A stretch of DNA of 64,000 nucleotides from Alistipes sp. An66 (GTDB taxonomy: Bacteria > Bacteroidota > Bacteroidia > Bacteroidales > Rikenellaceae), in assembly GCF_002161445.1 (NCBI RefSeq), contig NZ_NFHT01000004.1, forward strand, positions 62,001-126,000, in the 5' to 3' direction. The notes under the pieces were generated by a model. The model had not been told where the DNA came from, searched no databases, and saw nothing but the letters and a program-made list of their open reading frames with translations. A program made the position numbers and the translations under genes. Positions 1 to 64,000 of the stretch are shown one piece after another (positions within the stretch are counted from its first letter, which is position 1; the number at the start of each line of letters is the position of its first letter).

Positions 1-459
1 GGCATGGATCGCTATGGCATTGCGGCGCAGAGCCGCCAGATTGAAGAGCATCCAGACGCCGAACCGGAACAGGGCGGGGTGGTGATGGATGGAGAAGTCG
101 CATGAGGTACGGTCTCCGGTTTCGGATGTCCGGAAGCGGGCCGCAGGGGTTCCGTCGCGGGGAACCATTTCGAGCAGGAAACCGGCATTGTCACGTCCGA
201 AACGACAGTCGGCTCCGGCATCGGGGAACTCGAACCGGTGCAGTTCCTGCCAGCCGGGGGCTGGATGGATGCGGGTGACGGCTCCCGGAATCAGCTCCGG
301 CATGACTCCTTTACATTCCCGCGGGGCGACCTCGGGTCCTGCGCTCCTCGCCCGCCCGATCGGCTCCGCCACGGCAAACGGTCGTAATGCCTCGGCGAAA
401 CGCCTCGGAATCAGCTCCTCCGGGAGCGAGATCCGTATGTCGGCAATGACGTATTCCAT
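1..459 (-). CDS. HPr kinase-related (HprK-like) protein, N-terminal part, cut by window edge
   Basis: The frame is open from an ATG at 459 to the window edge (153 codons, no stop), so the C-terminal half lies outside. The start gives MEYVIADIRISLPEEL, and the last visible residues include a hydrophobic RFGVWMLFNLAALRRNAIAIHA-type stretch. In HPr-kinase-related proteins of RiPP and PqqD-type clusters this stretch directly precedes the P-loop. The P-loop itself would be just outside, so kinase activity cannot be judged. It starts 4 nt after the ABC exporter stop, so the two are co-transcribed. Family assignment rests on this N-terminal pattern and the exporter neighbour; moderate certainty. Confidence 0.55.
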   Translation of the reverse strand, partial: MEYVIADIRISLPEELIPRRFAEALRPFAVAEPIGRARSAGPEVAPRECKGVMPELIPGAVTRIHPAPGWQELHRFEFPDAGADCRFGRDNAGFLLEMVPRDGTPAARFRTSETGDRTSCDFSIHHHPALFRFGVWMLFNLAALRRNAIAIHA

Positions 460-462
460 CGT

Positions 463-2298
463 TCAGTCTCCGTTTCCGAGATCCAGAATCCGCCGGCAGT
501 GGATGAGCGAATGCGCACGGTGGGCGATCATCAGCAGAGTCCATCCGGGATGCTCGCGTGCGAGGTCGTCCAGCGACCGGAGCAGGGCCTCCTCCGTGCG
601 GTCGTCGAGCGCCGCCGTCGCTTCATCGAGAAACAGCACGTCGGATTGCCGATACAGGGCCCGGGCTATGGCGATGCGCTGCCGCTGCCCGCCCGAGATC
701 CGGGACCCGCACGCTCCGACCGGCGTGTCGATCCCGCGGGGCAGCGACGCGACGAATGCCCCGGCCTGCGCCCGCTCCAACGCTTCCCGTACCCGCTGAC
801 GGTCGATCTCCTCGGACGGCAGCCCCGGAGCGACGTTCTCGGCCAGCGTTCCGTTGCGGAGAAAGGGGCGTTGCGGCACATACCCGATCCGGTTCTGCCA
901 GAGCCGGCGCGTGGCCGGCGTCAGCAGAACCCCGTCGATGCGTATTTCACCCTCCGTCGGTTCGTAGAGCCCCAGCAACAGCTGGAAAAGGGTGCTCTTC
1001 CCGATCCCCGAAGCGCCGCGGATCCCGATGCGCTCGCCCTTGCGGATCGTGAAGTCCAGCTTGCGAATCACCTCCGGGCCTCCCGGGTAGCGGAACGAAA
1101 GTCCGCGGAGCGTGATTTCGTGCTCGAACGGCAAGACCCCGGTTTCTCCGTCTCCGTCGATCTTCTCCCGGGGCGTTCCACGGGCGATGACCCGGACCTT
1201 TCCGCCGGCTCCGCTCGTTCCGACACGGTTGTCGATTCCCTCCCCGCTGCGGCCATTCTCCTTTCCGGAGCACTCCGAATTTCCGGAATTCCGGACTCTC
1301 GCTTCGGCAATTCCGGAGGCTGCCCGCCGGAGAATGGCGATCGTATAGCGGTTGCGGCGGAGGAGGGTCCATGCGGTCAGCAGGCTCCGGATCGAGGGCA
1401 TCAGCCGCAGGGCCGCCACGGCGAACAACCCGAATTGCAGGGCCGTAGCCTTGCTTCCGAACCCGACGATGACCAGAAATACCAGCCCGACGGCCAATCC
1501 GCCCTCTATGAAGAGCGCCGGCATCCGGTTCGTGGCGGCCTCCTGCGCACGGGCGCGGACCACCTCGTCCAGCGCCCGGTCGAATTCGCGGAGCATCTCC
1601 GGGAAGGCGCCGTTCACCTCCATGTCGGCGTATCCGCGGAAGGTTTCGGCAACGATGCGGGCCTTGTCGTGCTGTGCGCGGTGCTCCGCCGCCCCGATCC
1701 GGTCGAAACGCCGCCGGACGAACCTCCCGTAGGTCCCTCCGACGGTGAGGAAGAGCGCCGTGACGAACGCCGCCGCGAGCGGGGCATGAAGGGCCAGCGC
1801 CGTGAGGAGCAGCAACAGCAGCATCCCTTCGGCGAGGATCGAGGCGGCGGGCCGCAGCACGCCGCACGTGAAGGTTTGCGTGACGACCTGGATGTTCCGC
1901 ACGAGCGTCGCCGGATCGGAAGCGTCGATGAAGGCCATTCCCCGGTCGTGGTAGGCGGTGTAGAGACGGCGAGAGAGCGTGCGGTAGAGATCGCACAGGA
2001 AGTTCCGCTCGATGCGGAACAGCCGGAGCGAGATCCGGGCTTTCAGCGCCGTGAAGAGCAGCACGGCGATGCAGATCATCCCGGCCGGAAGCCGCAGCGA
2101 CGCGCTTCCGCTCCGGATCCATGCACCGGGCGACGCCCCCTCACCGGAGAGCGCTGCGGGATCGAGCGCCAGCATCAGCAGGGGCAGCAGCGCCGCCAGC
2201 CCCGCGAAGTCGAGCGCCGCCCGGGCAAAGAGCGTGGCGACAATGCCGAAGCTCCGACGTCGGAACCCGGCCGGGAGTATGTCGAGGATTTTTCTCAA
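463..2298 (-). CDS. ABC transporter, fused permease and ATPase (exporter type)
   Basis: 611 residues: N-terminal membrane region (about residues 15-310, several hydrophobic segments), then an ATPase domain from about residue 400. The ATPase shows Walker A GASGIGKST, signature ISGGQRQR, Walker B VLFLDEATAALDD and the H-loop histidine in MIAHR. This is the standard half-transporter exporter layout, acting as a dimer in the inner membrane; the substrate is unknown. Between the domains is a Gly/Ser/Arg/Glu-rich linker of about 60 residues that looks poorly conserved. The start is a TTG overlapping the TGA of the upstream helicase gene; an in-frame stop a few codons upstream leaves little choice. 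The HprK-like gene follows, so export of a modified peptide is a reasonable guess. Confidence 0.85.
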   Translation of the reverse strand: MRKILDILPAGFRRRSFGIVATLFARAALDFAGLAALLPLLMLALDPAALSGEGASPGAWIRSGSASLRLPAGMICIAVLLFTALKARISLRLFRIERNFLCDLYRTLSRRLYTAYHDRGMAFIDASDPATLVRNIQVVTQTFTCGVLRPAASILAEGMLLLLLLTALALHAPLAAAFVTALFLTVGGTYGRFVRRRFDRIGAAEHRAQHDKARIVAETFRGYADMEVNGAFPEMLREFDRALDEVVRARAQEAATNRMPALFIEGGLAVGLVFLVIVGFGSKATALQFGLFAVAALRLMPSIRSLLTAWTLLRRNRYTIAILRRAASGIAEARVRNSGNSECSGKENGRSGEGIDNRVGTSGAGGKVRVIARGTPREKIDGDGETGVLPFEHEITLRGLSFRYPGGPEVIRKLDFTIRKGERIGIRGASGIGKSTLFQLLLGLYEPTEGEIRIDGVLLTPATRRLWQNRIGYVPQRPFLRNGTLAENVAPGLPSEEIDRQRVREALERAQAGAFVASLPRGIDTPVGACGSRISGGQRQRIAIARALYRQSDVLFLDEATAALDDRTEEALLRSLDDLAREHPGWTLLMIAHRAHSLIHCRRILDLGNGD

Positions 2299-5200
2299 TC
2301 GTCCACCTTCTCGATTTTACCGAGACGGACATACCACAAAAATCCTTCCGTTTTTGCATATCCCATTTCGCGCAGCAGGCGCATGTATTCGCGGATCTGG
2401 CGGCGGTGGCTTTCTGGGTCGAGCTCCCCGAACTTGTAGTCCACGACGACGACGCGCCCGTCGTCGCCGATCATCACACGGTCGGGGCGTCGTGTGGAGG
2501 TTTTCCCCGGGCGGATGATTTCGTACTCGTTGCGCACGCGCCGCCACTTTCCGCCGAACCATTCGCGCACCTCGGGATGCGCCAGCGCCCGGTCGATCTG
2601 CACCCGCAGCGCCGCGGCGTCGCTCTTCGCGAGGATGCCGTCGTCCTGCATCTGCGCCACGGCCCGGTGGATCTGCTCCTCGTCGTCGGCCAGCTCGAAG
2701 GCGCGGTGCATCAGGATTCCGAAGTTCCGGGGCGAGAGTTCCGTGTCTCCCTCCTCGAAATAGCGCTGCGAGGGGAGCCGCAGCCGCAGGTCGGCCTTGT
2801 CCGTGGGATAATCTTCCAGAATGACGTGCCGGGGCTTCGCCGCCGCCTTTTTTCTGTCGGGCTCGGGCCCCGTGAACTCCCCGAATGCAAAGCGCTCGCC
2901 CGTTTCGTCCGCCGTGTAACGCCCTTCGATGCCGTCGAGCAGGGCCCTGTCCCCCTCGACGCGGATGCTTTGCAGCAGCAGGGCGCCCACCGTGCGGTCG
3001 TTCCTGCGGGGGATGAAGACGTGCAGGGAGTCGGCGGCGCGTGTGAGTGCCACGTAGAGGAGGTTGATGTTGTCGACGTGCGTGTAGACCAGCTCGCGGT
3101 AGTACTCCGGCGAGAACTCCGAGTCGGCCATCGCCCGGCGGTAGCGCACCGGGAAGCGACCGATCTCCCCGACATCGCCTCCGGCGGCCTCGGCCCAGAC
3201 GATGTTCTGGATCGTGCCGCTCGGCCTGGGGTCCAGCTGCCAGGAGCAGTAGGGGATCACGACGGCGGGTTTTTCGAGTCCCTTTGCCTTGTGGATGGTG
3301 GTGATTTCAACCGTTGTGAGGCTTTCGTCGACGCACAGCGAACGGTTGCATCCCGTCTCGTCCCACCAGCGGAGGAAGAGCTCGATGTCGGCGATCTTCG
3401 ACGAGCAGAAGGCGATGATCTGCTCGTGGATGGCTTGCAGATAGGCGGTCTGGCGGCGGTCGCCCTGCAAGTCGAACTCCATGACGATGCGCTCGAAGGC
3501 CTCCTCGGGCGAGAGCAGGCGGATCGAGCGGAAGAAGAGCCGCTCCGACTCGCTCAACGGACGGTCGAACGGATGCCCGAGCCCCTGGTTGAAGAGGGCC
3601 CGGGGGAGTGCGTCGTCGGGATTCAGCGCCAGCCGCAGCGAGGCGACGATGAACGAACTGACGGGTGCGTTACCGATGATGAGGGCCTCCTGCGTCATGA
3701 CGTCGAAGCGGTGGCGGGGATCGGTGTTCCGCTGCTTGAAGTCGAGGAGCTCGGCGGCGACTTTTGCGCCGTCGCGGGCGCTGCGGACGAGGATCAGGAT
3801 GTCGCAGGGGCGGAATCCGCGGTCGAGCAGTTCGCAGATGCGCTCCACGACGGGCGGGCGCTCGTCGAAGGTCTCGACGGCGACGTATCCCGGATTCGAG
3901 GTGCGGCGGCGCGGAATCTGGGCGTGTTCGCGGTAGGCGTCGGTGAGGGTGTCGTGCAGCGGTTCGGCCTCGGCGCGGGGGATGCCGCCCGCCTGGACCG
4001 CCGCGTCGAGCGCCTCGTTGAGGGAGCGGTTGTCGGCCTCGACGATGCGTTCGATGATGCGGTTGTTGAACTCCACGACCTGCGGCAGACTGCGCCAGTT
4101 CTCGCGCAGGACGTCGACCTGTGTCTCCCGGGGCCCGAGGGCCTGCCGGGCCTGGTCGTGGAGGATCCGCCAGTCGCCGCCGCGCCAGCGGTAGATCGAC
4201 TGCTTGATGTCGCCGACGAGGAGCACCGAGGTCTCCTGCTCGTCGGTCTGGGCCATGGCGTTTTTCAGCAGCGGGAGGAAGTTCTCCCACTCCTTGACCG
4301 AGGTGTCCTGGAATTCGTCGATCATGAAGCGGTCGAAGCGGTTTCCGACCTTTTCGTAGATGAACGGCGCGTCGTTGTGGTCGATGAACTCCGCGAGGAC
4401 GTATTTCGTTTCGGAGAGCAGCATGAGGTTCTGCTCCTCGCAGAGCTGCTGCACGCGGGCGTAGAGGTCCGAGAGGAGAGCGAAGCTGCGGTAGTTCTCG
4501 CGCAGCAGGTCGCAGGTGTTCCAGCGGCGGAGGTTCGTGTCGTAGAGGTCGCACATTTCGCGCATCAGGGGCCGCAGCTGCGGTTCGAGGTTGCGGGACG
4601 GGCTCCCGATCTTTCCCCATTGGGCGGGGTCGCCGACGGCGTCGGCCACGCGCTTCTTGTATCCCGCGACGGCGCCGTCGGCCACGGCGTAGAACCAGGG
4701 TGCGAAGCCCCGGCTCTTGTTGGGGAAATCCTCGACGGAGAGCCCGGCTCCGGCGATGATCTCCACGGCGCGCACGGCCGCCGCGCGGAAGGCATTCCGG
4801 GAGGCGTCGGCCGCAGCCGAGGCGCGAGCGACGATCCCGCGCAGCTCCTCGCGGGAGCGAGCGCGGCCGAGTGCGGCCTTGTTCTTCTCCTTGAAGAGCT
4901 CGCCGGCGAGCGAGAGGATGCCGTCGCGGATGTCCCACTTGCGGCCCTCGTCGATCCGCTCCTGGACGAACTCCGTGAGCCAGCGTTGGAGGTCGCGGTC
5001 GACGGTGATCTGCTCGATGAGCGCATCGGCGCCTTTGGAGAGCACGGAGGCGGTTTCGATCTCGACGTTGTAGTTGAGGTCGATGCCGAGCTCCTTGATG
5101 AAGGCGCGCAGGATGCGTTGGAAGAAGGTGTCGATGGTCAGGACCGTGAATCGCGAGTAGTCGTGGAGGATCCTGGCGCGGACCTCGGCGGCGCGTTTGC

Positions 5201-5450
5201 GGATGGAGCGTTCGTCGGTGTCGAGCTCCTTGCGGAGGTCCTCCAGGTAGGAGCTCTCCTCGCCGGCGGCGAGCGTGTGTATCTCTTTCAGAATGCGGGA
5301 CTTCATCTCCTCGGTGGCCTTGTTGGTGAAGGTCACGGCCAGGATGTGGCGGTATAGTTCCGGCTGTCGGATGACGTCGCGGACATATTTGTAGGCCAGC
5401 TGATAGGTCTTGCCGGACCCGGCGCTCGCATTCAGAATCTTCGCTCTCAC
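2295..5450 (-). CDS. UvrD/RecB-family helicase-nuclease (AddA-like)
   Basis: About 1051 residues with the superfamily 1 helicase motifs in order: Walker A ASAGSGKTYQL at the N terminus, DEFQDTS (motif II), the GDIKQSIYRWRGG region, TIHKAKGLE, and YVALTRAADSL near the end of the helicase. The C terminus has a RecB-type nuclease signature (PDRVMIGDDG...VVVDYKFGE). This is the double-strand-break end-processing enzyme that feeds RecA recombination. The frame opens at an ATG at 5507, but I place the start at a GTG (5450), because family members begin with RAKILNASAGSGKT and the extra 19 residues look non-coding. Its likely AddB-type partner is at 6360 on the other strand. Confidence 0.85.
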   Translation of the reverse strand: MRAKILNASAGSGKTYQLAYKYVRDVIRQPELYRHILAVTFTNKATEEMKSRILKEIHTLAAGEESSYLEDLRKELDTDERSIRKRAAEVRARILHDYSRFTVLTIDTFFQRILRAFIKELGIDLNYNVEIETASVLSKGADALIEQITVDRDLQRWLTEFVQERIDEGRKWDIRDGILSLAGELFKEKNKAALGRARSREELRGIVARASAAADASRNAFRAAAVRAVEIIAGAGLSVEDFPNKSRGFAPWFYAVADGAVAGYKKRVADAVGDPAQWGKIGSPSRNLEPQLRPLMREMCDLYDTNLRRWNTCDLLRENYRSFALLSDLYARVQQLCEEQNLMLLSETKYVLAEFIDHNDAPFIYEKVGNRFDRFMIDEFQDTSVKEWENFLPLLKNAMAQTDEQETSVLLVGDIKQSIYRWRGGDWRILHDQARQALGPRETQVDVLRENWRSLPQVVEFNNRIIERIVEADNRSLNEALDAAVQAGGIPRAEAEPLHDTLTDAYREHAQIPRRRTSNPGYVAVETFDERPPVVERICELLDRGFRPCDILILVRSARDGAKVAAELLDFKQRNTDPRHRFDVMTQEALIIGNAPVSSFIVASLRLALNPDDALPRALFNQGLGHPFDRPLSESERLFFRSIRLLSPEEAFERIVMEFDLQGDRRQTAYLQAIHEQIIAFCSSKIADIELFLRWWDETGCNRSLCVDESLTTVEITTIHKAKGLEKPAVVIPYCSWQLDPRPSGTIQNIVWAEAAGGDVGEIGRFPVRYRRAMADSEFSPEYYRELVYTHVDNINLLYVALTRAADSLHVFIPRRNDRTVGALLLQSIRVEGDRALLDGIEGRYTADETGERFAFGEFTGPEPDRKKAAAKPRHVILEDYPTDKADLRLRLPSQRYFEEGDTELSPRNFGILMHRAFELADDEEQIHRAVAQMQDDGILAKSDAAALRVQIDRALAHPEVREWFGGKWRRVRNEYEIIRPGKTSTRRPDRVMIGDDGRVVVVDYKFGELDPESHRRQIREYMRLLREMGYAKTEGFLWYVRLGKIEKVDD

Positions 5451-5545
5451 TGTTCGGAAATTCGTTTCGGGGAAGTAAAAATACGAAACAAAACCCGAAA
5501 TTCGCAAGAATTTCGTAAATTAGCCGGACAAAACACCATCGAACA

Positions 5546-6250
5546 ATGAAAAAAACGATTCTTACCGTCCTGATGCTGTGCATCGTCGGACTGACCCGGG
5601 CGGAGTCGCCTGCGAACTCCGGAGAGCAGCGCGAGTGGCTCACCTCGTTCACGGCCGTGGAGGTCACGGCACCGGTCGATCTTCATTTTTACCGGGTCCC
5701 CGACACCGAGGCGCCGAAGATCATCTATGATACGAAGGGCTCCTATACGACACGATTCCGTTTCGGCGTGCAGGACAAGGTGCTGCGGATTTCGGAGCGT
5801 CCCGATTCGCGTCGTCCGGAGCGCACGCAGGTTTCGGTTTACTATAATTCGCTGGACCGTATCGCCATCGCCGATGCCGTGGCGACGTTCGACAGCACGC
5901 TTGTGGCGACCGTTCTGGACCTGACCGTGGGGGGCATGGCCGAAGTGAAGGCTCCGATGGCGGTCAAGGACCTCAAACTCGACATCACGGGCAAGAGCCG
6001 TGTGACGCTGACGGGCTCGGCGCGTTATCTGACGCTCTTCATCTCGTCGGGCGTGCTGGAAGCCGCGGCGCTGGAAGTGATGTCGGCGGTTTCGAACGTG
6101 ACGAGTTCGGGCACGGCGTCGTTGTGGGTGACGGACCGCTTCGAGGGCAAGACCTCGACGGGCGGCAAGATCACCTACAAGGGCTCTCCGACGATCATTC
6201 GCGGGAGCATGAAGTTCATGGGCGGCGACATTACGCGGATCAGGGAGTAA
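5546..6250 (+). CDS. DUF2807 (head-GIN domain) exported protein
   Basis: 234 residues with a signal peptide (MKKTILTVLMLCIVGLTRA, cleavage near residue 19). The rest is a repetitive beta-rich domain of the DUF2807 type: a start like FTAVEVTAPVDLHFYR followed by regularly spaced short strands (VKAPMAVKDLKLDITGKSRVTLTG). These proteins are right-handed beta-helix-like, exported, common in Bacteroidota, and of unproven function; 'putative auto-transporter adhesin' is the usual label. It sits between two divergent recombination genes, which probably has no functional meaning. Confidence 0.8.
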   Translation: MKKTILTVLMLCIVGLTRAESPANSGEQREWLTSFTAVEVTAPVDLHFYRVPDTEAPKIIYDTKGSYTTRFRFGVQDKVLRISERPDSRRPERTQVSVYYNSLDRIAIADAVATFDSTLVATVLDLTVGGMAEVKAPMAVKDLKLDITGKSRVTLTGSARYLTLFISSGVLEAAALEVMSAVSNVTSSGTASLWVTDRFEGKTSTGGKITYKGSPTIIRGSMKFMGGDITRIRE

Positions 6251-6359
6251 GAACCGGCGTCGGATCCGCATCCGGCCTGTATTTTCGTCCGCTCTTTTCG
6301 CCTCGATTCTTAATTCCACCCTCCCTTTCGGAGCTTCTCTCCGGACCGGACATCCGACC

Positions 6360-9200
6360 ATGAAGAGTTTTCTTTACGAAGTAGCCGCAGATCTGTATGC
6401 CCGTTACGGGTCGTCGCTTTCGGAACGCTCGGTGCTGTTTCCGTCGCGGCGTGCGCGTCTGTTTTTCGTCGATGCGCTGTCGCAGATTGCCGACCGGCCG
6501 ATGTGGCAGCCCGCGTGGACGACGATCGACGAACTGATGAGCGAAATCTCGGGGCTTCGTGCGGGCGACCGCGTGCGCCTCATCACGGAGCTCTACAAGA
6601 TCTACTCGGAGTACCACGACGAACCGTTCGACAAGTTCTATTTCTGGGGCGACCTGCTGCTGACGGATTTCGACACGATCGACAAATACGCCGTCGATGC
6701 CGACCAGCTGTTCCGCAACATTACGGAGATCAAGGAGCTCGAAGCCGACATTTCCTACCTCACACCGGCGCAGTTGCAGATCGTGCGATTCTGGTCGTCG
6801 CTGGGCCCCGAGGCGGACCTTTCGGCCGAGAAGCGGCGTTTTCTGGCGATCTGGAAGACCCTCGGGCCGGTTTACCGCCGCTTCCGGGCGCGGCTCGCGG
6901 AGCTGGGCATCGCCTACGGCGGGATGATCCAGCGAGCGGCCGCCGACCGCATCCGCGAGGGGGCGTTCTCGTTTCCCGAGCCGCGGCGCTATGTCGTGGC
7001 GGGCTTCAACGCCCTGTCGGAGTGCGAGAAGCGGCTGTTCCGGTTTCTCGCGACCGCTGCGGAGACCGATTTCTACTGGGATTACGACACCTATTACAAG
7101 GACTCCGCGGAGCAGGAGGCGGGGATGTTCGTGCGTGAGAACGTCGTGCAGTTTCCGCCGCGGGGCGAGGTGTCGCACGACCACATGTCGTCGCCGAAGG
7201 CGCTGACATCGGTTGCGGCGGTCTCGAACGCCGTTCAGTGCAAGTATGCGGCGAAGATCCTGCAAGCGCTCTCCGGGGGGCGTCCCCTCGACAAGCGGAC
7301 GGCCGTCGTGCTGACGGACGAAAACCTGCTGCTGCCGCTGCTCTATGCGCTGCCGAAGGAGATCGGGAAGGTCAACGTCACGATGGGTTTCCCGCTTCGT
7401 GCGAGCCTGGCCTATACGTTCGTCGAACGCCTCGTGGAGTTGCAGACGCACCGCCGCCGCAAGGGCGACGGCTGGACCTTCTACCACGCCGATGCCGCGG
7501 GGCTTCTCGCACACCCCTATGTGTCGGACTGCGACCCCGCGACGACGCGGCGGATGCAGGAGGAGATCGTCCGCGAACGGCGGATCTCCGTGGATGCCGC
7601 CTGGCTGGGCCGCAACGAACTGCTGTCGGCGATCTTCTCGCCGGCGGAGACGTGGCACGAGCAGTCGGACTGGCTGCTGCGGGTGGTCGGGGCCGTGGCC
7701 CGCATTCCCTACGAGGGGGACGACGCCCGTCAGCGCGTGGAGTTCCTGGCGGTCATCGCCGAGGAGATCACCAAACTGCGCAACTCGCTCGACGAGTGCG
7801 ACGTGGAGCTGACTCCGGAGGTCTATGCGTCGCTTCTGCGGCGGCATCTCCAAACGCTGCGCATCCCCTTCGAGGGGGAGCCGCTCGAAGGGGTCCAGAT
7901 CATGGGTATCCTCGAAACGCGCAACGTGGATTTCGAGAACGTGATCCTGCTCTCGATGAACGACGACAACTTCCCGGGCAACCACATGGCGCAGGCGTCG
8001 TTCATCCCCTACAACCTGCGTTCGGCCTACGGGCTTCCGACGCCCGAGCACCACGAAGGGGTCTATGCCTACTACTTTTACCGGCTGCTGCAACGGGCCG
8101 GGCGTGTGTGGATGCTCTACTGCTCGCATGCCGACGACAAGTCGACGGGCGAGCCGAGCCGCTACATCTACCAGCTGGACTACGAGAGCGGCTTCCGCGT
8201 GGCGAAGGAGGAGGTGGGCGTGGACGTGAATCTGGCGGAGACGCCGCCGATCGAGGTGGCGAAGGACGCCGGGGTGCTGCGTCGCCTTGCGGCGTTCACC
8301 GATGCGGCGTCGAAGGCGACGCTCTCGCCGACGGCCTTTTTCCGGTATGTGGCGTGCCCGCTGCGCTTCTATTTCCATTCGGTGGCGCGGTTGGAGCGCG
8401 ACGACGAGATCTCCGAGGAGGTCGATGCGCCGATGTTCGGCACGATTCTCCACGCCGCGGTGCAGAAGCTCTACGCGCGGATCGTCGGCGAGAGCCACCC
8501 GGGCGACACGCTGCGTGCGATGCTCCGCACGGGGGAGGTTGAGGCGGCGGTCGAGGCGTCGATCAACGAGAATTACCTGAACGACCCGCAGGCCACGTCG
8601 GACGACTATACGGGCAACCTGCTGCTGGTGAAGGATATCGTGACGCGCTACCTGCGGGGCGGGGTGATGCCCTACGATGCGTCGCACGACGGATTTGCAG
8701 TGCAGGGGCTGGAACAGCGCATCGAATACGGATTCGATTTCGAGAGTGCGGGACGCACGCTGCGCATGAAGTTCGCGGGCATTGCCGACCGCATCGACCG
8801 TCTGGACGACGGGACGCTGCGCGTGGTGGACTACAAGACCGGGGCCGCACACCTCGATTTTGCGGGGATCGGGAGCCTGTTCCGCGGGGAGGGAAAACAG
8901 CGCCTTTCGAACGTGCTGCAAACGCTGCTCTACGCGATGATGCTCTACCGCACGCGAGGGGCGGATGCCGTTCCGACGCTCTATTACGTGCGTTCGATGA
9001 ACCGCCCGGACTACGATCCGACACTCGTCGACCGCGAGCTGGACATCCGCGGCTGCCGTTACTCCTGTTATGCGGAGCGTTTCGAGACGCTGGTGCGCGA
9101 GACGCTCGCGGAGCTCTATGATCCGTCGACGCCGTTCCGGCAGTGCGCCGATGCGGACACCTGCAAATTCTGCGATTTCAACGTCATCTGCAAGCGGTGA
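6360..9200 (+). CDS. PD-(D/E)XK nuclease-family protein (AddB-like partner)
   Basis: 946 residues. The N terminus (SVLFPSRRARLFF) replaces a helicase P-loop, as in AddB-like inactivated helicase subunits. The C terminus has the nuclease core: LRMKFAGIADRIDRLDDG...VVDYKTG (Asp and DYK motif) and a terminal CKFCDFNVIC cysteine cluster, which in AddB proteins helps form a 4Fe-4S cluster. A more N-terminal cysteine lies in YVACPLRFYF, at the expected place for the first cluster ligand. It probably works with the helicase-nuclease at 2295-5450 in break repair. A 109-bp gap follows the DUF2807 gene. Confidence 0.82.
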   Translation: MKSFLYEVAADLYARYGSSLSERSVLFPSRRARLFFVDALSQIADRPMWQPAWTTIDELMSEISGLRAGDRVRLITELYKIYSEYHDEPFDKFYFWGDLLLTDFDTIDKYAVDADQLFRNITEIKELEADISYLTPAQLQIVRFWSSLGPEADLSAEKRRFLAIWKTLGPVYRRFRARLAELGIAYGGMIQRAAADRIREGAFSFPEPRRYVVAGFNALSECEKRLFRFLATAAETDFYWDYDTYYKDSAEQEAGMFVRENVVQFPPRGEVSHDHMSSPKALTSVAAVSNAVQCKYAAKILQALSGGRPLDKRTAVVLTDENLLLPLLYALPKEIGKVNVTMGFPLRASLAYTFVERLVELQTHRRRKGDGWTFYHADAAGLLAHPYVSDCDPATTRRMQEEIVRERRISVDAAWLGRNELLSAIFSPAETWHEQSDWLLRVVGAVARIPYEGDDARQRVEFLAVIAEEITKLRNSLDECDVELTPEVYASLLRRHLQTLRIPFEGEPLEGVQIMGILETRNVDFENVILLSMNDDNFPGNHMAQASFIPYNLRSAYGLPTPEHHEGVYAYYFYRLLQRAGRVWMLYCSHADDKSTGEPSRYIYQLDYESGFRVAKEEVGVDVNLAETPPIEVAKDAGVLRRLAAFTDAASKATLSPTAFFRYVACPLRFYFHSVARLERDDEISEEVDAPMFGTILHAAVQKLYARIVGESHPGDTLRAMLRTGEVEAAVEASINENYLNDPQATSDDYTGNLLLVKDIVTRYLRGGVMPYDASHDGFAVQGLEQRIEYGFDFESAGRTLRMKFAGIADRIDRLDDGTLRVVDYKTGAAHLDFAGIGSLFRGEGKQRLSNVLQTLLYAMMLYRTRGADAVPTLYYVRSMNRPDYDPTLVDRELDIRGCRYSCYAERFETLVRETLAELYDPSTPFRQCADADTCKFCDFNVICKR

Positions 9201-9509
9201 TCTTTTCGGAAGGCGCCCTCTCTGCGCGCTCGGACGCGCCCTTTTCTGTGCGCTTTTGCCGGCTCTTCTTCGTGCCGGAAGCCCTCGGAATGATTGTGCC
9301 CGCTGCCGGGATCTGCCGTTGAAAGCCCCTTCCGGACGAGCGTCCGCCCCGCGGTCCCCGGGAGCCCCGTTAGAACAACGGGCAACGGTCCGGGACTTCG
9401 GGCGTTCGGATTCTGGTCGCCGGGGCCGGTCATGGCCCGGACGGGATCCGGAACTTGCCGATGACGGAAACTGCCGGCATGGCCTTCGGGCGCTGCCGCC
9501 GGACGGGAT
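9201..9509. other. Non-coding spacer between convergent genes
   Basis: 309 bp between the stop of the nuclease gene (plus) and the stop of the HAD gene (minus). I see no convincing gene, no strong terminator with a T-run and no repeat. Open frames across it lack a start context or known similarity and are probably GC-driven. Confidence 0.6.
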
Positions 9510-10166
9510 TCAGAGCCTGACGACGAAGTAGGAGGCTCCGCTCCGGTGTGCGGCTTCGATGCCGATGGCCGAGTCTTCGAAGATGAGGGTTTCGCGCGGC
9601 GAGCAGCCTTCGCGGCGCATGACTTCCAGAAAACAGTCGGGAGCCGGTTTCGGCCGTTCGATGTCGGGGCCTGCGAGAATGCCGTCGACCCGTCCGAGCG
9701 GGCATCCGTTTTCGGGAGGGGTTGTTCCGACGCTGCCGGGGGCAGCGTTTTTTGATGCCGGATCGTCGGCGGGGCCTCCGATGCCGAGGTGGCGCATGAC
9801 GTTGTCGATGTTGTCGCGGCTGCCGGTCGAGACGATCCATACGCGCCCGCCCCGGGACTGGAACTGACGGCAGAATTCCCACAGCGGACGGTTCAGCCGC
9901 ACGGTATCGAAAAACGTGGGGTAGAGTTCGATCTTGCGGCGGCGCAGGCGCTCGCGCTCGGCGGGATCGGCAATCCCGAAGCGAGTCAGGAACTCCTCGC
10001 ATCGCATGCCGAAGTAGTTGGTCGTGTACTCCTCCTCGGTGAGGGTGTATCCGGCCTCGCCGAGCGCCGCGACGTAGGCCAGGGTATTGGCCCGTCGGGT
10101 GTCGGCGAGCGTGCCGTCGAAGTCGAGCAGGATGAGCCGGATGCGGGAACTGTCGGAAGGTTGCAT
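9510..10166 (-). CDS. HAD-superfamily phosphatase (beta-phosphoglucomutase/Gph-like)
   Basis: 218 residues with the four HAD motifs: LLDFDGTLADT (nucleophile Asp and acid Asp) near the N terminus, IVSTGSRDN (motif II), KPAPDCF (lysine) and IFEDSAIGIEAA (acidic pair). A helical cap lies between motifs I and II. The likely role is a small phosphatase on a sugar phosphate or phosphoglycolate; substrate cannot be told. A stretch after motif II (residues about 135-165, GGPADDPASKNAAP...) is longer than usual for the family. The ATG at 10166 lies 2 bp after the stop of the M23 peptidase, so this is the last gene of a three-gene leftward operon. Confidence 0.85.
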   Translation of the reverse strand: MQPSDSSRIRLILLDFDGTLADTRRANTLAYVAALGEAGYTLTEEEYTTNYFGMRCEEFLTRFGIADPAERERLRRRKIELYPTFFDTVRLNRPLWEFCRQFQSRGGRVWIVSTGSRDNIDNVMRHLGIGGPADDPASKNAAPGSVGTTPPENGCPLGRVDGILAGPDIERPKPAPDCFLEVMRREGCSPRETLIFEDSAIGIEAAHRSGASYFVVRL

Positions 10167-10168
10167 GT

Positions 10169-11119
10169 TTAGTCGAAGGATTGCATGCCGGCCTGCGCGA
10201 TGCGCATCAGACGCTGGTATTCGCCGGGGGTTAGTTCCATGAAGAAGTAGTGGATCGGGTCGACGCGCATGCCGTCCTTTCGGACCTCGTAGTGGAGGTG
10301 GGGCGAGAGCGAGAGCCCCGTATCGCCGGAGAGGGCGATGATGTCGCCGCGGCGGACGCTCTGGCCCTTTCGGACGTTGATTTTCGAGAGGTGGCTGTAT
10401 GAGGTTTCGTATCCGTTTCCGTGGTCGATGACGACGGTGCGGCCCTGTGTGGAGCTGCGCGAGGAGACGTCGCGGACCACGCCGTCGGCCGTAGCGAAGA
10501 CGCGCGAACCTTCGGGGATGGTGTAATCGACTCCCTGATGGGCCTGCAAGGTCTTGTAGAAGGGGTGTATGCGCATGCCGTAGGAGGCGGTCAGCAGGGT
10601 GAGCTGCTTGTTGATGACGGGCTGGATCGAGGGGATGTTGTCGCATCCGCGGCCGACGGTGTCGATGCGGGCCTGCAATTGGAGGTAGGAATCCCCGAGT
10701 TCGGTGAGCCGCTGTTCCATCTCGATGACCCCTTCGCGGAGTTCGCGTTTGAGCTGGCGGGTCGAGCGACCGACGATCTTCTCGTAGGTGGCAGCCTGCT
10801 GCCGTTCGATCTCCGTATTGAAGTCGTAGGGTTCGGATTCGAAGAGGATCCGGAAGACGTTTCGGTCGCGCTCTTCGAGGTTGCCGAGGACGCGGGCCAG
10901 GGAGTCGTAACGCAGTTCGAGACGCCGGTACTCGTTGCGGAGCAGGTCGGTGGAGTGCTTCATCTGGTACTCGAACGGGGTGTCGAAGAAGATCGAGAAC
11001 CCGATGTAGTAGAGCACGGCGGCTCCGAACCATACGAAGAGGTGTACGGTTGCGCGGATGATGCGCTGTTTGCGGCGTTTGCGTCTGCGGAGGCGTTCGA
11101 GATCCTTTTTTCCGGCCAT
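10169..11119 (-). CDS. Membrane-anchored M23 (LytM) peptidase
   Basis: 316 residues. A very basic N terminus (RLRRRKRRKQR) precedes one membrane helix (about residues 24-45), then a coiled-coil region (about 60-165), then the M23 domain (about 185-290). Zinc and catalytic motifs are present: HQGVDYT, SHLSKI and the terminal HLHYEV. The layout is that of a periplasmic peptidoglycan endopeptidase or regulator of cell-wall hydrolysis. It directly follows a paralogue of the same architecture (11124-12146), 4 bp apart. Confidence 0.9.
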   Translation of the reverse strand: MAGKKDLERLRRRKRRKQRIIRATVHLFVWFGAAVLYYIGFSIFFDTPFEYQMKHSTDLLRNEYRRLELRYDSLARVLGNLEERDRNVFRILFESEPYDFNTEIERQQAATYEKIVGRSTRQLKRELREGVIEMEQRLTELGDSYLQLQARIDTVGRGCDNIPSIQPVINKQLTLLTASYGMRIHPFYKTLQAHQGVDYTIPEGSRVFATADGVVRDVSSRSSTQGRTVVIDHGNGYETSYSHLSKINVRKGQSVRRGDIIALSGDTGLSLSPHLHYEVRKDGMRVDPIHYFFMELTPGEYQRLMRIAQAGMQSFD

Positions 11120-11123
11120 GTCG

Positions 11124-12146
11124 TCAATACTTTTCGAAGTTGGTTTCGCGCAGGTTCTCCATCAGCCGTTCGTACTCTTCGGCCGACATGTCGCGGTTGA
11201 AGTAGTTGATCGGGTTGACGGGTACGCCCTTGTGGATCACTTCGTAATGGAGGTGGGGACCGGTCGAGCGTCCGGTGTTTCCGGTGTGGGCGATGATCTG
11301 CCCGCGGACGACGCGGTCGCCGGGTTTGACGAGGATGTCGCTCAAATGGGCGTATCGGGTCTTGTAACCGAATTCGTGGTCGAGGAGCACCTGATGCCCG
11401 TATCCGCCGTTGTATCCGGAGGACTGGGCGAGTTCGACGGTGGCGTCGCCGGTGGCGTAGACGGGGGTCCCGCGGTCGCAGCCGAAGTCGACGCCGGTGT
11501 GTGCGATGACGCGGTGCAGCACGGGGTGGAAACGCCGGGGGCTGAATGCGCCGATATGGTTGTTGTGCAGGGCCTTGCGGTCGATGGGCCAGATGGCGGG
11601 CACGGCGGCGGAGAGCTGCTCCTTGTTCTTGGAGAGGAGTTGGAGTTCGTCCATCGAGACCGATTCGAGGTAGAGCGTGCGGGCCAGGGCGTCGATCTGT
11701 CGCCAGGTTCCGACCATCAGGGGCGCGTATTCGTCGTCGGCCATCGGGGCGTATTTCGAATCGGGGTATGGGTTCCAGACGCCGGGGATCGCGAGCGTGT
11801 CGGTGGCGAAGAGCGAGCGGTAGACGTAATTGTCGCGATGGCGGATCTCGTCGACGCGCTGTTGGGCGGCGCGGATGCGGTCTTGCAGGATGCGGTATCG
11901 GATTTCGGTCTCTCGGTTGTCGCGCAGGATGCGGTACATTTTGGGGGTGTAGAAGAAGTAGGAGAAGAGCACGTTGGCGATCGACACGAGGATGAATCCG
12001 ATGAGGATTTTCCGGATCAGGCGGTAGGTTTTGAGCCGGAAAGGGGCCGTGACGACATCGCGCGTGAGGATCTGTGCCTCGTGCGAGAGTTCGCCGGCTC
12101 CGGCCCGGAGCGCCTCGGTGGGGAATCTGTGACCTTTTTGACCCAT
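11124..12146 (-). CDS. Membrane-anchored M23 (LytM) peptidase, paralogue of the next gene
   Basis: 340 residues from the ATG at 12146 (MGQKGHRFP); the frame is open further upstream but that part runs through the promoter. One membrane helix (about residues 48-68, LIGFILVSIANVLFSYF), a coiled-coil stretch, then an M23 domain with HTGVDFG, RYAHLSD and HLHYEV, all metal and catalytic residues in place. Orthologues in Bacteroidota are annotated as murein DD-endopeptidase-like proteins. First gene of the operon, transcribed from the promoter at 12174-12204. Confidence 0.88.
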   Translation of the reverse strand: MGQKGHRFPTEALRAGAGELSHEAQILTRDVVTAPFRLKTYRLIRKILIGFILVSIANVLFSYFFYTPKMYRILRDNRETEIRYRILQDRIRAAQQRVDEIRHRDNYVYRSLFATDTLAIPGVWNPYPDSKYAPMADDEYAPLMVGTWRQIDALARTLYLESVSMDELQLLSKNKEQLSAAVPAIWPIDRKALHNNHIGAFSPRRFHPVLHRVIAHTGVDFGCDRGTPVYATGDATVELAQSSGYNGGYGHQVLLDHEFGYKTRYAHLSDILVKPGDRVVRGQIIAHTGNTGRSTGPHLHYEVIHKGVPVNPINYFNRDMSAEEYERLMENLRETNFEKY

Positions 12147-12173
12147 TGCGGAAAAAACTCTGTCGGTGAGGTG

Positions 12174-12204
12174 CAAATTTAGTTTAAAATGTGTAATTTT
12201 GCAA
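12174..12204 (-). promoter_or_regulatory. Promoter of the M23/M23/HAD operon
   Basis: On the minus strand TTGC (12204-12201), 19 bp, TAAATTTG (12181-12174) fits the Bacteroidota primary sigma consensus TTTG-N19-TAnnTTTG, 28 bp from the ATG at 12146. It interleaves with the alaS promoter. Confidence 0.6.
12194..12201 (+). promoter_or_regulatory. -7 element of the alaS promoter
   Basis: TAATTTTG matches TAnnTTTG, 43 bp upstream of the alaS ATG. No good TTTG is seen at the -33 position. It overlaps the divergent promoter, so the two may compete for polymerase. Confidence 0.5.
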
Positions 12205-12244
12205 CCCGAATCAAGAACGCGGAAATAGGATAAATCAATATACG

Positions 12245-14866
<2,622 letters not shown>

Positions 14867-14887
14867 CAATCAAAAAACGAGAGAGAT

Positions 14888-16417
14888 ATGAGCAACAAGG
14901 TATTATTGATGATTCTCGACGGCTGGGGCAATGGCCATCACGACAAGGCGGACGTCATTTCGACGGTGCACCCGGCCTATATTTCGGCGATGACCGAACA
15001 ATATCCCCATGCCGAGCTGCGCACCGACGGTGAGAACGTCGGACTTCCGGACGGACAGATGGGCAATTCGGAGGTGGGTCACCTCAATATCGGCGCGGGG
15101 CGTGTGGTTTACCAGGATCTGGTGAAGATCAACCGGGCGTGCCGCGACAACTCGATTCTGAAAAACCCCGAGGTGGTCAGGGCGTTCGAATATGCGAAGG
15201 CGCAGGGCGTGGGGGTTCACTTCATGGGCCTGACGTCGGACGGCGGCGTACACTCGTCGTTCGAGCACCTCTTCAAGCTGTGCGACATCGCCAGCGAGTA
15301 CGGCGTTTCGGAGCGCACCTACGTGCACTGCTTCATGGACGGCCGCGACACGGACCCGCACAGCGGCAAGGGCTTCATCGCGCAGCTGGAGGAGCACCTC
15401 TCGAAGACGGGCGGCAAGATCGCCACGGTGATCGGCCGCTACTATGCGATGGACCGCGACAAGCGTTGGGAGCGCGTGAAGGTAGCCTACGACGCGCTGG
15501 TCGAGGGCGTGGGCGAGCACGATACGGACATGGTCGCCGCCGTTCAGAAGTCCTACGACGCCGACGTGACGGACGAGTTCATCAAGCCGATCGTGCATGT
15601 CGACGCAGCCGGGCAGCCGATGGGTCTGATCCGGGAGAACGACGTGGTGATCTTCTTCAACTACCGCAACGACCGCGCCAAGGAGCTGACGATCGTACTC
15701 ACGCAGCAGGACATGCCCGAAGCGGGGATGCACACCCTGCCGCTGTACTACTGCTGCATGACCCCCTACGACGCGAAGTTCACGGGCCTGCACATCCTCT
15801 TCGACAAGGCGGACGTGCCCGACACGATCGGCGAGTGGGTTTCGAAGCAGGGCTTGAAGCAGCTGCGCATCGCCGAGACGGAGAAATACGCGCACGTGAC
15901 GTTCTTCCTGAACGGCGGGCGTGAGGATAAGTTCGAGGGTGAGGAGCGGATTCTGGTCGCCTCGCCGAAGGTGGCGACCTACGACCTGCAACCCGAGATG
16001 TCGGCTCCGGAGGTTGCCGACAAGCTGGTTGCCGCACTGAACGAGCGGAAGTTCGACTTCATCTGCCTGAACTTCGCCAACGGCGACATGGTAGGCCATA
16101 CGGGCGTCTACGAGGCGATCGTGAAGGCCGTGAAGGCCGTAGACGGGTGCGTGGAGAAGGTCGTTGAGGCTGCGAAGGCGAACGGCTACGAGGTGGTGAT
16201 GATCGCCGACCACGGGAATGCCGACAACGCGATCAATCCCGACGGCACGCCCAACACGGCACACTCGCTGAATCCGGTGCCCATTGTGGTGGTTTCGGAT
16301 CGTGTGAAGTCGGTTGAGAACGGCATTCTGGCGGACGTTGCCCCGACGGTCTTGAAACTGATGGGACTTCCGCAGCCTGCGGAGATGACCGGCAAGGTGC
16401 TCGTCGAGCTGAAATAA
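14888..16417 (+). CDS. gpmI: 2,3-bisphosphoglycerate-independent phosphoglycerate mutase
   Basis: 509 residues, full family length. Key sites: the first metal Asp in MILDGWG, the phosphorylated Ser in [10 protein letters not shown], substrate-binding [19 protein letters not shown], and the second metal site IADHGNADN. It interconverts 3- and 2-phosphoglycerate in glycolysis, using two Mn2+ and no bisphosphoglycerate cofactor. A Rho-independent terminator follows about 45 bp after the stop. Confidence 0.97.
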
Positions 16418-16463
16418 CACGAATTGAAATAACAATGGTTCTGCGGAACCGAATGGCACGAAC

Positions 16464-16499
16464 GGAGGCCGGTCAGAGGACCGGCTTCCGTTTTTTTTG
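16464..16499 (+). terminator. Rho-independent terminator after gpmI
   Basis: Stem around GCCGGTC / GACCGGC with loop AGAG, extended by flanking GGA/TTCC pairs, followed by eight T residues. Confidence 0.85.
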
Positions 16500-16683
16500 T
16501 GCGGTACGGTCGGATGGTGCAGGGGCTTCGCCTTGCCGGGTCTCATGGCCGGCGCATGCCGCGGTTACGCAGCATGGCGGGCGGCCAAGCCGTTTCCGGA
16601 GGCTTGTGAAATACAGGGTGAAGGTGAGCGTGGATGTGAGGGGACGATGCCGGTCCGATGGGCCGGATGTGCGGCGCCGGAGA

Positions 16684-16728
16684 GGAGAAAAAAGAGAGGG
16701 GGCAATTCGCCAAAGCGAATGCCCCCTC
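16684..16728 (-). terminator. Rho-independent terminator of the leftward gene 16753-17202
   Basis: GC-rich stem (GGGGGC...GCCCCC with an inner GCGAA/TTCGC, one bulged base, four-base loop). Read on the minus strand it is followed by a T-rich run (TCTCTTTTTT). The rest of the spacer 16418-16752 holds nothing else I can support. Confidence 0.8.
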
Positions 16729-16752
16729 CCAGGTGCTTGGATCTTCCGATGG

Positions 16753-17202
16753 TCAGTGATATATCTCGAAGGCGGTGACCCATTTGGGCATCAGCCGCAT
16801 GGCATGGCCCATCATGTAACGGGCCTGCGAGGCCGAGTTGGCGATGAATTCCATGCTGATCTGGAAGATGTTGCCGTTTGTCTCGTCGTGGTATGCCGAG
16901 CATTTGCAGAGATATTTGCTGGTATTGAGCTCGGTGGCGAAGCTCCGCAGGTCGGAGAGCGACATGTCCGAGGCGTCGAAGGGGACGCGGACCTCGACGT
17001 AGGAGTACCCCTCGCCGGAGTCTTTGATGATGACGTAATAGAGACATCCCTCCTTCTTGAACTGGATATCTCCATCCGAGTCATAGGTGGGGACATATCC
17101 CTCGGTTCGCAGGTAGGACATGATCTCCGATTCTATGGACTGGGCCCGGAGTGCGCCGAATGCACCGAGAGTCAGGAGCAGTGCGATGACGATTTTTTTC
17201 AT
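16753..17202 (-). CDS. Small exported protein of unknown function
   Basis: 149 residues from the ATG at 17202. Signal peptide MKKIVIALLLTLGAFGALRAQ (cleavage near residue 20), then a compact alpha/beta domain containing VPTYDSDGDIQFKKEG and EVRVPFDASDM. It resembles small periplasmic proteins widespread in Bacteroidales for which no role is known. It has its own terminator. The gene before it ends 62 bp upstream, so it may be a separate unit or the tail of the leftward group. Confidence 0.7.
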   Translation of the reverse strand: MKKIVIALLLTLGAFGALRAQSIESEIMSYLRTEGYVPTYDSDGDIQFKKEGCLYYVIIKDSGEGYSYVEVRVPFDASDMSLSDLRSFATELNTSKYLCKCSAYHDETNGNIFQISMEFIANSASQARYMMGHAMRLMPKWVTAFEIYH

Positions 17203-17263
17203 GGTTGTGTTTGTAAGGGTTGTCTGAATAAGTCCAAAGATAGCGAAAAAATCGTCACGCTGT

Positions 17264-17788
17264 TCAATAGAGTTCGAGAAATTCCCAGGAGTTGCCGACG
17301 GCGGCGAGGAACCTCGCAAACTCCTCCTGCGTGATGACCACCGTTGCGCGGTTGTCGTTGGGGTGGAACGAGAGGGCGGGCCACTCCCGGAGCCGTGCGT
17401 CGAGGAAGAGGTGGACATGGTTCGCCGGGTCGTTGATCAGCCCGAAGGGCGATACGGATCCCGGCCGCAGCCCCAACCAGCGCTCCATGCGCTGCTCCGA
17501 GGCGAACGACAGCTTGCCCTGATGCAGGCGGTGTTCGAGGTCGTGGATGGCCATCGCCCGCTCGCAGTCGAAGCATACGAGGTAGTGGCGGTCGCCCTTG
17601 TGGTTGCGGAAGAAGAGGTTCTTGCAGTGTTTCGAGCCGTCGTCGTGCCAGTATTGGCGTGCGATCTCGATGGTCGGGGCTTCGGGATGTTCGTACCACG
17701 TGTAGCGGATGCCATGCGCATCGAGCCAGTCGAAGACCCGCTGGCGGCGTTCGTCGGGCGAGAGCGGGGCGGTGTCGGGAGTCTCCAT
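17264..17788 (-). CDS. YbaK/ProX-type aminoacyl-tRNA deacylase (prolyl-tRNA editing family)
   Basis: 174 residues, starting at the ATG at 17788 (METPDTAPLSPDERRQRVFDWLDAHGI). The INS-domain features are visible: an early YEHPEA, NLFFRNHKGDRHYLV (with the lysine of the family) and the GSVSPFGLIND loop. Free-standing ProX proteins hydrolyse Ala- or Cys-mischarged tRNA-Pro in the cytoplasm. The stop of the dehydrogenase gene lies 2 bp upstream, so the two are translated together. Confidence 0.85.
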   Translation of the reverse strand: METPDTAPLSPDERRQRVFDWLDAHGIRYTWYEHPEAPTIEIARQYWHDDGSKHCKNLFFRNHKGDRHYLVCFDCERAMAIHDLEHRLHQGKLSFASEQRMERWLGLRPGSVSPFGLINDPANHVHLFLDARLREWPALSFHPNDNRATVVITQEEFARFLAAVGNSWEFLELY

Positions 17789-17790
17789 GA

Positions 17791-18729
17791 TCAGTTGTTT
17801 TTCCAGTTTTCGCGGATGTTGCGGGCGATGCACCCGACCAGCACTTCGACCGCCTCGACGGGCGACCAGGCGTTGTGGGGCGAGAGCAGCAGCCGGTCGG
17901 GCTCGCGGACGGCGAGCAGGGGGTTCCCCACGTCGAGCGGTTCGTGGACGAAGACGTCGAGGGCGGCACCCGCGATCTGTCCGGCATCGAGCGCCGCGGC
18001 CAGAGCCGCCTCGTCGACAATCCCGCCGCGTGCGACGTTGATCACGAGGGCCGAGGGCTTCATGAGCGACAACTCGCGGGCTCCGATCAACCCGCGGGTG
18101 CGGTCGGTCAGCGGACAGTGCACCGACACGATGTCGGCCCAGGCCAGCAGTTCGTCGAGCGGCAGCATGGGGTAGGACTCCTTGCGTGCGACGCCCGACG
18201 TGGAGGTGTAGGCCACCTCGCAGCCGAGGGCTTCGGCGACGCGTGCGACGCTGTGACCGATGTTGCCGAGGCCGACGATGCCCCAGCGCGAACCGTGCAG
18301 CTGGCGGGTCGTGCGCCCGAAGTGGAACTGGCGTTCGGCCCCGGCGTAGTGCTTCTTCGTGTAGCGGTCGTAGTAGACGATCTGCCGCAGCAGGGCGATG
18401 GCGGCTCCGATGGTGGTTTCGGTCACGGCATGGGTCGAGTATCCGACGGCATTCTTCACGGTGACGCCGCATTCGGCCGCCGCCGCGAGGTCGATGTGGT
18501 TCATGCCCGTTGCGGCGATGCAGATCAGCCGCAGGCGGGGCAGGGCGCGGAGCGTCGCGGCATCGAAGGGCACCTTGTTGGTGATGACGATGTCGGCCTC
18601 GCGGCAGCGGCCGACGACCTCCGCGGGGCGGGTTGTCTCGTAGGCCGTGTAGTTGCCCAACGCGCGGACCGACGCGAGGTCGGCGCCGCCGAGCGAGTAT
18701 TCATCCAGAAAGACGATGTTCGGTTTCAT
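17791..18729 (-). CDS. D-2-hydroxyacid dehydrogenase (NAD-dependent, glycerate dehydrogenase-like)
   Basis: 312 residues. Rossmann motif GIVGLGNIGHSVA, catalytic Arg in NVARGGIVDE, Glu in DVFVHEPLD and His in LLSPHNAW, all in the usual order and spacing. It reduces 2-keto acids such as hydroxypyruvate or glyoxylate; the closest group seems to be HprA-like glycerate dehydrogenases, but substrate is not proven by sequence. It sits in a leftward cluster TatD-TcdA-dehydrogenase-deacylase. Confidence 0.88.
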   Translation of the reverse strand: MKPNIVFLDEYSLGGADLASVRALGNYTAYETTRPAEVVGRCREADIVITNKVPFDAATLRALPRLRLICIAATGMNHIDLAAAAECGVTVKNAVGYSTHAVTETTIGAAIALLRQIVYYDRYTKKHYAGAERQFHFGRTTRQLHGSRWGIVGLGNIGHSVARVAEALGCEVAYTSTSGVARKESYPMLPLDELLAWADIVSVHCPLTDRTRGLIGARELSLMKPSALVINVARGGIVDEAALAAALDAGQIAGAALDVFVHEPLDVGNPLLAVREPDRLLLSPHNAWSPVEAVEVLVGCIARNIRENWKNN

Positions 18730-18783
18730 GGGGTATTTTCGGTGATTTTGGGGTTTGCGGATCGGAAGAGGATGCGGGGGATG

Positions 18784-19506
18784 TCAGTCGAGTTCTCCGG
18801 TCAGGCCGCGGATCACGACCGAGGCGCATCCGATGCCGAACAGCGCCGGAAGGTAGGAGATGGTCCCGACGTTGGACTTCTTGTTCTGCTCCTCGCAGAG
18901 GATCATCGCCCCCTCGCGGATCGGCTCGGGCGAGAAGACGGCGCGGAATCCGCTGCGGATGCCGATCTTGTGGAGCCGTTTGCGGAGCATGTGGGCCAGC
19001 GGGCAGTGGTGGGTTTTCGCGATGTCGGCGATCTCCATGCGCGTGGGGTCGGTCTTGGCCCCGGCGCCCATCGAGCTGACGAGCGGCAGGCGGCGTTCGA
19101 GCGCCGCGGCAATGAGTGCGAGTTTGGGCGAGAGGGTGTCGATGGCGTCGACCACGTAGTCGTACGCCGCGGCGTCGAGCAGGCGGTAGGTCTCCTCGTC
19201 GCGGATGTATCGGTTGACGACCGTGAGTTCGATGTCGGGGTTGATGTCGCGCAGGCGCTCGGCCAGCACGTCGGCCTTCTGCCGGCCGACGGTCGAGTGC
19301 AGGGCGACGAGCTGGCGGTTGATGTTCGTCGTGTTCACGGTGTCGGCGTCGGCGATGGTCATGCGTCCCACGCCGGCGCGGGCGACCATCTCGGCGGCAT
19401 AGGCCCCCACGCCGCCCAGTCCGACGACCAGCACATGGGCACTCCTCAAACGGCCGAGCTTCTCCCGACCCAACAACAGTTCCGTTCTCTCCAACCAGTT
19501 ATCCAT
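18784..19506 (-). CDS. tcdA: tRNA threonylcarbamoyladenosine dehydratase
   Basis: 240 residues of the ThiF/MoeB/E1-like fold. ATP-binding motif GLGGVGAYAAEMVARAGVG with IADADTVNTTNINRQ next to it, as in TcdA (CsdL/YgdL). It cyclises t6A37 to ct6A in tRNAs reading ANN codons using ATP. A YCDIxC-type zinc site is absent, as in TcdA. It overlaps the TatD gene by 8 bp. Confidence 0.88.
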   Translation of the reverse strand: MDNWLERTELLLGREKLGRLRSAHVLVVGLGGVGAYAAEMVARAGVGRMTIADADTVNTTNINRQLVALHSTVGRQKADVLAERLRDINPDIELTVVNRYIRDEETYRLLDAAAYDYVVDAIDTLSPKLALIAAALERRLPLVSSMGAGAKTDPTRMEIADIAKTHHCPLAHMLRKRLHKIGIRSGFRAVFSPEPIREGAMILCEEQNKKSNVGTISYLPALFGIGCASVVIRGLTGELD

Positions 19507-20137
19507 CTCTTTTTTCGAATAAGCGTTCGTAATTTTCGAGGGTGGCGCGTTGCAGCACCTCCTCCGGCAGCCCCAGCACCGCGGCCGCCCGGTCGTAGAT
19601 CTCCCCGATGGTCACCTCGTCGTCGTCGGTCTCGAAGAAGAGCTGCCCGAGGGGCACTTCGCGCAGGGCCCGCAGGGTTTTGGGCGAGGCGAAGGCGCGC
19701 TCGCCGAACGAGAGGTAATAACCTCGCCGCAGGGCCTGCCGGGCCTGCTCGGGCGATCCGATGAATCCGTGGAAGATCACAGCGCGGGGCTCGCATTCGG
19801 CCAGTTCGCGCATCAGCGGTTCGAAGGCCCGCACGCAGTGCAGCACGACGGGCAGTCCCGCCTGCCGGGCCAGAGCGAGCTGGGCGCGCAGGGCGTTGAA
19901 CTGGGCTTCGCGCGGGACCGCACAGGCGAAGTCGAGCCCGGTTTCGCCGATGGCCTGCACGGCCTCGGAGCGGAGCGTTTCGCAGGGGCCCGGGCCCCTG
20001 CCGCAGAGCCGTTCGGCAAGCCTTCCGATCGCTTCGGCGGCGTTGTTCCCGGCTTCCCAGGGGTGCAGGCCCGCCGTGCGGAGTTCGATTCCGCGACCCG
20101 TCGGACGGTGGGTGTGTATGTTTACGTACGGAAGCAT
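19499..20137 (-). CDS. TatD-family metal-dependent hydrolase
   Basis: 212 residues, shorter than typical TatD (about 260). Visible motifs: N-terminal NIHTHRP (first metal histidines), GETGLDF (metal Glu), VLHCVRAFEP, FHGFIGSPEQA, and FETDDDE (catalytic Asp). The family are Mg2+-dependent 3'-5' exonucleases or amidohydrolases. First gene of the leftward group; it starts about 80 bp from the nqr promoter. Confidence 0.85.
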   Translation of the reverse strand: MLPYVNIHTHRPTGRGIELRTAGLHPWEAGNNAAEAIGRLAERLCGRGPGPCETLRSEAVQAIGETGLDFACAVPREAQFNALRAQLALARQAGLPVVLHCVRAFEPLMRELAECEPRAVIFHGFIGSPEQARQALRRGYYLSFGERAFASPKTLRALREVPLGQLFFETDDDEVTIGEIYDRAAAVLGLPEEVLQRATLENYERLFEKRDG

Positions 20138-20215
20138 GACCGAGACAAAAGTAGGAATTTTAAGTAAATTTAAGAAATAATGCTCCGATGGATGGCATTT
20201 ATCGGAAAAAATTTG

Positions 20216-20223
20216 TACTTTCG
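20216..20223 (+). promoter_or_regulatory. -7 element of the nqr operon promoter
   Basis: TACTTTCG is one base off TAnnTTTG. The start point would lie near 20230, giving a leader of about 135 nt before nqrA. The -33 box is weak. No known riboswitch is recognised in the leader. Confidence 0.45.
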
Positions 20224-20364
20224 CACGCGAAATAATTGTTAGCCCGCTAACAACCGAAACTCCGCGTGCGGAAACCGGACACGAAGGGTGCGGTTATTTT
20301 CGTGTGCGGGCGCAGTGAGCAGTGGGAGGAAACCAAACACACAAATAACTCAAAATCTTTAACC

Positions 20365-21720
20365 ATGTCGAAAATCATTACACTACGCAAGGGTTTAGAC
20401 ATCAATCTGGTGGGCAAACCCCAGGAGACGTTGGCGGCAGCGCCGATGGCTTCGGAGTACGCCCTCTCGCCTCTGGATTTCGAAGGCGTGACACCGAAGT
20501 TGCTGGTTAAGGTCGGGGATCGGGTGAAGGCCGGAACGGCGTTGTTCTTCAACAAGTTCAACGAACGGGTTCTCTTCACGTCTCCCGTCAGCGGCACGGT
20601 GGCGGCCATCAACCGCGGCGAGAAGCGCAAGGTGCTCTCGGTGACGGTGACGCCGGACTCCACGCAGGAGTACGAGTCGTTCACGGCGCCGGACCTTGGG
20701 AAAGCCACCCGGGAGGAGATCGTCGAACTCCTGCTTCGTTCGGGCCTGTGGCCGATGCTCGTGCAGCGTCCCTACGGGATCATCGCAGACCCTGTGGACA
20801 CGCCGAAGGCCGTCTTCATTTCGGCGTTCGATTCGGCGCCGCAGGCTCCGGACTACAATTTCGTGCTGAAAGGCGAGCAGCGGAACCTGCAAAAGGGTAT
20901 CGAGGTGCTGCGCCGTCTCACCCCGGGCAAGGTTCACCTCTCGGTTCGTGCGCATGCCGAAGGCAGCATGCCGTCGCTGCAAGGCGTCGAGTTGCACACC
21001 TTCGCCGGGAAACACCCCGTGGGCAACGTGGGCGTACAGATCCACCACATCGACCCGATCAACCGGGGCGACATCGTCTGGACGGTGAACATCCAGGATC
21101 TGGCGATCATCGGGCGCCTGTTCAACGAGGGGCGCGTCGACATGACGAAAATCATCGCCGTGGCCGGCTCGGAGATCGAACACCCGCAGTACGTGCGCGT
21201 GATCGGCGGTGCGAAGGTCGACTCGATCGTCGGCGGCAATGTGAAGGCCCAGAAGGAGGGAGACTCGGTCCGCTTCATCTCGGGCAACGTGCTCACCGGC
21301 ACGAAGACCTCGCCGGACGGCTTCCTGGGCTTCTATGCCAACCAGCTGACGGCCATTCCCGAAGGGGACAAGTACGAGCTGCTGGGCTGGGCGATGCCGC
21401 GCTTCAAGAAGTTTTCGGTATCGCGGGCCTACTTCTCGTGGCTGTGTCCGCGCAAGGCCTACGACCTGGATACGAATATGAACGGCGGGGAGCGTCCGTT
21501 CGTGGTGACGGGTCTCTATGAGCAGTATCTTCCGATGGACATCTACCCGATGTACCTGTTGAAGGCTTGTCTGGCGGGCGACATCGACAAGATGGAGAAT
21601 CTGGGCATCTACGAGGTGACGGAGGAGGACTTCGCGCTGTGCGAGTTCGTGGATCCCTCGAAGACCGAGATCCAGCAGATCATCCGCGACGGTATTAACT
21701 TAATGATCAAGGAGGCTTAA
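20365..21720 (+). CDS. nqrA: Na+-translocating NADH:quinone reductase subunit A
   Basis: 451 residues from the ATG at 20365 (MSKIITLRKGLDINLVG); the open frame upstream lies in the leader. Typical family features: the N-terminal KGLDINLVG..., DFEGVTPKLLVKVGDRVKAGTALFFNK biotinyl-like fold, and the C-terminal EVTEEDFALCEFVDPSKTE. It is the soluble cytoplasmic subunit that helps form the quinone site. First gene of nqrABCDEF, 2 bp before nqrB. Confidence 0.96.
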   Translation: MSKIITLRKGLDINLVGKPQETLAAAPMASEYALSPLDFEGVTPKLLVKVGDRVKAGTALFFNKFNERVLFTSPVSGTVAAINRGEKRKVLSVTVTPDSTQEYESFTAPDLGKATREEIVELLLRSGLWPMLVQRPYGIIADPVDTPKAVFISAFDSAPQAPDYNFVLKGEQRNLQKGIEVLRRLTPGKVHLSVRAHAEGSMPSLQGVELHTFAGKHPVGNVGVQIHHIDPINRGDIVWTVNIQDLAIIGRLFNEGRVDMTKIIAVAGSEIEHPQYVRVIGGAKVDSIVGGNVKAQKEGDSVRFISGNVLTGTKTSPDGFLGFYANQLTAIPEGDKYELLGWAMPRFKKFSVSRAYFSWLCPRKAYDLDTNMNGGERPFVVTGLYEQYLPMDIYPMYLLKACLAGDIDKMENLGIYEVTEEDFALCEFVDPSKTEIQQIIRDGINLMIKEA

Positions 21721-21722
21721 AG

Positions 21723-22931
21723 ATGGGACTTCGCAAACTGATGGATAAAATCAAGCCCACGTTCTCGAAAGGCGGGAAACTGGGCTTCCTGGAATCGACG
21801 TTCGAAGCGTTCGAAACGTTCCTCTTCGTGCCGAACACGACGACCGTGAAGGGCGCGCACATCCGGGACTGCAACGACATGAAACGTACGATGATCATGG
21901 TTGTTCTGGCCCTGATGCCGGCGTTCCTGTTCGGTTGCTGGTGGACCGGCGCACAGGTGGGTCTGGAAGGATTCCGGGCCTTCATCTACGGACTGGTGCG
22001 GGTGCTGCCGATGGTGTGCGTGTCGTACATCGTGGGTCTGGCCATCGAATTCTATTTCGCGCAGGTGCGCGGTCATGAGGTCAACGAGGGCTTCCTCGTC
22101 ACGGGACTTCTGATTCCGATGATCTTCCCCGTCTCGACGCCGCTGTGGATGGTGGCACTGTCGACGGCCTTCGCCGTGATCTTCGGCAAGGAGGTCTTCG
22201 GCGGTACGGGCATGAACGTCTTCAACCCGGCGCTGCTGGCGCGCGCCTTCGCCTTCTTCGCCTATACGCCCTCGATGTCGGGTGAGGCGGTCTGGTATTC
22301 GAACTGGACGATGATGGGCGCCCACGTTGACGGCGTCACCGGCGCCACGGCCCTCGAGCAGCTGGCTTCGACCGGCACGATGACCTACTCGCCGCTGGAT
22401 GCCTTCCTGGGCATGATCCCGGGTTCGTTCGGCGAGACCTCGACGCTGGCCATCCTGATCGGCGCCGCGATCCTGCTGTGGACGGGCATCGCCTCGTGGC
22501 GGACGATGATTTCGGTCTTCGTCGGCGGACTGGCCATAGGCCTTCTCTTCAACTGGATCGGCGGAACGGCCGATATCGAAGCGCTCCGTGCGACGAAGGA
22601 GTTGGCCGAGGAGAACAAGTCGCTGATCGCGATGCTGACCTATATGAAGGATGTTCCGGCATGGTGGCATCTGATCGTGGGCGGCTTTGCCTTCGGCGCG
22701 GTCTTCATGGCCACGGATCCCGTGACCTCGGCCCAGACCAACAAGGGCAAGTACATCGTGGGCTTCATGACGGGTGCTCTGGCTGTGCTGATCCGCGTGG
22801 TGAACCCGGCCTACCCGGAGGGTATGATGCTCTCGATCCTCTTCATGAACGCGCTGGCGCCGCTGGTCGACTACTTCGTGGTCGAGGCGAACATCTCGCG
22901 GCGCAAGAAACGTGTGAAACTCGCAAAATAG
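21723..22931 (+). CDS. nqrB: Na+-NQR subunit B
   Basis: 402 residues with about ten membrane segments. The covalent FMN site is visible as DGVTGATALEQ (threonine in the GAT motif). It is the main Na+ channel subunit and also holds riboflavin. Normal length and position in the operon. Confidence 0.96.
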   Translation: MGLRKLMDKIKPTFSKGGKLGFLESTFEAFETFLFVPNTTTVKGAHIRDCNDMKRTMIMVVLALMPAFLFGCWWTGAQVGLEGFRAFIYGLVRVLPMVCVSYIVGLAIEFYFAQVRGHEVNEGFLVTGLLIPMIFPVSTPLWMVALSTAFAVIFGKEVFGGTGMNVFNPALLARAFAFFAYTPSMSGEAVWYSNWTMMGAHVDGVTGATALEQLASTGTMTYSPLDAFLGMIPGSFGETSTLAILIGAAILLWTGIASWRTMISVFVGGLAIGLLFNWIGGTADIEALRATKELAEENKSLIAMLTYMKDVPAWWHLIVGGFAFGAVFMATDPVTSAQTNKGKYIVGFMTGALAVLIRVVNPAYPEGMMLSILFMNALAPLVDYFVVEANISRRKKRVKLAK

Positions 22932-22938
22932 GGGAGCT

Positions 22939-23802
22939 ATGGCAACGAAAAAATTCAAATGCAACGTTTGCGGCTACATCCACGAGGGAGACGCCGCACC
23001 CGCAACGTGTCCCGTTTGCGCCGCTCCGGCTTCGGAATTCACCGAGGTGACGGAGCCGAAGAAGAAGGGCCTGCTCGGCGATACGAACAGCAACGCCTAT
23101 ATCGTCCTCTATTCGACGGTGATGGTGGTGATCGTGGCGGTGCTGCTGGCCGTGGCGGCTTTGGCGCTCAAACCGCGTCAGGACGCCAACGACCTGAACG
23201 AGAAGAAACGCAACATCCTTGCGTCGCTGTCGGCCGAGGGAGAGTCGTACGACCAGTTCATCGACGCCTATGTGGTCGACGCGCAGGGCAATCGGGTTGA
23301 CGGCGACGTCTTCGCGCTGCTGAACGACCTTCCGGGGGCCTTTGCCGCCGGGAAGTTCCCGATCTTCGAGTCCAAGGACGGCCGCGTGGTAATCCCCGTG
23401 ACGGGCATGGGTCTGTGGGGTCCGGTCTGGGGCTATGTGGCGCTGGAAAAGGACATGAACACCGTGGCCGGCATCATCATGGCGCACAAGGGCGAAACGC
23501 CGGGTCTGGGCGCCGAGATCGCCACGCCGAAGTATCAGTCGCTGTTCGTCGGCAAGACGATCTTCGAGGGAGACCAGTTCGTGTCGGTGACGCTGCGCAA
23601 GGGCGGGGCGAAGGATCCCGCCCACGAGGTTGACGCCATTTCGGGCGGTACGAAGACCTCGGACGGCGTGACTGCGATGCTCTACAACAGCTTGAAGAAC
23701 TACCTGCCGCTGCTGGAATCGAAACGTCAGTCGGAGCCGGAACCGGCGCCGGCGGCAACGGAGGAGGAGTCAAACGAAGAAAATGCGGAAAGCCATGAGT
23801 AA
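22939..23802 (+). CDS. nqrC: Na+-NQR subunit C with an N-terminal rubredoxin-like domain
   Basis: 287 residues. Residues 1-41 form a rubrerythrin-type rubredoxin domain ([11 protein letters not shown] then [11 protein letters not shown]; four cysteines in two CxxC pairs). A short linker ([10 protein letters not shown]) leads to the usual NqrC start [15 protein letters not shown], one membrane helix (about 52-76) and the periplasmic FMN domain. The FMN attachment motif is [11 protein letters not shown] near residue 236. The N terminus of NqrC faces the cytoplasm, so the added Fe site would too. There is an RBS directly before this ATG and no internal start that would better fit NqrC, so the fusion looks real. 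The C terminus is acidic and low in complexity. Confidence 0.93.
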
Positions 23803-24421
23803 CAACATGAAATATCTGACGGGTCCGTTCTCCGCGAACAACCCGGTCATCGTGCAGATTCTGGGAATCTGCTCGGCGCTGGCGGTTACGGTGCAGCTCA
23901 AACCGGCCATCGTGATGGCGTTGAGCGTAACGGTCGTAACGGCCTTTTCGAACCTGGTGATGTCGCTGCTGCGCAACGGCGTTCCGGCGCGTATCCGCAT
24001 CATCGTGCAGCTGGTGGTGATTGCGGCGCTGGTGATTCTGGTGGACCAGGTGCTGAAAGCCTATGTCTACGAGATTTCGAAACAGTTGTCGGTCTACGTG
24101 GGTCTGATCATCACGAACTGCATCGTGATGGGACGAGTGGAGGCCTTCGCGCTGGGCAACAAGCCGTGGGCGTCGTTCCTCGACGGCATCGGCAACGGTC
24201 TGGGCTACGGCATGATTCTGGTGATCGTGGCCTTCTTCCGGGAGTTGTTCGGCTCGGGGAGCCTGCTGGGCTTCCGGATCATCCCGGAGAGCTGGTACAT
24301 GACCGAGGGCGGATTCTATTCGAACTGCGGTCTGATGCTGTTCCCGCCGATGGCGCTGATCATCGTGGGCTGCATCATCTGGGTGCACCGTTCGCGCAAC
24401 AAGGACTTACAGGAAAAATAG
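23795..24421 (+). CDS. nqrD: Na+-NQR subunit D
   Basis: 208 residues with six membrane helices; RnfE/NqrD family, with the conserved cysteine regions that in NQR hold an intramembrane iron centre together with NqrE (ITNCIVMGR...). I place the start at ATG 23795 ([12 protein letters not shown]), overlapping the nqrC stop by 8 bp; an ATG at 23783 is possible. Confidence 0.95.
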
Positions 24422-24432
24422 GAGGGTAGCAT

Positions 24433-25062
24433 ATGGAATCATTGAATATCTTCATCCGGTCGATCTTCATCGACAACATGGTCTTCGCCTTCTTCTTCGG
24501 CATGTGTTCGTACATCGCCGTATCGAAGAGCGTGAAGACGGCCCTGGGACTGGGCGCGGCGGTTACGTTCGTGATGGTGATGACCGTGCCGCTGAACTAC
24601 CTCTTGTATGAATACATTCTGAAACCGGGCGCTCTGCACCAGTGGATCAAGGCGGTTCCGGAGAGCGTGGATCTGAACTTTCTGTCGTTCATCGTCTTCA
24701 TCGCGACGATCGCGGCGTTCGTGCAGCTGGTGGAGATGATCGTCGAGAAGTTCTCGCCGACGCTTTACAGCCAGCTGGGCATCTTCCTGCCGCTGATTGC
24801 GGTGAACTGTGCGATCATGGGCGGCTCGCTGTTCATGCAGCAGAAGGTCGACGCCGGGGAATTGGATACGCTGTGGCAGTCGATCGTCTACGGTCTGGGT
24901 TCGGGTCTGGGCTGGTGGCTTGCCATCGTGATGATGGCTGCGATCCGCGAGAAGACGACCTATTCGCACATTCCCGCGGCGTTGAAGGGCCCGGGTATCG
25001 CCTTCATCATCACGGGTCTGATGGGCATCGCCTTCATGATCTTCTCGGGCATTCAGTTCTAA
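24433..25062 (+). CDS. nqrE: Na+-NQR subunit E
   Basis: 209 residues, six membrane helices, RnfA/NqrE family. Conserved FFGMCSYIAVSKSVKTALGLG and VNCAIMGGSLF, the latter carrying the cysteine of the NqrD/NqrE iron site. It follows nqrD by 11 bp with a good RBS (GGAGG). Confidence 0.95.
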   Translation: MESLNIFIRSIFIDNMVFAFFFGMCSYIAVSKSVKTALGLGAAVTFVMVMTVPLNYLLYEYILKPGALHQWIKAVPESVDLNFLSFIVFIATIAAFVQLVEMIVEKFSPTLYSQLGIFLPLIAVNCAIMGGSLFMQQKVDAGELDTLWQSIVYGLGSGLGWWLAIVMMAAIREKTTYSHIPAALKGPGIAFIITGLMGIAFMIFSGIQF

Positions 25063-25085
25063 CCTAAAAAAGGAGATTCGCAACA

Positions 25086-26348
25086 ATGACTACAACGATT
25101 ATCATAGCGATTGCGGCCTTTCTGGTCATCACGCTGGTGCTGGTGGCGCTGCTGCTGTATGCGAAGGCGAAGCTGACCACGTCGGGGGCCGTGACGATCG
25201 ACATCAACAACGGCGAGAAGGTCATCACGACGGAGAGCGGCTCGACGCTTCTGTCGACGCTGGCCAACAACAAGGTATTCCTCCCGTCGGCGTGCGGCGG
25301 AGGCGGTTCGTGCGGGATGTGCAAGTGCCAGGTTCTGGAAGGCGGCGGCGACATCCTGCCCACGGAGACGGGCTTCATCACGCGCAAGATGGCCAAGGAC
25401 CACTGGCGTCTGGGCTGTCAGGTGAAGGTGAAGAACGACCTGAAAATCAAGGTTCCGGAAGCTGTTCTGGGCGTGAAGAAGTGGGAGTGCACGGTGGTTT
25501 CGAACCGCAACATTTCGACCTTCCTCAAAGAGTTCGTGGTGAAGCTTCCGGAGGGTGAGAACCTGAAATTCCGCAGCGGCGGCTACATCCAGATCGACAT
25601 TCCGAAGTACGATGCGATCAAGTTCTCGGACATGGACGTGGACGAGAAGTTCCGCGCCGACTGGGACAAGATGAAGATGTGGGATCTGGTGACGACGAAC
25701 CCCGAGCCGACGTTCCGCGCCTACTCGATGGCGAACCACCCGGCCGAAGGGAACATCATCATGCTGAACATCCGTATCGCTACGCCTCCGTTCGACCGCG
25801 CCACGGGTACGTTCATGAAGGTGAACCCGGGCATCTGCTCGTCGTACATCTTCTCGCGCAAACCGGGCGACAAGGTGACGATTTCGGGCCCTTACGGAGA
25901 GTTCTTCCTTCCGGACAACCTGCCCGATACGCAGGAGCTGATCTTCATCGGCGGCGGTGCGGGTATGGCGCCGATGCGGAGCCACATCATGCACCTGTTT
26001 AAGACCGAGAAGACGAAGCGTCCGGTATCGTTCTGGTACGGTGCCCGCGCCATGAAGGAGGCCCCCTACCTGCACGAGTTCCACGAGATCGAGGAGGAGT
26101 TCCCGAACTTCAAGTTCAACCTGGCACTGGACCGTCCGGATCCGGAGGCCGATGCGGCGGGTGTTCCCTATACGCCGGGCTTCGTGCACAACGTGCTCTA
26201 CGAGAACTACCTGAAACACCATCAGGCGCCGGAGGACTGCATCTACCTGATGTGCGGACCCCCGATGATGATCTCTTCGGTGGTGAAGATGCTCGATTCG
26301 CTGGGCGTACCGCCGGAGAACATCCTCTACGACAACTTCGGATCGTAG
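25086..26348 (+). CDS. nqrF: Na+-NQR subunit F (NADH-oxidising)
   Basis: 420 residues: one N-terminal membrane helix, a 2Fe-2S ferredoxin domain (CGGGGSCGMCKCQV plus LGCQV), an FAD domain with RAYSMANHP, and an NADH domain (FIGGGAGMAPMRSH, MCGPPMM). It takes electrons from NADH and passes them FAD to 2Fe-2S to the NqrD/E centre. Last gene of the operon. Confidence 0.96.
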   Translation: MTTTIIIAIAAFLVITLVLVALLLYAKAKLTTSGAVTIDINNGEKVITTESGSTLLSTLANNKVFLPSACGGGGSCGMCKCQVLEGGGDILPTETGFITRKMAKDHWRLGCQVKVKNDLKIKVPEAVLGVKKWECTVVSNRNISTFLKEFVVKLPEGENLKFRSGGYIQIDIPKYDAIKFSDMDVDEKFRADWDKMKMWDLVTTNPEPTFRAYSMANHPAEGNIIMLNIRIATPPFDRATGTFMKVNPGICSSYIFSRKPGDKVTISGPYGEFFLPDNLPDTQELIFIGGGAGMAPMRSHIMHLFKTEKTKRPVSFWYGARAMKEAPYLHEFHEIEEEFPNFKFNLALDRPDPEADAAGVPYTPGFVHNVLYENYLKHHQAPEDCIYLMCGPPMMISSVVKMLDSLGVPPENILYDNFGS

Positions 26349-26374
26349 CATCCGGATCGGAGGCTTATGAAAAT

Positions 26375-26400
26375 CGGGACCGAGAGGTCCCGGTTTTTTT
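26375..26400 (+). terminator. Rho-independent terminator after nqrF
   Basis: Stem CGGGACC / GGTCCCG with GAGA loop, then a run of seven T residues. Confidence 0.88.
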
Positions 26401-26466
26401 GTGCCCGTTTTGCGGGCGACGGGGGTGTTCCGGCTGCATCAAACTGAAAAAAACATCGTTTTTTTG

Positions 26467-26497
26467 TTTGGGCTGCACACACCTTTTGTTATCTTTG
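26467..26497 (+). promoter_or_regulatory. Promoter of the membrane pyrophosphatase gene
   Basis: TTTG (26467), 19 bp, TATCTTTG (26490-26497): a perfect match to the Bacteroidota consensus, 29 bp from the ATG. So the gene is expressed separately from nqr. Confidence 0.8.
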
Positions 26498-26526
26498 TAG
26501 AAATTCAACCTAAAATACGCGAAATT

Positions 26527-28743
26527 ATGAACATTCCAACCATTTTCTGGGCCGTACCTGCGGCATCGATCGTGGCGCTTGCCTTTGCGTGGGCGTTCTA
26601 CCGGCTGATGAAGCGCGAGGACGAGGGTACGGAGCGCATGCGGGAGATCGCGGCGCACGTACGCAAGGGGGCGATGGCCTACCTGCGTCAGCAGTACAAG
26701 GTCGTGGGCCTCGTGTTTGTGGTGCTGGCGTTGTTCTTCGCCTACCTGGCCTACGGTGCGGGCGTACAGAACGGCTGGGTTCCGTTTGCCTTCCTCTCGG
26801 GGGGCTTCTTCTCGGGCCTGGCCGGCTACTTCGGCATGAAGACGGCGACCTACGCTTCGGCACGCACGGCCAATGCGGCGCGTCAGTCGCTGGACCGGGG
26901 CTTGAAGGTGGCCTTCCGCAGCGGAGCCGTCATGGGACTGGTGGTCGTGGGGCTGGGGCTTCTGGACATTTCGTTCTGGTACGTGATTCTGAACGCCTTC
27001 GTCGACGTGGCGGGACCGCAGAAACTCGTGGTCATCACGACGACGATGCTGACCTTCGGCATGGGCGCCTCGACGCAGGCCCTCTTCGCGCGCGTGGGCG
27101 GCGGCATCTACACGAAGGCTGCGGACGTGGGTGCCGACCTGGTGGGCAAGGTCGAGGCCGGTATTCCGGAGGATGACCCGCGCAACCCGGCGACGATCGC
27201 CGACAACGTGGGCGACAACGTGGGCGACGTGGCCGGCATGGGCGCCGACCTCTACGAGAGCTACTGCGGATCGATTCTGGCCACGGCGGCCCTGGGAGCC
27301 GCGGCGTTTGCCACGGCCGGGAGCGAGGCCCTGCAATTGAAGGCCGTGCTGGCTCCGATGCTGATCGCGGCGGTGGGTATCTTGCTGTCGATTCTGGGCA
27401 TCTACCTCGTCCGGACGAAGGAGGGCGCGACGATGCGCCAGCTGCTCCGTTCGCTGGGCGTGGGGGTGAATTTCAGTTCGCTGCTGATCGCCGTGGCGAC
27501 GTTCGGCATCCTCTACGTGCTTGGGATCCAGAACTGGCTGGGGCTTTCGTGCTCGGTGATCACGGGTCTCGTTGCGGGCATCGTGATCGGACAGGTCACG
27601 GAGTACTACACCTCGCATTCGTACAAACCGACGCAGAAGATCGCCGAGAGTTCCCAGACGGGTCCCGCCACGGTGATCATCTCGGGCGTCGGTTCGGGGA
27701 TGATTTCGACGGCCGTTCCGGTGGTGACGATCGGCGTGGCGATCATTCTGGCCTACCTGTGCGCCATCGGCTTCGACGTGAAGAACATGCTGGCTCCGCA
27801 GAACCTCTCGCTGGGGCTCTACGGCATCGGCATTGCGGCCGTGGGCATGCTCTCGACGCTGGGCATCACGCTGGCCACGGACGCCTACGGGCCGATTGCG
27901 GACAACGCCGGCGGCAATGCCGAGATGAGCGGCCTGGGTCCCGAGGTGCGCAAGCGGACCGACGCGCTCGATGCGCTGGGCAACACGACGGCCGCCACGG
28001 GCAAGGGTTTCGCGATTGGCTCTGCTGCTTTGACGGCTTTGGCCTTGCTGGCCTCGTACATTGAGGAGATCCGCATCGGGATGCTGCACAACGGCATGAC
28101 GATGCTCGAAATGCCCGACGGTGCGATGCGCTTCGTGCAGGACGCCTCGATCCTGGACTTCATGGAGTACTACCACATTTCGCTGATGAACCCCACGGTA
28201 TTGATCGGCCTGTTCATCGGTGCGATGATGTCGTTCCTGTTCTGCGGACTGACGATGAACGCCGTGGGCCGTGCCGCGGAGAGCATGGTGCAGGAGGTAC
28301 GCCGTCAGTTCCGCGAGATCAAGGGCATCCTCACGGGCGAGGGTACGCCGGACTATGCACGCTGCGTGGCCATCTCGACGCGCGGTGCGCAGCGCGAGAT
28401 GCTCTTCCCGAGCCTGCTGGCGATTATCGTTCCGGTAGCCGTGGGTCTGATCTTCGGCGTGGCGGGCGTAATGGGCCTGCTGGTCGGCGGATTGAGCTCG
28501 GGCTTCGTGCTGGCGGTCTTCATGGCCAACGCGGGCGGTGCGTGGGACAACGCCAAGAAGATGATCGAGGAGGGGCACTTCGGCGGCAAGGGTTCCGAGT
28601 GCCACAAGGCCACGGTCGTGGGCGATACGGTGGGCGATCCGTTCAAGGATACGTCGGGCCCGTCGCTGAACATCCTCATCAAGCTGATGTCGATGGTTTC
28701 GATCGTCATGGCCGGACTGACGGTGGCGTGGCACCTCTTCTGA
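26527..28743 (+). CDS. hppA: Membrane-bound ion-translocating pyrophosphatase
   Basis: 738 residues with about 16 membrane helices. Pyrophosphate-binding motifs are present: DVGADLVGKVEAGIPEDDP, NVGDNVGDVAGMGADL, and the C-terminal KKMIEEG...KATVVGDTVGDPFKDTSGPS. The GNTTAATGKG motif has Ala and Gly at the positions that mark K+-dependent enzymes (K+-independent ones have Lys and Thr). In Bacteroides, relatives pump Na+ and H+; ion choice here cannot be settled by eye. It hydrolyses PPi to build an ion gradient across the inner membrane. The start at 26527 fits the promoter; the open frame upstream crosses it. Confidence 0.95.
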   Translation: MNIPTIFWAVPAASIVALAFAWAFYRLMKREDEGTERMREIAAHVRKGAMAYLRQQYKVVGLVFVVLALFFAYLAYGAGVQNGWVPFAFLSGGFFSGLAGYFGMKTATYASARTANAARQSLDRGLKVAFRSGAVMGLVVVGLGLLDISFWYVILNAFVDVAGPQKLVVITTTMLTFGMGASTQALFARVGGGIYTKAADVGADLVGKVEAGIPEDDPRNPATIADNVGDNVGDVAGMGADLYESYCGSILATAALGAAAFATAGSEALQLKAVLAPMLIAAVGILLSILGIYLVRTKEGATMRQLLRSLGVGVNFSSLLIAVATFGILYVLGIQNWLGLSCSVITGLVAGIVIGQVTEYYTSHSYKPTQKIAESSQTGPATVIISGVGSGMISTAVPVVTIGVAIILAYLCAIGFDVKNMLAPQNLSLGLYGIGIAAVGMLSTLGITLATDAYGPIADNAGGNAEMSGLGPEVRKRTDALDALGNTTAATGKGFAIGSAALTALALLASYIEEIRIGMLHNGMTMLEMPDGAMRFVQDASILDFMEYYHISLMNPTVLIGLFIGAMMSFLFCGLTMNAVGRAAESMVQEVRRQFREIKGILTGEGTPDYARCVAISTRGAQREMLFPSLLAIIVPVAVGLIFGVAGVMGLLVGGLSSGFVLAVFMANAGGAWDNAKKMIEEGHFGGKGSECHKATVVGDTVGDPFKDTSGPSLNILIKLMSMVSIVMAGLTVAWHLF

Positions 28744-28763
28744 TACCGCTTCGTTCCGTAAGG

Positions 28764-28796
28764 GCGGTTCCTCCGTGCGGAGGAACCGCTTTTTTT
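28764..28796 (+). terminator. Rho-independent terminator after hppA
   Basis: 11-bp perfect stem GCGGTTCCTCC / GGAGGAACCGC, loop GTGC, seven T residues. Confidence 0.92.
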
Positions 28797-28828
28797 GCTT
28801 TGTGCGGAGAGCGGAAGCGGTCTGAAAA

Positions 28829-28860
28829 TTTGCTTCTGCGCCCGGGGATGCGTATCTTTG
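28829..28860 (+). promoter_or_regulatory. Promoter of the HAD hydrolase gene
   Basis: TTTG, 20 bp, TATCTTTG; the -7 element ends 20 bp before the ATG at 28881. Confidence 0.65.
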
Positions 28861-28880
28861 CGGCTGTGAAGCGTGAGACC

Positions 28881-29468
28881 ATGAAAAATATCGTTTTCGA
28901 TCTGGGCGGAGTGCTTTTCGCCCGCGACAGGAAGAAGTGCGACCCGGAGCTGCTGGAATTCTTCGGATTCCTGCGTGCGCCGCAGATGCCGCGCTTCTGG
29001 GAGGAGTATGACCGGGGTACGAATACGCTGGACGAAGTTACGCAGACCCTCGTGGAGATGACCGGCCGCCCGTATGCACGGTGTGCGGAGGTGTTGCAGC
29101 AGGCCATCGACTTGCAGGAACCCATCCCGGCGACCGAGCGTCTGGTCGGCGAGTTGAAGGCGGCGGGCTACCGGCTCTACGTGCTTTCGAACATGGCCCG
29201 CGAATTCATCGCGCACCTGCGGCGCTTCCCGGTCTACGGGCTTTTCGACGGCGAGGTCATTTCGTGCGAGGAGCTCACGGTGAAGCCCGAACCGCGGATC
29301 TACGAAATCCTGCTCGGACGTTACGGGCTCGACCCGGGGGAGACGCTTTTCGTCGACGACCGCGCGGCGAACATCGAGGCGGCCGGGCGGCTGGGCATCC
29401 GCGGCTTTCTGTTCGACCACCGGGATCCCGAAGCGTCGTGTGCGGAGCTGCGCTCGCAGCTGCTGTAA
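28881..29468 (+). CDS. HAD-superfamily hydrolase (YihX/epoxide-hydrolase-like subgroup)
   Basis: 195 residues. Motif I is FDLGGVLFARD, with the Gly-Gly typical of the YihX group; motif II VLSNMA, motif III KPEPRIYE, motif IV FVDDRAANIEAA. Helical cap between residues about 20 and 85. Probably a cytoplasmic sugar-phosphate phosphatase. An upstream GTG (28866) is an alternative start, but ATG 28881 fits the conserved N terminus. Confidence 0.85.
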   Translation: MKNIVFDLGGVLFARDRKKCDPELLEFFGFLRAPQMPRFWEEYDRGTNTLDEVTQTLVEMTGRPYARCAEVLQQAIDLQEPIPATERLVGELKAAGYRLYVLSNMAREFIAHLRRFPVYGLFDGEVISCEELTVKPEPRIYEILLGRYGLDPGETLFVDDRAANIEAAGRLGIRGFLFDHRDPEASCAELRSQLL

Positions 29469-29623
29469 GGGTCTTACCCTTTCGGGAGGCATTTTGAAAT
29501 GCGGTCCGGGCCTCGGGTCCGGACCTTCTGTTTTTGCGCCGGAGGAGCTGCCGCCCCTCTTCCCGGCCTGTTCCGCGTTCCGGCGATGGGGTTGCGGCAC
29601 GCTCCTTGCGCAGTGCGGGGCGT

Positions 29624-30646
29624 ATGTTGTCGATCCGGGAGAAATACGGCCGTTATTCGCTCTTCGTGCTGATCTTCGTGCTGGGCATTGCGATCTTCGT
29701 GAAGGTCGTGCCGTTTCTGGGCGGCCTGCTGGGGGCCGTGACGATCTACGTGCTGCTGCGGCGTCAGATGTGGTTTCTGACCGAGCGGCGTCGGTGGCGG
29801 CGCAGTGTGGCGGCTTCGGCGCTGCTGGCCGAGGCCGTATGCTGCTTTCTGATCCCGATCACGCTGATCGGCTGGATGGTGGCCGTCAAGATCCAGTCCA
29901 TTGTGGCGAATCCCCGTGAGTTTATCGTTCCGTTGAAGCACCTTGCCGGCTTGATCGAGGCGAAAACCGGTTACGAACTCTGGTCGGAGTCGAACGTGCG
30001 GTGGCTGCTGGGGTATATTCCGAGTGTGGGGCAGTGGCTCGTGGAGGGGATGGTCGATTTTGCCGTCAATCTGGTGGTTCTGCTCTTCGTTCTCTACTTC
30101 ATGCTGATCGGCGGCCGACGCATGGAGTCCTATTGCAGCGACCTGATGCCTTTCGACCGGCGGGTTTCGCGCAACGTCGTGCACGAGATCCATCTGATCG
30201 TGCGGTCGAACGCCATCGGCATTCCGCTTCTGGCCGTGATTCAGGGCTTCGTGGCCTATGCGGGGTATCTGATTTTCGGGGCTCCGAGTCCGCTGTTCTG
30301 GGGCGTGCTGACGTGCTTCGCCACGGTGATTCCGATCGTCGGGACGGCGCTGGTGTGGGTTCCGCTGGCGGGGTACATGGCGCTGACGGGCGCCTGGGGG
30401 CCGGCCGTCGGGCTGACGCTCTACGGGACGCTGGTCGTGACGCATGTCGACAATGTGGTGCGTTTCATCTTGCAGAAGCGCATGGCGCACACCCATCCGC
30501 TCATCACGGTTTTCGGCGTCTTCATCGGTTTGTCGCTGTTCGGATTCATGGGTGTGATTTTCGGTCCGTTGCTGCTGGCGATGTTCGTCTATTTCGTGGA
30601 TCTGTTCAAGTGCAAGTACCTCGACCGGAACCGGCTCTGTTCATGA
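29624..30646 (+). CDS. AI-2E family transporter (permease)
   Basis: 340 residues from the ATG at 29624 (MLSIREKYGRYSLFVLIF). About eight membrane helices: a pair at the N terminus, a hydrophilic middle (about 95-150), then clustered helices (WLVEGMVDFAVNLVVLLFVLYFML, then AVIQGFVAYAGYL, etc.). The family includes TqsA-like exporters and Na+/H+ antiporter-like members, so the cargo is uncertain. The spacing to the HAD gene is 155 bp. Confidence 0.85.
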   Translation: MLSIREKYGRYSLFVLIFVLGIAIFVKVVPFLGGLLGAVTIYVLLRRQMWFLTERRRWRRSVAASALLAEAVCCFLIPITLIGWMVAVKIQSIVANPREFIVPLKHLAGLIEAKTGYELWSESNVRWLLGYIPSVGQWLVEGMVDFAVNLVVLLFVLYFMLIGGRRMESYCSDLMPFDRRVSRNVVHEIHLIVRSNAIGIPLLAVIQGFVAYAGYLIFGAPSPLFWGVLTCFATVIPIVGTALVWVPLAGYMALTGAWGPAVGLTLYGTLVVTHVDNVVRFILQKRMAHTHPLITVFGVFIGLSLFGFMGVIFGPLLLAMFVYFVDLFKCKYLDRNRLCS

Positions 30647-30855
30647 GTCAGCCCCGCCTCCGTCCGTCGCATCTTTTTTCGATCAGACCTCTTCTTCCGG
30701 TCTTGCTTCAAAAAATCCCGCACTTTGCTCCTTTCTTTTCTCCGAAATCGCCTTGTCGGGGGGCTTATATTCGAAAAATTTTACGATAAGTAAGCAAATC
30801 GGCATCTTTGCCTAAAAAAAGATCGCAAAAAAGTTGTAAATTCATAATGCTTTAT

Positions 30856-30863
30856 TACCTTTG
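30856..30863 (+). promoter_or_regulatory. -7 element of the biotin carboxyltransferase gene
   Basis: TACCTTTG matches TAnnTTTG, 31 bp before the ATG at 30895, in an AT-rich stretch. A TTGT lies 18 bp upstream of it. Confidence 0.55.
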
Positions 30864-30894
30864 TTATTGCAATAACAGTAAAACCGAATTACAA

Positions 30895-32745
30895 ATGGCG
30901 AGAAATCTCAAAATCAGAGACCTGACGTTGCGCGACGGCCAGCAGTCGTCCTTCGCAACGCGCATGAACCAGGAGCAGATCGACCGCTGCCTGCCGTTCT
31001 ACAAGGATGCGAATTTCTATGCGATGGAGGTCTGGGGCGGTGCCGTTCCCGACTCGGTGATGCGCTATCTGAACGAGAATCCGTGGACGCGTCTGGAAAC
31101 GATCTACAAGGCTGTCGGGTCGGTATCGAAACTCACGGCGCTGTCGCGGGGCCGGAACCTTTTCGGCTATTCGCCCTACACGGACGAGATCATCGACGGA
31201 TTCTGCCGGAATTCGATCGAGAGCGGTCTGGGCATCATGCGGATTTTCGATGCGCTGAACGATGTCGACAACGTGAAGTCCACGGTGAAGTATGTCAAGC
31301 AGTACGGCGGTATCGCCGACTGTGCGGTCTGCTATACGGTGGATCCGAAATACCCGGAGTTGAGCTTCTGGGACAAACTCAAAGGGAAGAAGAATCCGGC
31401 TCCGGTCTTCACGGACGCCTACTTCCTGGACAAGGCGAAGCAGATGGCGGCGCTGGGTGCCGACATGATCACGATCAAGGACATGTCGGGACTGATTCCG
31501 CCGCGGCGCGTGGCCACGCTGGTCAAGCTCTTCAAGCAGCACCTGTCGATTCCGGTCGATTTCCACACGCACTGCACGCCGGGCTACGGACTGGCTTCGG
31601 TGTTGTCGGCGATCGTGGCCGGGGTGGACATCGTGGACACGAACTGCTGGTATTTCGCCGAGGGCACGGGTGCACCGGCCATCGAGCTGATCCACGTTTT
31701 CTGCAAGAAGATGGGCATCGACACGGGCGTCAACATGGAGGCCGTGGCGCGGATCAATACGCAGCTGCGTGAGATCCGCAAGGAGCTGAACCAGTCGGTC
31801 TTCGGGACGGAGAAACCCGAGCCGAAGGCGTTCAATCCGCTGACGGACCAGCTTCCGGCCGAGATCGATGCGCTGTTCGACCGAGCCATCGCCGCCGCGC
31901 AGCGCGACGACGAGGCCGGGACGCTCGACGCCTGCCGGAAGATCGAGGCCTATTTCGGCTTCCCGGCTCCGAACGAACTGGTTCAGAAGGCAGAGATCCC
32001 GGGCGGCATGTACTCGAACATGGTGGCGCAGCTCAAACAGCTGAAAGCCGAGGAGATTCTTCCGCGGGCCATGGAGTTGATCCCGACGGTCCGTCTGGCC
32101 GCGGGACTTCCGCCGCTGGTGACTCCGACGTCGCAGATCGTGGGTGCGCAGGCCGTGAACTGTGCGCTGGACGAGAAGGCCGGACGCCCGATGTACTCGA
32201 ACAAGTCGTCGCAGTTCGTGGGACTGGTGAAGGGCGAGTACGGCAAGACGCCGGTGAAGATCGATCCGGAGTTCCGGTTCAAGATCTGCGGTGTGCGCGA
32301 GGAGACTCCGTACGACACGTCGAAATACAAGATGCAGCCGAATCCGGAACTTCCCGAAGCCGGGGGCGTGAAGCTGGCGGCCGACGAGAAGGAGGTGCTG
32401 CTGCTGGAACTCTTCCCGCTGGTAGCGAAGACGTTCCTGACGAACGAGAAGGTGAAGGCATACGAGGCTTCGAAACCGGCCGCAGCCGCCGAGACGGAGT
32501 CCGTTGCCGAGGAGAAGCCGATCACCATTACGGGCCAAGCCGTCATGGCACCGCTTCCGGGACGCGTAATCGAGGTGAAGGTGAAGGTTGGCGACCGGGT
32601 GAAGGCCGGCGACGAAGTGATGGTTCTGGAAGCGATGAAGATGGAGAACTCCATCACGACGGATTTTGCCGGCGAGGTGAAGCAGATCTTCGTGACGGAG
32701 GGTCAGAATGTCGCTACGGAGGCTCCGCTGGTCGACATCGGCTGA
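30895..32745 (+). CDS. Biotin-dependent carboxyltransferase: pyruvate carboxylase subunit B / oxaloacetate decarboxylase alpha
   Basis: 616 residues. HMGL-like TIM barrel (LRDGQQSSFATRM near the start, carboxylated Lys in MITIKDMSGLIPPRR, FHTHCTPGYG metal site), then the conserved PYC/OADA region, an Ala/Glu-rich linker and a C-terminal biotinyl domain with VLEAMKMENS (biotinylated Lys). It moves CO2 between carboxybiotin and pyruvate/oxaloacetate. No beta/gamma membrane subunits and no biotin carboxylase are adjacent, so partner and direction are undecided. Start at ATG 30895 by the family N terminus RNLKIRDLTLRDGQQ. Confidence 0.92.
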   Translation: MARNLKIRDLTLRDGQQSSFATRMNQEQIDRCLPFYKDANFYAMEVWGGAVPDSVMRYLNENPWTRLETIYKAVGSVSKLTALSRGRNLFGYSPYTDEIIDGFCRNSIESGLGIMRIFDALNDVDNVKSTVKYVKQYGGIADCAVCYTVDPKYPELSFWDKLKGKKNPAPVFTDAYFLDKAKQMAALGADMITIKDMSGLIPPRRVATLVKLFKQHLSIPVDFHTHCTPGYGLASVLSAIVAGVDIVDTNCWYFAEGTGAPAIELIHVFCKKMGIDTGVNMEAVARINTQLREIRKELNQSVFGTEKPEPKAFNPLTDQLPAEIDALFDRAIAAAQRDDEAGTLDACRKIEAYFGFPAPNELVQKAEIPGGMYSNMVAQLKQLKAEEILPRAMELIPTVRLAAGLPPLVTPTSQIVGAQAVNCALDEKAGRPMYSNKSSQFVGLVKGEYGKTPVKIDPEFRFKICGVREETPYDTSKYKMQPNPELPEAGGVKLAADEKEVLLLELFPLVAKTFLTNEKVKAYEASKPAAAAETESVAEEKPITITGQAVMAPLPGRVIEVKVKVGDRVKAGDEVMVLEAMKMENSITTDFAGEVKQIFVTEGQNVATEAPLVDIG

Positions 32746-32817
32746 TGCTCCGTCCCGGACGGGGCCGGGGTCGCACTCCGGGACGTCCGAAGAGCCTTCT
32801 CTTTGCTCCTTTATGAA

Positions 32818-32852
32818 AACCGCCTGCAACGCATGTTGCAGGCGGTTTTTTC
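32818..32852 (+). terminator. Rho-independent terminator after the carboxyltransferase gene
   Basis: 13-bp perfect stem AACCGCCTGCAAC / GTTGCAGGCGGTT with loop GCAT, followed by a T run. Confidence 0.92.
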
Positions 32853-32897
32853 ATGTCGGAAGGTTCCTCACGGATGACCTCTTCCCCGGTTTCATGA

Positions 32898-33105
32898 TGC
32901 CGTCCGATCCCGCCGTCCGATCCCGCCGTCCGATCCCGCCGTCCGATCCCGCCGTCCGATCCCGCCGTCCGATCCCGCCGTCCGATCCCGCCGTCCGATC
33001 CCGCCGCTCGATCCGGCCGTCTGATCCGGCCGTCTGATCCGGCCGTCTGATCCCGCCGTCCGATCTCGCCGTCCGATCCAGCCGCTCGATCCAGTCGCTC
33101 GATCC
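32898..33105. repeat. 13-bp minisatellite, 16 copies
   Basis: Unit GCCGTCCGATCCC. The GATC core recurs every 13 bp from 32906 to 33101, sixteen times; the first eight copies are identical or nearly so, later ones drift (CTCGATCC, GTCTGATCC). As 13 is not a multiple of 3, the open frames through it on both strands read as 13-residue repeats and are not good evidence of a gene. Confidence 0.92.
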
Positions 33106-33240
33106 CTCCCGACGCTCCTCCCGACGTTCCTCCCGGCACTTCTCTTTTCCCTGCATTCCTCCCTGCATTCCTCCCTGCAACACGCCCGGCGCTTCTCCGG
33201 CGCTTCTCCGACGCTCCGCTCTGCACCTTTCCGATGCTCC
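33106..33240. repeat. Adjacent short tandem repeats (12- and 11-bp units)
   Basis: Three further unrelated arrays in a row: TCCCGACGCTCC-like, three copies every 12 bp (33107-33142); CTGCATTCCTCC-like, three copies every 12 bp (33151-33180); GGCGCTTCTCC-like, about three copies every 11 bp (33188-33220). The rest of 33241-33593 shows no supported gene; a 102-codon frame there has no recognisable features. Confidence 0.8.
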
Positions 33241-33593
33241 ACGACGGACCCCGGCCGGGCTGCCGCCTTTTCGGAACCGTGCGGCTGTTCGATTCTTACG
33301 ATAAATTGTTTGAAAAGGGCGGAACGGAGAAATCGGACAATTTGCTGCTGAAAAGGATGACTGCGGAATCGTCCGAAAAGTCCAATTTTGTACGGAGTAA
33401 TCCGATCTGCCGGTTGCAGAACGCTCCGCCTGTTTGCTTGCAGGATGACGGAGTGTCTGTCGTCGGATGTTGCGCGGAGCGGCCCCTCCCGAGCGGGAGC
33501 CGGCGGCAGGAACGGGGCGTGAAATCGGCCTTGTGCGGTTGACGGCACCCTCTTCCGGGGACGATTCCTCCCGACGTTGCGAAACTTGTAGCT

Positions 33594-34391
33594 ATGAAAA
33601 GACCTGTATTATTTTTACTGACGCTGCTGGCCGTCTCCTCGTGCCAGGTGGACTATCATCCCTACGATACGCGGGTCAGGGGCGAGTGCGGGATCAATGC
33701 GAAGAACATGGCGCGGATCGAGGCCGCGACGGCGGGTCGGACGTCCGTCCGTTTTGCGGTGATTTCCGACACGCAGCGCTGGTACGACGAGACGGCGGCA
33801 GCGGTTTCGGTGCTCAACGGCCGGGGGGACCTCGATTTCGTGCTCCATGCGGGGGATATGGCTGATTTCGGGATGAAGGCCGAATTCGAACGGCAGCGCG
33901 ACATTCTGAACCGCCTGCGGGTTCCCTATGTGGTCCTGCTCGGGAACCACGATTGCCTGGCCACGGGCGAGGAGATTTTCCATCGGATTTTCGGCGACTT
34001 CAACTTTGCTTTCACGGCCGGATGTGTCCGGATCGTGTGCCTGAACACCAATGCGCTGGAATTCGATCTCCGGGAACCGGTTCCTGATTTCGGGTTTATC
34101 GAATCCGAGCTGACGACGCGTCCGGCCGGGATTCCGAAGACCGTCGTGGCCATGCACGCAAAGCCGTGTACGGAGCAGTTCGGGACGAACGTTGCGAAGG
34201 TTTTCCAGCTGGCGATCACCCAATTCCCGGGTTTGCAGTGCTGCATCAACGGCCACGGCCACAATTTCAAGGTCGAGGATGTTTTCGGCGACGGCGTGTT
34301 GTATTACGAGTGCGACAACATCGCCAAACGGAGTTATCTGTTGTTCACGATCGATGAAACGGGTTATGAGTGCGAACGTATTCCGTTTTAG
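33594..34391 (+). CDS. Metallophosphoesterase-family lipoprotein
   Basis: 265 residues with a lipoprotein signal (MKRPVLFLLTLLAVSSC, lipidated Cys 17). Calcineurin-like phosphoesterase motifs: VISDTQ in place of the usual DxH, HAGDMADFG (GD) and LLGNHDCL (GNHD), then AMHAKP and NGHGHNFK for the later metal histidines. So the two-metal site is nearly complete. Likely an exported phosphoesterase anchored to a membrane; substrate unknown. Its 3' end overlaps the next gene by 26 bp. Confidence 0.82.
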   Translation: MKRPVLFLLTLLAVSSCQVDYHPYDTRVRGECGINAKNMARIEAATAGRTSVRFAVISDTQRWYDETAAAVSVLNGRGDLDFVLHAGDMADFGMKAEFERQRDILNRLRVPYVVLLGNHDCLATGEEIFHRIFGDFNFAFTAGCVRIVCLNTNALEFDLREPVPDFGFIESELTTRPAGIPKTVVAMHAKPCTEQFGTNVAKVFQLAITQFPGLQCCINGHGHNFKVEDVFGDGVLYYECDNIAKRSYLLFTIDETGYECERIPF

Positions 34392-35163
34392 GCGTTTGCC
34401 GCTGCTTTGTGCCGGGATGTTCTCCGCAGCAGTCTCCGCGGCACAGGAGAGCCGTGTCCTGCCGGATCCGGTCGTTCCGTCGTCTTCGGTTCAGGAGTCT
34501 TCCGTCCCGTCGTCTTCGGTTCAGGAGTCTTCCGTTTCGGATTTCTTCGCTCCGGCGACCGCTGTTCGGCTATCCTCCGTTCCGGAGCGCCGGCCGCTCG
34601 ACAGCCGCGAACACCGGGGTTATACCTCGTGGAAACGGTTGCTCCCGACGCACGTCAAGGCGCAGTACGCCGGAGGCATGGGCTTTCTCTCCGTCGGTTA
34701 CGGATGGGATTACGGTCGCAAATGCCGTTGGGAGACGGACCTGATGTTCGGGGTTCTTCCGAAGTCGTGCTCCGACAGGACGCACCTGACCTTCACGCTC
34801 AAACAGAACTACATCCCGTGGAGCATCCGCTGTCGGGACTGGCTGTCCGTCGAGCCGTTCTCGTGCGGGGCTTACCTGAATCTGATTTCGGGGGAGGATT
34901 TCTGGATCCGGGAGCCGGACCGCTATCCGGGGGATCGATATTACGATTTCACCTCCCGGATCCGGTTTCACCTCTATGCGGGTCAGCGCGTCACGTTCCG
35001 GACGAAGCGAGAGTCGCTGCTTCGCCACATCACGCTCTACTACGAATTTTCGGCCAACGATCTGGATCTTGTGGCGAAGTTCGGGAACCGGACGCTGTCC
35101 TTCACGGACATCGTATACTTTTCGGTCGGGATCAAGTTTCAGCTTTTCGGGATGTCTCTTTGA
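34366..35163 (+). CDS. Exported, probably outer-membrane protein of unknown function
   Basis: 265 residues from ATG 34366. Signal peptide MSANVFRFRRLPLLCAGMFSAAVSA, then a Ser/Val-rich stretch with two perfect copies of a 10-residue unit (VPSSSVQESS) from a 29-bp DNA repeat with period 30 (34477 and 34507). After that, alternating hydrophobic/polar strands (AGGMGFLSVGYGWDYG, FSVGIKFQLFGMSL at the C terminus) suggest a small beta barrel. The C-terminal residue is not the typical Phe. Translation is probably coupled to the phosphoesterase gene. Confidence 0.65.
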   Translation: MSANVFRFRRLPLLCAGMFSAAVSAAQESRVLPDPVVPSSSVQESSVPSSSVQESSVSDFFAPATAVRLSSVPERRPLDSREHRGYTSWKRLLPTHVKAQYAGGMGFLSVGYGWDYGRKCRWETDLMFGVLPKSCSDRTHLTFTLKQNYIPWSIRCRDWLSVEPFSCGAYLNLISGEDFWIREPDRYPGDRYYDFTSRIRFHLYAGQRVTFRTKRESLLRHITLYYEFSANDLDLVAKFGNRTLSFTDIVYFSVGIKFQLFGMSL

Positions 35164-35262
35164 TCCGGCGGATCGGTTTTGTATCTCGTATCTTGATGTT
35201 TTGCCCGCTATTTATGCGGAATATTTGATAATATAGGCGGCTTTATTGCTGTTTTATTTGAT

Positions 35263-35303
35263 AAATATCCGGACACATCGCATGTGTCCGGATATTTGTT
35301 TTT
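35263..35303 (+). terminator. Strong terminator before the sialic acid locus
   Basis: 16-bp perfect stem AAATATCCGGACACAT / ATGTGTCCGGATATTT with a three-base loop, followed by seven T residues after a G. It may work in both directions. Confidence 0.9.
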
Positions 35304-35410
35304 TTATCCTAATCTGCAATAAAACAGTATAATGTGTTGATTGTACGGGGTGCGTTTTCGGTTTTGAATTAAAAAACTTAAATTTTTATTACACTTTAAT
35401 TAAAAAATAT

Positions 35411-35441
35411 TTTGTGTTATATAAAACGTTACATAGTTTTG
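35411..35441 (+). promoter_or_regulatory. Promoter of the sialic acid operon
   Basis: TTTG (35411), 19 bp, TAGTTTTG (35434-35441): a perfect Bacteroidota promoter, 45 bp before the nanA ATG, inside a very AT-rich region (35300-35485) that stands out from the GC-rich surroundings. Confidence 0.8.
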
Positions 35442-35485
35442 TATAGAACGACATCCAAATGACATTCAAATAACCTGATTCGATT

Positions 35486-36403
35486 ATGGAAAAAATCAAA
35501 GGACTGATCGATGCCCCGTTCACGCCGTTCGACCGGAACGGGGATGTAAACTTCGATCCCATTCCGGCCTATGCCGCGATGCTGCACAAGAACGGTCTGA
35601 AAGGCGTCTTCATCAACGGATCCTCGGGCGAGGGCTACATGCTGACGACCGAAGAGCGGATGGCTCTGGCCGAGAAGTGGGTCGCTTCGGTTCCCGAGGG
35701 GTTCAAGGTGATCGTGCATGTGGGCAGCTGCTGCCTGCGCGAGAGTGTGAAGCTGGCGGTCCATGCCGCCGAGATCGGCGCCTGGGGGATCGGTGCGATG
35801 GCACCTCCGTTCCCGAAGATCGGGCGGATCGAGGAGTTGGTCAAGTATTGCGAGGCGATCTGCCATGCGGCGCCGGCGCTTCCTTTCTACTACTACCATA
35901 TTCCGGCCTTCAACGGGGCCTACCTTCCGATGGTCGAGCTGCTGAAAGCCGTGGACGGCCGGATCGACAATTTCGCCGGCATCAAATATACGTTCGAGAG
36001 CCTCTACGAGTATAACCAGTGCCGCCTTTACGGCAATGGCAAGTATGACATGCTGCACGGTCAGGACGAGACGATTCTTCCGAGCCTGGCGCAGGGCGGC
36101 GCGCAGGGCGGCATCGGCGGCACGACGAACTACAACGGACGTGAGCTGGTGGGGATCATCGAGGCCTGGGAGCGCGGCGATTTGGAGACGGCCCGTGAGA
36201 AGCAGAATTTCTCGCAGGCGGTCATCAACGTCATCTGCAACTACCGGGGCAACATCGTCGGCGGCAAGCGGATCATGAAACTCATCGGACTGGATCTGGG
36301 TGAAAACCGGGTTCCGTTCCGCAACATGACCGATGCGGAGGAGGCATCGATGAAACGCGAACTGACGGAGATCGGTTTCTTCGAGCGCTGCAACCGGTTC
36401 TGA
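35486..36403 (+). CDS. nanA: N-acetylneuraminate lyase
   Basis: 305 residues, DHDPS/NAL TIM-barrel family. Carboxylate-binding GSSGEGYMLTTEER, catalytic Tyr in PFYYYHIPAFNG, Schiff-base Lys in NFAGIKYTFES. The extra Tyr and the sequence around it fit NAL rather than DapA. It splits N-acetylneuraminate into ManNAc and pyruvate in the cytoplasm. First gene of the sialic acid operon; the epimerase, transporter and sialidases downstream support this choice. Confidence 0.92.
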   Translation: MEKIKGLIDAPFTPFDRNGDVNFDPIPAYAAMLHKNGLKGVFINGSSGEGYMLTTEERMALAEKWVASVPEGFKVIVHVGSCCLRESVKLAVHAAEIGAWGIGAMAPPFPKIGRIEELVKYCEAICHAAPALPFYYYHIPAFNGAYLPMVELLKAVDGRIDNFAGIKYTFESLYEYNQCRLYGNGKYDMLHGQDETILPSLAQGGAQGGIGGTTNYNGRELVGIIEAWERGDLETAREKQNFSQAVINVICNYRGNIVGGKRIMKLIGLDLGENRVPFRNMTDAEEASMKRELTEIGFFERCNRF

Positions 36404-36438
36404 ACATGTGAAAACTGCGAAACCCTAAAACTGATATT

Positions 36439-38547
36439 ATGAAAAAACAACTCCTTTGTGCGATCGGTGTTTTCGGCATGATATGCTGGGGCGTGTCGTG
36501 CGGCGATGACGGTCTCGGGACGCCCGACTATTCGAAACCGGCCGAGAACACCATTGCCTTCCGTTGTACGTCGGTATGGGCCGGCGACAACGCTACGCTT
36601 TGGACGGAAGAGAGCCGGATCGGACTCTTCTGTGAGCAGACGGGGTCGGTCAACGAACCGATCGGTGTGGCTGCCATATCGGCCGGCGAGACGGCCGGTC
36701 TGTTCTATACGCAGAAGCCGTGGGAGGACAGGAGCTATCGCTTCTACCTCTATTCGCCCTACAACGAGTCGAGCACGACGACCCGCCTGACGGGATCGTT
36801 GAGTGCCTCGCAGATGCAGAGCGGTGCGACCATGACCCACATCTCCCAACTCGGTCTGACCTATGCCGATTTGGAGGTATCCGCACCGTCGGAGGATCCG
36901 CTTCCGGTGACGATGAAGTCCGTCTTCGGTTACCTCGACATGTCGGTCGAGACGACGAAGTGGGCCGGCTGGAACGTGGAGTCGATCCAGTTGGAGAACC
37001 TCTCCGGGACGGCGATGGCCGGCTCCTACACGTTCGATCTGACGACCGGACAACTCGCATTCGATGCGGATGCGTCCGCGACGGCGCTGCTTCGGCTTTC
37101 CGAGGCCGCTTTGTCGTCGACACCGTTCCATGCCTATGCCATTGTTGCTCCGACGACCGGCACCTCGCAGCGTTTGAAGGTTGTTGTTACGGTGGCGCGG
37201 GCCGATGAATCGGGCATGACCCTGACGGGCGAGCTGTCGCTGCCCGACGGGATCGTATCCGGGGCGCTGACGGCGCTGACGCTTCCGATCGACACGTTCG
37301 AGGAGGAGGAGGTTGAGGACAACTCGGTGGATTTGAGCGATCCCGACGGCGACGGCCAGCACGAGACGGCCAACTGCTACATTGCGGGCGTTGCGGGGCA
37401 GACCTACCGCTTCCCGGCCGATGTCATGGGCAACGGCGCGACGATCCCCGCCACGTCGGATTACGGAGGTGCAGGCCTTGCCAACGGCATCACGCCGACA
37501 CCGCTCACGCCGGCCTCGGCCAAACTGCTGTGGCAGACGGCACCGAACCTGCTGGTGGATGTCAAGCTGCGCGGCACGGAGATCTACTTCACGACCAATG
37601 GCGCCGCCGGGGAGAGCCTCACGGAGGGTAATGCGGTGATTGCGGCGCTCGATGCCTCCGGCAATATCATTTGGAGCTGGCATATCTGGGTCACGTCGGC
37701 CGATCTCGACGCTTCGGTTCAGACCTATGAGCTGCTGCCGGCCTTTGCAGCTGCCGGTACGACGATCCTGATGGACCGTAACCTGGGTGCACTGAAAACG
37801 GGCATGTGGAGCATGAACGAGGACAACCTGGCGCTCGGTCTGCTGTACCAGTGGGGCCGCAAGGACCCGTTCCCGAATATCGACGATGAGAATATAGGCG
37901 GTGGGGGAGCTTTGGCCATCACGCGCCTGCGCAAGACGTACGATGCGGCCGGGAACGTGCTCTCGCCCGACAATACGTCGACGGACCTTTCGGCGGCCTC
38001 GTGGCGCTACATCAACGGCAAGACCCTCTCCGTGGATCAGATTGCCCGCTATCCGATGAACTTCACCTGTGCAAACAACAATTGGCTCGACGAGGCGCAT
38101 GACGATCTGTGGGGCAATCCGTACAGTACGGATGTCGGAGATGTCGGCCAAAAGTCGATCTACGACCCGTGCCCGCCGGGCTACCGCGTCCCGCACCGCT
38201 ATTTCGGAACTCCGTTTACAACGGATGGACAGGCGGCAGGTTCGAGCGCTTCGAATAAGTGGAATGCGCAGTACACGGTTGCGGATGATATCAAAGCCGC
38301 CGGAGGCAATATCTTCTCGTTCGGAAACGGACAGAGCTCCTTCCCGCTTGCCGGCATGTTGTTCCTGAATTCGGGATCGATCGTCCCGTTCCGGACCGGA
38401 CAGTACGTGGGCCATTATCAGGTGAGCATGCCGACTTCCGGTACGACAAAATCCTACCGGTTCTATTTCGATTATGGAAATATTAAACCCGGAGACAGCA
38501 ATGCCCGTTACATCGGCGGCAGCGTCCGTTGCATGAAGATCCAGTAA
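36439..38547 (+). CDS. Fimbrillin-like surface lipoprotein with C-terminal paralogous domain
   Basis: 702 residues. Lipoprotein signal MKKQLLCAIGVFGMICWGVSC (Cys 21). N-terminal half resembles the fimbrillin/Mfa type (YSPYNESS; VTMKSVFGYLDMSVE...). A loop DPDGDGQHET (residues about 299) could bind Ca2+. The C-terminal half has WGRKDPFP, PMNFTC, and YDPCPPGYRVP, a domain common in Bacteroidota surface lipoproteins. In this operon it may be a glycan-binding or adhesion protein, in the place where other loci have SusE/F-type binders. Function inferred from position only. Confidence 0.65.
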   Translation: MKKQLLCAIGVFGMICWGVSCGDDGLGTPDYSKPAENTIAFRCTSVWAGDNATLWTEESRIGLFCEQTGSVNEPIGVAAISAGETAGLFYTQKPWEDRSYRFYLYSPYNESSTTTRLTGSLSASQMQSGATMTHISQLGLTYADLEVSAPSEDPLPVTMKSVFGYLDMSVETTKWAGWNVESIQLENLSGTAMAGSYTFDLTTGQLAFDADASATALLRLSEAALSSTPFHAYAIVAPTTGTSQRLKVVVTVARADESGMTLTGELSLPDGIVSGALTALTLPIDTFEEEEVEDNSVDLSDPDGDGQHETANCYIAGVAGQTYRFPADVMGNGATIPATSDYGGAGLANGITPTPLTPASAKLLWQTAPNLLVDVKLRGTEIYFTTNGAAGESLTEGNAVIAALDASGNIIWSWHIWVTSADLDASVQTYELLPAFAAAGTTILMDRNLGALKTGMWSMNEDNLALGLLYQWGRKDPFPNIDDENIGGGGALAITRLRKTYDAAGNVLSPDNTSTDLSAASWRYINGKTLSVDQIARYPMNFTCANNNWLDEAHDDLWGNPYSTDVGDVGQKSIYDPCPPGYRVPHRYFGTPFTTDGQAAGSSASNKWNAQYTVADDIKAAGGNIFSFGNGQSSFPLAGMLFLNSGSIVPFRTGQYVGHYQVSMPTSGTTKSYRFYFDYGNIKPGDSNARYIGGSVRCMKIQ

Positions 38548-38631
38548 CCGATACCTGTTCCTCCGCCCGGCGTGCCCGGAGACAGCGGCACGCCGGGTCG
38601 GACGGAAACTGCTTCCGTAAAACCCGACAAA

Positions 38632-39813
38632 ATGACTATTCAACAAGAACAATACTTGAAGGATTGCCGCGCTCGCTATGCGGCAGATCTTACGGACAAT
38701 ATCATGCCCTTCTGGATGCGGCACGGTCTCGACCGCGAGCACGGCGGGGTCTATACCTGCGTCGATCGCGACGGCACGCTGATGGATACGACCAAATCGG
38801 TGTGGTTCCAGGGCCGTTTCGGCTATGTATGCGCCTCGGCCTATCGCCATGCGGGAGCCAATCCCGAGTGGCTGGCGGCCTCGAAGAGCGCCTTGGAGTT
38901 CATCGAACGCCACTGCATCGATACCGACGGACACATGTTCTTCTCGGTAACGGCCGAAGGGGCACCGGTTCAGAAGCGGCGCTATGTCTTTTCGGAGTGC
39001 TTCGCGGCCATCGCCATGGCCGAGTACGCCGTGGCTTCGGGCGATTCGCGCTGGGGAGAGAAGGCCGTGGCGATGTTCCGCAATATCCTGCGCATGCTCT
39101 CCACGCCGGGCTTCCTGCCTGCGAAGACCTACACCGAAGCGATCGGACACTCGATCACGATGATCCTGATCAACGTGGCGCTGGTCGTCAAGCAGGTTTC
39201 TGACGATGCGGTGCTCGACGAACAGATCGACCGCTCGGTCGACCTGCTGCGGCGCTGCTTCATGCACCCGGAGTTCGGGACGGTGCTGGAAACGGTTTCG
39301 CCCGACGGCGGCTTCATCGACACCTGCGCCGGCCGGACGATCAATCCGGGCCACTGCATGGAGACGGGCTGGTTCCTGCTCGATGTGGCCCGCCAGCGGG
39401 GCTGGGACCGGCAGCTGGTCGATATGGCCACGACGATCATCGACTGGGCCTGGAAATGGGGCTGGGACGAGACCTTCGAAGGCATGATCAACTTCCGGGA
39501 CTGCCGGAATTTCCCGCCGCAGGACTATTCGCAGGACATGAAGTTCTGGTGGCCGCAGTGCGAGACGATCCTGGCAGGACTTTACGCCTACATAGCCACG
39601 GGTGACGAGAAATATCTGGCCATGCACCGCAAGGCGCATGATTACGCCTTCCGGGTCTTCCCCGATGCCGAATATGGCGAGTGGTATGGTTACCTGCACC
39701 GGGACGGTACGGTAGCGCAGCCGGCCAAGGGCAATCTTTTCAAGGGTCCGTTCCACATTCCGCGCATGATGATCAACGCCACGCGGCTGTGCGACGAAAT
39801 TCTGAACAAGTAA
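38632..39813 (+). CDS. AGE-family N-acylglucosamine 2-epimerase (NanE role)
   Basis: 393 residues from ATG 38632; (alpha/alpha)6 barrel family. Visible family motifs: WMRHGLDREHGGVYT near residue 24, VWFQGRFGYVCA, ECFAAIAMAEYA, INPGHCMETGWFLL (catalytic His) and WWPQCETILAGLYAY, with a second His in the C-terminal GPFHIPRM. It probably converts ManNAc to GlcNAc, as the NanE of Bacteroides fragilis does. This would complete lyase-to-epimerase flow in the operon. Confidence 0.88.
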   Translation: MTIQQEQYLKDCRARYAADLTDNIMPFWMRHGLDREHGGVYTCVDRDGTLMDTTKSVWFQGRFGYVCASAYRHAGANPEWLAASKSALEFIERHCIDTDGHMFFSVTAEGAPVQKRRYVFSECFAAIAMAEYAVASGDSRWGEKAVAMFRNILRMLSTPGFLPAKTYTEAIGHSITMILINVALVVKQVSDDAVLDEQIDRSVDLLRRCFMHPEFGTVLETVSPDGGFIDTCAGRTINPGHCMETGWFLLDVARQRGWDRQLVDMATTIIDWAWKWGWDETFEGMINFRDCRNFPPQDYSQDMKFWWPQCETILAGLYAYIATGDEKYLAMHRKAHDYAFRVFPDAEYGEWYGYLHRDGTVAQPAKGNLFKGPFHIPRMMINATRLCDEILNK

Positions 39814-39834
39814 ATACCAAAATCAACCTGAACG

Positions 39835-41079
39835 ATGAAAACTGAAAACAAGTGTATGTACCGGGCGACGCTGGTGGCCGGCCTTTTGCTGATGCTTCCC
39901 TGCGCGCTTTCGGCCTGTGGCGACGACGAGATCCAACGTCCCGCGGTGACGGCCCCGCTGATGCCCGACCTGGGTCCGGAGGCCACCGAAGGAACGATCA
40001 GTCTCTCGCAGATCGAGACCTCGACCCCCTTTACGGCGGGTACGGGAGCCAATTCCTATCGTATTCCTTCGATCGTGACGGCCGGCGACGGTTCGCTGCT
40101 GGTCTTCTGTGAGGCCCGCCACGAGTCGTGGATGGACAAGAGCCATACGGATATTGTGGTCCGCCGCAGTACGGACAACGGCCAGACCTGGTCGGAGGCC
40201 GTGAACCTGACCGCTTCGGCCAATGGGGGCGGCTATGCCTTCATGGACCCGACGCCGGTCGTCGATTCCGGGACGGGCAAGATCTTCCTTTTCTGCTGCC
40301 GGTGGGTGAAGTCCGATGCCGACGCGACGAAGAACCGGGCGTTCCGGATCGTGTCGACGGACAACGGCAAGAACTGGGGCGCCCCCGAGGATGTCACCGA
40401 GCAGGTGATCCGCACGGGCTATTTCAGCTCGGGTTTCGGTCCGGGCTCGGGGATCCGGATCTCGCAGGGCAAGTATGCGGGTCGTCTGGTTTTCGCGTCG
40501 CGTCAGTATGACGGCTCGTCGAGCACGGGCGTGGCCGTTTATTCGGACGACCACGGTGTTACGTGGAAGATCGGATCGGAGGTGCTGGGCGGCGAGTGCC
40601 AGATCGCCGAATCGGGCGAGAACCGGCTGACGATCAACATCCGCAAGGGTGCGGACCGTTACTCCGCGACGTCGAAGGACGGCGGGCAGTCCTGGTCTTC
40701 GGCCCTCAAGGATGCGGGCCTTCCCTCTTTCACGAGCGGGTGCCATGCCAGCGTGCTCGGGGTGGGCGGCAACATGGTCCTCTATTGCGGTCCGAAGGGC
40801 GGCACCCAGACCTCCTCGAACGACAACCGCTCCGAACTGATGCTCTACCGCAGTGCGACGAGTGCCGAGGGTTGGACCCGCAGTCAGTTGCTTTATGAAC
40901 TGGCGGCCGGCTATTCGGACATGACGCAGCTTCCGGACGGTCGCGTGGCGATCGTCTTCGAGGCGGGGCCCGAGAAGGGATTCACGCGTCAGGGCGGGAA
41001 TCGTCCGGCGGGGTGGATGCGTCTCGACGTGCTGGTACTTCCCAAGGAGGTGACCGATTACGGCTATTGGTTTGAATAA
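39835..41079 (+). CDS. GH33 sialidase, lipoprotein
   Basis: 414 residues with a lipoprotein signal (LLLMLPCALSAC, Cys 28). Six-bladed propeller features: the YRIPSIV arginine motif, Asp-boxes STDNGQTW, STDNGKNW, SDDHGVTW and SKDGGQSW, and the nucleophile region AGYSDMTQLPDGRVAIVFEAG (Tyr and Glu). Later arginines occur in GIRISQG and GGNRPAGW. Hydrolyses terminal sialic acids at the cell surface. It lies 20 bp after the epimerase gene. Confidence 0.9.
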   Translation: MKTENKCMYRATLVAGLLLMLPCALSACGDDEIQRPAVTAPLMPDLGPEATEGTISLSQIETSTPFTAGTGANSYRIPSIVTAGDGSLLVFCEARHESWMDKSHTDIVVRRSTDNGQTWSEAVNLTASANGGGYAFMDPTPVVDSGTGKIFLFCCRWVKSDADATKNRAFRIVSTDNGKNWGAPEDVTEQVIRTGYFSSGFGPGSGIRISQGKYAGRLVFASRQYDGSSSTGVAVYSDDHGVTWKIGSEVLGGECQIAESGENRLTINIRKGADRYSATSKDGGQSWSSALKDAGLPSFTSGCHASVLGVGGNMVLYCGPKGGTQTSSNDNRSELMLYRSATSAEGWTRSQLLYELAAGYSDMTQLPDGRVAIVFEAGPEKGFTRQGGNRPAGWMRLDVLVLPKEVTDYGYWFE

Positions 41080-41098
41080 CCTGAAACAACAAGAAATC

Positions 41099-44000
41099 AT
41101 GGAAAAACTATTCCGACGCAATACAATCCGAATGATGCTGGCGCTGCTGGCGTTGTTCTCGATCGCCGTAGCGGGCGCGCAGTCCCGGTTTACGGTAACA
41201 GGTAAGGTTTCCGACGCTTCCGGCGCCCCGATGGCCGGCGTGACGATCATCGAACAGGGAACCACCAACGGCACGACCACGAACGTGGACGGGACCTATT
41301 CGCTGACCGTCAAGGACAGCAGGAGTGCTCTTATTTTCAGCTCGTTGGGCTATACGTCGCAGACGATTGCCGTGGGAGCCAAGAATGAGATCAACGTCTC
41401 TATGGAGGAGGATGCGATCAGCATGAGTGAGGTGGTGGTCACGGGTTACGGACGGACGGTGACGAAGGACAAACTGACGGCCGCCATCTCGAAAGTCTCG
41501 GGCGAGGTTCTTGAAAAGGGCGTCCGGGCGAATGCCCTGACGGCACTGGCCGGAACGGTGACCGGTGTCCGGGTCGCTACGACGACCGGCCAGCCCGGAG
41601 CGGCGCCGTCGATCGTCATCCGCGGAGGAGCTGCGCTCGACGGTACGGGATCTCCGCTTTACGTGATCGACGGCGTTCAGAAGGATGACATGAACGACAT
41701 CAACGCCAACGACATCGAGTCGATCGAGATCCTGAAGGATGCCGCCGCCACGGCGCTTTACGGCGCCCGGGCCAACGCGGGTGTGGTTCTGGTGACCACC
41801 AAGCGCGGCCGGGTCGGTCGTTCCGAGATCTCGTTCAAGGCGAACGTCGGTCTGAACTACCTGCGCAAGACGAACGAATTCCTCGAAGCCGACGACTATC
41901 TCTACTACCTGCGTCTGGCCTCCTATCGTTCGGGGAATATCGCGGCTCTTTCGGCGGCGGGTCCGTTCGGAACGGGCAACGATCTGGCGGCTGATGGAAA
42001 CCAGTCGGCCGCCGGCGTATACAGTCCGATGTTTCTGTCCGATGAGAATGCCTACCTGCTGAAACAGGGCTACAAGAGCATGGTCGACCCGATCACGGGC
42101 AAGACGATCATTTACAGCGAATTTACCGCGAGCGACGCATCGGTTCGGGATCTGGCGCTCACCCAGGACTACAACATCTCGGCCTCGGGCGGCAACGAGC
42201 GGGGACGTTATTACACCAGTCTGGGCTACTACGACGAGTCGGGTTTCCCGGTGATTTCGTACTACAACCGTCTGTCGTTCGTGACCAACGGCTCCTACAA
42301 GATCACGCCGTGGCTCGAATCGACCAGTTCGCTGAACTTCTCGCGTTCGGACAGCCGCCAGGTGAGCGACTACATCGGCGGCGGCGAGGCCAACTTTTTC
42401 GGTATCATGTTCTCGGCGCCCCCGACGATGCGCCGCTACAACCCCGACGGCGACGAGATCATCCCGACGACCAACTGGGAGAACGGCAACTGGGATGCCG
42501 CACAGGACAGCTTCTACCGTCGGAACACGAACTACCGCTTTACGATGAATCAGGGGCTGAACTTCAAGCTGACGGATCACATCACGCTGAAACTGAACGG
42601 TATGTGGTACTTCAACATGTATGAGAAGGAGAAGTTCAACCGCACCTATCTGGTCAATCCCGGCACCTACAACAGCGACCATGCCGCTTCGGCCAGCTAC
42701 TCCCGGATGTTGTCGCAGACCTACAATGCGATTGCCGGATATGAGAATTCGTGGAACGACCACAATTTGAGCGTGATCGTCGGTTACGAGTTCTACGACA
42801 AGTACAACTTCGGGCTGTCGGCCGGCGGCCAGGGCTCCGATTTCGAGGATTTCCCGAGCCTGGGCTATATCGACAAGACCGAGGATAAGAACATCTCCAA
42901 GATCAGCATGAACTCGACGCATACGCGCGAGCGCAGCATGTCGTTCTTCGGCAACGCCAGCTACGACTGGAAGGGCAAATACCTCTTCTCGTTCTCGGCG
43001 CGCTACGACGGCTATTCGAAACTGGTGAACAACAAGTGGGGCTTCTTCCCGGGCGTGAGCGCCGCATGGAACCTCCACAAGGAGAAATTCATGGAGGGGA
43101 CGTCGCGGTGGCTGTCGAGCCTGAAACTGCGAGCCGGTTACGGACAGAACGGTAATGTGAACATCCTGGCCGGTCCCTATGACTTGCAGGGCAACTACGG
43201 CAAGACGGGCAACTACGAGGATGAGTACGGCATTCTGATCAACAAACTTCCCTATCCGGACCTGTTGTGGGAGAAGACCACGTCGGTTGATGTGGCCGTT
43301 GAGGCGAGCTTCTGGAACCGCCTGCGAGTCTCTGTCGGCGCTTACAACAAGCTCACGTCGGATCTGTTGGCCGAGGTTCCCTTCCCCAGCTCGGCGGGTG
43401 TGGGCAACCAGTACACGAACAACGGCAGCGTCCGCAACCGCGGTTTGGAGTTCGAGTTCGAGTCGACGCTCTTCCAGAACAAGGACTGGAAGGTACAGTT
43501 CGGCGGTAATGCGACCTACATGCGGTCGAAGATCATCCAGCTGCCGGACAACGGCAATCTGAACAACCGCCAGGGCGGCCAGCAGGTCTACAATGCGGCC
43601 GGTGATCTGGTTTGGGTCGGCGGCAAGCAGGAGGGACAGGAGTACGGCGTGGCGTATGCCTACCGGATGGTGGATATTGTCCGCAGCGATGCCGACCTGT
43701 TGAATTATGCATGGTATGTGGATACGACGCCGGCTTCGGGCACGATCTACGGTCCGGGCGTATGGGCGACGCTGACGGCTGACGAGCAGGCGAAGGGCCA
43801 GCTGCTCCAACCCGGCGATGCGGTCTTCTACGATGTCAACGGCGACAACAAGATCGACCAGTACGACCAGGTGAAGATGGGCAATACGGTTCCGCGATGG
43901 GTCGGCGGTATGAATCTTTCGGTCGACTGGAAGGGTCTTTCGCTCTATGCGCGGTTTGATTTCGCGACGGGCTACGTGGCCCAGAACAGCCGCAAACAGT

Positions 44001-44374
44001 ACTACATGGCGCTGTCGCAGGGTACGTTCAACACGTTGAAGGAGAGCAAGGACACGTGGTCGGAGTCGAATCCGAACGCCACGTACCCGATTCTGATGTA
44101 TGCGGATACGAAGTTCCGGAACAACTACCGCATGAGCAACATTTTCTACGATGATTCGAGCTATCTCTGCGCCCGAGAGATATCGCTGACCTACACGCTG
44201 CCCGAGAAGTGGGCCCGCGTCGTTCGGATGAAGAACCTGTCGGTTTCGGTGACGGGTCAGAACCTCTTCTACTGGACGGGCTCCTCGCTTTACAATCCGG
44301 AATACGGAGTGAACGGGAACGGCGGATATGCGATTCCGCGCACGGTTCTTTTCGGTGTGAAGGCGACATTCTAA
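41099..44374 (+). CDS. SusC-family TonB-dependent receptor (sialic acid outer membrane transporter)
   Basis: 1091 residues. Signal peptide, then a carboxypeptidase-regulatory-like domain (FTVTGKVSDASGAPMAGVTI), a TonB-box-like EVVVTGYG, the plug (APSIVIRGGAALDG, PLYVIDGVQ) and a 22-strand barrel ending in VLFGVKATF. In Bacteroides the homologous role is called NanO: uptake of Neu5Ac with its SusD partner. An earlier ATG (41072) overlaps the sialidase stop; 41099 is the better start. Confidence 0.93.
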   Translation: MEKLFRRNTIRMMLALLALFSIAVAGAQSRFTVTGKVSDASGAPMAGVTIIEQGTTNGTTTNVDGTYSLTVKDSRSALIFSSLGYTSQTIAVGAKNEINVSMEEDAISMSEVVVTGYGRTVTKDKLTAAISKVSGEVLEKGVRANALTALAGTVTGVRVATTTGQPGAAPSIVIRGGAALDGTGSPLYVIDGVQKDDMNDINANDIESIEILKDAAATALYGARANAGVVLVTTKRGRVGRSEISFKANVGLNYLRKTNEFLEADDYLYYLRLASYRSGNIAALSAAGPFGTGNDLAADGNQSAAGVYSPMFLSDENAYLLKQGYKSMVDPITGKTIIYSEFTASDASVRDLALTQDYNISASGGNERGRYYTSLGYYDESGFPVISYYNRLSFVTNGSYKITPWLESTSSLNFSRSDSRQVSDYIGGGEANFFGIMFSAPPTMRRYNPDGDEIIPTTNWENGNWDAAQDSFYRRNTNYRFTMNQGLNFKLTDHITLKLNGMWYFNMYEKEKFNRTYLVNPGTYNSDHAASASYSRMLSQTYNAIAGYENSWNDHNLSVIVGYEFYDKYNFGLSAGGQGSDFEDFPSLGYIDKTEDKNISKISMNSTHTRERSMSFFGNASYDWKGKYLFSFSARYDGYSKLVNNKWGFFPGVSAAWNLHKEKFMEGTSRWLSSLKLRAGYGQNGNVNILAGPYDLQGNYGKTGNYEDEYGILINKLPYPDLLWEKTTSVDVAVEASFWNRLRVSVGAYNKLTSDLLAEVPFPSSAGVGNQYTNNGSVRNRGLEFEFESTLFQNKDWKVQFGGNATYMRSKIIQLPDNGNLNNRQGGQQVYNAAGDLVWVGGKQEGQEYGVAYAYRMVDIVRSDADLLNYAWYVDTTPASGTIYGPGVWATLTADEQAKGQLLQPGDAVFYDVNGDNKIDQYDQVKMGNTVPRWVGGMNLSVDWKGLSLYARFDFATGYVAQNSRKQYYMALSQGTFNTLKESKDTWSESNPNATYPILMYADTKFRNNYRMSNIFYDDSSYLCAREISLTYTLPEKWARVVRMKNLSVSVTGQNLFYWTGSSLYNPEYGVNGNGGYAIPRTVLFGVKATF

Positions 44375-44395
44375 TCAGACAAAAAAACAAGAACG

Positions 44396-45928
44396 ATGAA
44401 ACGGATCAAATTACATATTCTCCTGCTGGTCGGCGCGCTGACAGTTTCGTGCAATGCGCTGGAACTGGGTCCGGAGGACTTCTATTCGATCAACAACTAT
44501 TGGAATTCCGAGGAACAGTGCGAGCGCTTCATGATCGGGTTGCATTACCGCGTTCGGGAGCGTGCCGAGACGTTCTGGCTGATGGGCGAGAGCCGCGGCG
44601 GACTGCTCAACACGGCGTCGGTGACCTCGACGGGGGAAGGCGCCTACAATATCGAGGCGGTGACCAACAACCTCTCGGAGGCGAACCCGGTGCTGACCAA
44701 CTGGGGCAACTTCTATATGGACATCTACCAGATCAACCATGCGATCGACAAGCTCACGACGGCCTGCGAGTTTCTGGACGACGAGACCCGCAACACCTAC
44801 CTGGGCCAGCTCTACGGGCTGCGTGCGTTCTACTATTTCCACATGCTTCGCACGTGGGGCGGGGTTCCGCTCTGCGACAAGCCGGACGTGCTGATGACCA
44901 GCGACATAGCCCAGTTGAGCAAGGAGCGGGCGACGGAACAGGCGACGTGGCAGTTCATCCGCGACGATGTGGATCGTTCGTGTGAGATCTACGACAAGCT
45001 GGACTTCGGGAACTTCAAGAGCCGCAACTGCTATTGGAACAAGGCGGCGTCGTACTGCCTGAAAGCCGAGGTTTACCTGTGGGGTGCGAAGGTCCGTCCG
45101 TTGAAGGGTTCGACGGTTTTCTCGGCGACGCCCGAAGCGGATCTGGAAGCCGCCCGCACGGCCTTGCAGACGGTGGAGCCGCTCTACTCCTATAACGCGA
45201 AGTTCATCGACGCCTTTTCGCCGACGAACAAGGATGCGAACCGCGAGACGATCTTTGCCCTTCGCTTCAAGCTGGGAGAGAAGACCAACTACTATTCGAA
45301 CTTCACCTATAACGTGGCGACCTTCACGAAGTGGTACGATGCCGAAGGCAACAAGATGGGCAACGTGCTGGACATCGGCAGCGGAGCGATGCGTTACGAG
45401 TACAAGCTGGACTTCTACGGCGAACTGGCTGCGACGGACACGCGCCGGGACGCCACGTTCCTGCCGTTCTACGAGATGAATAGCGAGAGTGAACTGCAAC
45501 TGGCGGGCCTTGTGCTGCGCAAGTTCCTGGGCGAGACGAGCAACGGGCGCGTGCAGTATACGAACGATGTTCCGGTCTACCGCTATATGGACGTGGCGCT
45601 GATGCTGGCCGAGATTGCGAACGCGCTCAACGACCCCACGGAGGTTGAGCGGTGGATTGGCCGGGTTCGTACGCGGGCCTACGGCTCCGAGGCTCCGGCG
45701 TTCACCTATACGACTGCGGAGGCGGCCGAGGAGGCGATTCTGGCCGAGCGGAATGCCGAATTCGTGGCCGAAGGCAAGCGTTGGTACGATGCCCGCCGCA
45801 TGCTGGACGGCAAATATGCCCTGGAACTGGTCGGCGGCAACGAGTTGAAGCTGGTCTGGCCGATCGACGCGGGTGTGCTGTCGAAGGACAACAAGGTCAA
45901 ACAGAATGAAGGATATGTGACGGAATGA
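44396..45928 (+). CDS. SusD-family glycan-binding lipoprotein
   Basis: 510 residues. Lipoprotein signal (LLLVGALTVSC, Cys 19), helical TPR-like body with the family motifs LYGLRAFYYFHMLRTWGGVPL and AEIANALND, and the C-terminal LAERNAEFVAEGKRWYDARRM, all diagnostic of SusD. Binds glycan at the cell surface and closes the SusC pore; corresponds to NanU. It overlaps the next gene by 4 bp (ATGA). Confidence 0.93.
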   Translation: MKRIKLHILLLVGALTVSCNALELGPEDFYSINNYWNSEEQCERFMIGLHYRVRERAETFWLMGESRGGLLNTASVTSTGEGAYNIEAVTNNLSEANPVLTNWGNFYMDIYQINHAIDKLTTACEFLDDETRNTYLGQLYGLRAFYYFHMLRTWGGVPLCDKPDVLMTSDIAQLSKERATEQATWQFIRDDVDRSCEIYDKLDFGNFKSRNCYWNKAASYCLKAEVYLWGAKVRPLKGSTVFSATPEADLEAARTALQTVEPLYSYNAKFIDAFSPTNKDANRETIFALRFKLGEKTNYYSNFTYNVATFTKWYDAEGNKMGNVLDIGSGAMRYEYKLDFYGELAATDTRRDATFLPFYEMNSESELQLAGLVLRKFLGETSNGRVQYTNDVPVYRYMDVALMLAEIANALNDPTEVERWIGRVRTRAYGSEAPAFTYTTAEAAEEAILAERNAEFVAEGKRWYDARRMLDGKYALELVGGNELKLVWPIDAGVLSKDNKVKQNEGYVTE

Positions 45929-48600
45929 AAGTTGGGTTCAAGCATATCCGAAGCGTGATGCTGCTGCTGACGGGGTGCTTCGGCATCCTGTCGGCAGGGG
46001 CTCACGTGAAGCGTGCGGAGGTGTACAATGCCTGCGTCCCGGTGGTTCTGGACCGCACGCATAACGTTGTGGCGGAGTTCTGTATCGAACACGACGGTGT
46101 TTCTCCGGCGCGGCTCGACGGGATCGAGGTGCGCCTCGGGGGGCTGTCGTCGGGCGAGGTCCGGAGCGTTCGGCTGCTCTACACGGGGACGATGTCGGCC
46201 CTGCTGTCGCGCTCGACCTCCTACGCCATGCGGGACGCGTTCCGACGCCTGGGCGGCGGGCAGCGTCTCTATGCGGATCCGGGCTACGCGATCGAGCAGG
46301 ATGTCGTGACTCCGGGCACCGGCGATCGTCTGTCGCTGACTTCGGGCCGACAGCTGGTCAAGGGACGCAACTATTTCTATGTGAGCGTTGAAACCGACAT
46401 CGAGCGGCTCGGGGATCTCTCCCGCCCCTTTACGTTGGAGGTTACGGGGATCCGGGTGAACGGCGAATCCGTGGCTTTCGCCTCGTCGGGCAGCACGACC
46501 CACCGGTGGGGCGTTTCGGTCCGCCAGCACGGCGACGACGGGATCTATGCCTACCGCATTCCGGGACTGGTCACGACCCCGTCGGGTACGCTGCTGGGGG
46601 TCTACGACGTGCGGCACCGCACGAGTCTCGACTTGCAGGAGCACATCGACATCGGATTGAGCCGCAGTACGGACGGCGGCCGCACGTGGGAACCCATGCG
46701 GATCATCATGGACATGGGGGAGTGGGGCGGTCTTCCGGAGTCGCAGAACGGCATCGGCGATCCCTCGATACTGGTGGATGACCGCACGGGTGCGGTTTTC
46801 GTCGTGGCGGCATGGACCCACGGTCTGGGCAACAACCGGGCGTGGACGTCCGTAGGTCAGGGATATGATCCGATCGAGACGGCGCAGCTGATGCTTGCCA
46901 GCAGCCGTGACGACGGGCGGAGCTGGTCCGCACCGCGGAATCTCACGCGGCAGATCAAGCAGCCGCATTGGTATTTCACGTTGCAGGGGCCGGGGCGCGG
47001 CATCACGATGCGCGACGGTACGCTGGTCTTTCCGATCCAGTATATCGACTCGACGCGGGTCCCGAATGCGGGCGTGATGTACAGCCGCGACCACGGCAAG
47101 ACGTGGCACACGCACGGCCATGCGCGGAGCAACACGACCGAATCGCAGGTAGCCGAGGTGGCCCCCGGGGTCCTGATGCTCAACATGCGGGACAACCGCC
47201 GGACGGGGCGTGCCGTCTGCACGACCCGCGACATGGGCCGCACGTGGGTCGAGCACCCCTCGTCGGGCTGTCTGCGCGAGCCGGTCTGCATGGCGTCGCT
47301 GCTGCATGTTCCGGCTTGGGAGAACGCATTGGGGCGGGACCTGCTCCTTTTCTCGAATCCGGATACGACAAAGGGTCGCAACCATCTGACCATCAAGGCG
47401 AGCCTCGATGGCGGAGACACCTGGCTCGCGGAGCATGCGCTGCTGCTCGACGAGGAGGAGAACTGGGGATACTCGTGCCTTTCGATGATCGACCCCGAGA
47501 CGGTCGGCATTCTCTATGAGTCGAGTGCGGCGCAGCTGCTGTTCCAGGCCGTCAAGCTGCGCGACATCATCCGCGAACTCCCGGAATCGGGGGCCGTTTT
47601 CGAGCCGCTGCCCGAGATCGGGCCGTGCGATGCCGGTTTTGCGCAGGGTGTTTCTGCGCTGTGCGCCGGTGAGGTCTCCGGGACGCTGATTGCCGCCGGC
47701 GGGGCCAATTTTGCGGAGACGCCGGCTGCCGAAGGGGGTGCCAAATGTTTTTATGACGGTATCTGGACGCTGCGCGGCTTGCGGGAAGGAAAACCGGTGT
47801 GGCGGTCGGCCGGGCATCTGCCCGAGCCGATGGCCTACGGCATGACCTGGCAGCTCCCCGACGAGCTGATTGTTGCCGGCGGGGCCAATGCCTCGGGACC
47901 GTTGCGTCGGGTGCTGTCGCTCCGTCCGCGGGGCGGCAAGGTCGTGGTGCGGAGCCTTCCGGACCTGCCTTTTGCCGTCGAGCAGGGTGCGGCGGCCTCC
48001 GATGGCGGCGTGCTCTATCTGGTCGGGGGGCTGGTCGACGGGAAACCCTCGTGCGAGGTCCTCGCCTGCGACATGGGCTCCGGCGCCCGGACCTGGCAAT
48101 CGCTTCCGCCGCTTCCCGAACCGTTCGTTCAGCCGGTGGCGTTCGCCTCGGCGGGTCGGCTCTATGTCTGGGGCGGCTTCGATCCTGCGGAACGCCGCGT
48201 GGCCGATCATGGCTATTGCTGCGATCCGGCGACGGGCCGCTGGGAACGTATTGCAGGGCTTCCCGACGGCGGGACGATGACCGGCTCGGCCGGCGTGAAG
48301 CTTGCCGACGGCCGGCTGCTGGTGGCGGGCGGTGTCGACCGGGCGATCTTCTCGGCGGCGCTGGGCCTGCCAGCGGATCAGATGCGCGACTACCTGTCGC
48401 AGCCGCCTGCGGCGACCCGTTTCCGGAACGTACTCTGGCTCTTCGACCCGACGACCGGAGCGTGGAGCCAGGCGGGAATTTCGGGTCGTGCGGCACGGGC
48501 CGGGGCGGCTCTTGTCGCGACGTGTGACGGAGCAGTGATGTTGGGCGGCGAGACCCGTCCCGGGATCCGCACGTCCCGGGTGTGGCGGATCGACCTTTGA
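45925..48600 (+). CDS. GH33 sialidase fused to a NanM-like kelch mutarotase
   Basis: 891 residues. Signal peptide (about 1-26), then a beta domain before the catalytic part (about 27-190), then the GH33 propeller: YRIPGL at 210-213, Asp-boxes STDGGRTW, SRDDGRSW, SRDHGKTW, TRDMGRTW and SLDGGDTW, and WGYSCLSMIDPETVGILYE (nucleophile Tyr and Glu near 513-530). From about residue 555 to the end a second propeller of kelch type follows (LIAAGGANFAETPAA, ELIVAGGANASG, LYLVGGLVDG, LYVWGGFDP, LLVAGGVDRA, VMLGGETRPG), matching the cyclically permuted mutarotase family of NanM. GH33 retaining enzymes release the alpha anomer; NanM converts alpha to beta Neu5Ac. So both steps are on one chain. Confidence 0.9.
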   Translation: MKVGFKHIRSVMLLLTGCFGILSAGAHVKRAEVYNACVPVVLDRTHNVVAEFCIEHDGVSPARLDGIEVRLGGLSSGEVRSVRLLYTGTMSALLSRSTSYAMRDAFRRLGGGQRLYADPGYAIEQDVVTPGTGDRLSLTSGRQLVKGRNYFYVSVETDIERLGDLSRPFTLEVTGIRVNGESVAFASSGSTTHRWGVSVRQHGDDGIYAYRIPGLVTTPSGTLLGVYDVRHRTSLDLQEHIDIGLSRSTDGGRTWEPMRIIMDMGEWGGLPESQNGIGDPSILVDDRTGAVFVVAAWTHGLGNNRAWTSVGQGYDPIETAQLMLASSRDDGRSWSAPRNLTRQIKQPHWYFTLQGPGRGITMRDGTLVFPIQYIDSTRVPNAGVMYSRDHGKTWHTHGHARSNTTESQVAEVAPGVLMLNMRDNRRTGRAVCTTRDMGRTWVEHPSSGCLREPVCMASLLHVPAWENALGRDLLLFSNPDTTKGRNHLTIKASLDGGDTWLAEHALLLDEEENWGYSCLSMIDPETVGILYESSAAQLLFQAVKLRDIIRELPESGAVFEPLPEIGPCDAGFAQGVSALCAGEVSGTLIAAGGANFAETPAAEGGAKCFYDGIWTLRGLREGKPVWRSAGHLPEPMAYGMTWQLPDELIVAGGANASGPLRRVLSLRPRGGKVVVRSLPDLPFAVEQGAAASDGGVLYLVGGLVDGKPSCEVLACDMGSGARTWQSLPPLPEPFVQPVAFASAGRLYVWGGFDPAERRVADHGYCCDPATGRWERIAGLPDGGTMTGSAGVKLADGRLLVAGGVDRAIFSAALGLPADQMRDYLSQPPAATRFRNVLWLFDPTTGAWSQAGISGRAARAGAALVATCDGAVMLGGETRPGIRTSRVWRIDL

Positions 48601-48623
48601 ACCGATAACCGAAAGTGAGAATC

Positions 48624-49868
48624 ATGAAAAACGCAAAATTGCAGAAATACTATCCCTGGATCGTCGTCTGCCTGCTGTGGGTTGTGGCGCTGCTGAATTA
48701 CATGGATCGGCAGATGCTCTCGACGATGCGCGAGTCGATGCAGGTCGACATCTCCGAACTGGAATCGGCCGTCAATTTCGGGCGTCTGATGGCCATTTTC
48801 CTCTGGATCTACGGACTTGTGAGTCCCGTTGCCGGCGCCGTTGCCGACCGGATCAGCCGCAAATGGCTGATTGTCGGATCGCTCGGCGTCTGGTCCGCGG
48901 TGACGCTGCTGATGGGCTACTCGACGACCTTCTCGCAGATCTACTGGCTGCGGGCCCTGATGGGCATCAGCGAAGCGCTCTATATTCCGGCGAGCCTTTC
49001 GCTGATTGCCGATTACCACACGGGCAAGGCGCGGAGTTTTGCCATCGGCATCCACATGACCGGACTCTACGTCGGCCAGGCAGTCGGCGGTTTCGGAGCG
49101 ACGGTTGCTTCGATGTTCTCCTGGCAGGCGACCTTCCACTGGTTCGGCATCATCGGCATCGCCTATGCCGTCGTGCTGATCTTCTTCCTGCATGAGAACC
49201 GCGAATCCCGACCTGTGGCTGTTCCTGCCGCCGAGCGTCCGAAGAGCGATCTTTCGGTTTGGCGCAGTTTCGGGCTGTTGCTTTCGAACATCGCCTTCTG
49301 GGTCGTTCTTTTCTATTTCGCCTCGTCGTCGCTGCCCGGCTGGGCCACCAAGAACTGGCTTCCGACGCTCTTTGCCGAGAGCCTCGGGGTTCCGATGTCC
49401 TCGGCCGGACCGATCTCCACGTTCACGATCGCCTTTTCGTCGTTCCTGGGCGTGATGATCGGCGGGCCGCTTTCCGACCGGTGGGTCAAACGCAACCTGC
49501 GGGGACGCATCTACACGAGCGCCATCGGCCTCGGACTGATGGTTCCGGCACTGGTGCTGCTGGGTCTCGGACACGGCACGTTTGCCGCGGTGGGTGCGGG
49601 CCTTTGCTTCGGCGTGGGCTACGGCATGTTCGATACGAACAACATGCCGATCCTGTGCCAGTTCGTTCCGGTCCGCCAGCGCGCGACAGCATATGGAATC
49701 ATGAACATGACCGGCGTATTTGCCGGTGCGGCCTGTACCGAGGTCCTGGGCCGCTGGGCGGACGGGGGCAACCTCGGGCTGGGTTTCGCACTGCTGGGCG
49801 GTGTGATTGCCGTGGCGCTGCTCATCCAGCTCTGCGTGCTCAAACCGACGACCGACAACATGGAGTGA
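48624..49868 (+). CDS. MFS transporter (sialic acid permease, NanT role)
   Basis: 414 residues, 12 membrane helices. MFS signature between helices 2 and 3 (GAVADRISRKW) and again in the second half (GGPLSDRWVKR); ALLNYMDRQML in helix 1 is typical of the anion:cation symporter group. Its position between the sialidase fusion and the ROK regulator, in a locus with no other inner-membrane carrier, makes it the probable Neu5Ac symporter. Start at ATG 48624. Confidence 0.88.
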   Translation: MKNAKLQKYYPWIVVCLLWVVALLNYMDRQMLSTMRESMQVDISELESAVNFGRLMAIFLWIYGLVSPVAGAVADRISRKWLIVGSLGVWSAVTLLMGYSTTFSQIYWLRALMGISEALYIPASLSLIADYHTGKARSFAIGIHMTGLYVGQAVGGFGATVASMFSWQATFHWFGIIGIAYAVVLIFFLHENRESRPVAVPAAERPKSDLSVWRSFGLLLSNIAFWVVLFYFASSSLPGWATKNWLPTLFAESLGVPMSSAGPISTFTIAFSSFLGVMIGGPLSDRWVKRNLRGRIYTSAIGLGLMVPALVLLGLGHGTFAAVGAGLCFGVGYGMFDTNNMPILCQFVPVRQRATAYGIMNMTGVFAGAACTEVLGRWADGGNLGLGFALLGGVIAVALLIQLCVLKPTTDNME

Positions 49869-49894
49869 CATCCGTTCCGGGTTTCGTCCGGGAA

Positions 49895-49930
49895 CAGGGT
49901 CCTGCCGTCTGTCGGCAGGACCCTGTTTTT
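49895..49930 (+). terminator. Terminator of the sialic acid operon
   Basis: 13-bp stem CAGGGTCCTGCCG / CGGCAGGACCCTG, loop TCTGT, five T residues. Confidence 0.9.
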
Positions 49931-50002
49931 GCCGGATGGCGATGGAACCGTACTTTCCGTGACCGTATTTACCGTATAAGAGCCGAAATTTTAAATATCC
50001 GG

Positions 50003-50032
50003 TTTATTTCTGCGGAATAAATCGTAAATTTG
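50003..50032 (+). promoter_or_regulatory. ROK gene promoter with palindrome
   Basis: -7 element TAAATTTG (50025-50032), 20 bp before the ROK ATG. Just upstream is a palindrome TTTATT (50003) ... AATAAA (50016-50021) with a 7-bp centre, placed where an autoregulating repressor could bind. Confidence 0.5.
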
Positions 50033-50052
50033 TAATAAAGAAGGAAGGAGAC

Positions 50053-51306
50053 ATGGCAAGAGAATATACCACCGGAGTATCGGAACGTACCGTCCGCGGA
50101 GCGGTCCGCAGCAGCATCATGCAGCACATCATGCAGAACGGCACCTTCATGGTTCCCGAGATAGCCACGGCGACGGGATTCAGCCTGACGACCATTGCCA
50201 AGTATGTTTCGGAGATGCTTGCCGCGGGGCAGATCATCGAGATGGATCGTATCTGCCTGCATGCGAAGGGTCGCCGTACGGTGCGTTACGGCGTGCAGCC
50301 CGAGGCCTGTCCCTGCTTCATGGGGGTCGACATGCGAGCCTTCGAGCTCAACATCGGGCTGGTGGATTTCGTGGGCCAGCCCGTGCGTATCGAACGCTAT
50401 ACGGACTTTCGGCTCGAAAACACGCGCGGGACGCTCGACGAGGTGTGCCATCGTATCCAGCAATTCATCTCCGGCCTCGACGGCATGGCTCCGGAGCGTA
50501 TTGCCGGGATCAATATCAATGTTCCGGGTCGGGTGAACAGCCGGACGGGGACGAGTGCCACGACGTTCAATTTCGAGGAGACGGTCGACACTCCTCTGAC
50601 CGATATTTTGAGCGAGCGGCTCGGGATGCGGGTTTTCATCGAAAACGATACCAAGGCCATGGCCTACGGAGCCTACATGTCGGGGTTCAACAAGCAGTAC
50701 GACGATCTGCTTTACATCAATATCGGCTGGGGTCTTGGGCTGGGCATCATTATCGACGGGAAGCTTTGCCACGGGAAGGACGGCTACTCGGGGGAATTCG
50801 GCCACATCCACATGTACAACAACAATATTCTGTGTCATTGCGGCAAGACGGGCTGTATCGAGACGGAGGTTTCGGGTCGGGCGATCCAGCGCAAGCTTCT
50901 CGAACGGATCCGGTCGGGAGAGGCGTCGCTTCTTGCGTCGAAGGTTTGCCGCGGGGAGGTTGTGACCACGGCCGATATCATCGATGCCGTGGAGCGGGAG
51001 GATCCGCTCTGCATCGAGCTTGTGATGCAGGCGGGGAGTGAACTGGGCCATCATATTGCGGGACTGATCAACATTTTCAATCCCGAGGTTATAGTCATCG
51101 GCGGCAATCTTGCGCAGGCCGAGCCGTGCTATTTTCTGCAACCGATCGAACTTGCCGTCCGGAAATATTCGCTCAAACTGATGAGCCAGAATGTATCGAT
51201 CATCACCCATCCGAGCGGAGCGGATGCCGCGGTTCTCGGGGCGTGTCTGATAGCGCGCAGCCGGGTGGCGGAATCAGAAGCAGCGCCACTTCGAATAAAG
51301 ACCTGA
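50053..51306 (+). CDS. ROK-family transcriptional regulator of the sialic acid locus
   Basis: 417 residues. N-terminal winged helix (about 20-80: GTFMVPEIATATGFSLTTIAKYVSEML), then a ROK sugar-kinase-like fold with the signature region GEFGHIHMYNNN and zinc motif CHCGKTGC. The first phosphate motif of active ROK kinases (DxGxT) reads GVDMRAFELNIG, so kinase activity is doubtful and a NagC/Mlc-like repressor role is more likely. The effector could be ManNAc, GlcNAc or a 6-phosphate. Own promoter and upstream terminator separate it from the operon. Confidence 0.85.
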   Translation: MAREYTTGVSERTVRGAVRSSIMQHIMQNGTFMVPEIATATGFSLTTIAKYVSEMLAAGQIIEMDRICLHAKGRRTVRYGVQPEACPCFMGVDMRAFELNIGLVDFVGQPVRIERYTDFRLENTRGTLDEVCHRIQQFISGLDGMAPERIAGININVPGRVNSRTGTSATTFNFEETVDTPLTDILSERLGMRVFIENDTKAMAYGAYMSGFNKQYDDLLYINIGWGLGLGIIIDGKLCHGKDGYSGEFGHIHMYNNNILCHCGKTGCIETEVSGRAIQRKLLERIRSGEASLLASKVCRGEVVTTADIIDAVEREDPLCIELVMQAGSELGHHIAGLINIFNPEVIVIGGNLAQAEPCYFLQPIELAVRKYSLKLMSQNVSIITHPSGADAAVLGACLIARSRVAESEAAPLRIKT

Positions 51307-51366
51307 CTGGGATGCACCGAGATATCGAGGTTTGATCCGTGTCGGGCGGCAAAAGGATAAAATAAA

Positions 51367-51392
51367 AGCACTCACATTGCTGTAAGTGCTTG
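51367..51392 (-). terminator. tRNA terminator kept at the prophage edge
   Basis: On the minus strand AAGCACT ... AGTGCTT stem (12-nt loop) then TTTATTTTA, 10 nt after the CCA end of the tRNA remnant. Confidence 0.7.
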
Positions 51393-51457
51393 GCTTTTAA
51401 TTGGTAGCGGGAGAGAGACTTGAACTCTCGACCTCATGATTATGAATTAAAGCCAAG
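51389..51457. repeat. Inverted repeat bracketing the tRNA 3' half
   Basis: CTTGGCTTTTAATT (51389-51402) and AATTAAAGCCAAG (51445-51457) are inverted copies differing by one A. One arm is host flank, the other is prophage side. Confidence 0.75.
51402..51446 (-). other. Attachment site: 3' half of a tRNA with CAT anticodon
   Basis: Read on the minus strand: anticodon loop TTCATAA, 3' anticodon stem TCATG, variable AGGTC, T arm GAGAG-TTCAAGT-CTCTC, acceptor TCCCGCT, then ACCA. The 5' anticodon stem would need CATGA but reads TTTAA, and there is no D arm or 5' acceptor. So this is a 45-nt remnant, typical of the displaced 3' end after integration into a tRNA gene. CAT could be Met, fMet or Ile2. 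Confidence 0.85.
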
Positions 51458-51523
51458 TGTATTGTAATCAGATGTTTATAATTTATATATTCTTTTTTGC
51501 AAGTGTTTTGCAAGCGCAATGGC

Positions 51524-51736
51524 TTATTTACAAATGGATATGACCAACGATATCACCGACACAATAAATGTGGCAATTGCTATGTAGTATGACCGTGTGG
51601 TTATTTTTCGACTGAAGGCTCGATATCTTCTGTTTGCTTCGATGTCCTCAATTGTCAATTCCGTGCATCGGTCTTGTTTTTGTTTCCGGATATGTTCCTC
51701 TGCTCCCGGAAATATATGATCGTTAGGCCATGACAT
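51524..51736 (-). CDS. Small membrane protein of the prophage
   Basis: 70 residues; charged N-terminal part (RKQKQDRCTELTIEDIEANRRYRAFSRK) and one C-terminal membrane helix (about 49-69, YIAIATFIVSVISLVISI). Last gene of the leftward arm, 4 bp after the nuclease-like gene. It may be an accessory for the HsdR-N-like gene (inference from position). Confidence 0.6.
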   Translation of the reverse strand: MSWPNDHIFPGAEEHIRKQKQDRCTELTIEDIEANRRYRAFSRKITTRSYYIAIATFIVSVISLVISICK

Positions 51737-51740
51737 GTTA

Positions 51741-52832
51741 TTAGTACATTTTATAGGCTGATATTATCTCGTCCCGATATTTGTAGATGTCGTTCAGTGA
51801 TTCGAGCAGGTGCTTGGTCCCCTTCTTATCAGCATCGAAGGTTTCAATGTATTTGTTCGAACTGTTGAAGTGCAGACGGCAGATCGGTTTGCGGTTGTTG
51901 TCGTCAAGCAGAATGCCGAAATATGATTGCGTGTCTCGTTGAACGACCCGAGTTATGTCATCGATCTCGGGGTATAGAATAGCTCGAACAATGTAGAAAC
52001 CTTGCAGCTCTTCGTCTGTTGTTGTTATCTTGTTTTCGGGCTCATCGGTCTGAACCTCTTCCGCGCGCGGACTCTGAACCGGAGATTCTGCCTTTGCTTC
52101 GGCCCGATTCTCCACGACCGCATCTGATCCAATTGCGGATTTCAGGCGCTCGTTCATATAGTCGTTCGCATACTGTGCGAATGCCTGCTTGACAATAGCG
52201 CGGAACTGTTCCAATGTTACATCGTTGAAACGTCCCGGATAAACCGGACGTGCGAAATACTTCACAAATTCATCGCTGGGGTTGTTCACCTCCTGGACGA
52301 TGGCGTTCCGGATCTCGTTCGTATATTTCAGCTCGCTGGCCGTATTGAGAATCGTGTCGACATCGAAATAACTCTTGTGGAATTCGCGCAACTTTTCGAC
52401 CTGTGATTCCCTGTATTTTTCCAGATTGAATTCGAAGAAGGGCTTCTCGTCCATCTTGTTCTTCTCTACCAAATCGGTGTAGAACCGATAGACGATTCCA
52501 TTTGTCAGGATGCCAAAACGTGCGTTCGATACATGGAAATAGCGGAACAGTTGGCCGTTGTGGGAATTCAGATCCTCTTTCCAGTGCTTGCATTCAATCA
52601 GGATAATGGGCTGTCCGTCCTTGTGGATGGCATAGTCTATCTTTTCGCCTTTTTTGATTCCGAGGTCGCAGGTGAACTCGGGAACGACTTCGGTAGGGTC
52701 GAATACATCATAGCCGAGTGTCTGAATCATCGGCATGATGAACGCTGTTTTGGTAGCCTCTTCGGTCAGAATATTTTCTTTGAGCTTGACAACGCGGTCG
52801 CTCAACTGCTTGATTTGATCTTTGAAGTCCAT
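51741..52832 (-). CDS. HsdR N-terminal-like (type I restriction) nuclease domain protein
   Basis: 363 residues from ATG 52832. Residues about 20-140 match the HSDR_N fold with a PD-(D/E)XK core: FDPTEVVPEF, KIDYAI (Asp) and IILIECKHW (ExK). The remainder (AEAKAESPVQSPRAEEVQ linker, then a second small domain) has no motor domain, so it cannot act as a full HsdR. Stand-alone HsdR_N genes are common prophage cargo and may affect competing phages; that is inference. Base composition is AT-rich against the host. Confidence 0.72.
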   Translation of the reverse strand: MDFKDQIKQLSDRVVKLKENILTEEATKTAFIMPMIQTLGYDVFDPTEVVPEFTCDLGIKKGEKIDYAIHKDGQPIILIECKHWKEDLNSHNGQLFRYFHVSNARFGILTNGIVYRFYTDLVEKNKMDEKPFFEFNLEKYRESQVEKLREFHKSYFDVDTILNTASELKYTNEIRNAIVQEVNNPSDEFVKYFARPVYPGRFNDVTLEQFRAIVKQAFAQYANDYMNERLKSAIGSDAVVENRAEAKAESPVQSPRAEEVQTDEPENKITTTDEELQGFYIVRAILYPEIDDITRVVQRDTQSYFGILLDDNNRKPICRLHFNSSNKYIETFDADKKGTKHLLESLNDIYKYRDEIISAYKMY

Positions 52833-52842
52833 ATTTGTGGAT

Positions 52843-53235
52843 TTATTTGTTAGATTCTTCAATAGCTTTCAGCTTGTCCTCATATGGTGTTTCGCTGAAA
52901 TATTTGTTCCCGAAGTTGTCGATCTGGCATCGGAGGATGCAACCTTCTACAACCGCTTTTTGGTATGCTTCCTGGAAGGACTTTGCCATGGTCACGCTTC
53001 CGGTTGTTCTTGGTCCGAAAGGATTAGAACGGTAGTACAGCACCTCGGTTATTTTGCGCTCCGTCCACATCTGCGAACTGGCGTGTGCTTTGATCTCTTC
53101 GATGGTCGCAGTCGGGGCGACATAGACAAACACGCGGAATCTGTCGGAACTCTTGAAATATTCGATCTGTTCGAATTTGTTCTCCGAGCAGGAAACCGCA
53201 AGGATCAAGGTGAAAAGGAGGAGGAGTTTCTTCAT
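52843..53235 (-). CDS. Prophage lipoprotein of unknown function
   Basis: 130 residues. Lipoprotein signal MKKLLLLFTLILAVSC (Cys 16). The rest is a small mixed domain (FRVFVYVAPTATIEEIKAHASSQMWTERK). A lipoprotein expressed from the lysogen could alter the cell surface, for example in superinfection exclusion; no direct evidence. Lies 8 bp after the repressor gene in the leftward arm. Confidence 0.65.
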   Translation of the reverse strand: MKKLLLLFTLILAVSCSENKFEQIEYFKSSDRFRVFVYVAPTATIEEIKAHASSQMWTERKITEVLYYRSNPFGPRTTGSVTMAKSFQEAYQKAVVEGCILRCQIDNFGNKYFSETPYEDKLKAIEESNK

Positions 53236-53245
53236 AAGGTGATGT

Positions 53246-53884
53246 TTAGAGTGTATTTTTTGAAATGCCGCCCTTGACCAGGTAGAGGCGCAGGATGTCC
53301 TCCTTCTCGATCTCGAATGGGTCAAAGTCCTTGTTTTCCGAGACGCACAGCACGTGCTGCGCATCCGAACCTTTGCGAAGGTATTTCACCATGCGGTTGC
53401 CTCTCTTTGTGATGACCAGATAGACGTTGCCGTAGTCGATGAATGACTCCATCCACTCCTTCAGGATGATGATCTGTCCGCTCTTGTAGAGAGGAAGCAT
53501 CGAGTCTCCGTAGAGATTCACGGCGTCCGTGCAGTCGCGGAACTCCGGGATGTCGAGGTCGATGTATTTGGTTGTCACCTGATCGTCGAACAGCGTGATG
53601 CCTCCGGCCGTTGCGTCCACATCGACCCAGTAGCGGATCCGGTTGTGCGGAACTGTTGCGTCTGTCGATTCTTTCAGCATCTCGCCTTCGCCTGTTAGAA
53701 GCCAGACTCGGTTCAGGTCTTGATAAAAACTCAATATTTTATCAATGGCCTTTTTGCCGAGATCGCTGTCTCCTCGTCGTGCTTTGCCCAATAGTCCAAC
53801 AGATAGACCGCAGGATACCGTGACTTGATTGTCATTCAAGTCTTTGGTAGTCATGTATTTGTCGAATCTGTCAATAATACGCAT
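53246..53884 (-). CDS. Phage repressor, CI-like with S24 peptidase domain
   Basis: 212 residues. N-terminal helix-turn-helix of the CI type (about 1-60: NQVTVSCGLSVGLLGKARRG), then an S24/LexA-type domain with GDSMLPLYKSGQ (catalytic Ser) and GNRMVKYLRK (catalytic Lys). So it should autocleave or at least bind as a dimer, keeping the rightward promoter shut. The cleavage-site Ala-Gly may be DATAGG near residue 93. Confidence 0.85.
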   Translation of the reverse strand: MRIIDRFDKYMTTKDLNDNQVTVSCGLSVGLLGKARRGDSDLGKKAIDKILSFYQDLNRVWLLTGEGEMLKESTDATVPHNRIRYWVDVDATAGGITLFDDQVTTKYIDLDIPEFRDCTDAVNLYGDSMLPLYKSGQIIILKEWMESFIDYGNVYLVITKRGNRMVKYLRKGSDAQHVLCVSENKDFDPFEIEKEDILRLYLVKGGISKNTL

Positions 53885-53915
53885 ATAAAATATATTGAAA
53901 AAATATCTATATAAT

Positions 53916-53947
53916 TTTGATTTTTGTAGAGTTTTATTCTATATTTG
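53916..53947 (+). promoter_or_regulatory. Rightward early promoter of the prophage
   Basis: TTTG (53916), 20 bp, TATATTTG (53940-53947), pointing into the gene at 54042 and directly followed by the operator repeats. Confidence 0.7.
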
Positions 53948-53948
53948 C

Positions 53949-54026
53949 ATTGTCCAATCAATCGTACAACAAAAGTACGGCGAATTGGACAATTTAAAAT
54001 GTAAAGATTTACAATTTTTTGGACAA
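53949..54026. promoter_or_regulatory. Candidate phage operators: three TTGGACAA half-sites
   Basis: TTGTCCAA at 53950 and TTGGACAA at 53985 form a perfect 10-bp inverted repeat (ATTGTCCAAT / ATTGGACAAT). A third TTGGACAA lies at 54019. Between the first two is a nested CGTAC / GTACG inverted repeat (53963-53979). The spacings are 35 and 34 bp. Confidence 0.65.
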
Positions 54027-54041
54027 AAGCAAAAAACGAAG

Positions 54042-54281
54042 ATGGATTTTGACAAGAGAAATCCCGACAACTCCTTCACCAAGGGGATTCGCGAGGTGGC
54101 TGCACGCGACCGTCGCGAAGCTGCCGAGGTGCGCATGGAGATCCGTGAAGTCCTCGGCAATTTGAGCCGTTCGGCCTATTACTACCGGCAGTGGGGGATC
54201 ACGCCGCATTCGCCGATCGAGCGGAGCGGCATCGAGACGATCTTCCGCCGTCACCAGGTAACGCAACCCTGGGGCCTATGA
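54042..54281 (+). CDS. Small prophage early protein
   Basis: 79 residues from ATG 54042 (MDFDKRNPDNSFTKG); an upstream in-frame start at 53895 runs through the operators and is unlikely. Charged helical protein (REVAARDRREAAEVRMEIREVL). First gene of the rightward arm. It overlaps the next gene (ATGA). Confidence 0.65.
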   Translation: MDFDKRNPDNSFTKGIREVAARDRREAAEVRMEIREVLGNLSRSAYYYRQWGITPHSPIERSGIETIFRRHQVTQPWGL

Positions 54282-54631
54282 AACGCGATGCAGACAGCCT
54301 CTCGCCGGCCGAGACCCGAGTGATGCAGGCGGTGATCGAGACCCGCGGCGGGAATATCTCCCGCATTGCCGAAGCGCTGCACGTGACCTACCAGGCCGTG
54401 GCCAATACGCTGTCGGTCATGTACGACAAGTTGCAGGGTGATCTGGACGGCAATCGGACGATTCAGGCATTGGTTGTCTGGTATTATCGGGCCGAGATCG
54501 GGCGCCGCATCGGTGCCGCCTGTCTGCTGGGGCTGTTCTGCACCTATGTGTTCAGCGGCGGGGAGTTTGAACGAACGGCGCGACGCGCCCGCCGGGGCCG
54601 CCGCGAAACGATTGAATACACCATAGAATAG
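54278..54631 (+). CDS. Prophage HTH protein with a hydrophobic C-terminal segment
   Basis: 117 residues from ATG 54278. LuxR/sigma-region-4-like helix-turn-helix (SPAETRVMQAVIETRGGNISRIAEALHVTYQAVANTL), followed by a hydrophobic stretch (GAACLLGLFCTYVF, about 78-92) and an Arg-rich tail. Probable early regulator; the mixture of HTH and membrane-like segment is unusual for so small a protein. Confidence 0.7.
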   Translation: MKRDADSLSPAETRVMQAVIETRGGNISRIAEALHVTYQAVANTLSVMYDKLQGDLDGNRTIQALVVWYYRAEIGRRIGAACLLGLFCTYVFSGGEFERTARRARRGRRETIEYTIE

Positions 54632-54637
54632 AGCGAT

Positions 54638-54868
54638 ATGAAAGTCAAATTGAATCGAGAGGTCCCGGTTCTCTACCTCAAAGGTAGCGAGGAACTCGGG
54701 CGGGCGACAGGCGTCACCAGCGAGAAGACGCACGCCTTGTGGCGGCGATCCGGACTCAAATACCTCGTCATGGGCGACGGGACCTTCCTCTATGATCCGC
54801 GGGAGGTGACGAAATTCCTGGATCGCTTCTATGCCCCGCAGCAGCTGAAAGCGTCGTTGCAGCCATGA
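54638..54868 (+). CDS. Small HTH protein (excisionase/MerR-like)
   Basis: 76 residues. ELGRATGVTSEKTHALWRRSGLKYLVMGDGTFLYDPREVTKFLDRFY reads as a winged-helix DNA-binding fold of the excisionase type. It overlaps the next gene by 4 bp. Could direct excision with the recombinase at 60101 or serve as a regulator. Confidence 0.65.
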   Translation: MKVKLNREVPVLYLKGSEELGRATGVTSEKTHALWRRSGLKYLVMGDGTFLYDPREVTKFLDRFYAPQQLKASLQP

Positions 54869-55149
54869 TCGCATCCGAAGTATATCATAGCCGATGGAGT
54901 GACGATGAGACGCTCCGCCTGTTCGAAATGGTTGCGAACGGTAAAACGCGCGATGAGATCGCGACGGCTCTCGGTCGGACGCGGAATGCCGTGGTCTTCA
55001 AACTTGCACGGATCAAGCAGGATCCCGAGCTGATGAAGCTATATGCCGAACGTCGGGGTTTTGTCGAGAAACGGACCCGTCTCGAAGAACAGCGTCGCGG
55101 GCTCGATTGTATGCCGAACCCTTTCCGGTTCGTGCGCCCTGAATGGTAA
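54865..55149 (+). CDS. Myb/SANT-like small DNA-binding protein
   Basis: 94 residues. WSDDETLRLFEMVANGKTRDEIATALGRTRNAVVFKLARI is a clear SANT/HTH pattern with the conserved Trp, like GcrA-type or phage 'SANT' proteins. Co-translated with the preceding gene. Confidence 0.7.
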   Translation: MIASEVYHSRWSDDETLRLFEMVANGKTRDEIATALGRTRNAVVFKLARIKQDPELMKLYAERRGFVEKRTRLEEQRRGLDCMPNPFRFVRPEW

Positions 55150-55167
55150 TTGCTAATTGACTGGAAT

Positions 55168-55626
55168 ATGAAACGCGAAGAGGAGAAACGAATCATGGTC
55201 GTCGACATCGACGGGACAATCTCCGAAGTGGGATTGCGGCGCCGTCGGTTGCTCGAACAGTTCCCGGTAGACTGGGAGGCCTTTTATCGGGACAATTTCG
55301 ACGATCTGCCCAAACGAGACGTCTGTTCGTTCGTGCAGTTCAATGCCCGACGGATGGAGGTGTTCTTCTGCACGTCGCGGCGGGAGAGCGTGCGCGACAA
55401 GACGCAGAAGTGGCTCTTGCGGAATCTGGGGATGCAGCCTCGGGACTATACGCTCATCATGCGCGAGAACAGCGACGAGAGGCCCGAGCACATCCAGAAG
55501 CTCGACCAGTTCTTCCGGGAGACGACCGAGGAGGAGCGTCGTCGGGTGCTGTTCGTTGTCGAGGATGACAAGACCGTGGCCCGGATGTGGCATCAGAAAG
55601 GTTTCACCTGCTTTGTCGTAAGATAG
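55168..55626 (+). CDS. PNKP-like phosphatase (HAD superfamily), phage-type
   Basis: 152 residues from ATG 55168. Motif I VVDIDGTISEVG, motif II FFCTSRRES, and a C-terminal VLFVVEDDKTVARMWHQKGFTC (motif IV). This fits the phosphatase half of polynucleotide kinase/3'-phosphatase; no kinase domain is present. It may repair nucleic acid ends during infection. An alternative TTG start exists at 55150. Confidence 0.75.
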   Translation: MKREEEKRIMVVDIDGTISEVGLRRRRLLEQFPVDWEAFYRDNFDDLPKRDVCSFVQFNARRMEVFFCTSRRESVRDKTQKWLLRNLGMQPRDYTLIMRENSDERPEHIQKLDQFFRETTEEERRRVLFVVEDDKTVARMWHQKGFTCFVVR

Positions 55627-55628
55627 CC

Positions 55629-56519
55629 ATGGAAGGGTGGATCAAGATACACCGCGGCCTGCTGGACTGGGAGTGGTACTCCGACACGAACTGCGTGCGG
55701 ATGGCGCTGCACCTGCTGCTGATGGCGAACTTCCAGACGAAGCGCTGGCGGGGGATCACCGTCGAGCGGGGCCAGCTCGTCACGAGCCGGTCGATTTTGG
55801 CCCGCGAAACGGGACTTTCCGAGCGGGAGGTGCGGACGGCGATTTCAAAACTTGAAAAATCGGATTTTCTGACCAGCCGTGCGACCAGCTCCTATACGAT
55901 CGTAACGATCTGTAATTACGAAAAATATCAGTCGCCCGAAACGGTCGAGCGACCAGCCGTCGGACCAACGGACGACCAGGATGCGACCAACTGCCGACCA
56001 GGCGTCGACCAGCCAGCGACCACAACTGAAGAATGTAAGAAAGTAAGAAGAGAAGAATACACACACACGGTAGGTTCTGAAAAGGGGGTTGTAGGGGGAA
56101 AACCGGACGAGGCTCCGGCGGAGCTGGTCGAGGCGGCCGATGCGTTGCAGGCGTGGATCGGCGAGCGCTTCCCGAAGATCGCCACGATGGCAGAGCCCTT
56201 CACGCGGCAGCAGCTGCTGTGGATGTTCCGCAAGTACGACGTCGAGGACATCCGGCGCATCGTGGCGGCAATGGACAACAAGGGAGCCTGGAAGAACCGC
56301 AGCGCCTTCTGCACGTTCACCTCCTATGCCGCCCGGGATCACGAACTGCAGACACGCCGTCAGGCCGAGGCCGAATGCGGCCGGTTGTACACCTACCTGC
56401 AAATGGTGCAGATGCTCCCGACGAACGGCGGCCTCTACCGGGCGGAGGATTTCGAGACGGTCCAGACGCCGCAGGGGGTCCGCTGGCGGATCCGCGCGCT
56501 GAATCAGATGGTGAATTGA
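55629..56519 (+). CDS. Phage replication protein (DnaD/O-type initiator-like)
   Basis: 296 residues from ATG 55629. Winged-helix N domain (IKIHRGLLDWEWYSDTNCVR...LARETGLSEREVRTAISKLEK), a poorly conserved linker, then a helical C domain (QLLWMFRKYDVEDIRRIVAAMDN) resembling DnaD-like/replication initiation C-terminal repeats. Bacteroides phages carry such 'replication initiation' genes in this position. No helicase loader or DnaC-like gene follows directly. Confidence 0.75.
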   Translation: MEGWIKIHRGLLDWEWYSDTNCVRMALHLLLMANFQTKRWRGITVERGQLVTSRSILARETGLSEREVRTAISKLEKSDFLTSRATSSYTIVTICNYEKYQSPETVERPAVGPTDDQDATNCRPGVDQPATTTEECKKVRREEYTHTVGSEKGVVGGKPDEAPAELVEAADALQAWIGERFPKIATMAEPFTRQQLLWMFRKYDVEDIRRIVAAMDNKGAWKNRSAFCTFTSYAARDHELQTRRQAEAECGRLYTYLQMVQMLPTNGGLYRAEDFETVQTPQGVRWRIRALNQMVN

Positions 56520-56523
56520 CAAA

Positions 56524-56605
56524 TGGATCGGCAGGGCCTCCGCGCCGGCGGAGGATGCCAACGGCCTGTTGCAGCCGTTGCCAGGGTTCGACTCCCGGCG
56601 ATCCG
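56524..56605 (+). ncRNA. tRNA-like cloverleaf element between phage genes
   Basis: An 82-nt stretch folds by eye into four stems: acceptor GGATCG / CGATCC (56525-56530 with 56599-56604, plus a T-G pair), a 7-bp arm CCTCCGC / GCGGAGG with GCCG loop, a 7-bp arm CAACGGC / GCCGTTG with loop CTGTTGCA (GTT in an anticodon-like place), and a T arm with the loop TTCGACT that fits the tRNA consensus. But the D- and anticodon-like arms are longer than in tRNA, the T stem has one mismatch (A-G), and no CCA follows (GCA). So a true tRNA is doubtful; a tRNA mimic or decayed tRNA is possible. Confidence 0.5.
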
Positions 56606-56630
56606 CAAACCAAACCAAACATCGAAAAAC

Positions 56631-57473
56631 ATGAATGCAAACGCAACACCAGAACCCCTGGATCAGGAGGTACAGACCCGTTACAGCGAACTTCGGGGAC
56701 TGGCCTATTTGCCGGAGGATATGCTCGGGCTCTACGTGGCTGCGCCGCTCAAGCGGAAGTGGTCGCAGGAACTCTTCGACGACGAAACCGGCGAGGTTAT
56801 CTCCGTCGACCGGAGCGAGCTGATCGCGGCCGCCGGTACGAAGATCGACGACGACCTGCTGACCCGCATCCAGTTCCACCTGCAGGCCGGCGATATCACG
56901 TGTGTCGAGGTGACGAACCAGCTGCGGCTGGGCGAAGAGCGTGCGGCCTATGGGCTGATCCCGTGGAGCGTGACGGCCCTCATCGGCAAGAAGCGCCGCA
57001 AGTTGCTGCTCTATGCCGATTCGGCACGGATGGCCCTCGACGTGGCCAAAGACTGGATCGAGCTGAACTGCTCGGGACCGTTTCACATTGTCGGCCTGAA
57101 GATGTTCGACCACTGCGTCTTCATCAAGGAGCCGCAGAAAGAGGTCGATCCGAACGAGTCGGCTGAGGAGCAGGACGGCGAGGCTCCGGAGTTCTACAAG
57201 GTCGAGGTGGCCCTTCGCTATCGCGACACGGGCACGACCCGCAACGACACGTTCGTCCTGCTGACGAAGGATGTGGATACGGCGGCGACGGCTATCCACG
57301 ACTGGATCGTTCATGATGTCCGCAACAACCCGGATCTGGACGACGCCCAGAAGGCCGCCGCCCTCGATTTCGATCTGACGGTTATCTCCGGGGTGACGAT
57401 TCCCTGCTACGGCTTCATCGAGCGGGAGTTCTCAGAGGTCTACTACGCGCATCGCCCGAACGGGCTCGAGTAA
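56631..57473 (+). CDS. Prophage protein of unknown function
   Basis: 280 residues from ATG 56631 (MNANATPEPLDQEV). Mixed alpha/beta sequence without a recognisable motif; an acidic linker (PNESAEEQDGEAPE, about 189-202) separates two domains. No membrane segment. Lies between the tRNA-like element and the next gene, 1 bp apart from it. Confidence 0.6.
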   Translation: MNANATPEPLDQEVQTRYSELRGLAYLPEDMLGLYVAAPLKRKWSQELFDDETGEVISVDRSELIAAAGTKIDDDLLTRIQFHLQAGDITCVEVTNQLRLGEERAAYGLIPWSVTALIGKKRRKLLLYADSARMALDVAKDWIELNCSGPFHIVGLKMFDHCVFIKEPQKEVDPNESAEEQDGEAPEFYKVEVALRYRDTGTTRNDTFVLLTKDVDTAATAIHDWIVHDVRNNPDLDDAQKAAALDFDLTVISGVTIPCYGFIEREFSEVYYAHRPNGLE

Positions 57474-57474
57474 G

Positions 57475-57999
57475 ATGGGCCGGCAGATTCACCACACGAG
57501 TCGCTGCCTGGGGCGAGAGTTCACCTTTGAGGAGTGGGGCGCCTATCTGAAGGCGCATCCGGATGCCGGCGGCGAGATTGTGCACTCAAGTCCGTACGGA
57601 TTCGGGTTCAACCTCTTCGATGTCTGCCTGAATCCGAACCGTCCCGTGGCCGTCGAGTCGCGCCACGGAAGGTTTGAGGTCCACACGGCCCGGTCCGACA
57701 ACGGACGATGGGAATCCGGTTACTCCGTCCGGCTCGATACTTCGCGGGGGCGTAGCCACCCGTGCGGGTTTGTCGATTGTGCGCAGGCGGGCTATCCGTC
57801 GGAGAACGAAGCCATCCGCGGCGCTCTTCGCGAGATCCGCGAGGTGGCCGAGGAGGAGATCCGTCTGCTGGATCGCTACCGGGACCGACTGCCGGAGGGT
57901 GGCAGCTATGCGACGATCCGCCACTCGTTGACAGGAGTTACCCGGCTGATCGACGACGAGATTCGCCGGTTCACCTTTGTTCAGCTGGCGCTGTTCTGA
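57475..57999 (+). CDS. Prophage protein of unknown function
   Basis: 174 residues with no domain I recognise. Two Cys in the first half (SRCLGRE and FDVCLN), C-terminal helical part (NEAIRGALREIREVAEEEIRLLDRY). Co-transcribed with its neighbours. Confidence 0.6.
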   Translation: MGRQIHHTSRCLGREFTFEEWGAYLKAHPDAGGEIVHSSPYGFGFNLFDVCLNPNRPVAVESRHGRFEVHTARSDNGRWESGYSVRLDTSRGRSHPCGFVDCAQAGYPSENEAIRGALREIREVAEEEIRLLDRYRDRLPEGGSYATIRHSLTGVTRLIDDEIRRFTFVQLALF

Positions 58000-58033
58000 T
58001 CGGAAGTGTTGTTGCATCATAAAAACCGAAGCC

Positions 58034-58579
58034 ATGGCAAAGAGCAAACAGGAAAACTGCGCTGACCTGTATGAACTGGCCCGCGACTATGCCCGCGCCG
58101 AGGCGGAACTGGGCGTTCAGCACTGGGTGTTCATTGAGTTCACGAAGGATGCAGGCGACGGATCCAGCGAGCGGATCTTCTCCTACGATCTCCCGCGCGA
58201 GGTCTACGAACGTCGGCGGTGGGTTATCAGGTGGCGGGAGGCGGCGTTGGTTTGCCGATTCCCCCGGGCGAATGTGAGTCGGTTCTGTTCGTACTACGAT
58301 CGGAGGTTGGGCAATGATGTCCGGCTTACCGACGACCTCCGGAGACTGATCGCCGCCAAGGCTCAAGTCACCAAAGCCCGGCGAAAGATGGAGGAATATG
58401 TGGCATTGAATCGGGCAAACAATCTCTTCTTCGACGAGAATACTGACGAAGAACTCGCCAGGTTCCGGGAGAAGTTGGCTCGGAAGGTCTCCGGAGTTGA
58501 GGCCGCCGAGGAACGAATGAAACGAAAAATCGAGGAATATGAAAATACTTTACATGCCGCTCAAAAAGGAGTGGTATGA
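58034..58579 (+). CDS. Prophage protein with C-terminal coiled coil
   Basis: 181 residues from ATG 58034 (MAKSKQENCADLYEL). Lys/Glu-rich helical C terminus with coiled-coil character (about 110-181). Its last 41 bp overlap the ASCH gene. Function unknown. Confidence 0.55.
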   Translation: MAKSKQENCADLYELARDYARAEAELGVQHWVFIEFTKDAGDGSSERIFSYDLPREVYERRRWVIRWREAALVCRFPRANVSRFCSYYDRRLGNDVRLTDDLRRLIAAKAQVTKARRKMEEYVALNRANNLFFDENTDEELARFREKLARKVSGVEAAEERMKRKIEEYENTLHAAQKGVV

Positions 58580-58883
58580 AATGATCGAGCGGGGCGAAAA
58601 GCCCGAAGAGTACCGGGAGGAGTCCCCGTACTGGAGACGGCGGTTGATCGAGTGCTACGGAGCCTTCGGATGGTGTGACGTGCGAGGATTTGACGGCAGG
58701 TTGTGCGGCGGTTGCTCCGTGGGGCCGATATTCAAACACTTCGATGCCGTGTGTTTCTCGTATGGCTACACCCGGCGCCGGATGATGTTCGAATGCCGGA
58801 GGATCACGATGGGACAGGGGCGTCCGGAGTGGGGCGCACCGAATCATGAAACATTCATTATCAAACTGGGAAAACGGATATGA
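58539..58883 (+). CDS. ASCH-domain protein
   Basis: 114 residues. The start KILYMPLKKEWYEMIERGEKPEEYREESPYW has the family's conserved Glu/Lys/Glu pattern, ending FIIKLGKR. ASCH proteins have a PUA-like beta barrel that binds RNA or modified nucleotides. Phage members are common; some are tRNA/cytidine processing enzymes. Overlaps neighbours on both sides. Confidence 0.8.
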   Translation: MKILYMPLKKEWYEMIERGEKPEEYREESPYWRRRLIECYGAFGWCDVRGFDGRLCGGCSVGPIFKHFDAVCFSYGYTRRRMMFECRRITMGQGRPEWGAPNHETFIIKLGKRI

Positions 58884-59350
58884 AAACAATGACGAAGGGG
58901 CAACTGGCAGTGTTGCTCGATGGAAACGAATCCGTGGAGGTGATGACCCTGGAGCAGGAGCGGATTGCGGCGGAGAATAACCTGCTGGTGCTATTCTGCC
59001 AATCAGATGACACGCTCGAAATGCGTGGCGCGATCCATGGCGAGGAGGATGCGGCGGGCGGAGGCGACTTTGCTCTGATCCTCGAAGGAGAGCAGTTCTC
59101 GGATGACGACTCCGATGCAATCCAACGGGCCGGGGCGAATGCGGTCATGCGTATCTCGGACGAGTACGACAACGAAGACAATCCCCGGCTGATTCGTGTC
59201 GAGTGGTGCCGTAAGGATGGCACGTCGTGGGCCTGGGATATTACGTCGAATCTGCCGCGTGTCTGGTTTACGATCTGGGACAACGGCGAACCCTTCTCCG
59301 GGGCTCTTGTCATCGACCTGGACGAAGTTGAACCATTAAAACAGCATTGA
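58880..59350 (+). CDS. Prophage protein of unknown function, acidic
   Basis: 156 residues, strongly acidic (EEDAAGGGDFALILEGEQFSDDDSD). No known domain seen. Start overlaps the ASCH stop (ATGA); 1 bp before the YopX gene. Confidence 0.55.
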   Translation: MKTMTKGQLAVLLDGNESVEVMTLEQERIAAENNLLVLFCQSDDTLEMRGAIHGEEDAAGGGDFALILEGEQFSDDDSDAIQRAGANAVMRISDEYDNEDNPRLIRVEWCRKDGTSWAWDITSNLPRVWFTIWDNGEPFSGALVIDLDEVEPLKQH

Positions 59351-59351
59351 G

Positions 59352-59783
59352 ATGAAACGGGAGATATTGTTTCGAGGAAAAGAGATCAAGACAGGAAAGT
59401 GGATCGAGGGCGATCTGTTGCGTATGGGCGGCCATTCGTTTATATTCCCGGATCCTGCGCCGAAAGGATTCAATCAGTACGAAGTCGATCCGGAGACGGT
59501 CGGCCAGTTCACGGGCGTGAAGGACAAGAACGGGACGCGGATCTTCGAGGGGGACTTGATATCGGTCGATGATTATCCGTTTGTTAACGAGGATGGCCAG
59601 TGGAACTACGTTGCCGAGTTTGACTGGGACGAGGTGAACCTTGCTTTTGGAGCATTTTTCCGCCAACGCAAGGATTCCAATGTGTGGGACATCAGTGAGG
59701 GGTGTCCGTGTGATCTGGAAGACGTCGATTTTGAGATTGTCGGCAACATTCATGACAATCCGGAAATGCTCAAAAACAAATAG
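59352..59783 (+). CDS. YopX-family protein
   Basis: 143 residues. KREILFRGKEIKTGKWIEGDLL and QFTGVKDKNGTRIFEGDLI are the family hallmarks, with IVGNIHDNPEML near the end. Widespread in phages; function unknown. Confidence 0.85.
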   Translation: MKREILFRGKEIKTGKWIEGDLLRMGGHSFIFPDPAPKGFNQYEVDPETVGQFTGVKDKNGTRIFEGDLISVDDYPFVNEDGQWNYVAEFDWDEVNLAFGAFFRQRKDSNVWDISEGCPCDLEDVDFEIVGNIHDNPEMLKNK

Positions 59784-59786
59784 CCT

Positions 59787-60104
59787 ATGCCAACCATTCC
59801 GAAACCATCCCGGCGGGCCTATCTGCCGCCGCGCGAAACCCAGGGCCGCCGCCTTCATGCGAACTCGGCCTTCTATCAGTCCTCGCGCTGGCGCCGCCTG
59901 CGCCAGATCAAACTGAATGCCGACCCGCTCTGCGAGGAATGTCGGCGCCGGGGACTCGTCACGGAGGCCACGGTCGTCGACCACATCGTTCCGATCAATG
60001 AAGGCGGTGCTGCCCTCGACCTGCGCAACCTGCAGAGTCTGTGCGACGCCTGCCATAACCGGAAGTCGGGCCGCGAGGCTCACAAACGAACCGCCCGCCG
60101 ATGA
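59787..60104 (+). CDS. HNH endonuclease
   Basis: 105 residues. DPLCEECRRRGLVTEATVVDHI (two CxxC-type cysteines, Asp-His) and LRNLQSLCDACHNRKSGRE (Asn, CxxCH) form a zinc-supported HNH fold. Phage HNH proteins next to terminase aid DNA packaging. Here a recombinase gene lies between it and the small terminase. Overlaps the next start by 4 bp. Confidence 0.88.
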   Translation: MPTIPKPSRRAYLPPRETQGRRLHANSAFYQSSRWRRLRQIKLNADPLCEECRRRGLVTEATVVDHIVPINEGGAALDLRNLQSLCDACHNRKSGREAHKRTARR

Positions 60105-61036
60105 ACACCAGCGCCACGATCCTCGAAGTGATCGACGAGTGGATGCAGAACCTCGATGTCATGGAGATCACGCGGACCAGCTACCGGACGAAGGTTCAGC
60201 TCTGGTTCCGCTGGCTCGCGGCGCAGCGTGTCGATCCGCGATGCCCAGCCCGACGCCACATCCTCGCCTGGAAGCAGGCGCTCGAGCAGCAGGGGAGGTC
60301 AGCCCTCACGGTCGACGGTTACGTCACGGCCGTGCGGATGTTCTACAAGTACTGCGCGGCGCGGGGTTACTACTCCGACATCGGCGCCGGGATCCGCTCG
60401 TCGGTCCGCTACCGGGGCCACCGCAAGGGACGCCTCACCTCCGAGGAGGCGGCGCGGCTGCTCGATTCGGTGGATACGTCCACCTTCAAGGGCAAGCGCG
60501 ACCGGCTGATGCTGGCGATGATGTTGCTGCTGGCGCTGCGCACGTGCGAGGTCGAGCGGGTGAATGTCGACGACTTCGACCGCACGGAGGAGGGCGTGCC
60601 GGTCCTCTACATCCAGCGCAAGGGCCGCCACGAGAAGGTGGAGGCGCTGGCCCTGCCCGACATGATCGTCGAACTGCTCGAGGACTTCATCTCCATCCGC
60701 GACATCCGGCCGGGCGAAGCGCTCTTTGCGAGTGCCTATCCGAAGAACAGCCACCGGTTGAGGCGGACGTCGATCAGCCAGATCGTCCACCAGCGGCTGG
60801 CCGCGATCGGGATCCGCCGGCCGAACATCACGGCTCACTCGCTGCGTCATACGTGCGCCTGCCTGATGGTCGAGTCGGGAGTCGATCTCGAGACCGTGCG
60901 CGATATGCTCGGACACACGACCACGAACACCACGCGCATCTACGCCGAGGAGGTACACGCCCGGATGCTGATCCGCAACACGCCGGCAAAGCTGGTCGAA
61001 AAGGCCATCGAATCGTCCCGCAGGCCGAGCGGATGA
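60101..61036 (+). CDS. Tyrosine recombinase (phage integrase)
   Basis: 311 residues. SAM-like N domain (about 1-95) and catalytic domain with Arg in LLALRTCEVERV, Lys in IQRKGRHEKV, HSLRHTCA (His-xx-Arg), LGHTTTNTTRIY (His and nucleophile Tyr). All catalytic residues present. It is the only integrase seen and lies about 8.7 kb from the tRNA attachment remnant. Confidence 0.9.
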   Translation: MNTSATILEVIDEWMQNLDVMEITRTSYRTKVQLWFRWLAAQRVDPRCPARRHILAWKQALEQQGRSALTVDGYVTAVRMFYKYCAARGYYSDIGAGIRSSVRYRGHRKGRLTSEEAARLLDSVDTSTFKGKRDRLMLAMMLLLALRTCEVERVNVDDFDRTEEGVPVLYIQRKGRHEKVEALALPDMIVELLEDFISIRDIRPGEALFASAYPKNSHRLRRTSISQIVHQRLAAIGIRRPNITAHSLRHTCACLMVESGVDLETVRDMLGHTTTNTTRIYAEEVHARMLIRNTPAKLVEKAIESSRRPSG

Positions 61037-61339
61037 GGTGTGTATATATAATTACTTCCGGGACTTATATGATACGAAATTCGGGCCCTTCTTACGGTTT
61101 TACGGGCATTCAGACAGCGCGGGGTTAACGCGCGAAGTGGCTGACCGTGAGCGGAACAGCGACCGGCGGATTCGGAGATGTCGACGGGTCGGAATCCCGT
61201 CCGGATTACGATCTGGAGGCGATCGGACCACCTGCGGGGGATAGGGGGTCGAAATCACGGGAGGGTTGACGCTAACCAACCGCCACCCAAGTCACGAAGA
61301 CACACATCCAAAATCTGAAAATAATTTGAGTAACACACG
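61037..61339. other. Non-coding region before the small terminase, candidate cos/pac
   Basis: 303 bp without a credible gene. Holds two hairpins: GCGCG / CGCGC (61117-61133, loop GGGTTAA) and GACGGG / CCCGTC (61183-61201, loop TCGGAAT), and G-rich repeats (GGGGGATAGGGGG). Position between HNH/integrase and terS fits a packaging site, but no direct evidence of one. Confidence 0.45.
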
Positions 61340-61849
61340 ATGGGAAGAAAACCACTGCCTGATGAGGTCAAGGCGATGCGCGGCACGCTTCGGAAGTGCC
61401 GGACCTCGAAAACGGAGACGGAGACCCCGGCGCGGGGCGTCTGCAAACCCGTCACCAAAGCCACGGCGCCCTCCTGGCTGGCCGACGACGCGCGGAAGAT
61501 CTTCGACCGCACGGCCCGGATGCTGATCTCCTGGAAGGTGCTCACCAAACTCGACATCCCGCTGCTGGCGGCCTACGCGGCAGCCTATGCCAACCTGAAG
61601 ACCGCCTACGCCGATATCGCCTCCGGGCCGGGCTACTTCATCGAGACGAAGACCCAGAACGGTGTGTCGGTCTCGATGCACCCTGCAGCGCGGCTCTTCA
61701 AGGATTCGCTCGACGTGGTGAACAAGGTCGGGGCGCAGTTCGGACTCTCGCCCGTGTCGCGCCGCCAGGTCGAGTCGGCCGATGCCAGGGAGCGCGCCGA
61801 TGCGGCCAAAGTCACCGATCCGTTTGACCAGTTCATGGGCCAGTCATGA
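61340..61849 (+). CDS. Phage small terminase subunit, P27 family
   Basis: 169 residues. Start MGRKPLPDEVKAMRGTLRKCR, then the P27-type helical region (APSWLADDARKIFDRTARML...LAAYAAAYANLK) and VGAQFGLSPVSR. Recognises packaging site and stimulates the large subunit. Overlaps terL by 4 bp. Confidence 0.9.
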   Translation: MGRKPLPDEVKAMRGTLRKCRTSKTETETPARGVCKPVTKATAPSWLADDARKIFDRTARMLISWKVLTKLDIPLLAAYAAAYANLKTAYADIASGPGYFIETKTQNGVSVSMHPAARLFKDSLDVVNKVGAQFGLSPVSRRQVESADARERADAAKVTDPFDQFMGQS

Positions 61850-63531
61850 AGAAGCAGTTGCATCCGGCCGAGCAGTATGCCGTGGATGTGCGCGATGGGC
61901 GCATCCCGGTGAGCCGCTATGTCCGTATGGCTGTCGAGCGTTACTTCCGTGACCGGGCCGAGGCCGTCGAGCGGGGCTGGTACTTTGACGAACGGGCCGC
62001 AGCCCGGCCGATCGACTTCATCCGCCACCTGCCGCACATCAAGGGCGAGTGGGCCGGCCGTCCGATCGAGCTGGAGCCCTGGCAGCAGTTCTTCCTGTGG
62101 AACCTCTTCGGGTTCCGCCGCGCGGCGACGGGCACGCGACGCTTCCGGGAGGCTTACCTCGAAGTGGCCCGCAAGAACGGCAAGACGACCCTGCTGGCGG
62201 GCATCGGCTGCTACATGCTCTTTGCCGACGGCGAGTCGGGGGCCGAGGTCTACTCCTGCGCCACGACGCGCGACCAGGCCCGCGAGTGCTTCGGGGCGGC
62301 GCAGGAGATGGTCCGCCGCTGTTCGCTCTCGCGGCGGGCGAAGGTCTTCCGCTCGGCCGGCGGGTCGATCTCCTACGAGGCGACCGGTTCGGTCTTCAAG
62401 CCGCTGTCATCGGATGCCAACACGCTCGACGGAAAGAACGCCTCCTGCACGATCGTCGACGAGTTCCACGCCCACAAGACCGACGAGGTCTACGCCGTCA
62501 TGAAGTCGTCGATGGGCGCCCGCCGGCAGCCGCTGCTGTGCATCATCACGACCGCCGGTTTCAACCTCGCGGGGCCATGCTTCACCTACCGGTCGAGCGC
62601 GATCAAGATGCTCGAGGGGATCTTCGAGGACGATGCGCTGCTGGCGATGATCTACACCCAGGACTCGCGCGAGGAACTCTCGGATCCCGCGACGTGGGTG
62701 AAGTCGAACCCTTGCTTCGGGGCCTCGGTCAAGCCCGAGTTCCTCGAAGAGCAGTACCACACGATGAGGACGAAGCCCGAGCAGGAGAGCGCCATCCTGA
62801 CGAAGAACTTCAACCTTTGGGTGCAGGCCTCGGACATCTGGATCGGCGACGACGTCTGGTGCGCCTGCCGCTCGGAGACGCCCGTCGAGTCGCTGGTGGG
62901 GTGCGAGTGCTACGCGGGTCTCGACCTCGGGTCGGTGAACGACTTCTCGTCGCTGGTGCTGGCCTTCCATGAGAACGACCGCACGCAGCTGCTTCCCTTC
63001 TTCTGGATCCCCGAGGAGAAGTATCGCACGCGGCGCGAGATGCAGCGCGAGAATGCGAACATCGACGTCTGGGTGCGGCAGGGGCTGCTGCGCGTCACGC
63101 CGGGCAACGTCACCGACTACGCCGTGATCCGCCGCGACATCGCCCGGCTGGCCGGGCAGTACGACATCCGCAAGATCGGCTACGACCGGTGGAACTCCTC
63201 GCAGCTGGTCATCGACCTGCTGAATGACGGCCTGCCGATGGACGGATTCCAGCAGTCGATCTCGAACATCTCGCCGCCGACCAAAGAGTTCGAGCGGCTC
63301 GTCCGGTCGGGGGATTTGGAACATTACGGCCATCCGGTCCTGCGGTGGATGGTCTCGAACGTGGTGGTCTACCGCGACGCAAACGACAACCTCAAACCGG
63401 TGAAGAACCGCAGCCCGGAGAAGATCGACGGCGTGGTGGCGGCGATCGAGGCCATCGGCGAATGGATGAGCGCCCAGCGCACGCCGCCGGCCCGGTCGAT
63501 CTACGAAGAACGGGGATTGCGAACCTTTTAA
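61846..63531 (+). CDS. Phage large terminase subunit
   Basis: 561 residues. ATPase: ARKNGKTTLLAGIG (Walker A variant), CTIVDEFHAH (Walker B). Nuclease: Asp in YAGLDLGSVNDFS, Asp in KIGYDRWNSSQ, and Asp in KIDGVVAAIEAIG, the three-acid RNase H-like site. This is the HK97-type Terminase_1 family, which cuts and pumps DNA into procapsids. Confidence 0.95.
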   Translation: MKKQLHPAEQYAVDVRDGRIPVSRYVRMAVERYFRDRAEAVERGWYFDERAAARPIDFIRHLPHIKGEWAGRPIELEPWQQFFLWNLFGFRRAATGTRRFREAYLEVARKNGKTTLLAGIGCYMLFADGESGAEVYSCATTRDQARECFGAAQEMVRRCSLSRRAKVFRSAGGSISYEATGSVFKPLSSDANTLDGKNASCTIVDEFHAHKTDEVYAVMKSSMGARRQPLLCIITTAGFNLAGPCFTYRSSAIKMLEGIFEDDALLAMIYTQDSREELSDPATWVKSNPCFGASVKPEFLEEQYHTMRTKPEQESAILTKNFNLWVQASDIWIGDDVWCACRSETPVESLVGCECYAGLDLGSVNDFSSLVLAFHENDRTQLLPFFWIPEEKYRTRREMQRENANIDVWVRQGLLRVTPGNVTDYAVIRRDIARLAGQYDIRKIGYDRWNSSQLVIDLLNDGLPMDGFQQSISNISPPTKEFERLVRSGDLEHYGHPVLRWMVSNVVVYRDANDNLKPVKNRSPEKIDGVVAAIEAIGEWMSAQRTPPARSIYEERGLRTF

Positions 63532-63542
63532 CGAACGATATC

Positions 63543-63785
63543 ATGGATCAGACAACGACGAATTACCAACTGGACGAGCCCACCCGGCGCTTCATCTCCG
63601 GATCACAGGGCTTCTACGAGCGCTACGTGAAGATGCTGGCCTACTACGAAACCAACGAACAGGCCTACGAGGCTACCGAACGGCAGTATGCCGAGGTGGT
63701 CGGGAAACGGAGATTTGCTAATTTCCAAAGTTTCAAAACGGCGTACAGCCAATTCTGCCGCCGTCGGCGACCCCGCTCAAAATAG
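63543..63785 (+). CDS. Small prophage protein after terminase
   Basis: 80 residues from ATG 63543 (MDQTTTNYQLDEPTRRFISG). Basic C terminus (FCRRRRPRSK). No domain recognised. Confidence 0.6.
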   Translation: MDQTTTNYQLDEPTRRFISGSQGFYERYVKMLAYYETNEQAYEATERQYAEVVGKRRFANFQSFKTAYSQFCRRRRPRSK

Positions 63786-63809
63786 CGTGCAGGGGCGATT
63801 CTGCAAAAA

Positions 63810-63854
63810 GTTAACGGCGTTAACCCTCGAAAGTTAACGCCGTTAACCTTTTTT
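63810..63854. terminator. Perfect inverted repeat with T run (terminator or operator)
   Basis: 15-bp arms GTTAACGGCGTTAAC and GTTAACGCCGTTAAC with 8-nt loop, followed by C and six T residues; preceded by A residues, so it could act on both strands. Each arm is itself almost palindromic. Confidence 0.75.
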
Positions 63855-63896
63855 CCGCGGCACATTGCAGAATTTTGTTACAGAAAATCGCAAACG

Positions 63897-64000
63897 ATGG
63901 GATTCCTGCGCAACATAGTGGCACGCGCCGCCTCCTGGGCGGGTCTTCCGGTGATTGTCAGCCGGGGCGGCCTCACCAATACGATGGGGAAGATGGAGGA
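63897..64000 (+). CDS. Start of next phage gene, probably portal protein, cut by window edge
   Basis: Open from ATG 63897 to the edge (34 full codons, MGFLRNIVARAASWAG). Portal genes usually follow terL in this type of phage and begin with a short helical Trp-containing segment. Evidence is position and N terminus only. Confidence 0.5.
   Translation, partial: MGFLRNIVARAASWAGLPVIVSRGGLTNTMGKME

Follow-up and report, generated by a model that had tools for sequence, protein, structure and literature searches.

A predicted sialidase-mutarotase fusion protein in a nan-type locus of Alistipes sp. An66

Sialidases of family GH33 release Neu5Ac in its alpha form, which is slow to reach the beta form that accounts for about 90% at equilibrium (PMC10017367). 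In E. coli, the NanM mutarotase accelerates the conversion from alpha to beta in the periplasm and may thereby aid the transporter NanT (PMC10017367), and transport of Neu5Ac has been suggested to favor the beta form (PMC8141875). The window analyzed here, a stretch of 64,000 nucleotides from Alistipes sp. An66, contains a gene for which an initial annotation had proposed a sialidase and a NanM-type mutarotase on one and the same chain. What would such a protein do, and is the joining of its two halves meaningful?

A fusion gene embedded in a nan-type operon

The gene is one uninterrupted frame of 891 residues on the forward strand and is surrounded by genes of sialic acid metabolism, which are closely packed from 39835 to 49868:

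35486-36403, +: nanA-like lyase of the DHDPS family (PF00701), conserved in the other fusion loci
36439-38547, +: fimbrillin-like protein of 702 aa with no role assigned (PF13149), conserved in fusion loci at 38-40%
38572-39813, +: N-acylglucosamine 2-epimerase (PF07221)
39835-41079, +: second GH33 sialidase, predicted surface lipoprotein (PF13088, E 1.8e-33; lipobox CGDDE, CSEE in orthologues)
41072-44374, +: SusC/NanO-type TonB-dependent transporter (Plug and TonB barrel domains)
44396-45928, +: SusD/NanU-type lipoprotein (NF033072 NanU, E 2.4e-83, below cut-off)
45925-48600, +: sialidase-mutarotase fusion gene, 891 aa (single ORF; Pfam and NCBIfam domains; same architecture in five further genomes)
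48615-49868, +: MFS transporter, likely inner-membrane Neu5Ac importer (PF07690), adjoining the mutarotase with or without fusion
50053-51306, +: ROK/NagC-type regulator (PF00480 and NagC model)

With a NanO/NanU-type SusCD pair, NanA, an epimerase, a transporter and a sialidase, the locus has the predicted gene content of a Bacteroidales nan polysaccharide-utilization locus, the SusD/NanU-type lipoprotein scoring 281 against the NanU model, whose own cut-off is 425. The stop codon of this SusD gene overlaps the start codon of the fusion by 4 bp. SusC and SusD therefore adjoin the fusion as the initial annotation had noted, in a tight operon in which the MFS transporter is a direct neighbor as well.

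Within the fusion, a signal peptide is followed by a CBM93-type domain, the GH33 sialidase, a short linker and a six-bladed kelch domain. The name CBM93 was given to the N-terminal domain of Tannerella forsythia NanH (PMC9472817).

45925-46005, +: signal peptide, residues 1-27 (type I by eye; no lipobox cysteine in orthologues)
46018-46464, +: BNR_assoc_N/CBM93-type domain, residues 32-180 (PF14873, E 9e-13; aligned to the NanH N-terminal domain)
46522-47574, +: GH33 sialidase propeller, residues 200-550 (related sialidases are about 55% identical; R211, D236, R422 and R485 matched to NanH)
47575-47607, +: short linker, residues 551-561 (junction in other fusions agrees within 1-2 residues)
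47608-48597, +: circularly permuted NanM-type mutarotase domain, residues 562-891 (TIGR03548, 209 bits; PF24996, 117 bits; permuted query against 2UVK; model pLDDT 95.8)
48550-48570, +: E876 and R882, equivalents of NanM E209 and R215 (alignment GGETRPGIRT/NGEAKPGLRT)

A structural prediction of the whole protein contains two formed halves (pLDDT 84.5, pTM 0.72). The initial annotation mentions neither the CBM93-type domain nor the second sialidase gene of the operon, nor does it note that the kelch domain is circularly permuted with respect to E. coli NanM.

Catalytic features of the two halves

Residues 33-550 align with T. forsythia NanH (7qy9; phmmer E 2.6e-188) as well as with other Bacteroidales sialidases, and Pfam assigns BNR_2 (E 3e-27) and BNR_3 (E 2e-22) in addition to BNR_assoc_N (E 9e-13). 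Five Asp boxes (positions 248, 327, 387, 434 and 493) and a YRIP motif at 210 were located in this half, together with a catalytic set of R211, R422, R485, D236, Y516 and E406 that is invariant in the sialidase alignment (A2). The three arginines correspond to the NanH triad R212, R423 and R487, and D236 corresponds to the NanH acid/base D237; the 7qxo chain, in which D237 is changed to alanine, aligns at the same position. Asp-box propeller, arginine triad, acid/base aspartate and Tyr/Glu pair are all present, as expected of a GH33 sialidase, and the earlier claim of a complete GH33 propeller is borne out by the Asp boxes, YRIP, the Tyr/Glu residues and the full-length match to solved GH33 sialidases.

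The C-terminal half matches TIGR03548, a family of cyclically permuted mutarotases, from model position 2 to 322 of 323 (residues 574-886, E 8.3e-62). Because its score of 209.2 bits (212.7 in a second search) lies under the curated cut-off of 243.2, the domain is not filed as a formal member of TIGR03548 despite this full-length match. The Pfam family NANM (PF24996) is matched at 117.2 bits, above its gathering cut-off of 45. The scores of both halves lie well outside what chance would give. Six GG motifs of kelch blades (592, 652, 701, 750, 802 and 874) and a confident AlphaFold2 model (mean pLDDT 95.8, pTM 0.93), which is nearly all beta and adopts a kelch-propeller fold, agree with the complete six-bladed propeller described before. 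Residues 678-890 align with residues 3-223 of E. coli NanM, and when the half is re-cut at the permutation point, 2UVK becomes the best match and is aligned from 3 to 330; these alignments show that the half and E. coli NanM are related by circular permutation. A foldseek search of the model against the PDB returned generic kelch domains, six-bladed kelch propellers being the closest solved folds, and NanM was not among the top 50. We attribute this absence to the permutation, which cannot be aligned end to end, because the permuted sequence query finds 2UVK first.

E876 and R882 align with residues 209 and 215 of 2UVK. Both are kept in 36 of 37 homologues, and every complete fusion retains their equivalents. 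Severi et al. in 2008 reportedly found E209 and R215 to be needed for NanM activity. The glutamate and arginine on which the initial annotation had let its assignment depend are therefore present, and its term NanM-type stands in the sense of a homologue with both catalytic residues; it needs qualifying in that the form is permuted and the TIGR03548 score falls under the NCBI cut-off.

Distribution and origin of the fusion

Both halves in one frame were found in five genomes besides that of the window, among 268 of the same family, and all of them belong to the genus of the source organism (G052, G495, G552, G556 and G554, the last cut by a contig end). A survey of the architecture across Bacteroidales, as the initial annotation had suggested, thus added these five genomes, but no sialidase-mutarotase fusion was seen in the 393 genomes sampled from the order, nor in 395 genomes sampled from the phylum or in the plasmid and viral collections searched. 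A scan of genome contigs with the window sequence alone matched only distant kelch proteins. One entry of the survey table (G606) was rejected as a fusion, as a stop separates its two genes; its mutarotase lacks the catalytic pair. The other fusions are 55-59% identical to the window protein over the whole match, have 7-8 linker residues between the end of the sialidase and the first mutarotase strand, and lie in loci with a common order of nanA, epimerase, surface-type sialidase, NanO/NanU SusCD, fusion and MFS transporter. The sibling fusion loci also carry a sialate-esterase homologue.

The fused mutarotase domains are divergent, that of the window being about 42% identical to that of L070. 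In four other members of the genus, a mutarotase without fusion is encoded between epimerase and transporter, and it is 66% (G564), 57% (G566), 52% (G546) and 50% (G547) identical to the window's half. In other families, the mutarotase gene occurs 22 bp behind a sialidase gene (G305), solo, fused to a GDSL/SASA esterase (G159, G205) or, at 12 different loci, fused to a sodium:solute symporter. A sialidase gene adjoins a mutarotase-symporter gene in another member of the class, and the source genome itself encodes a mutarotase-symporter fusion within another nan-type locus, which lies on contig 18.

In the sialidase tree, the six fusions group together in a single clade (support 100/100). On the mutarotase side, the half from the window pairs with the solo protein of G564 (100/99) and the remaining fusions sit on a long branch of their own, while a topology with all fused mutarotases in one clade was not rejected (p-AU 0.20). 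Given that junction and neighboring genes agree, we prefer a single fusion event, with subsequent loss or recombination in part of the lineages, two events being the alternative. For pairs of close fusion orthologues, dN/dS amounts to 0.14-0.17 in the mutarotase half and 0.05-0.10 in the GH33 half, and these low values argue that purifying selection keeps both halves.

Proposed role and relation to known systems

The two sialidases of the operon may act in different compartments. In Bacteroidetes, a short acidic motif just after the lipobox cysteine constitutes a lipoprotein export signal (PMC5080379). The second sialidase carries Gly-Asp-Asp-Glu after this cysteine, its orthologues read Cys-Ser-Glu-Glu, and owing to this resemblance it is probably a surface enzyme. 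In the fusion and in its orthologues, the signal peptide is a plain one (an LTGC within the signal of the window copy looks like chance and is missing from the orthologues), which suggests a soluble, periplasmic protein acting downstream of outer-membrane import. As a counterpoint, T. forsythia NanH, a close characterized sialidase, is described as secreted (PMC9472817).

We consider it quite probable that the fusion is a secreted bifunctional sialidase-mutarotase of a nan polysaccharide-utilization locus, likely periplasmic, which would speed uptake and perhaps relieve product inhibition. Both enzyme activities are predicted from the named families to which the halves belong. NanO/NanU would import sialosides or sialo-oligosaccharides, with the lipidated sialidase working at the surface and the fusion in the periplasm. 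Here, the GH33 half would cut alpha-linked Neu5Ac off sialosides with retention to give alpha-Neu5Ac, and the permuted NanM-type propeller would open and re-close the ring, such that the mostly beta equilibrium is quickly reached. The fusion may in this way guarantee one mutarotase per sialidase (1:1) at the place where alpha-Neu5Ac arises, and faster mutarotation could allow quicker uptake by the MFS transporter and less inhibition of the sialidase. Alpha-Neu5Ac inhibits sialidases, and NanM may therefore relieve inhibition (PMC8141875). Loss of nanM in E. coli lowers the growth rate by at most about 20% (PMC3658417), so the benefit of the fusion may be modest. Domain matches, both catalytic sets, the shared junction and operon, low dN/dS and the neighboring or fused arrangements elsewhere count in favor of bifunctionality; the TIGR03548 score under the cut-off and the standalone mutarotase that takes the place of the fusion in some genomes of the genus count against it. 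We advance more tentatively, as a rather doubtful extension, that the two halves work in tandem, the mutarotase capturing alpha-Neu5Ac on its exit from the sialidase site, which would relieve product inhibition and feed beta-Neu5Ac to the transporter; such coupling in cis would be one instance among several, separate in evolution, that link the mutarotase domain to a neighboring step of the pathway (sialidase, esterase or transporter). The initial annotation had proposed that fusion would pass the product straight on to uptake; mutarotation would aid uptake even without channeling between the active sites.

Could the kelch half instead be a non-catalytic module for glycan binding or dimerization that assists the sialidase in binding its substrate? 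Kelch propellers often bind ligands without catalysis, the top foldseek matches are binding kelch domains, and this half evolves faster than the GH33 half. However, the foldseek comparison is one in which end-to-end alignment fails on a circular permutation, the catalytic region of NanM is missing from generic kelch proteins (PMC8141875), and the locus is a nan locus. These points, together with the retention of E876 and R882, make a mere binding module unlikely. We regard it as similarly improbable that the half is active on another sialic acid or keto-sugar, such as KDN, Neu5Gc or O-acetylated forms, in place of Neu5Ac. The divergence of the fused domains, seen in the comparison with L070, the sialate-esterase homologue of the sibling loci and the use of KDN as a further NanM substrate (PMC8141875) are compatible with this idea, whereas the occurrence of NanA, epimerase and NanO/NanU homologues in one nan operon is in keeping with Neu5Ac as the chief substrate.

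Given that sialidase and mutarotase are separate, adjacent genes in relatives (G305 and G606), a frame of this kind could also stem from faulty sequencing or assembly, or from a stop codon that was lost recently and without meaning. Yet the same fusion, junction and neighbors recur in five more genomes at 55-59% identity, which refutes an artefact for the group as a whole, and dN/dS is low in both halves; for the window, we consider such an origin extremely improbable. The reading as a bifunctional sialidase-mutarotase remains the one we prefer.

Sialic-acid mutarotation may or may not matter in the gut, and the effect of NanM in E. coli is modest. The more general idea is that one mutarotase domain has been coupled to three different neighboring steps, and the sialidase fusion, together with the esterase and transporter fusions of related bacteria, provides evolutionary evidence tying mutarotation to the step from release to uptake. 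The fusion also offers a single protein in which point mutants can address the questions of the anomer and of product inhibition. Searches of open-licence literature, a scope outside which most subscription papers lie, turned up no description of a sialidase-mutarotase fusion. The parts and the pathway are known; it is the arrangement that is rare and the domain combination that is new, rather than the kind of system.

E. coli NanM/YjhT (2UVK, PF24996) shares with the fusion domain the six-bladed kelch propeller, the catalytic Glu/Arg, export and a nan operon, but is a free homodimer, whereas the fusion domain is joined to a sialidase and permuted, with the catalytic motif at its extreme C-terminus. 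Permuted order, full-length match, catalytic motif and occurrence in nan loci are common to the TIGR03548 mutarotases of Bacteroidales, which usually have a gene of their own (about 410 aa) or a symporter or esterase as fusion partner in place of a sialidase; the fusion domain, by contrast, scores under the curated cut-off. GH33 sialidases with CBM93 of the T. forsythia NanH and B. thetaiotaomicron type resemble the fusion in N-terminal domain, catalytic residues and sequence (about 55% identity), yet they stop after the propeller, at about 540 aa, where the fusion continues into the mutarotase. The O-acetylesterase/sialidase of B. bifidum (PMC10017367) likewise joins a sialidase to another sialic-acid processing enzyme; its partner enzyme, an esterase, acts ahead of cleavage, while the mutarotase of the window fusion would act after it. 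Finally, the mutarotase-SSS symporter and GDSL/SASA esterase-mutarotase fusions also tie the mutarotase domain to a neighboring step of the pathway, but with a different partner and, in the symporter fusion, with the mutarotase domain at the N-terminus.

Further genes of the nan operon

The nan operon of the window also encodes a 702-aa fimbrillin-like protein (36439-38547), and such a gene lies inside the operon in all loci with sialidase and mutarotase on one chain whose contig stretch spans that position. A second GH33 sialidase in the operon (window 39835-41079) carries a lipobox with acidic residues immediately past the cysteine, which suggests that the enzyme is exported to the surface.

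A second nan-type locus in the same genome

The genome of the window (G000) contains a second nan-type locus on contig C18:

L069: SusC/D, GntR-type regulator, NanA, GH33, mutarotase-symporter fusion

In this fusion (10174-12753), the permuted mutarotase is joined to a sodium:solute symporter in one protein, and its domain retains the equivalents of NanM Glu209 and Arg215.

Mutarotase homologues at other loci

At locus L113, the mutarotase homologue adjoining a sialidase (545-1618) has Asn at both catalytic positions and is therefore probably inactive or altered in function. GDSL/SASA sialate-esterase-like proteins with a mutarotase domain fused behind them are encoded at L075 (180-3311) and L082, which represent two other Bacteroidales families. 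At L074 (7536-10487), sialidase and permuted mutarotase are separate genes on the same strand, 22 bp apart; this gene order could give rise to a sialidase-mutarotase fusion.

Follow-up and report, generated by a model that had tools for sequence, protein, structure and literature searches.

A tRNA-like cloverleaf between early genes of an Alistipes prophage, its scattered phage relatives, and a possible role in mRNA processing

Results

A tRNA-like cloverleaf lies between two prophage genes

The window, i.e., the whole 64-kb stretch of DNA analysed here, carries a tRNA-like cloverleaf at 56524-56605. In agreement with the preliminary description, the element is placed in a gap of 111 nt between two plus-strand genes. 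It begins 5 nt past the stop codon (56519) of a gene for a DnaD-like helicase loader and is followed by the ATG (56631) of a gene for a 280-aa protein. The reading frame of the latter also contains an upstream ATG (56523), but 56631 is taken as the start because the match to phrog_35807 begins at residue 12 of the shorter protein. Searches with this downstream protein returned only its own phage, plus chance matches of 20-30 bits to a protein of ~1270-1310 aa, presumably an RNA polymerase subunit. On its other side, the dnaD-like gene directly adjoins a gene for a HAD-type polynucleotide-kinase (PNK) 3′ phosphatase (window 55150-55626, PF25109, E 1.3e-14), an arrangement also seen in locus L129 (8469-8933). 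The features of the locus are as follows.

55629-56519, plus strand: upstream gene, DnaD-like helicase loader, 296 aa (phrog_2514, E 1.8e-24)
56524-56605, plus strand: tRNA-like cloverleaf (direct sequence reading)
56525-56530, plus strand: acceptor stem, 5′ strand GGATCG, 6 bp (sequence, fold; pair 3 differs on both sides in L654b)
56531-56533, plus strand: 5′ strand GCA of the mini D stem, ahead of loop GG at 56534-56535 (sequence; recurs in alignment A3)
56537-56554, plus strand: 7-bp hairpin CCTCCGC-GCCG-GCGGAGG inside the D loop (fold; L654b retains it, with one pair changed on both sides and one to G.U)
56556-56558, plus strand: mini D stem, 3′ strand TGC (fold; paired with GCA in the cmsearch alignment)
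56559-56580, plus strand: second arm, in anticodon position, CAACGGC-CTGTTGCA-GCCGTTG, 7 bp, 8-nt loop (sequence, shuffle P)
56582-56598, plus strand: T arm CAGGG-TTCGACT-CCCGG, 5 bp, consensus T loop, one A.G mismatch (sequence)
56599-56604, plus strand: acceptor stem, 3′ strand CGATCC; G 56605 in discriminator position (sequence, model alignment)
56606-56630, plus strand: A-rich leader ahead of the next start codon (homology to genome G229 stops at 56612)
56631-57473, plus strand: downstream gene, 280 aa (phrog_35807, E 8.5e-48)

All features named in the preliminary description are in place, and the four-stem cloverleaf is the RNAfold minimum-energy structure (-44.5 kcal/mol, z -2.57, 3 of 200 shuffles equally good). 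The antisense strand folds even better (z -4.43), so energy alone cannot choose the strand. No pairing past 56524/56605 appears in a 120-nt fold, while T 56524 could form a T.G pair with G 56605 as a possible extra acceptor pair. The T loop TTCGACT conforms to the tRNA consensus TTCRANY, no CCA is encoded 3′ of the acceptor, and a GTT is found in the 8-nt loop, as previously noted. With regard to the two over-long 7-bp arms of the earlier account, the second arm is confirmed (shuffle P = 0.001 for the window copy with both ends anchored), whereas the other is an insertion into the D loop that forms a hairpin. Canonical tRNA has linkers at positions 8-9 and 26, a variable loop, a D stem of 3-4 bp with a longer loop, and a 7-nt anticodon loop. 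In contrast to tRNA, the arms of the element meet at a nearly linker-free junction, with a single C between second arm and T arm, and the second-arm loop CTGTTGCA is not usable as an anticodon loop.

Homologues retain the stems by paired changes

A second genome of the genus, G229, contains a copy (L130) beside a 96%-identical dnaD-like gene. Three changes occur in 81 nt: GTT becomes GTC in the second loop (now CTGTCGCA), one linker position differs, and the T-stem mismatch is replaced by a C-G pair. The second arm of this copy gives an anchored-stem shuffle P of 0.002. Homology between the two loci extends over a blastn block from 54638 to 56612, thus breaking 7 nt after the element, and the next block starts at 57487. 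In place of the 280-aa gene, G229 encodes a Dam-type methylase (PF02086, E 3.2e-19).

A third, more distant copy (L654b) resides in a Mu-like prophage of genome G044 that has both a Mu-type transposase gene (phrog_310, E 5e-91) and a gene for a transposition ATPase (phrog_296, E 3.2e-51). The same element subtype is thereby present in two unrelated phage types, that of the window and G229 and the Mu-like type of G044. Since alignments A1 and A4 misalign the arms, these were set by hand for the pair count, which comprises 25 pairs spread over the acceptor, the hairpin in the D loop, the second arm, and the T stem. Relative to the window, L654b shows four both-sided changes, five one-sided changes, one mismatch that is now paired, 15 identical pairs, and no broken pair. 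All five one-sided changes convert C-G or G-C to G.U. Such pairs hold only in plus-strand RNA, which speaks against a cruciform in DNA and against an RNA from the antisense strand. The acceptor has its paired change at pair 3, the T stem displays two both-sided changes together with a C-G pair at the A.G mismatch of the window, and the second-arm stem is kept with two G.U changes around a loop that differs from that of the window. The one stem that L654b does not retain is the mini D stem, where the 3′ strand is not TGC. Of the compensating changes that had been proposed as a check, those on both sides of a pair fall in the acceptor, the D-loop hairpin, and the T stem.

Taken together, the locus is well supported as encoding a plus-strand RNA that copies the acceptor/T-arm half of tRNA and its elbow (T loop and GG-bearing mini D loop). 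As judged from the sequences compared, the anticodon position of this mimic is occupied by a freely varying hairpin.

Related elements recur in prophages and viral contigs

Another genome of the genus, G042, carries three elements, two of them in tandem, near its own dnaD-like gene. In each, a 6-bp acceptor abuts GCA-GGAT-TGC or ACA-GGAT-TGT, and a long-looped second arm and a T arm follow. Scanning 510 loci (3.83 Mb) for acceptor plus T arm yielded 89 candidates uncalled by ARAGORN, among which a zero-linker mini D arm with a 4-nt GG loop occurs only in the three G042 elements and in viral contig L176. A shared build, in which a 6-bp acceptor directly adjoins a GCA-GGWT-TGC mini D arm and is accompanied by a T arm and a varied second arm, is present in at least ~20 viral contigs. 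In the viral scan with GCAGGNNTGC, 16 of the 82 distinct matches listed have, after filtering, a 6/6 acceptor flush to the mini D arm; the count covers loci L532-L647 and leaves out matches in L140 and L229. With re-dealt strands, such acceptors averaged 1.31 (max 6), and shifting the offset by 1-3 nt left 0-3. The scan with GCAGGATTGC produced 6/6 flush acceptors in 4 of 33 distinct matches against a re-dealt mean of 0.15. Here, the count derives from loci L135-L531 with G042 loci L257, L265, and L266 dropped, and may include genome loci L255 and L382. From the 82 listed matches, we took the 16 with 6/6 pairing plus L629 and L553 (5/6), and left out L566 (an ARAGORN tRNA-Lys), L601, L588, and L562, which are also 5/6. 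ARAGORN calls none of the 16 flush-acceptor viral elements, and Rfam at gathering thresholds reports 45 ordinary tRNAs in 15 of these loci, none of them at an element.

Alignment A3 was built from 25 members, with the window and G229 copies left out. Its mini D arm follows the GCA-GG-TGC design in 24 members and ACA-TGT in the remaining one. Across the alignment, pairing holds in 99.1% of cells, both-sided changes affect 11 of 14 pairs, and covariation scores 0.858 versus 0.06-0.19 for slid partners; this covariation is partly built in, because acceptor pairing, D motif, and inner T stem were selection criteria. Pairing of the second arm was unselected, and an anchored stem at shuffle P < 0.05 is found in 11 of the 25 members, while 14 fail this strict test. 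The window element has GCA-GG and TGC as well. Unlike the GGWT loop, its mini D loop holds an 18-nt hairpin. The window element probably belongs to a scattered group of phage tRNA mimics.

Several candidates were excluded from A3. L513, L522, L526, L528, and L530 are ordinary tRNAs in our reading, GCAGGAT being their acceptor, L512/L229/L140 resembles a tRNA 3′ half, and flush pairing in L516 reaches just 4/6 (5/6 with a bulge). The matches listed for our first, loose patterns were mostly tRNA-Ser, other tRNAs, and chance.

The viral members include two sets.

Set one, AGGCGTCA-loop set (10 members): L533, L539, L553, L557, L558, L626, L629, L636, L643, L646
Set two, between protein genes: L537, L565, L567, L570, L576, L585, L623, L627

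In set one, the second-arm hairpin has the loop AGGCGTCA on varying stems, and A plus CCA directly follow the acceptor in 8 of the 10 members. L626, L636, L643, and L646 lie ~10 nt or less from a real tRNA gene, in phage tRNA arrays. In set two, the upstream genes begin alike in several members, and those of L623 encode a PD-(D/E)XK/Cas4-type exonuclease and a phrog_870 protein. In six members, the second-arm loop is a run of G (GGGGGGAAG, GCGGGGGT, GGGG), and similar runs are frequent in the leader of the gene that follows (AGGGGGAAA, CGGGGGAAA). Perhaps the G-run loop imitates a ribosome-binding site in the anticodon's place. Elements with G-run loops are:

L537, 6993-7055
L567, 7532-7589
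L570, 7108-7169
L576, 746-801 (minus strand)
L585, 3643-3700
L623, 7887-7946

In two related contigs, an element precedes phage csrA (L523, 551-608; L524, 12941-13000, minus strand). The csrA gene downstream of the L523 element matches PF02599 (E 1.1e-18), and the two acceptors differ by a compensatory change (CGCGGT/GCCGCG versus CACGGT/GCCGTG). DNA comparison of the window element, the G042 region, and three viral members with GenBank phages gave no match.

The element differs from tRNA and other known RNAs

Covariance model R1 was made from A3 and hence contains neither the window nor the G229 (L130) sequence. It ranks the window element first in the 64-kb window (25.5 bits, E 1.2e-6; next 12.0 bits) and scores the G229 copy at 32.1 bits. 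A search of 180 genomes from the genus added three further credible sites, of which two belong to G044 (25.8 and 25.3 bits) and one to G320 (23.1 bits); under the stricter filters of this search, the window's own copy (G000) was not reported. In 393 Bacteroidales genomes, R1 found no further member, the 20 loci read being judged as 12 ARAGORN tRNAs and 8 loci without the full architecture. R1 candidates without a T arm (e.g., L653, L658, L662, L687, and L688) or called as tRNA were discarded. Ordinary tRNAs obtain 24-29 bits from R1, so the model demonstrates tRNA likeness but not separateness from tRNA. The latter rests on ARAGORN, RF00005, and anatomy.

ARAGORN finds no tRNA gene in the window, and Rfam at its thresholds nothing for the element. 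In covariance scans, as recommended in the preliminary description, RF00005 lists 46 places in the complete genome (3.05 Mb, E ≤ 10), none of them at the element; R1 detects it. A tRNA has a 5-bp stem, a 7-nt anticodon loop, and a conserved anticodon, where the element has 7 bp, 8 nt, and a triplet that differs in L130. In a comparison with 29 distinct host tRNAs from 30 loci, the best score is 27 (shuffled element: mean 18, max 25), and the common ground is the T-arm consensus only. Canonical tRNAs and phage tRNA arrays share T arm and acceptor with the mimic, and some viral members with ACCA sit inside such arrays; the mimic differs by the missing anticodon loop and linkers, a 3-bp D stem, and a 6-bp acceptor.

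The tRNA-like domain of tmRNA and mascRNA combine acceptor and T arm with a reduced D arm and no anticodon. In contrast to tmRNA, the mimic has no tag frame, and the host encodes its own tmRNA. The mascRNA-menRNA model RF01684 reaches 13.7 bits (E 5.4), below its gathering score of 42.5. Like the element, YrlA mimics the D, T, and acceptor arms of tRNA (PMC8394870), and a bacterial Y RNA is reported in mycobacteriophages (as cited in PMC12282133). Unlike YrlA, the window element has no long basal stem joining 5′ and 3′ ends; among the members looked at, L176 alone seems by eye to extend its stem. An Rsr/TROVE gene was found in none of 16 genomes or records, of which the virus records may be fragments, and the Deinobacterium control was positive. 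Missing TROVE gene and missing basal stem exclude a Y RNA identity within these tests. Allo-tRNAs and other irregular tRNAs are noncanonical cloverleaves, some in mobile contexts (PMC7609411), but have an 8/4 or 9/3 build with an anticodon, as opposed to 6/5 without anticodon in the window element. In the loci tested, the family is not matched by Rfam 15. No published account of mini-D-arm phage tRNA mimics was found by title or abstract, a weak negative with subscription literature mostly outside the search.

Discussion

A possible tRNA punctuation of phage mRNA

The canonical T arm and acceptor, together with stems kept by paired changes, uphold the earlier proposal of a tRNA mimic. In our best explanation, to which we give about an even chance, this phage mimic would be cut from early mRNA by RNase P and RNase Z, a putative "tRNA punctuation". 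Transcribed within the early operon, it would be taken for a pre-tRNA. RNase P would cleave it on the 5′ side, 5 nt beyond the stop codon of the dnaD-like gene, and RNase Z or exonucleases would trim the 3′ side, thereby setting free a stable tRNA-like RNA and leaving the downstream gene with a short, open 5′ leader. Structure, strand, paired changes, recurrence, and placement are documented above; from there on, we infer transcription, cutting, the enzymes involved, and the importance of cutting.

From acceptor end to start codon, the distance is 26 nt in the window, 16 in G229, 32 in G044 (where the first element is uncertain), 21 in G320, and 24 and 21 in G042. Viral members outside arrays mostly lie 21-50 nt, some up to 71 nt, ahead of script-chosen starts. 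With the element edges near stop and start, cutting on both sides of the acceptor would divide the mRNA neatly at the boundary between genes. Tight gene packing in phages weakens this argument, since it puts any intergenic element near a start codon. RNase P usually meets a 12-bp stack of acceptor and T stem. Against cutting, the window copy has no CCA, and its 6-bp (or 6+1) acceptor results in an 11-bp stack.

According to PMC11143913, acceptor, T stem, and T loop are a sufficient model substrate of RNase P, which also cuts mRNAs and the phage M3 and C4 RNAs. We liken the mimic to these phage RNAs by its putative processing only. In mitochondria, tRNA structures between coding sequences serve as processing marks (PMC8601606). 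Mitochondrial punctuation uses working tRNAs, whereas the phage case would involve mimics and putative cleavage. More tentatively, and on balance doubtfully, many phage kinds might share anticodon-less mimics as RNase P/Z processing marks that provide each gene with a short leader; the freed mimic may have a second purpose, and the varied second arm (AGGCGTCA loop, G runs) might carry phage-specific functions.

Alternative readings

Two alternatives are comparably unlikely. The mimic could act as a decoy, a minority reading that would fit elbow features that are retained next to a freely varying anticodon position. The PNK-type 3′ phosphatase gene just upstream of the dnaD-like gene is in line with it, and the element-bearing G042 prophage also encodes a relative (37% identity), but no match to the phosphatase exists in the G044 locus, and no defence gene is tied to the element. 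We keep the decoy reading because YrlA has been suggested as a possible competitive inhibitor of anticodon nuclease (PMC7790460); lacking a conserved anticodon loop, however, the mimic would offer such a nuclease nothing to cut.

An uncut, cis-acting structure in the 5′ leader, by which translation or decay of the downstream gene would be controlled or insulated, is improbable to a similar degree. Positions mostly 16-50 nt ahead of a start codon, and csrA following in L523 and L524, agree with such a role. Array members with encoded ACCA have no such gene adjoining, the downstream genes are unrelated, and a regulator would not need a perfect T loop.

We hold a DNA-level element, with palindromes marking a recombination border for gene-cassette exchange, to be quite improbable. 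The end of window-G229 homology 7 nt past the element, with a different gene next, and the same subtype in two unrelated phage types would suit a cassette border, but five one-sided changes pair only as G.U in plus-strand RNA, and a DNA site has no use for a perfect T loop. A remnant of tRNA-Asn drifting without function, once suggested by the tRNA-like T arm and acceptor and the GTT in the loop, is very improbable, as GTT is GTC in L130 and the loop differs in L654b, homologue changes keep or repair pairs rather than wear them, and the similarity of host tRNA-Asn is confined to 11 T-arm nucleotides (score 12 versus a shuffled mean of 18).

Implications and further observations

tRNA mimics are known in isolated cases, such as tmRNA, YrlA, plant-virus ends, and mascRNA. 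If tRNA punctuation by mimics is true, a dispersed, anticodon-less phage family would add a further natural class to the substrates of RNase P/Z, with cut sites predictable to the base. It could explain separate transcripts from packed phage operons and would imply that tRNA finders miss one kind of phage RNA gene.

In two loci, long gaps between or beside elements (L129, 5060-5480; L654, 1590-1745) contain many small palindromes and no clear gene, and may hold further structured RNA. Further, two isolate-derived phage contigs carry related 67-nt tRNA-like elements (L146, 6233-6299; L249, 3253-3319), which display a canonical acceptor and T arm with an aberrant D/anticodon part and are uncalled by ARAGORN.
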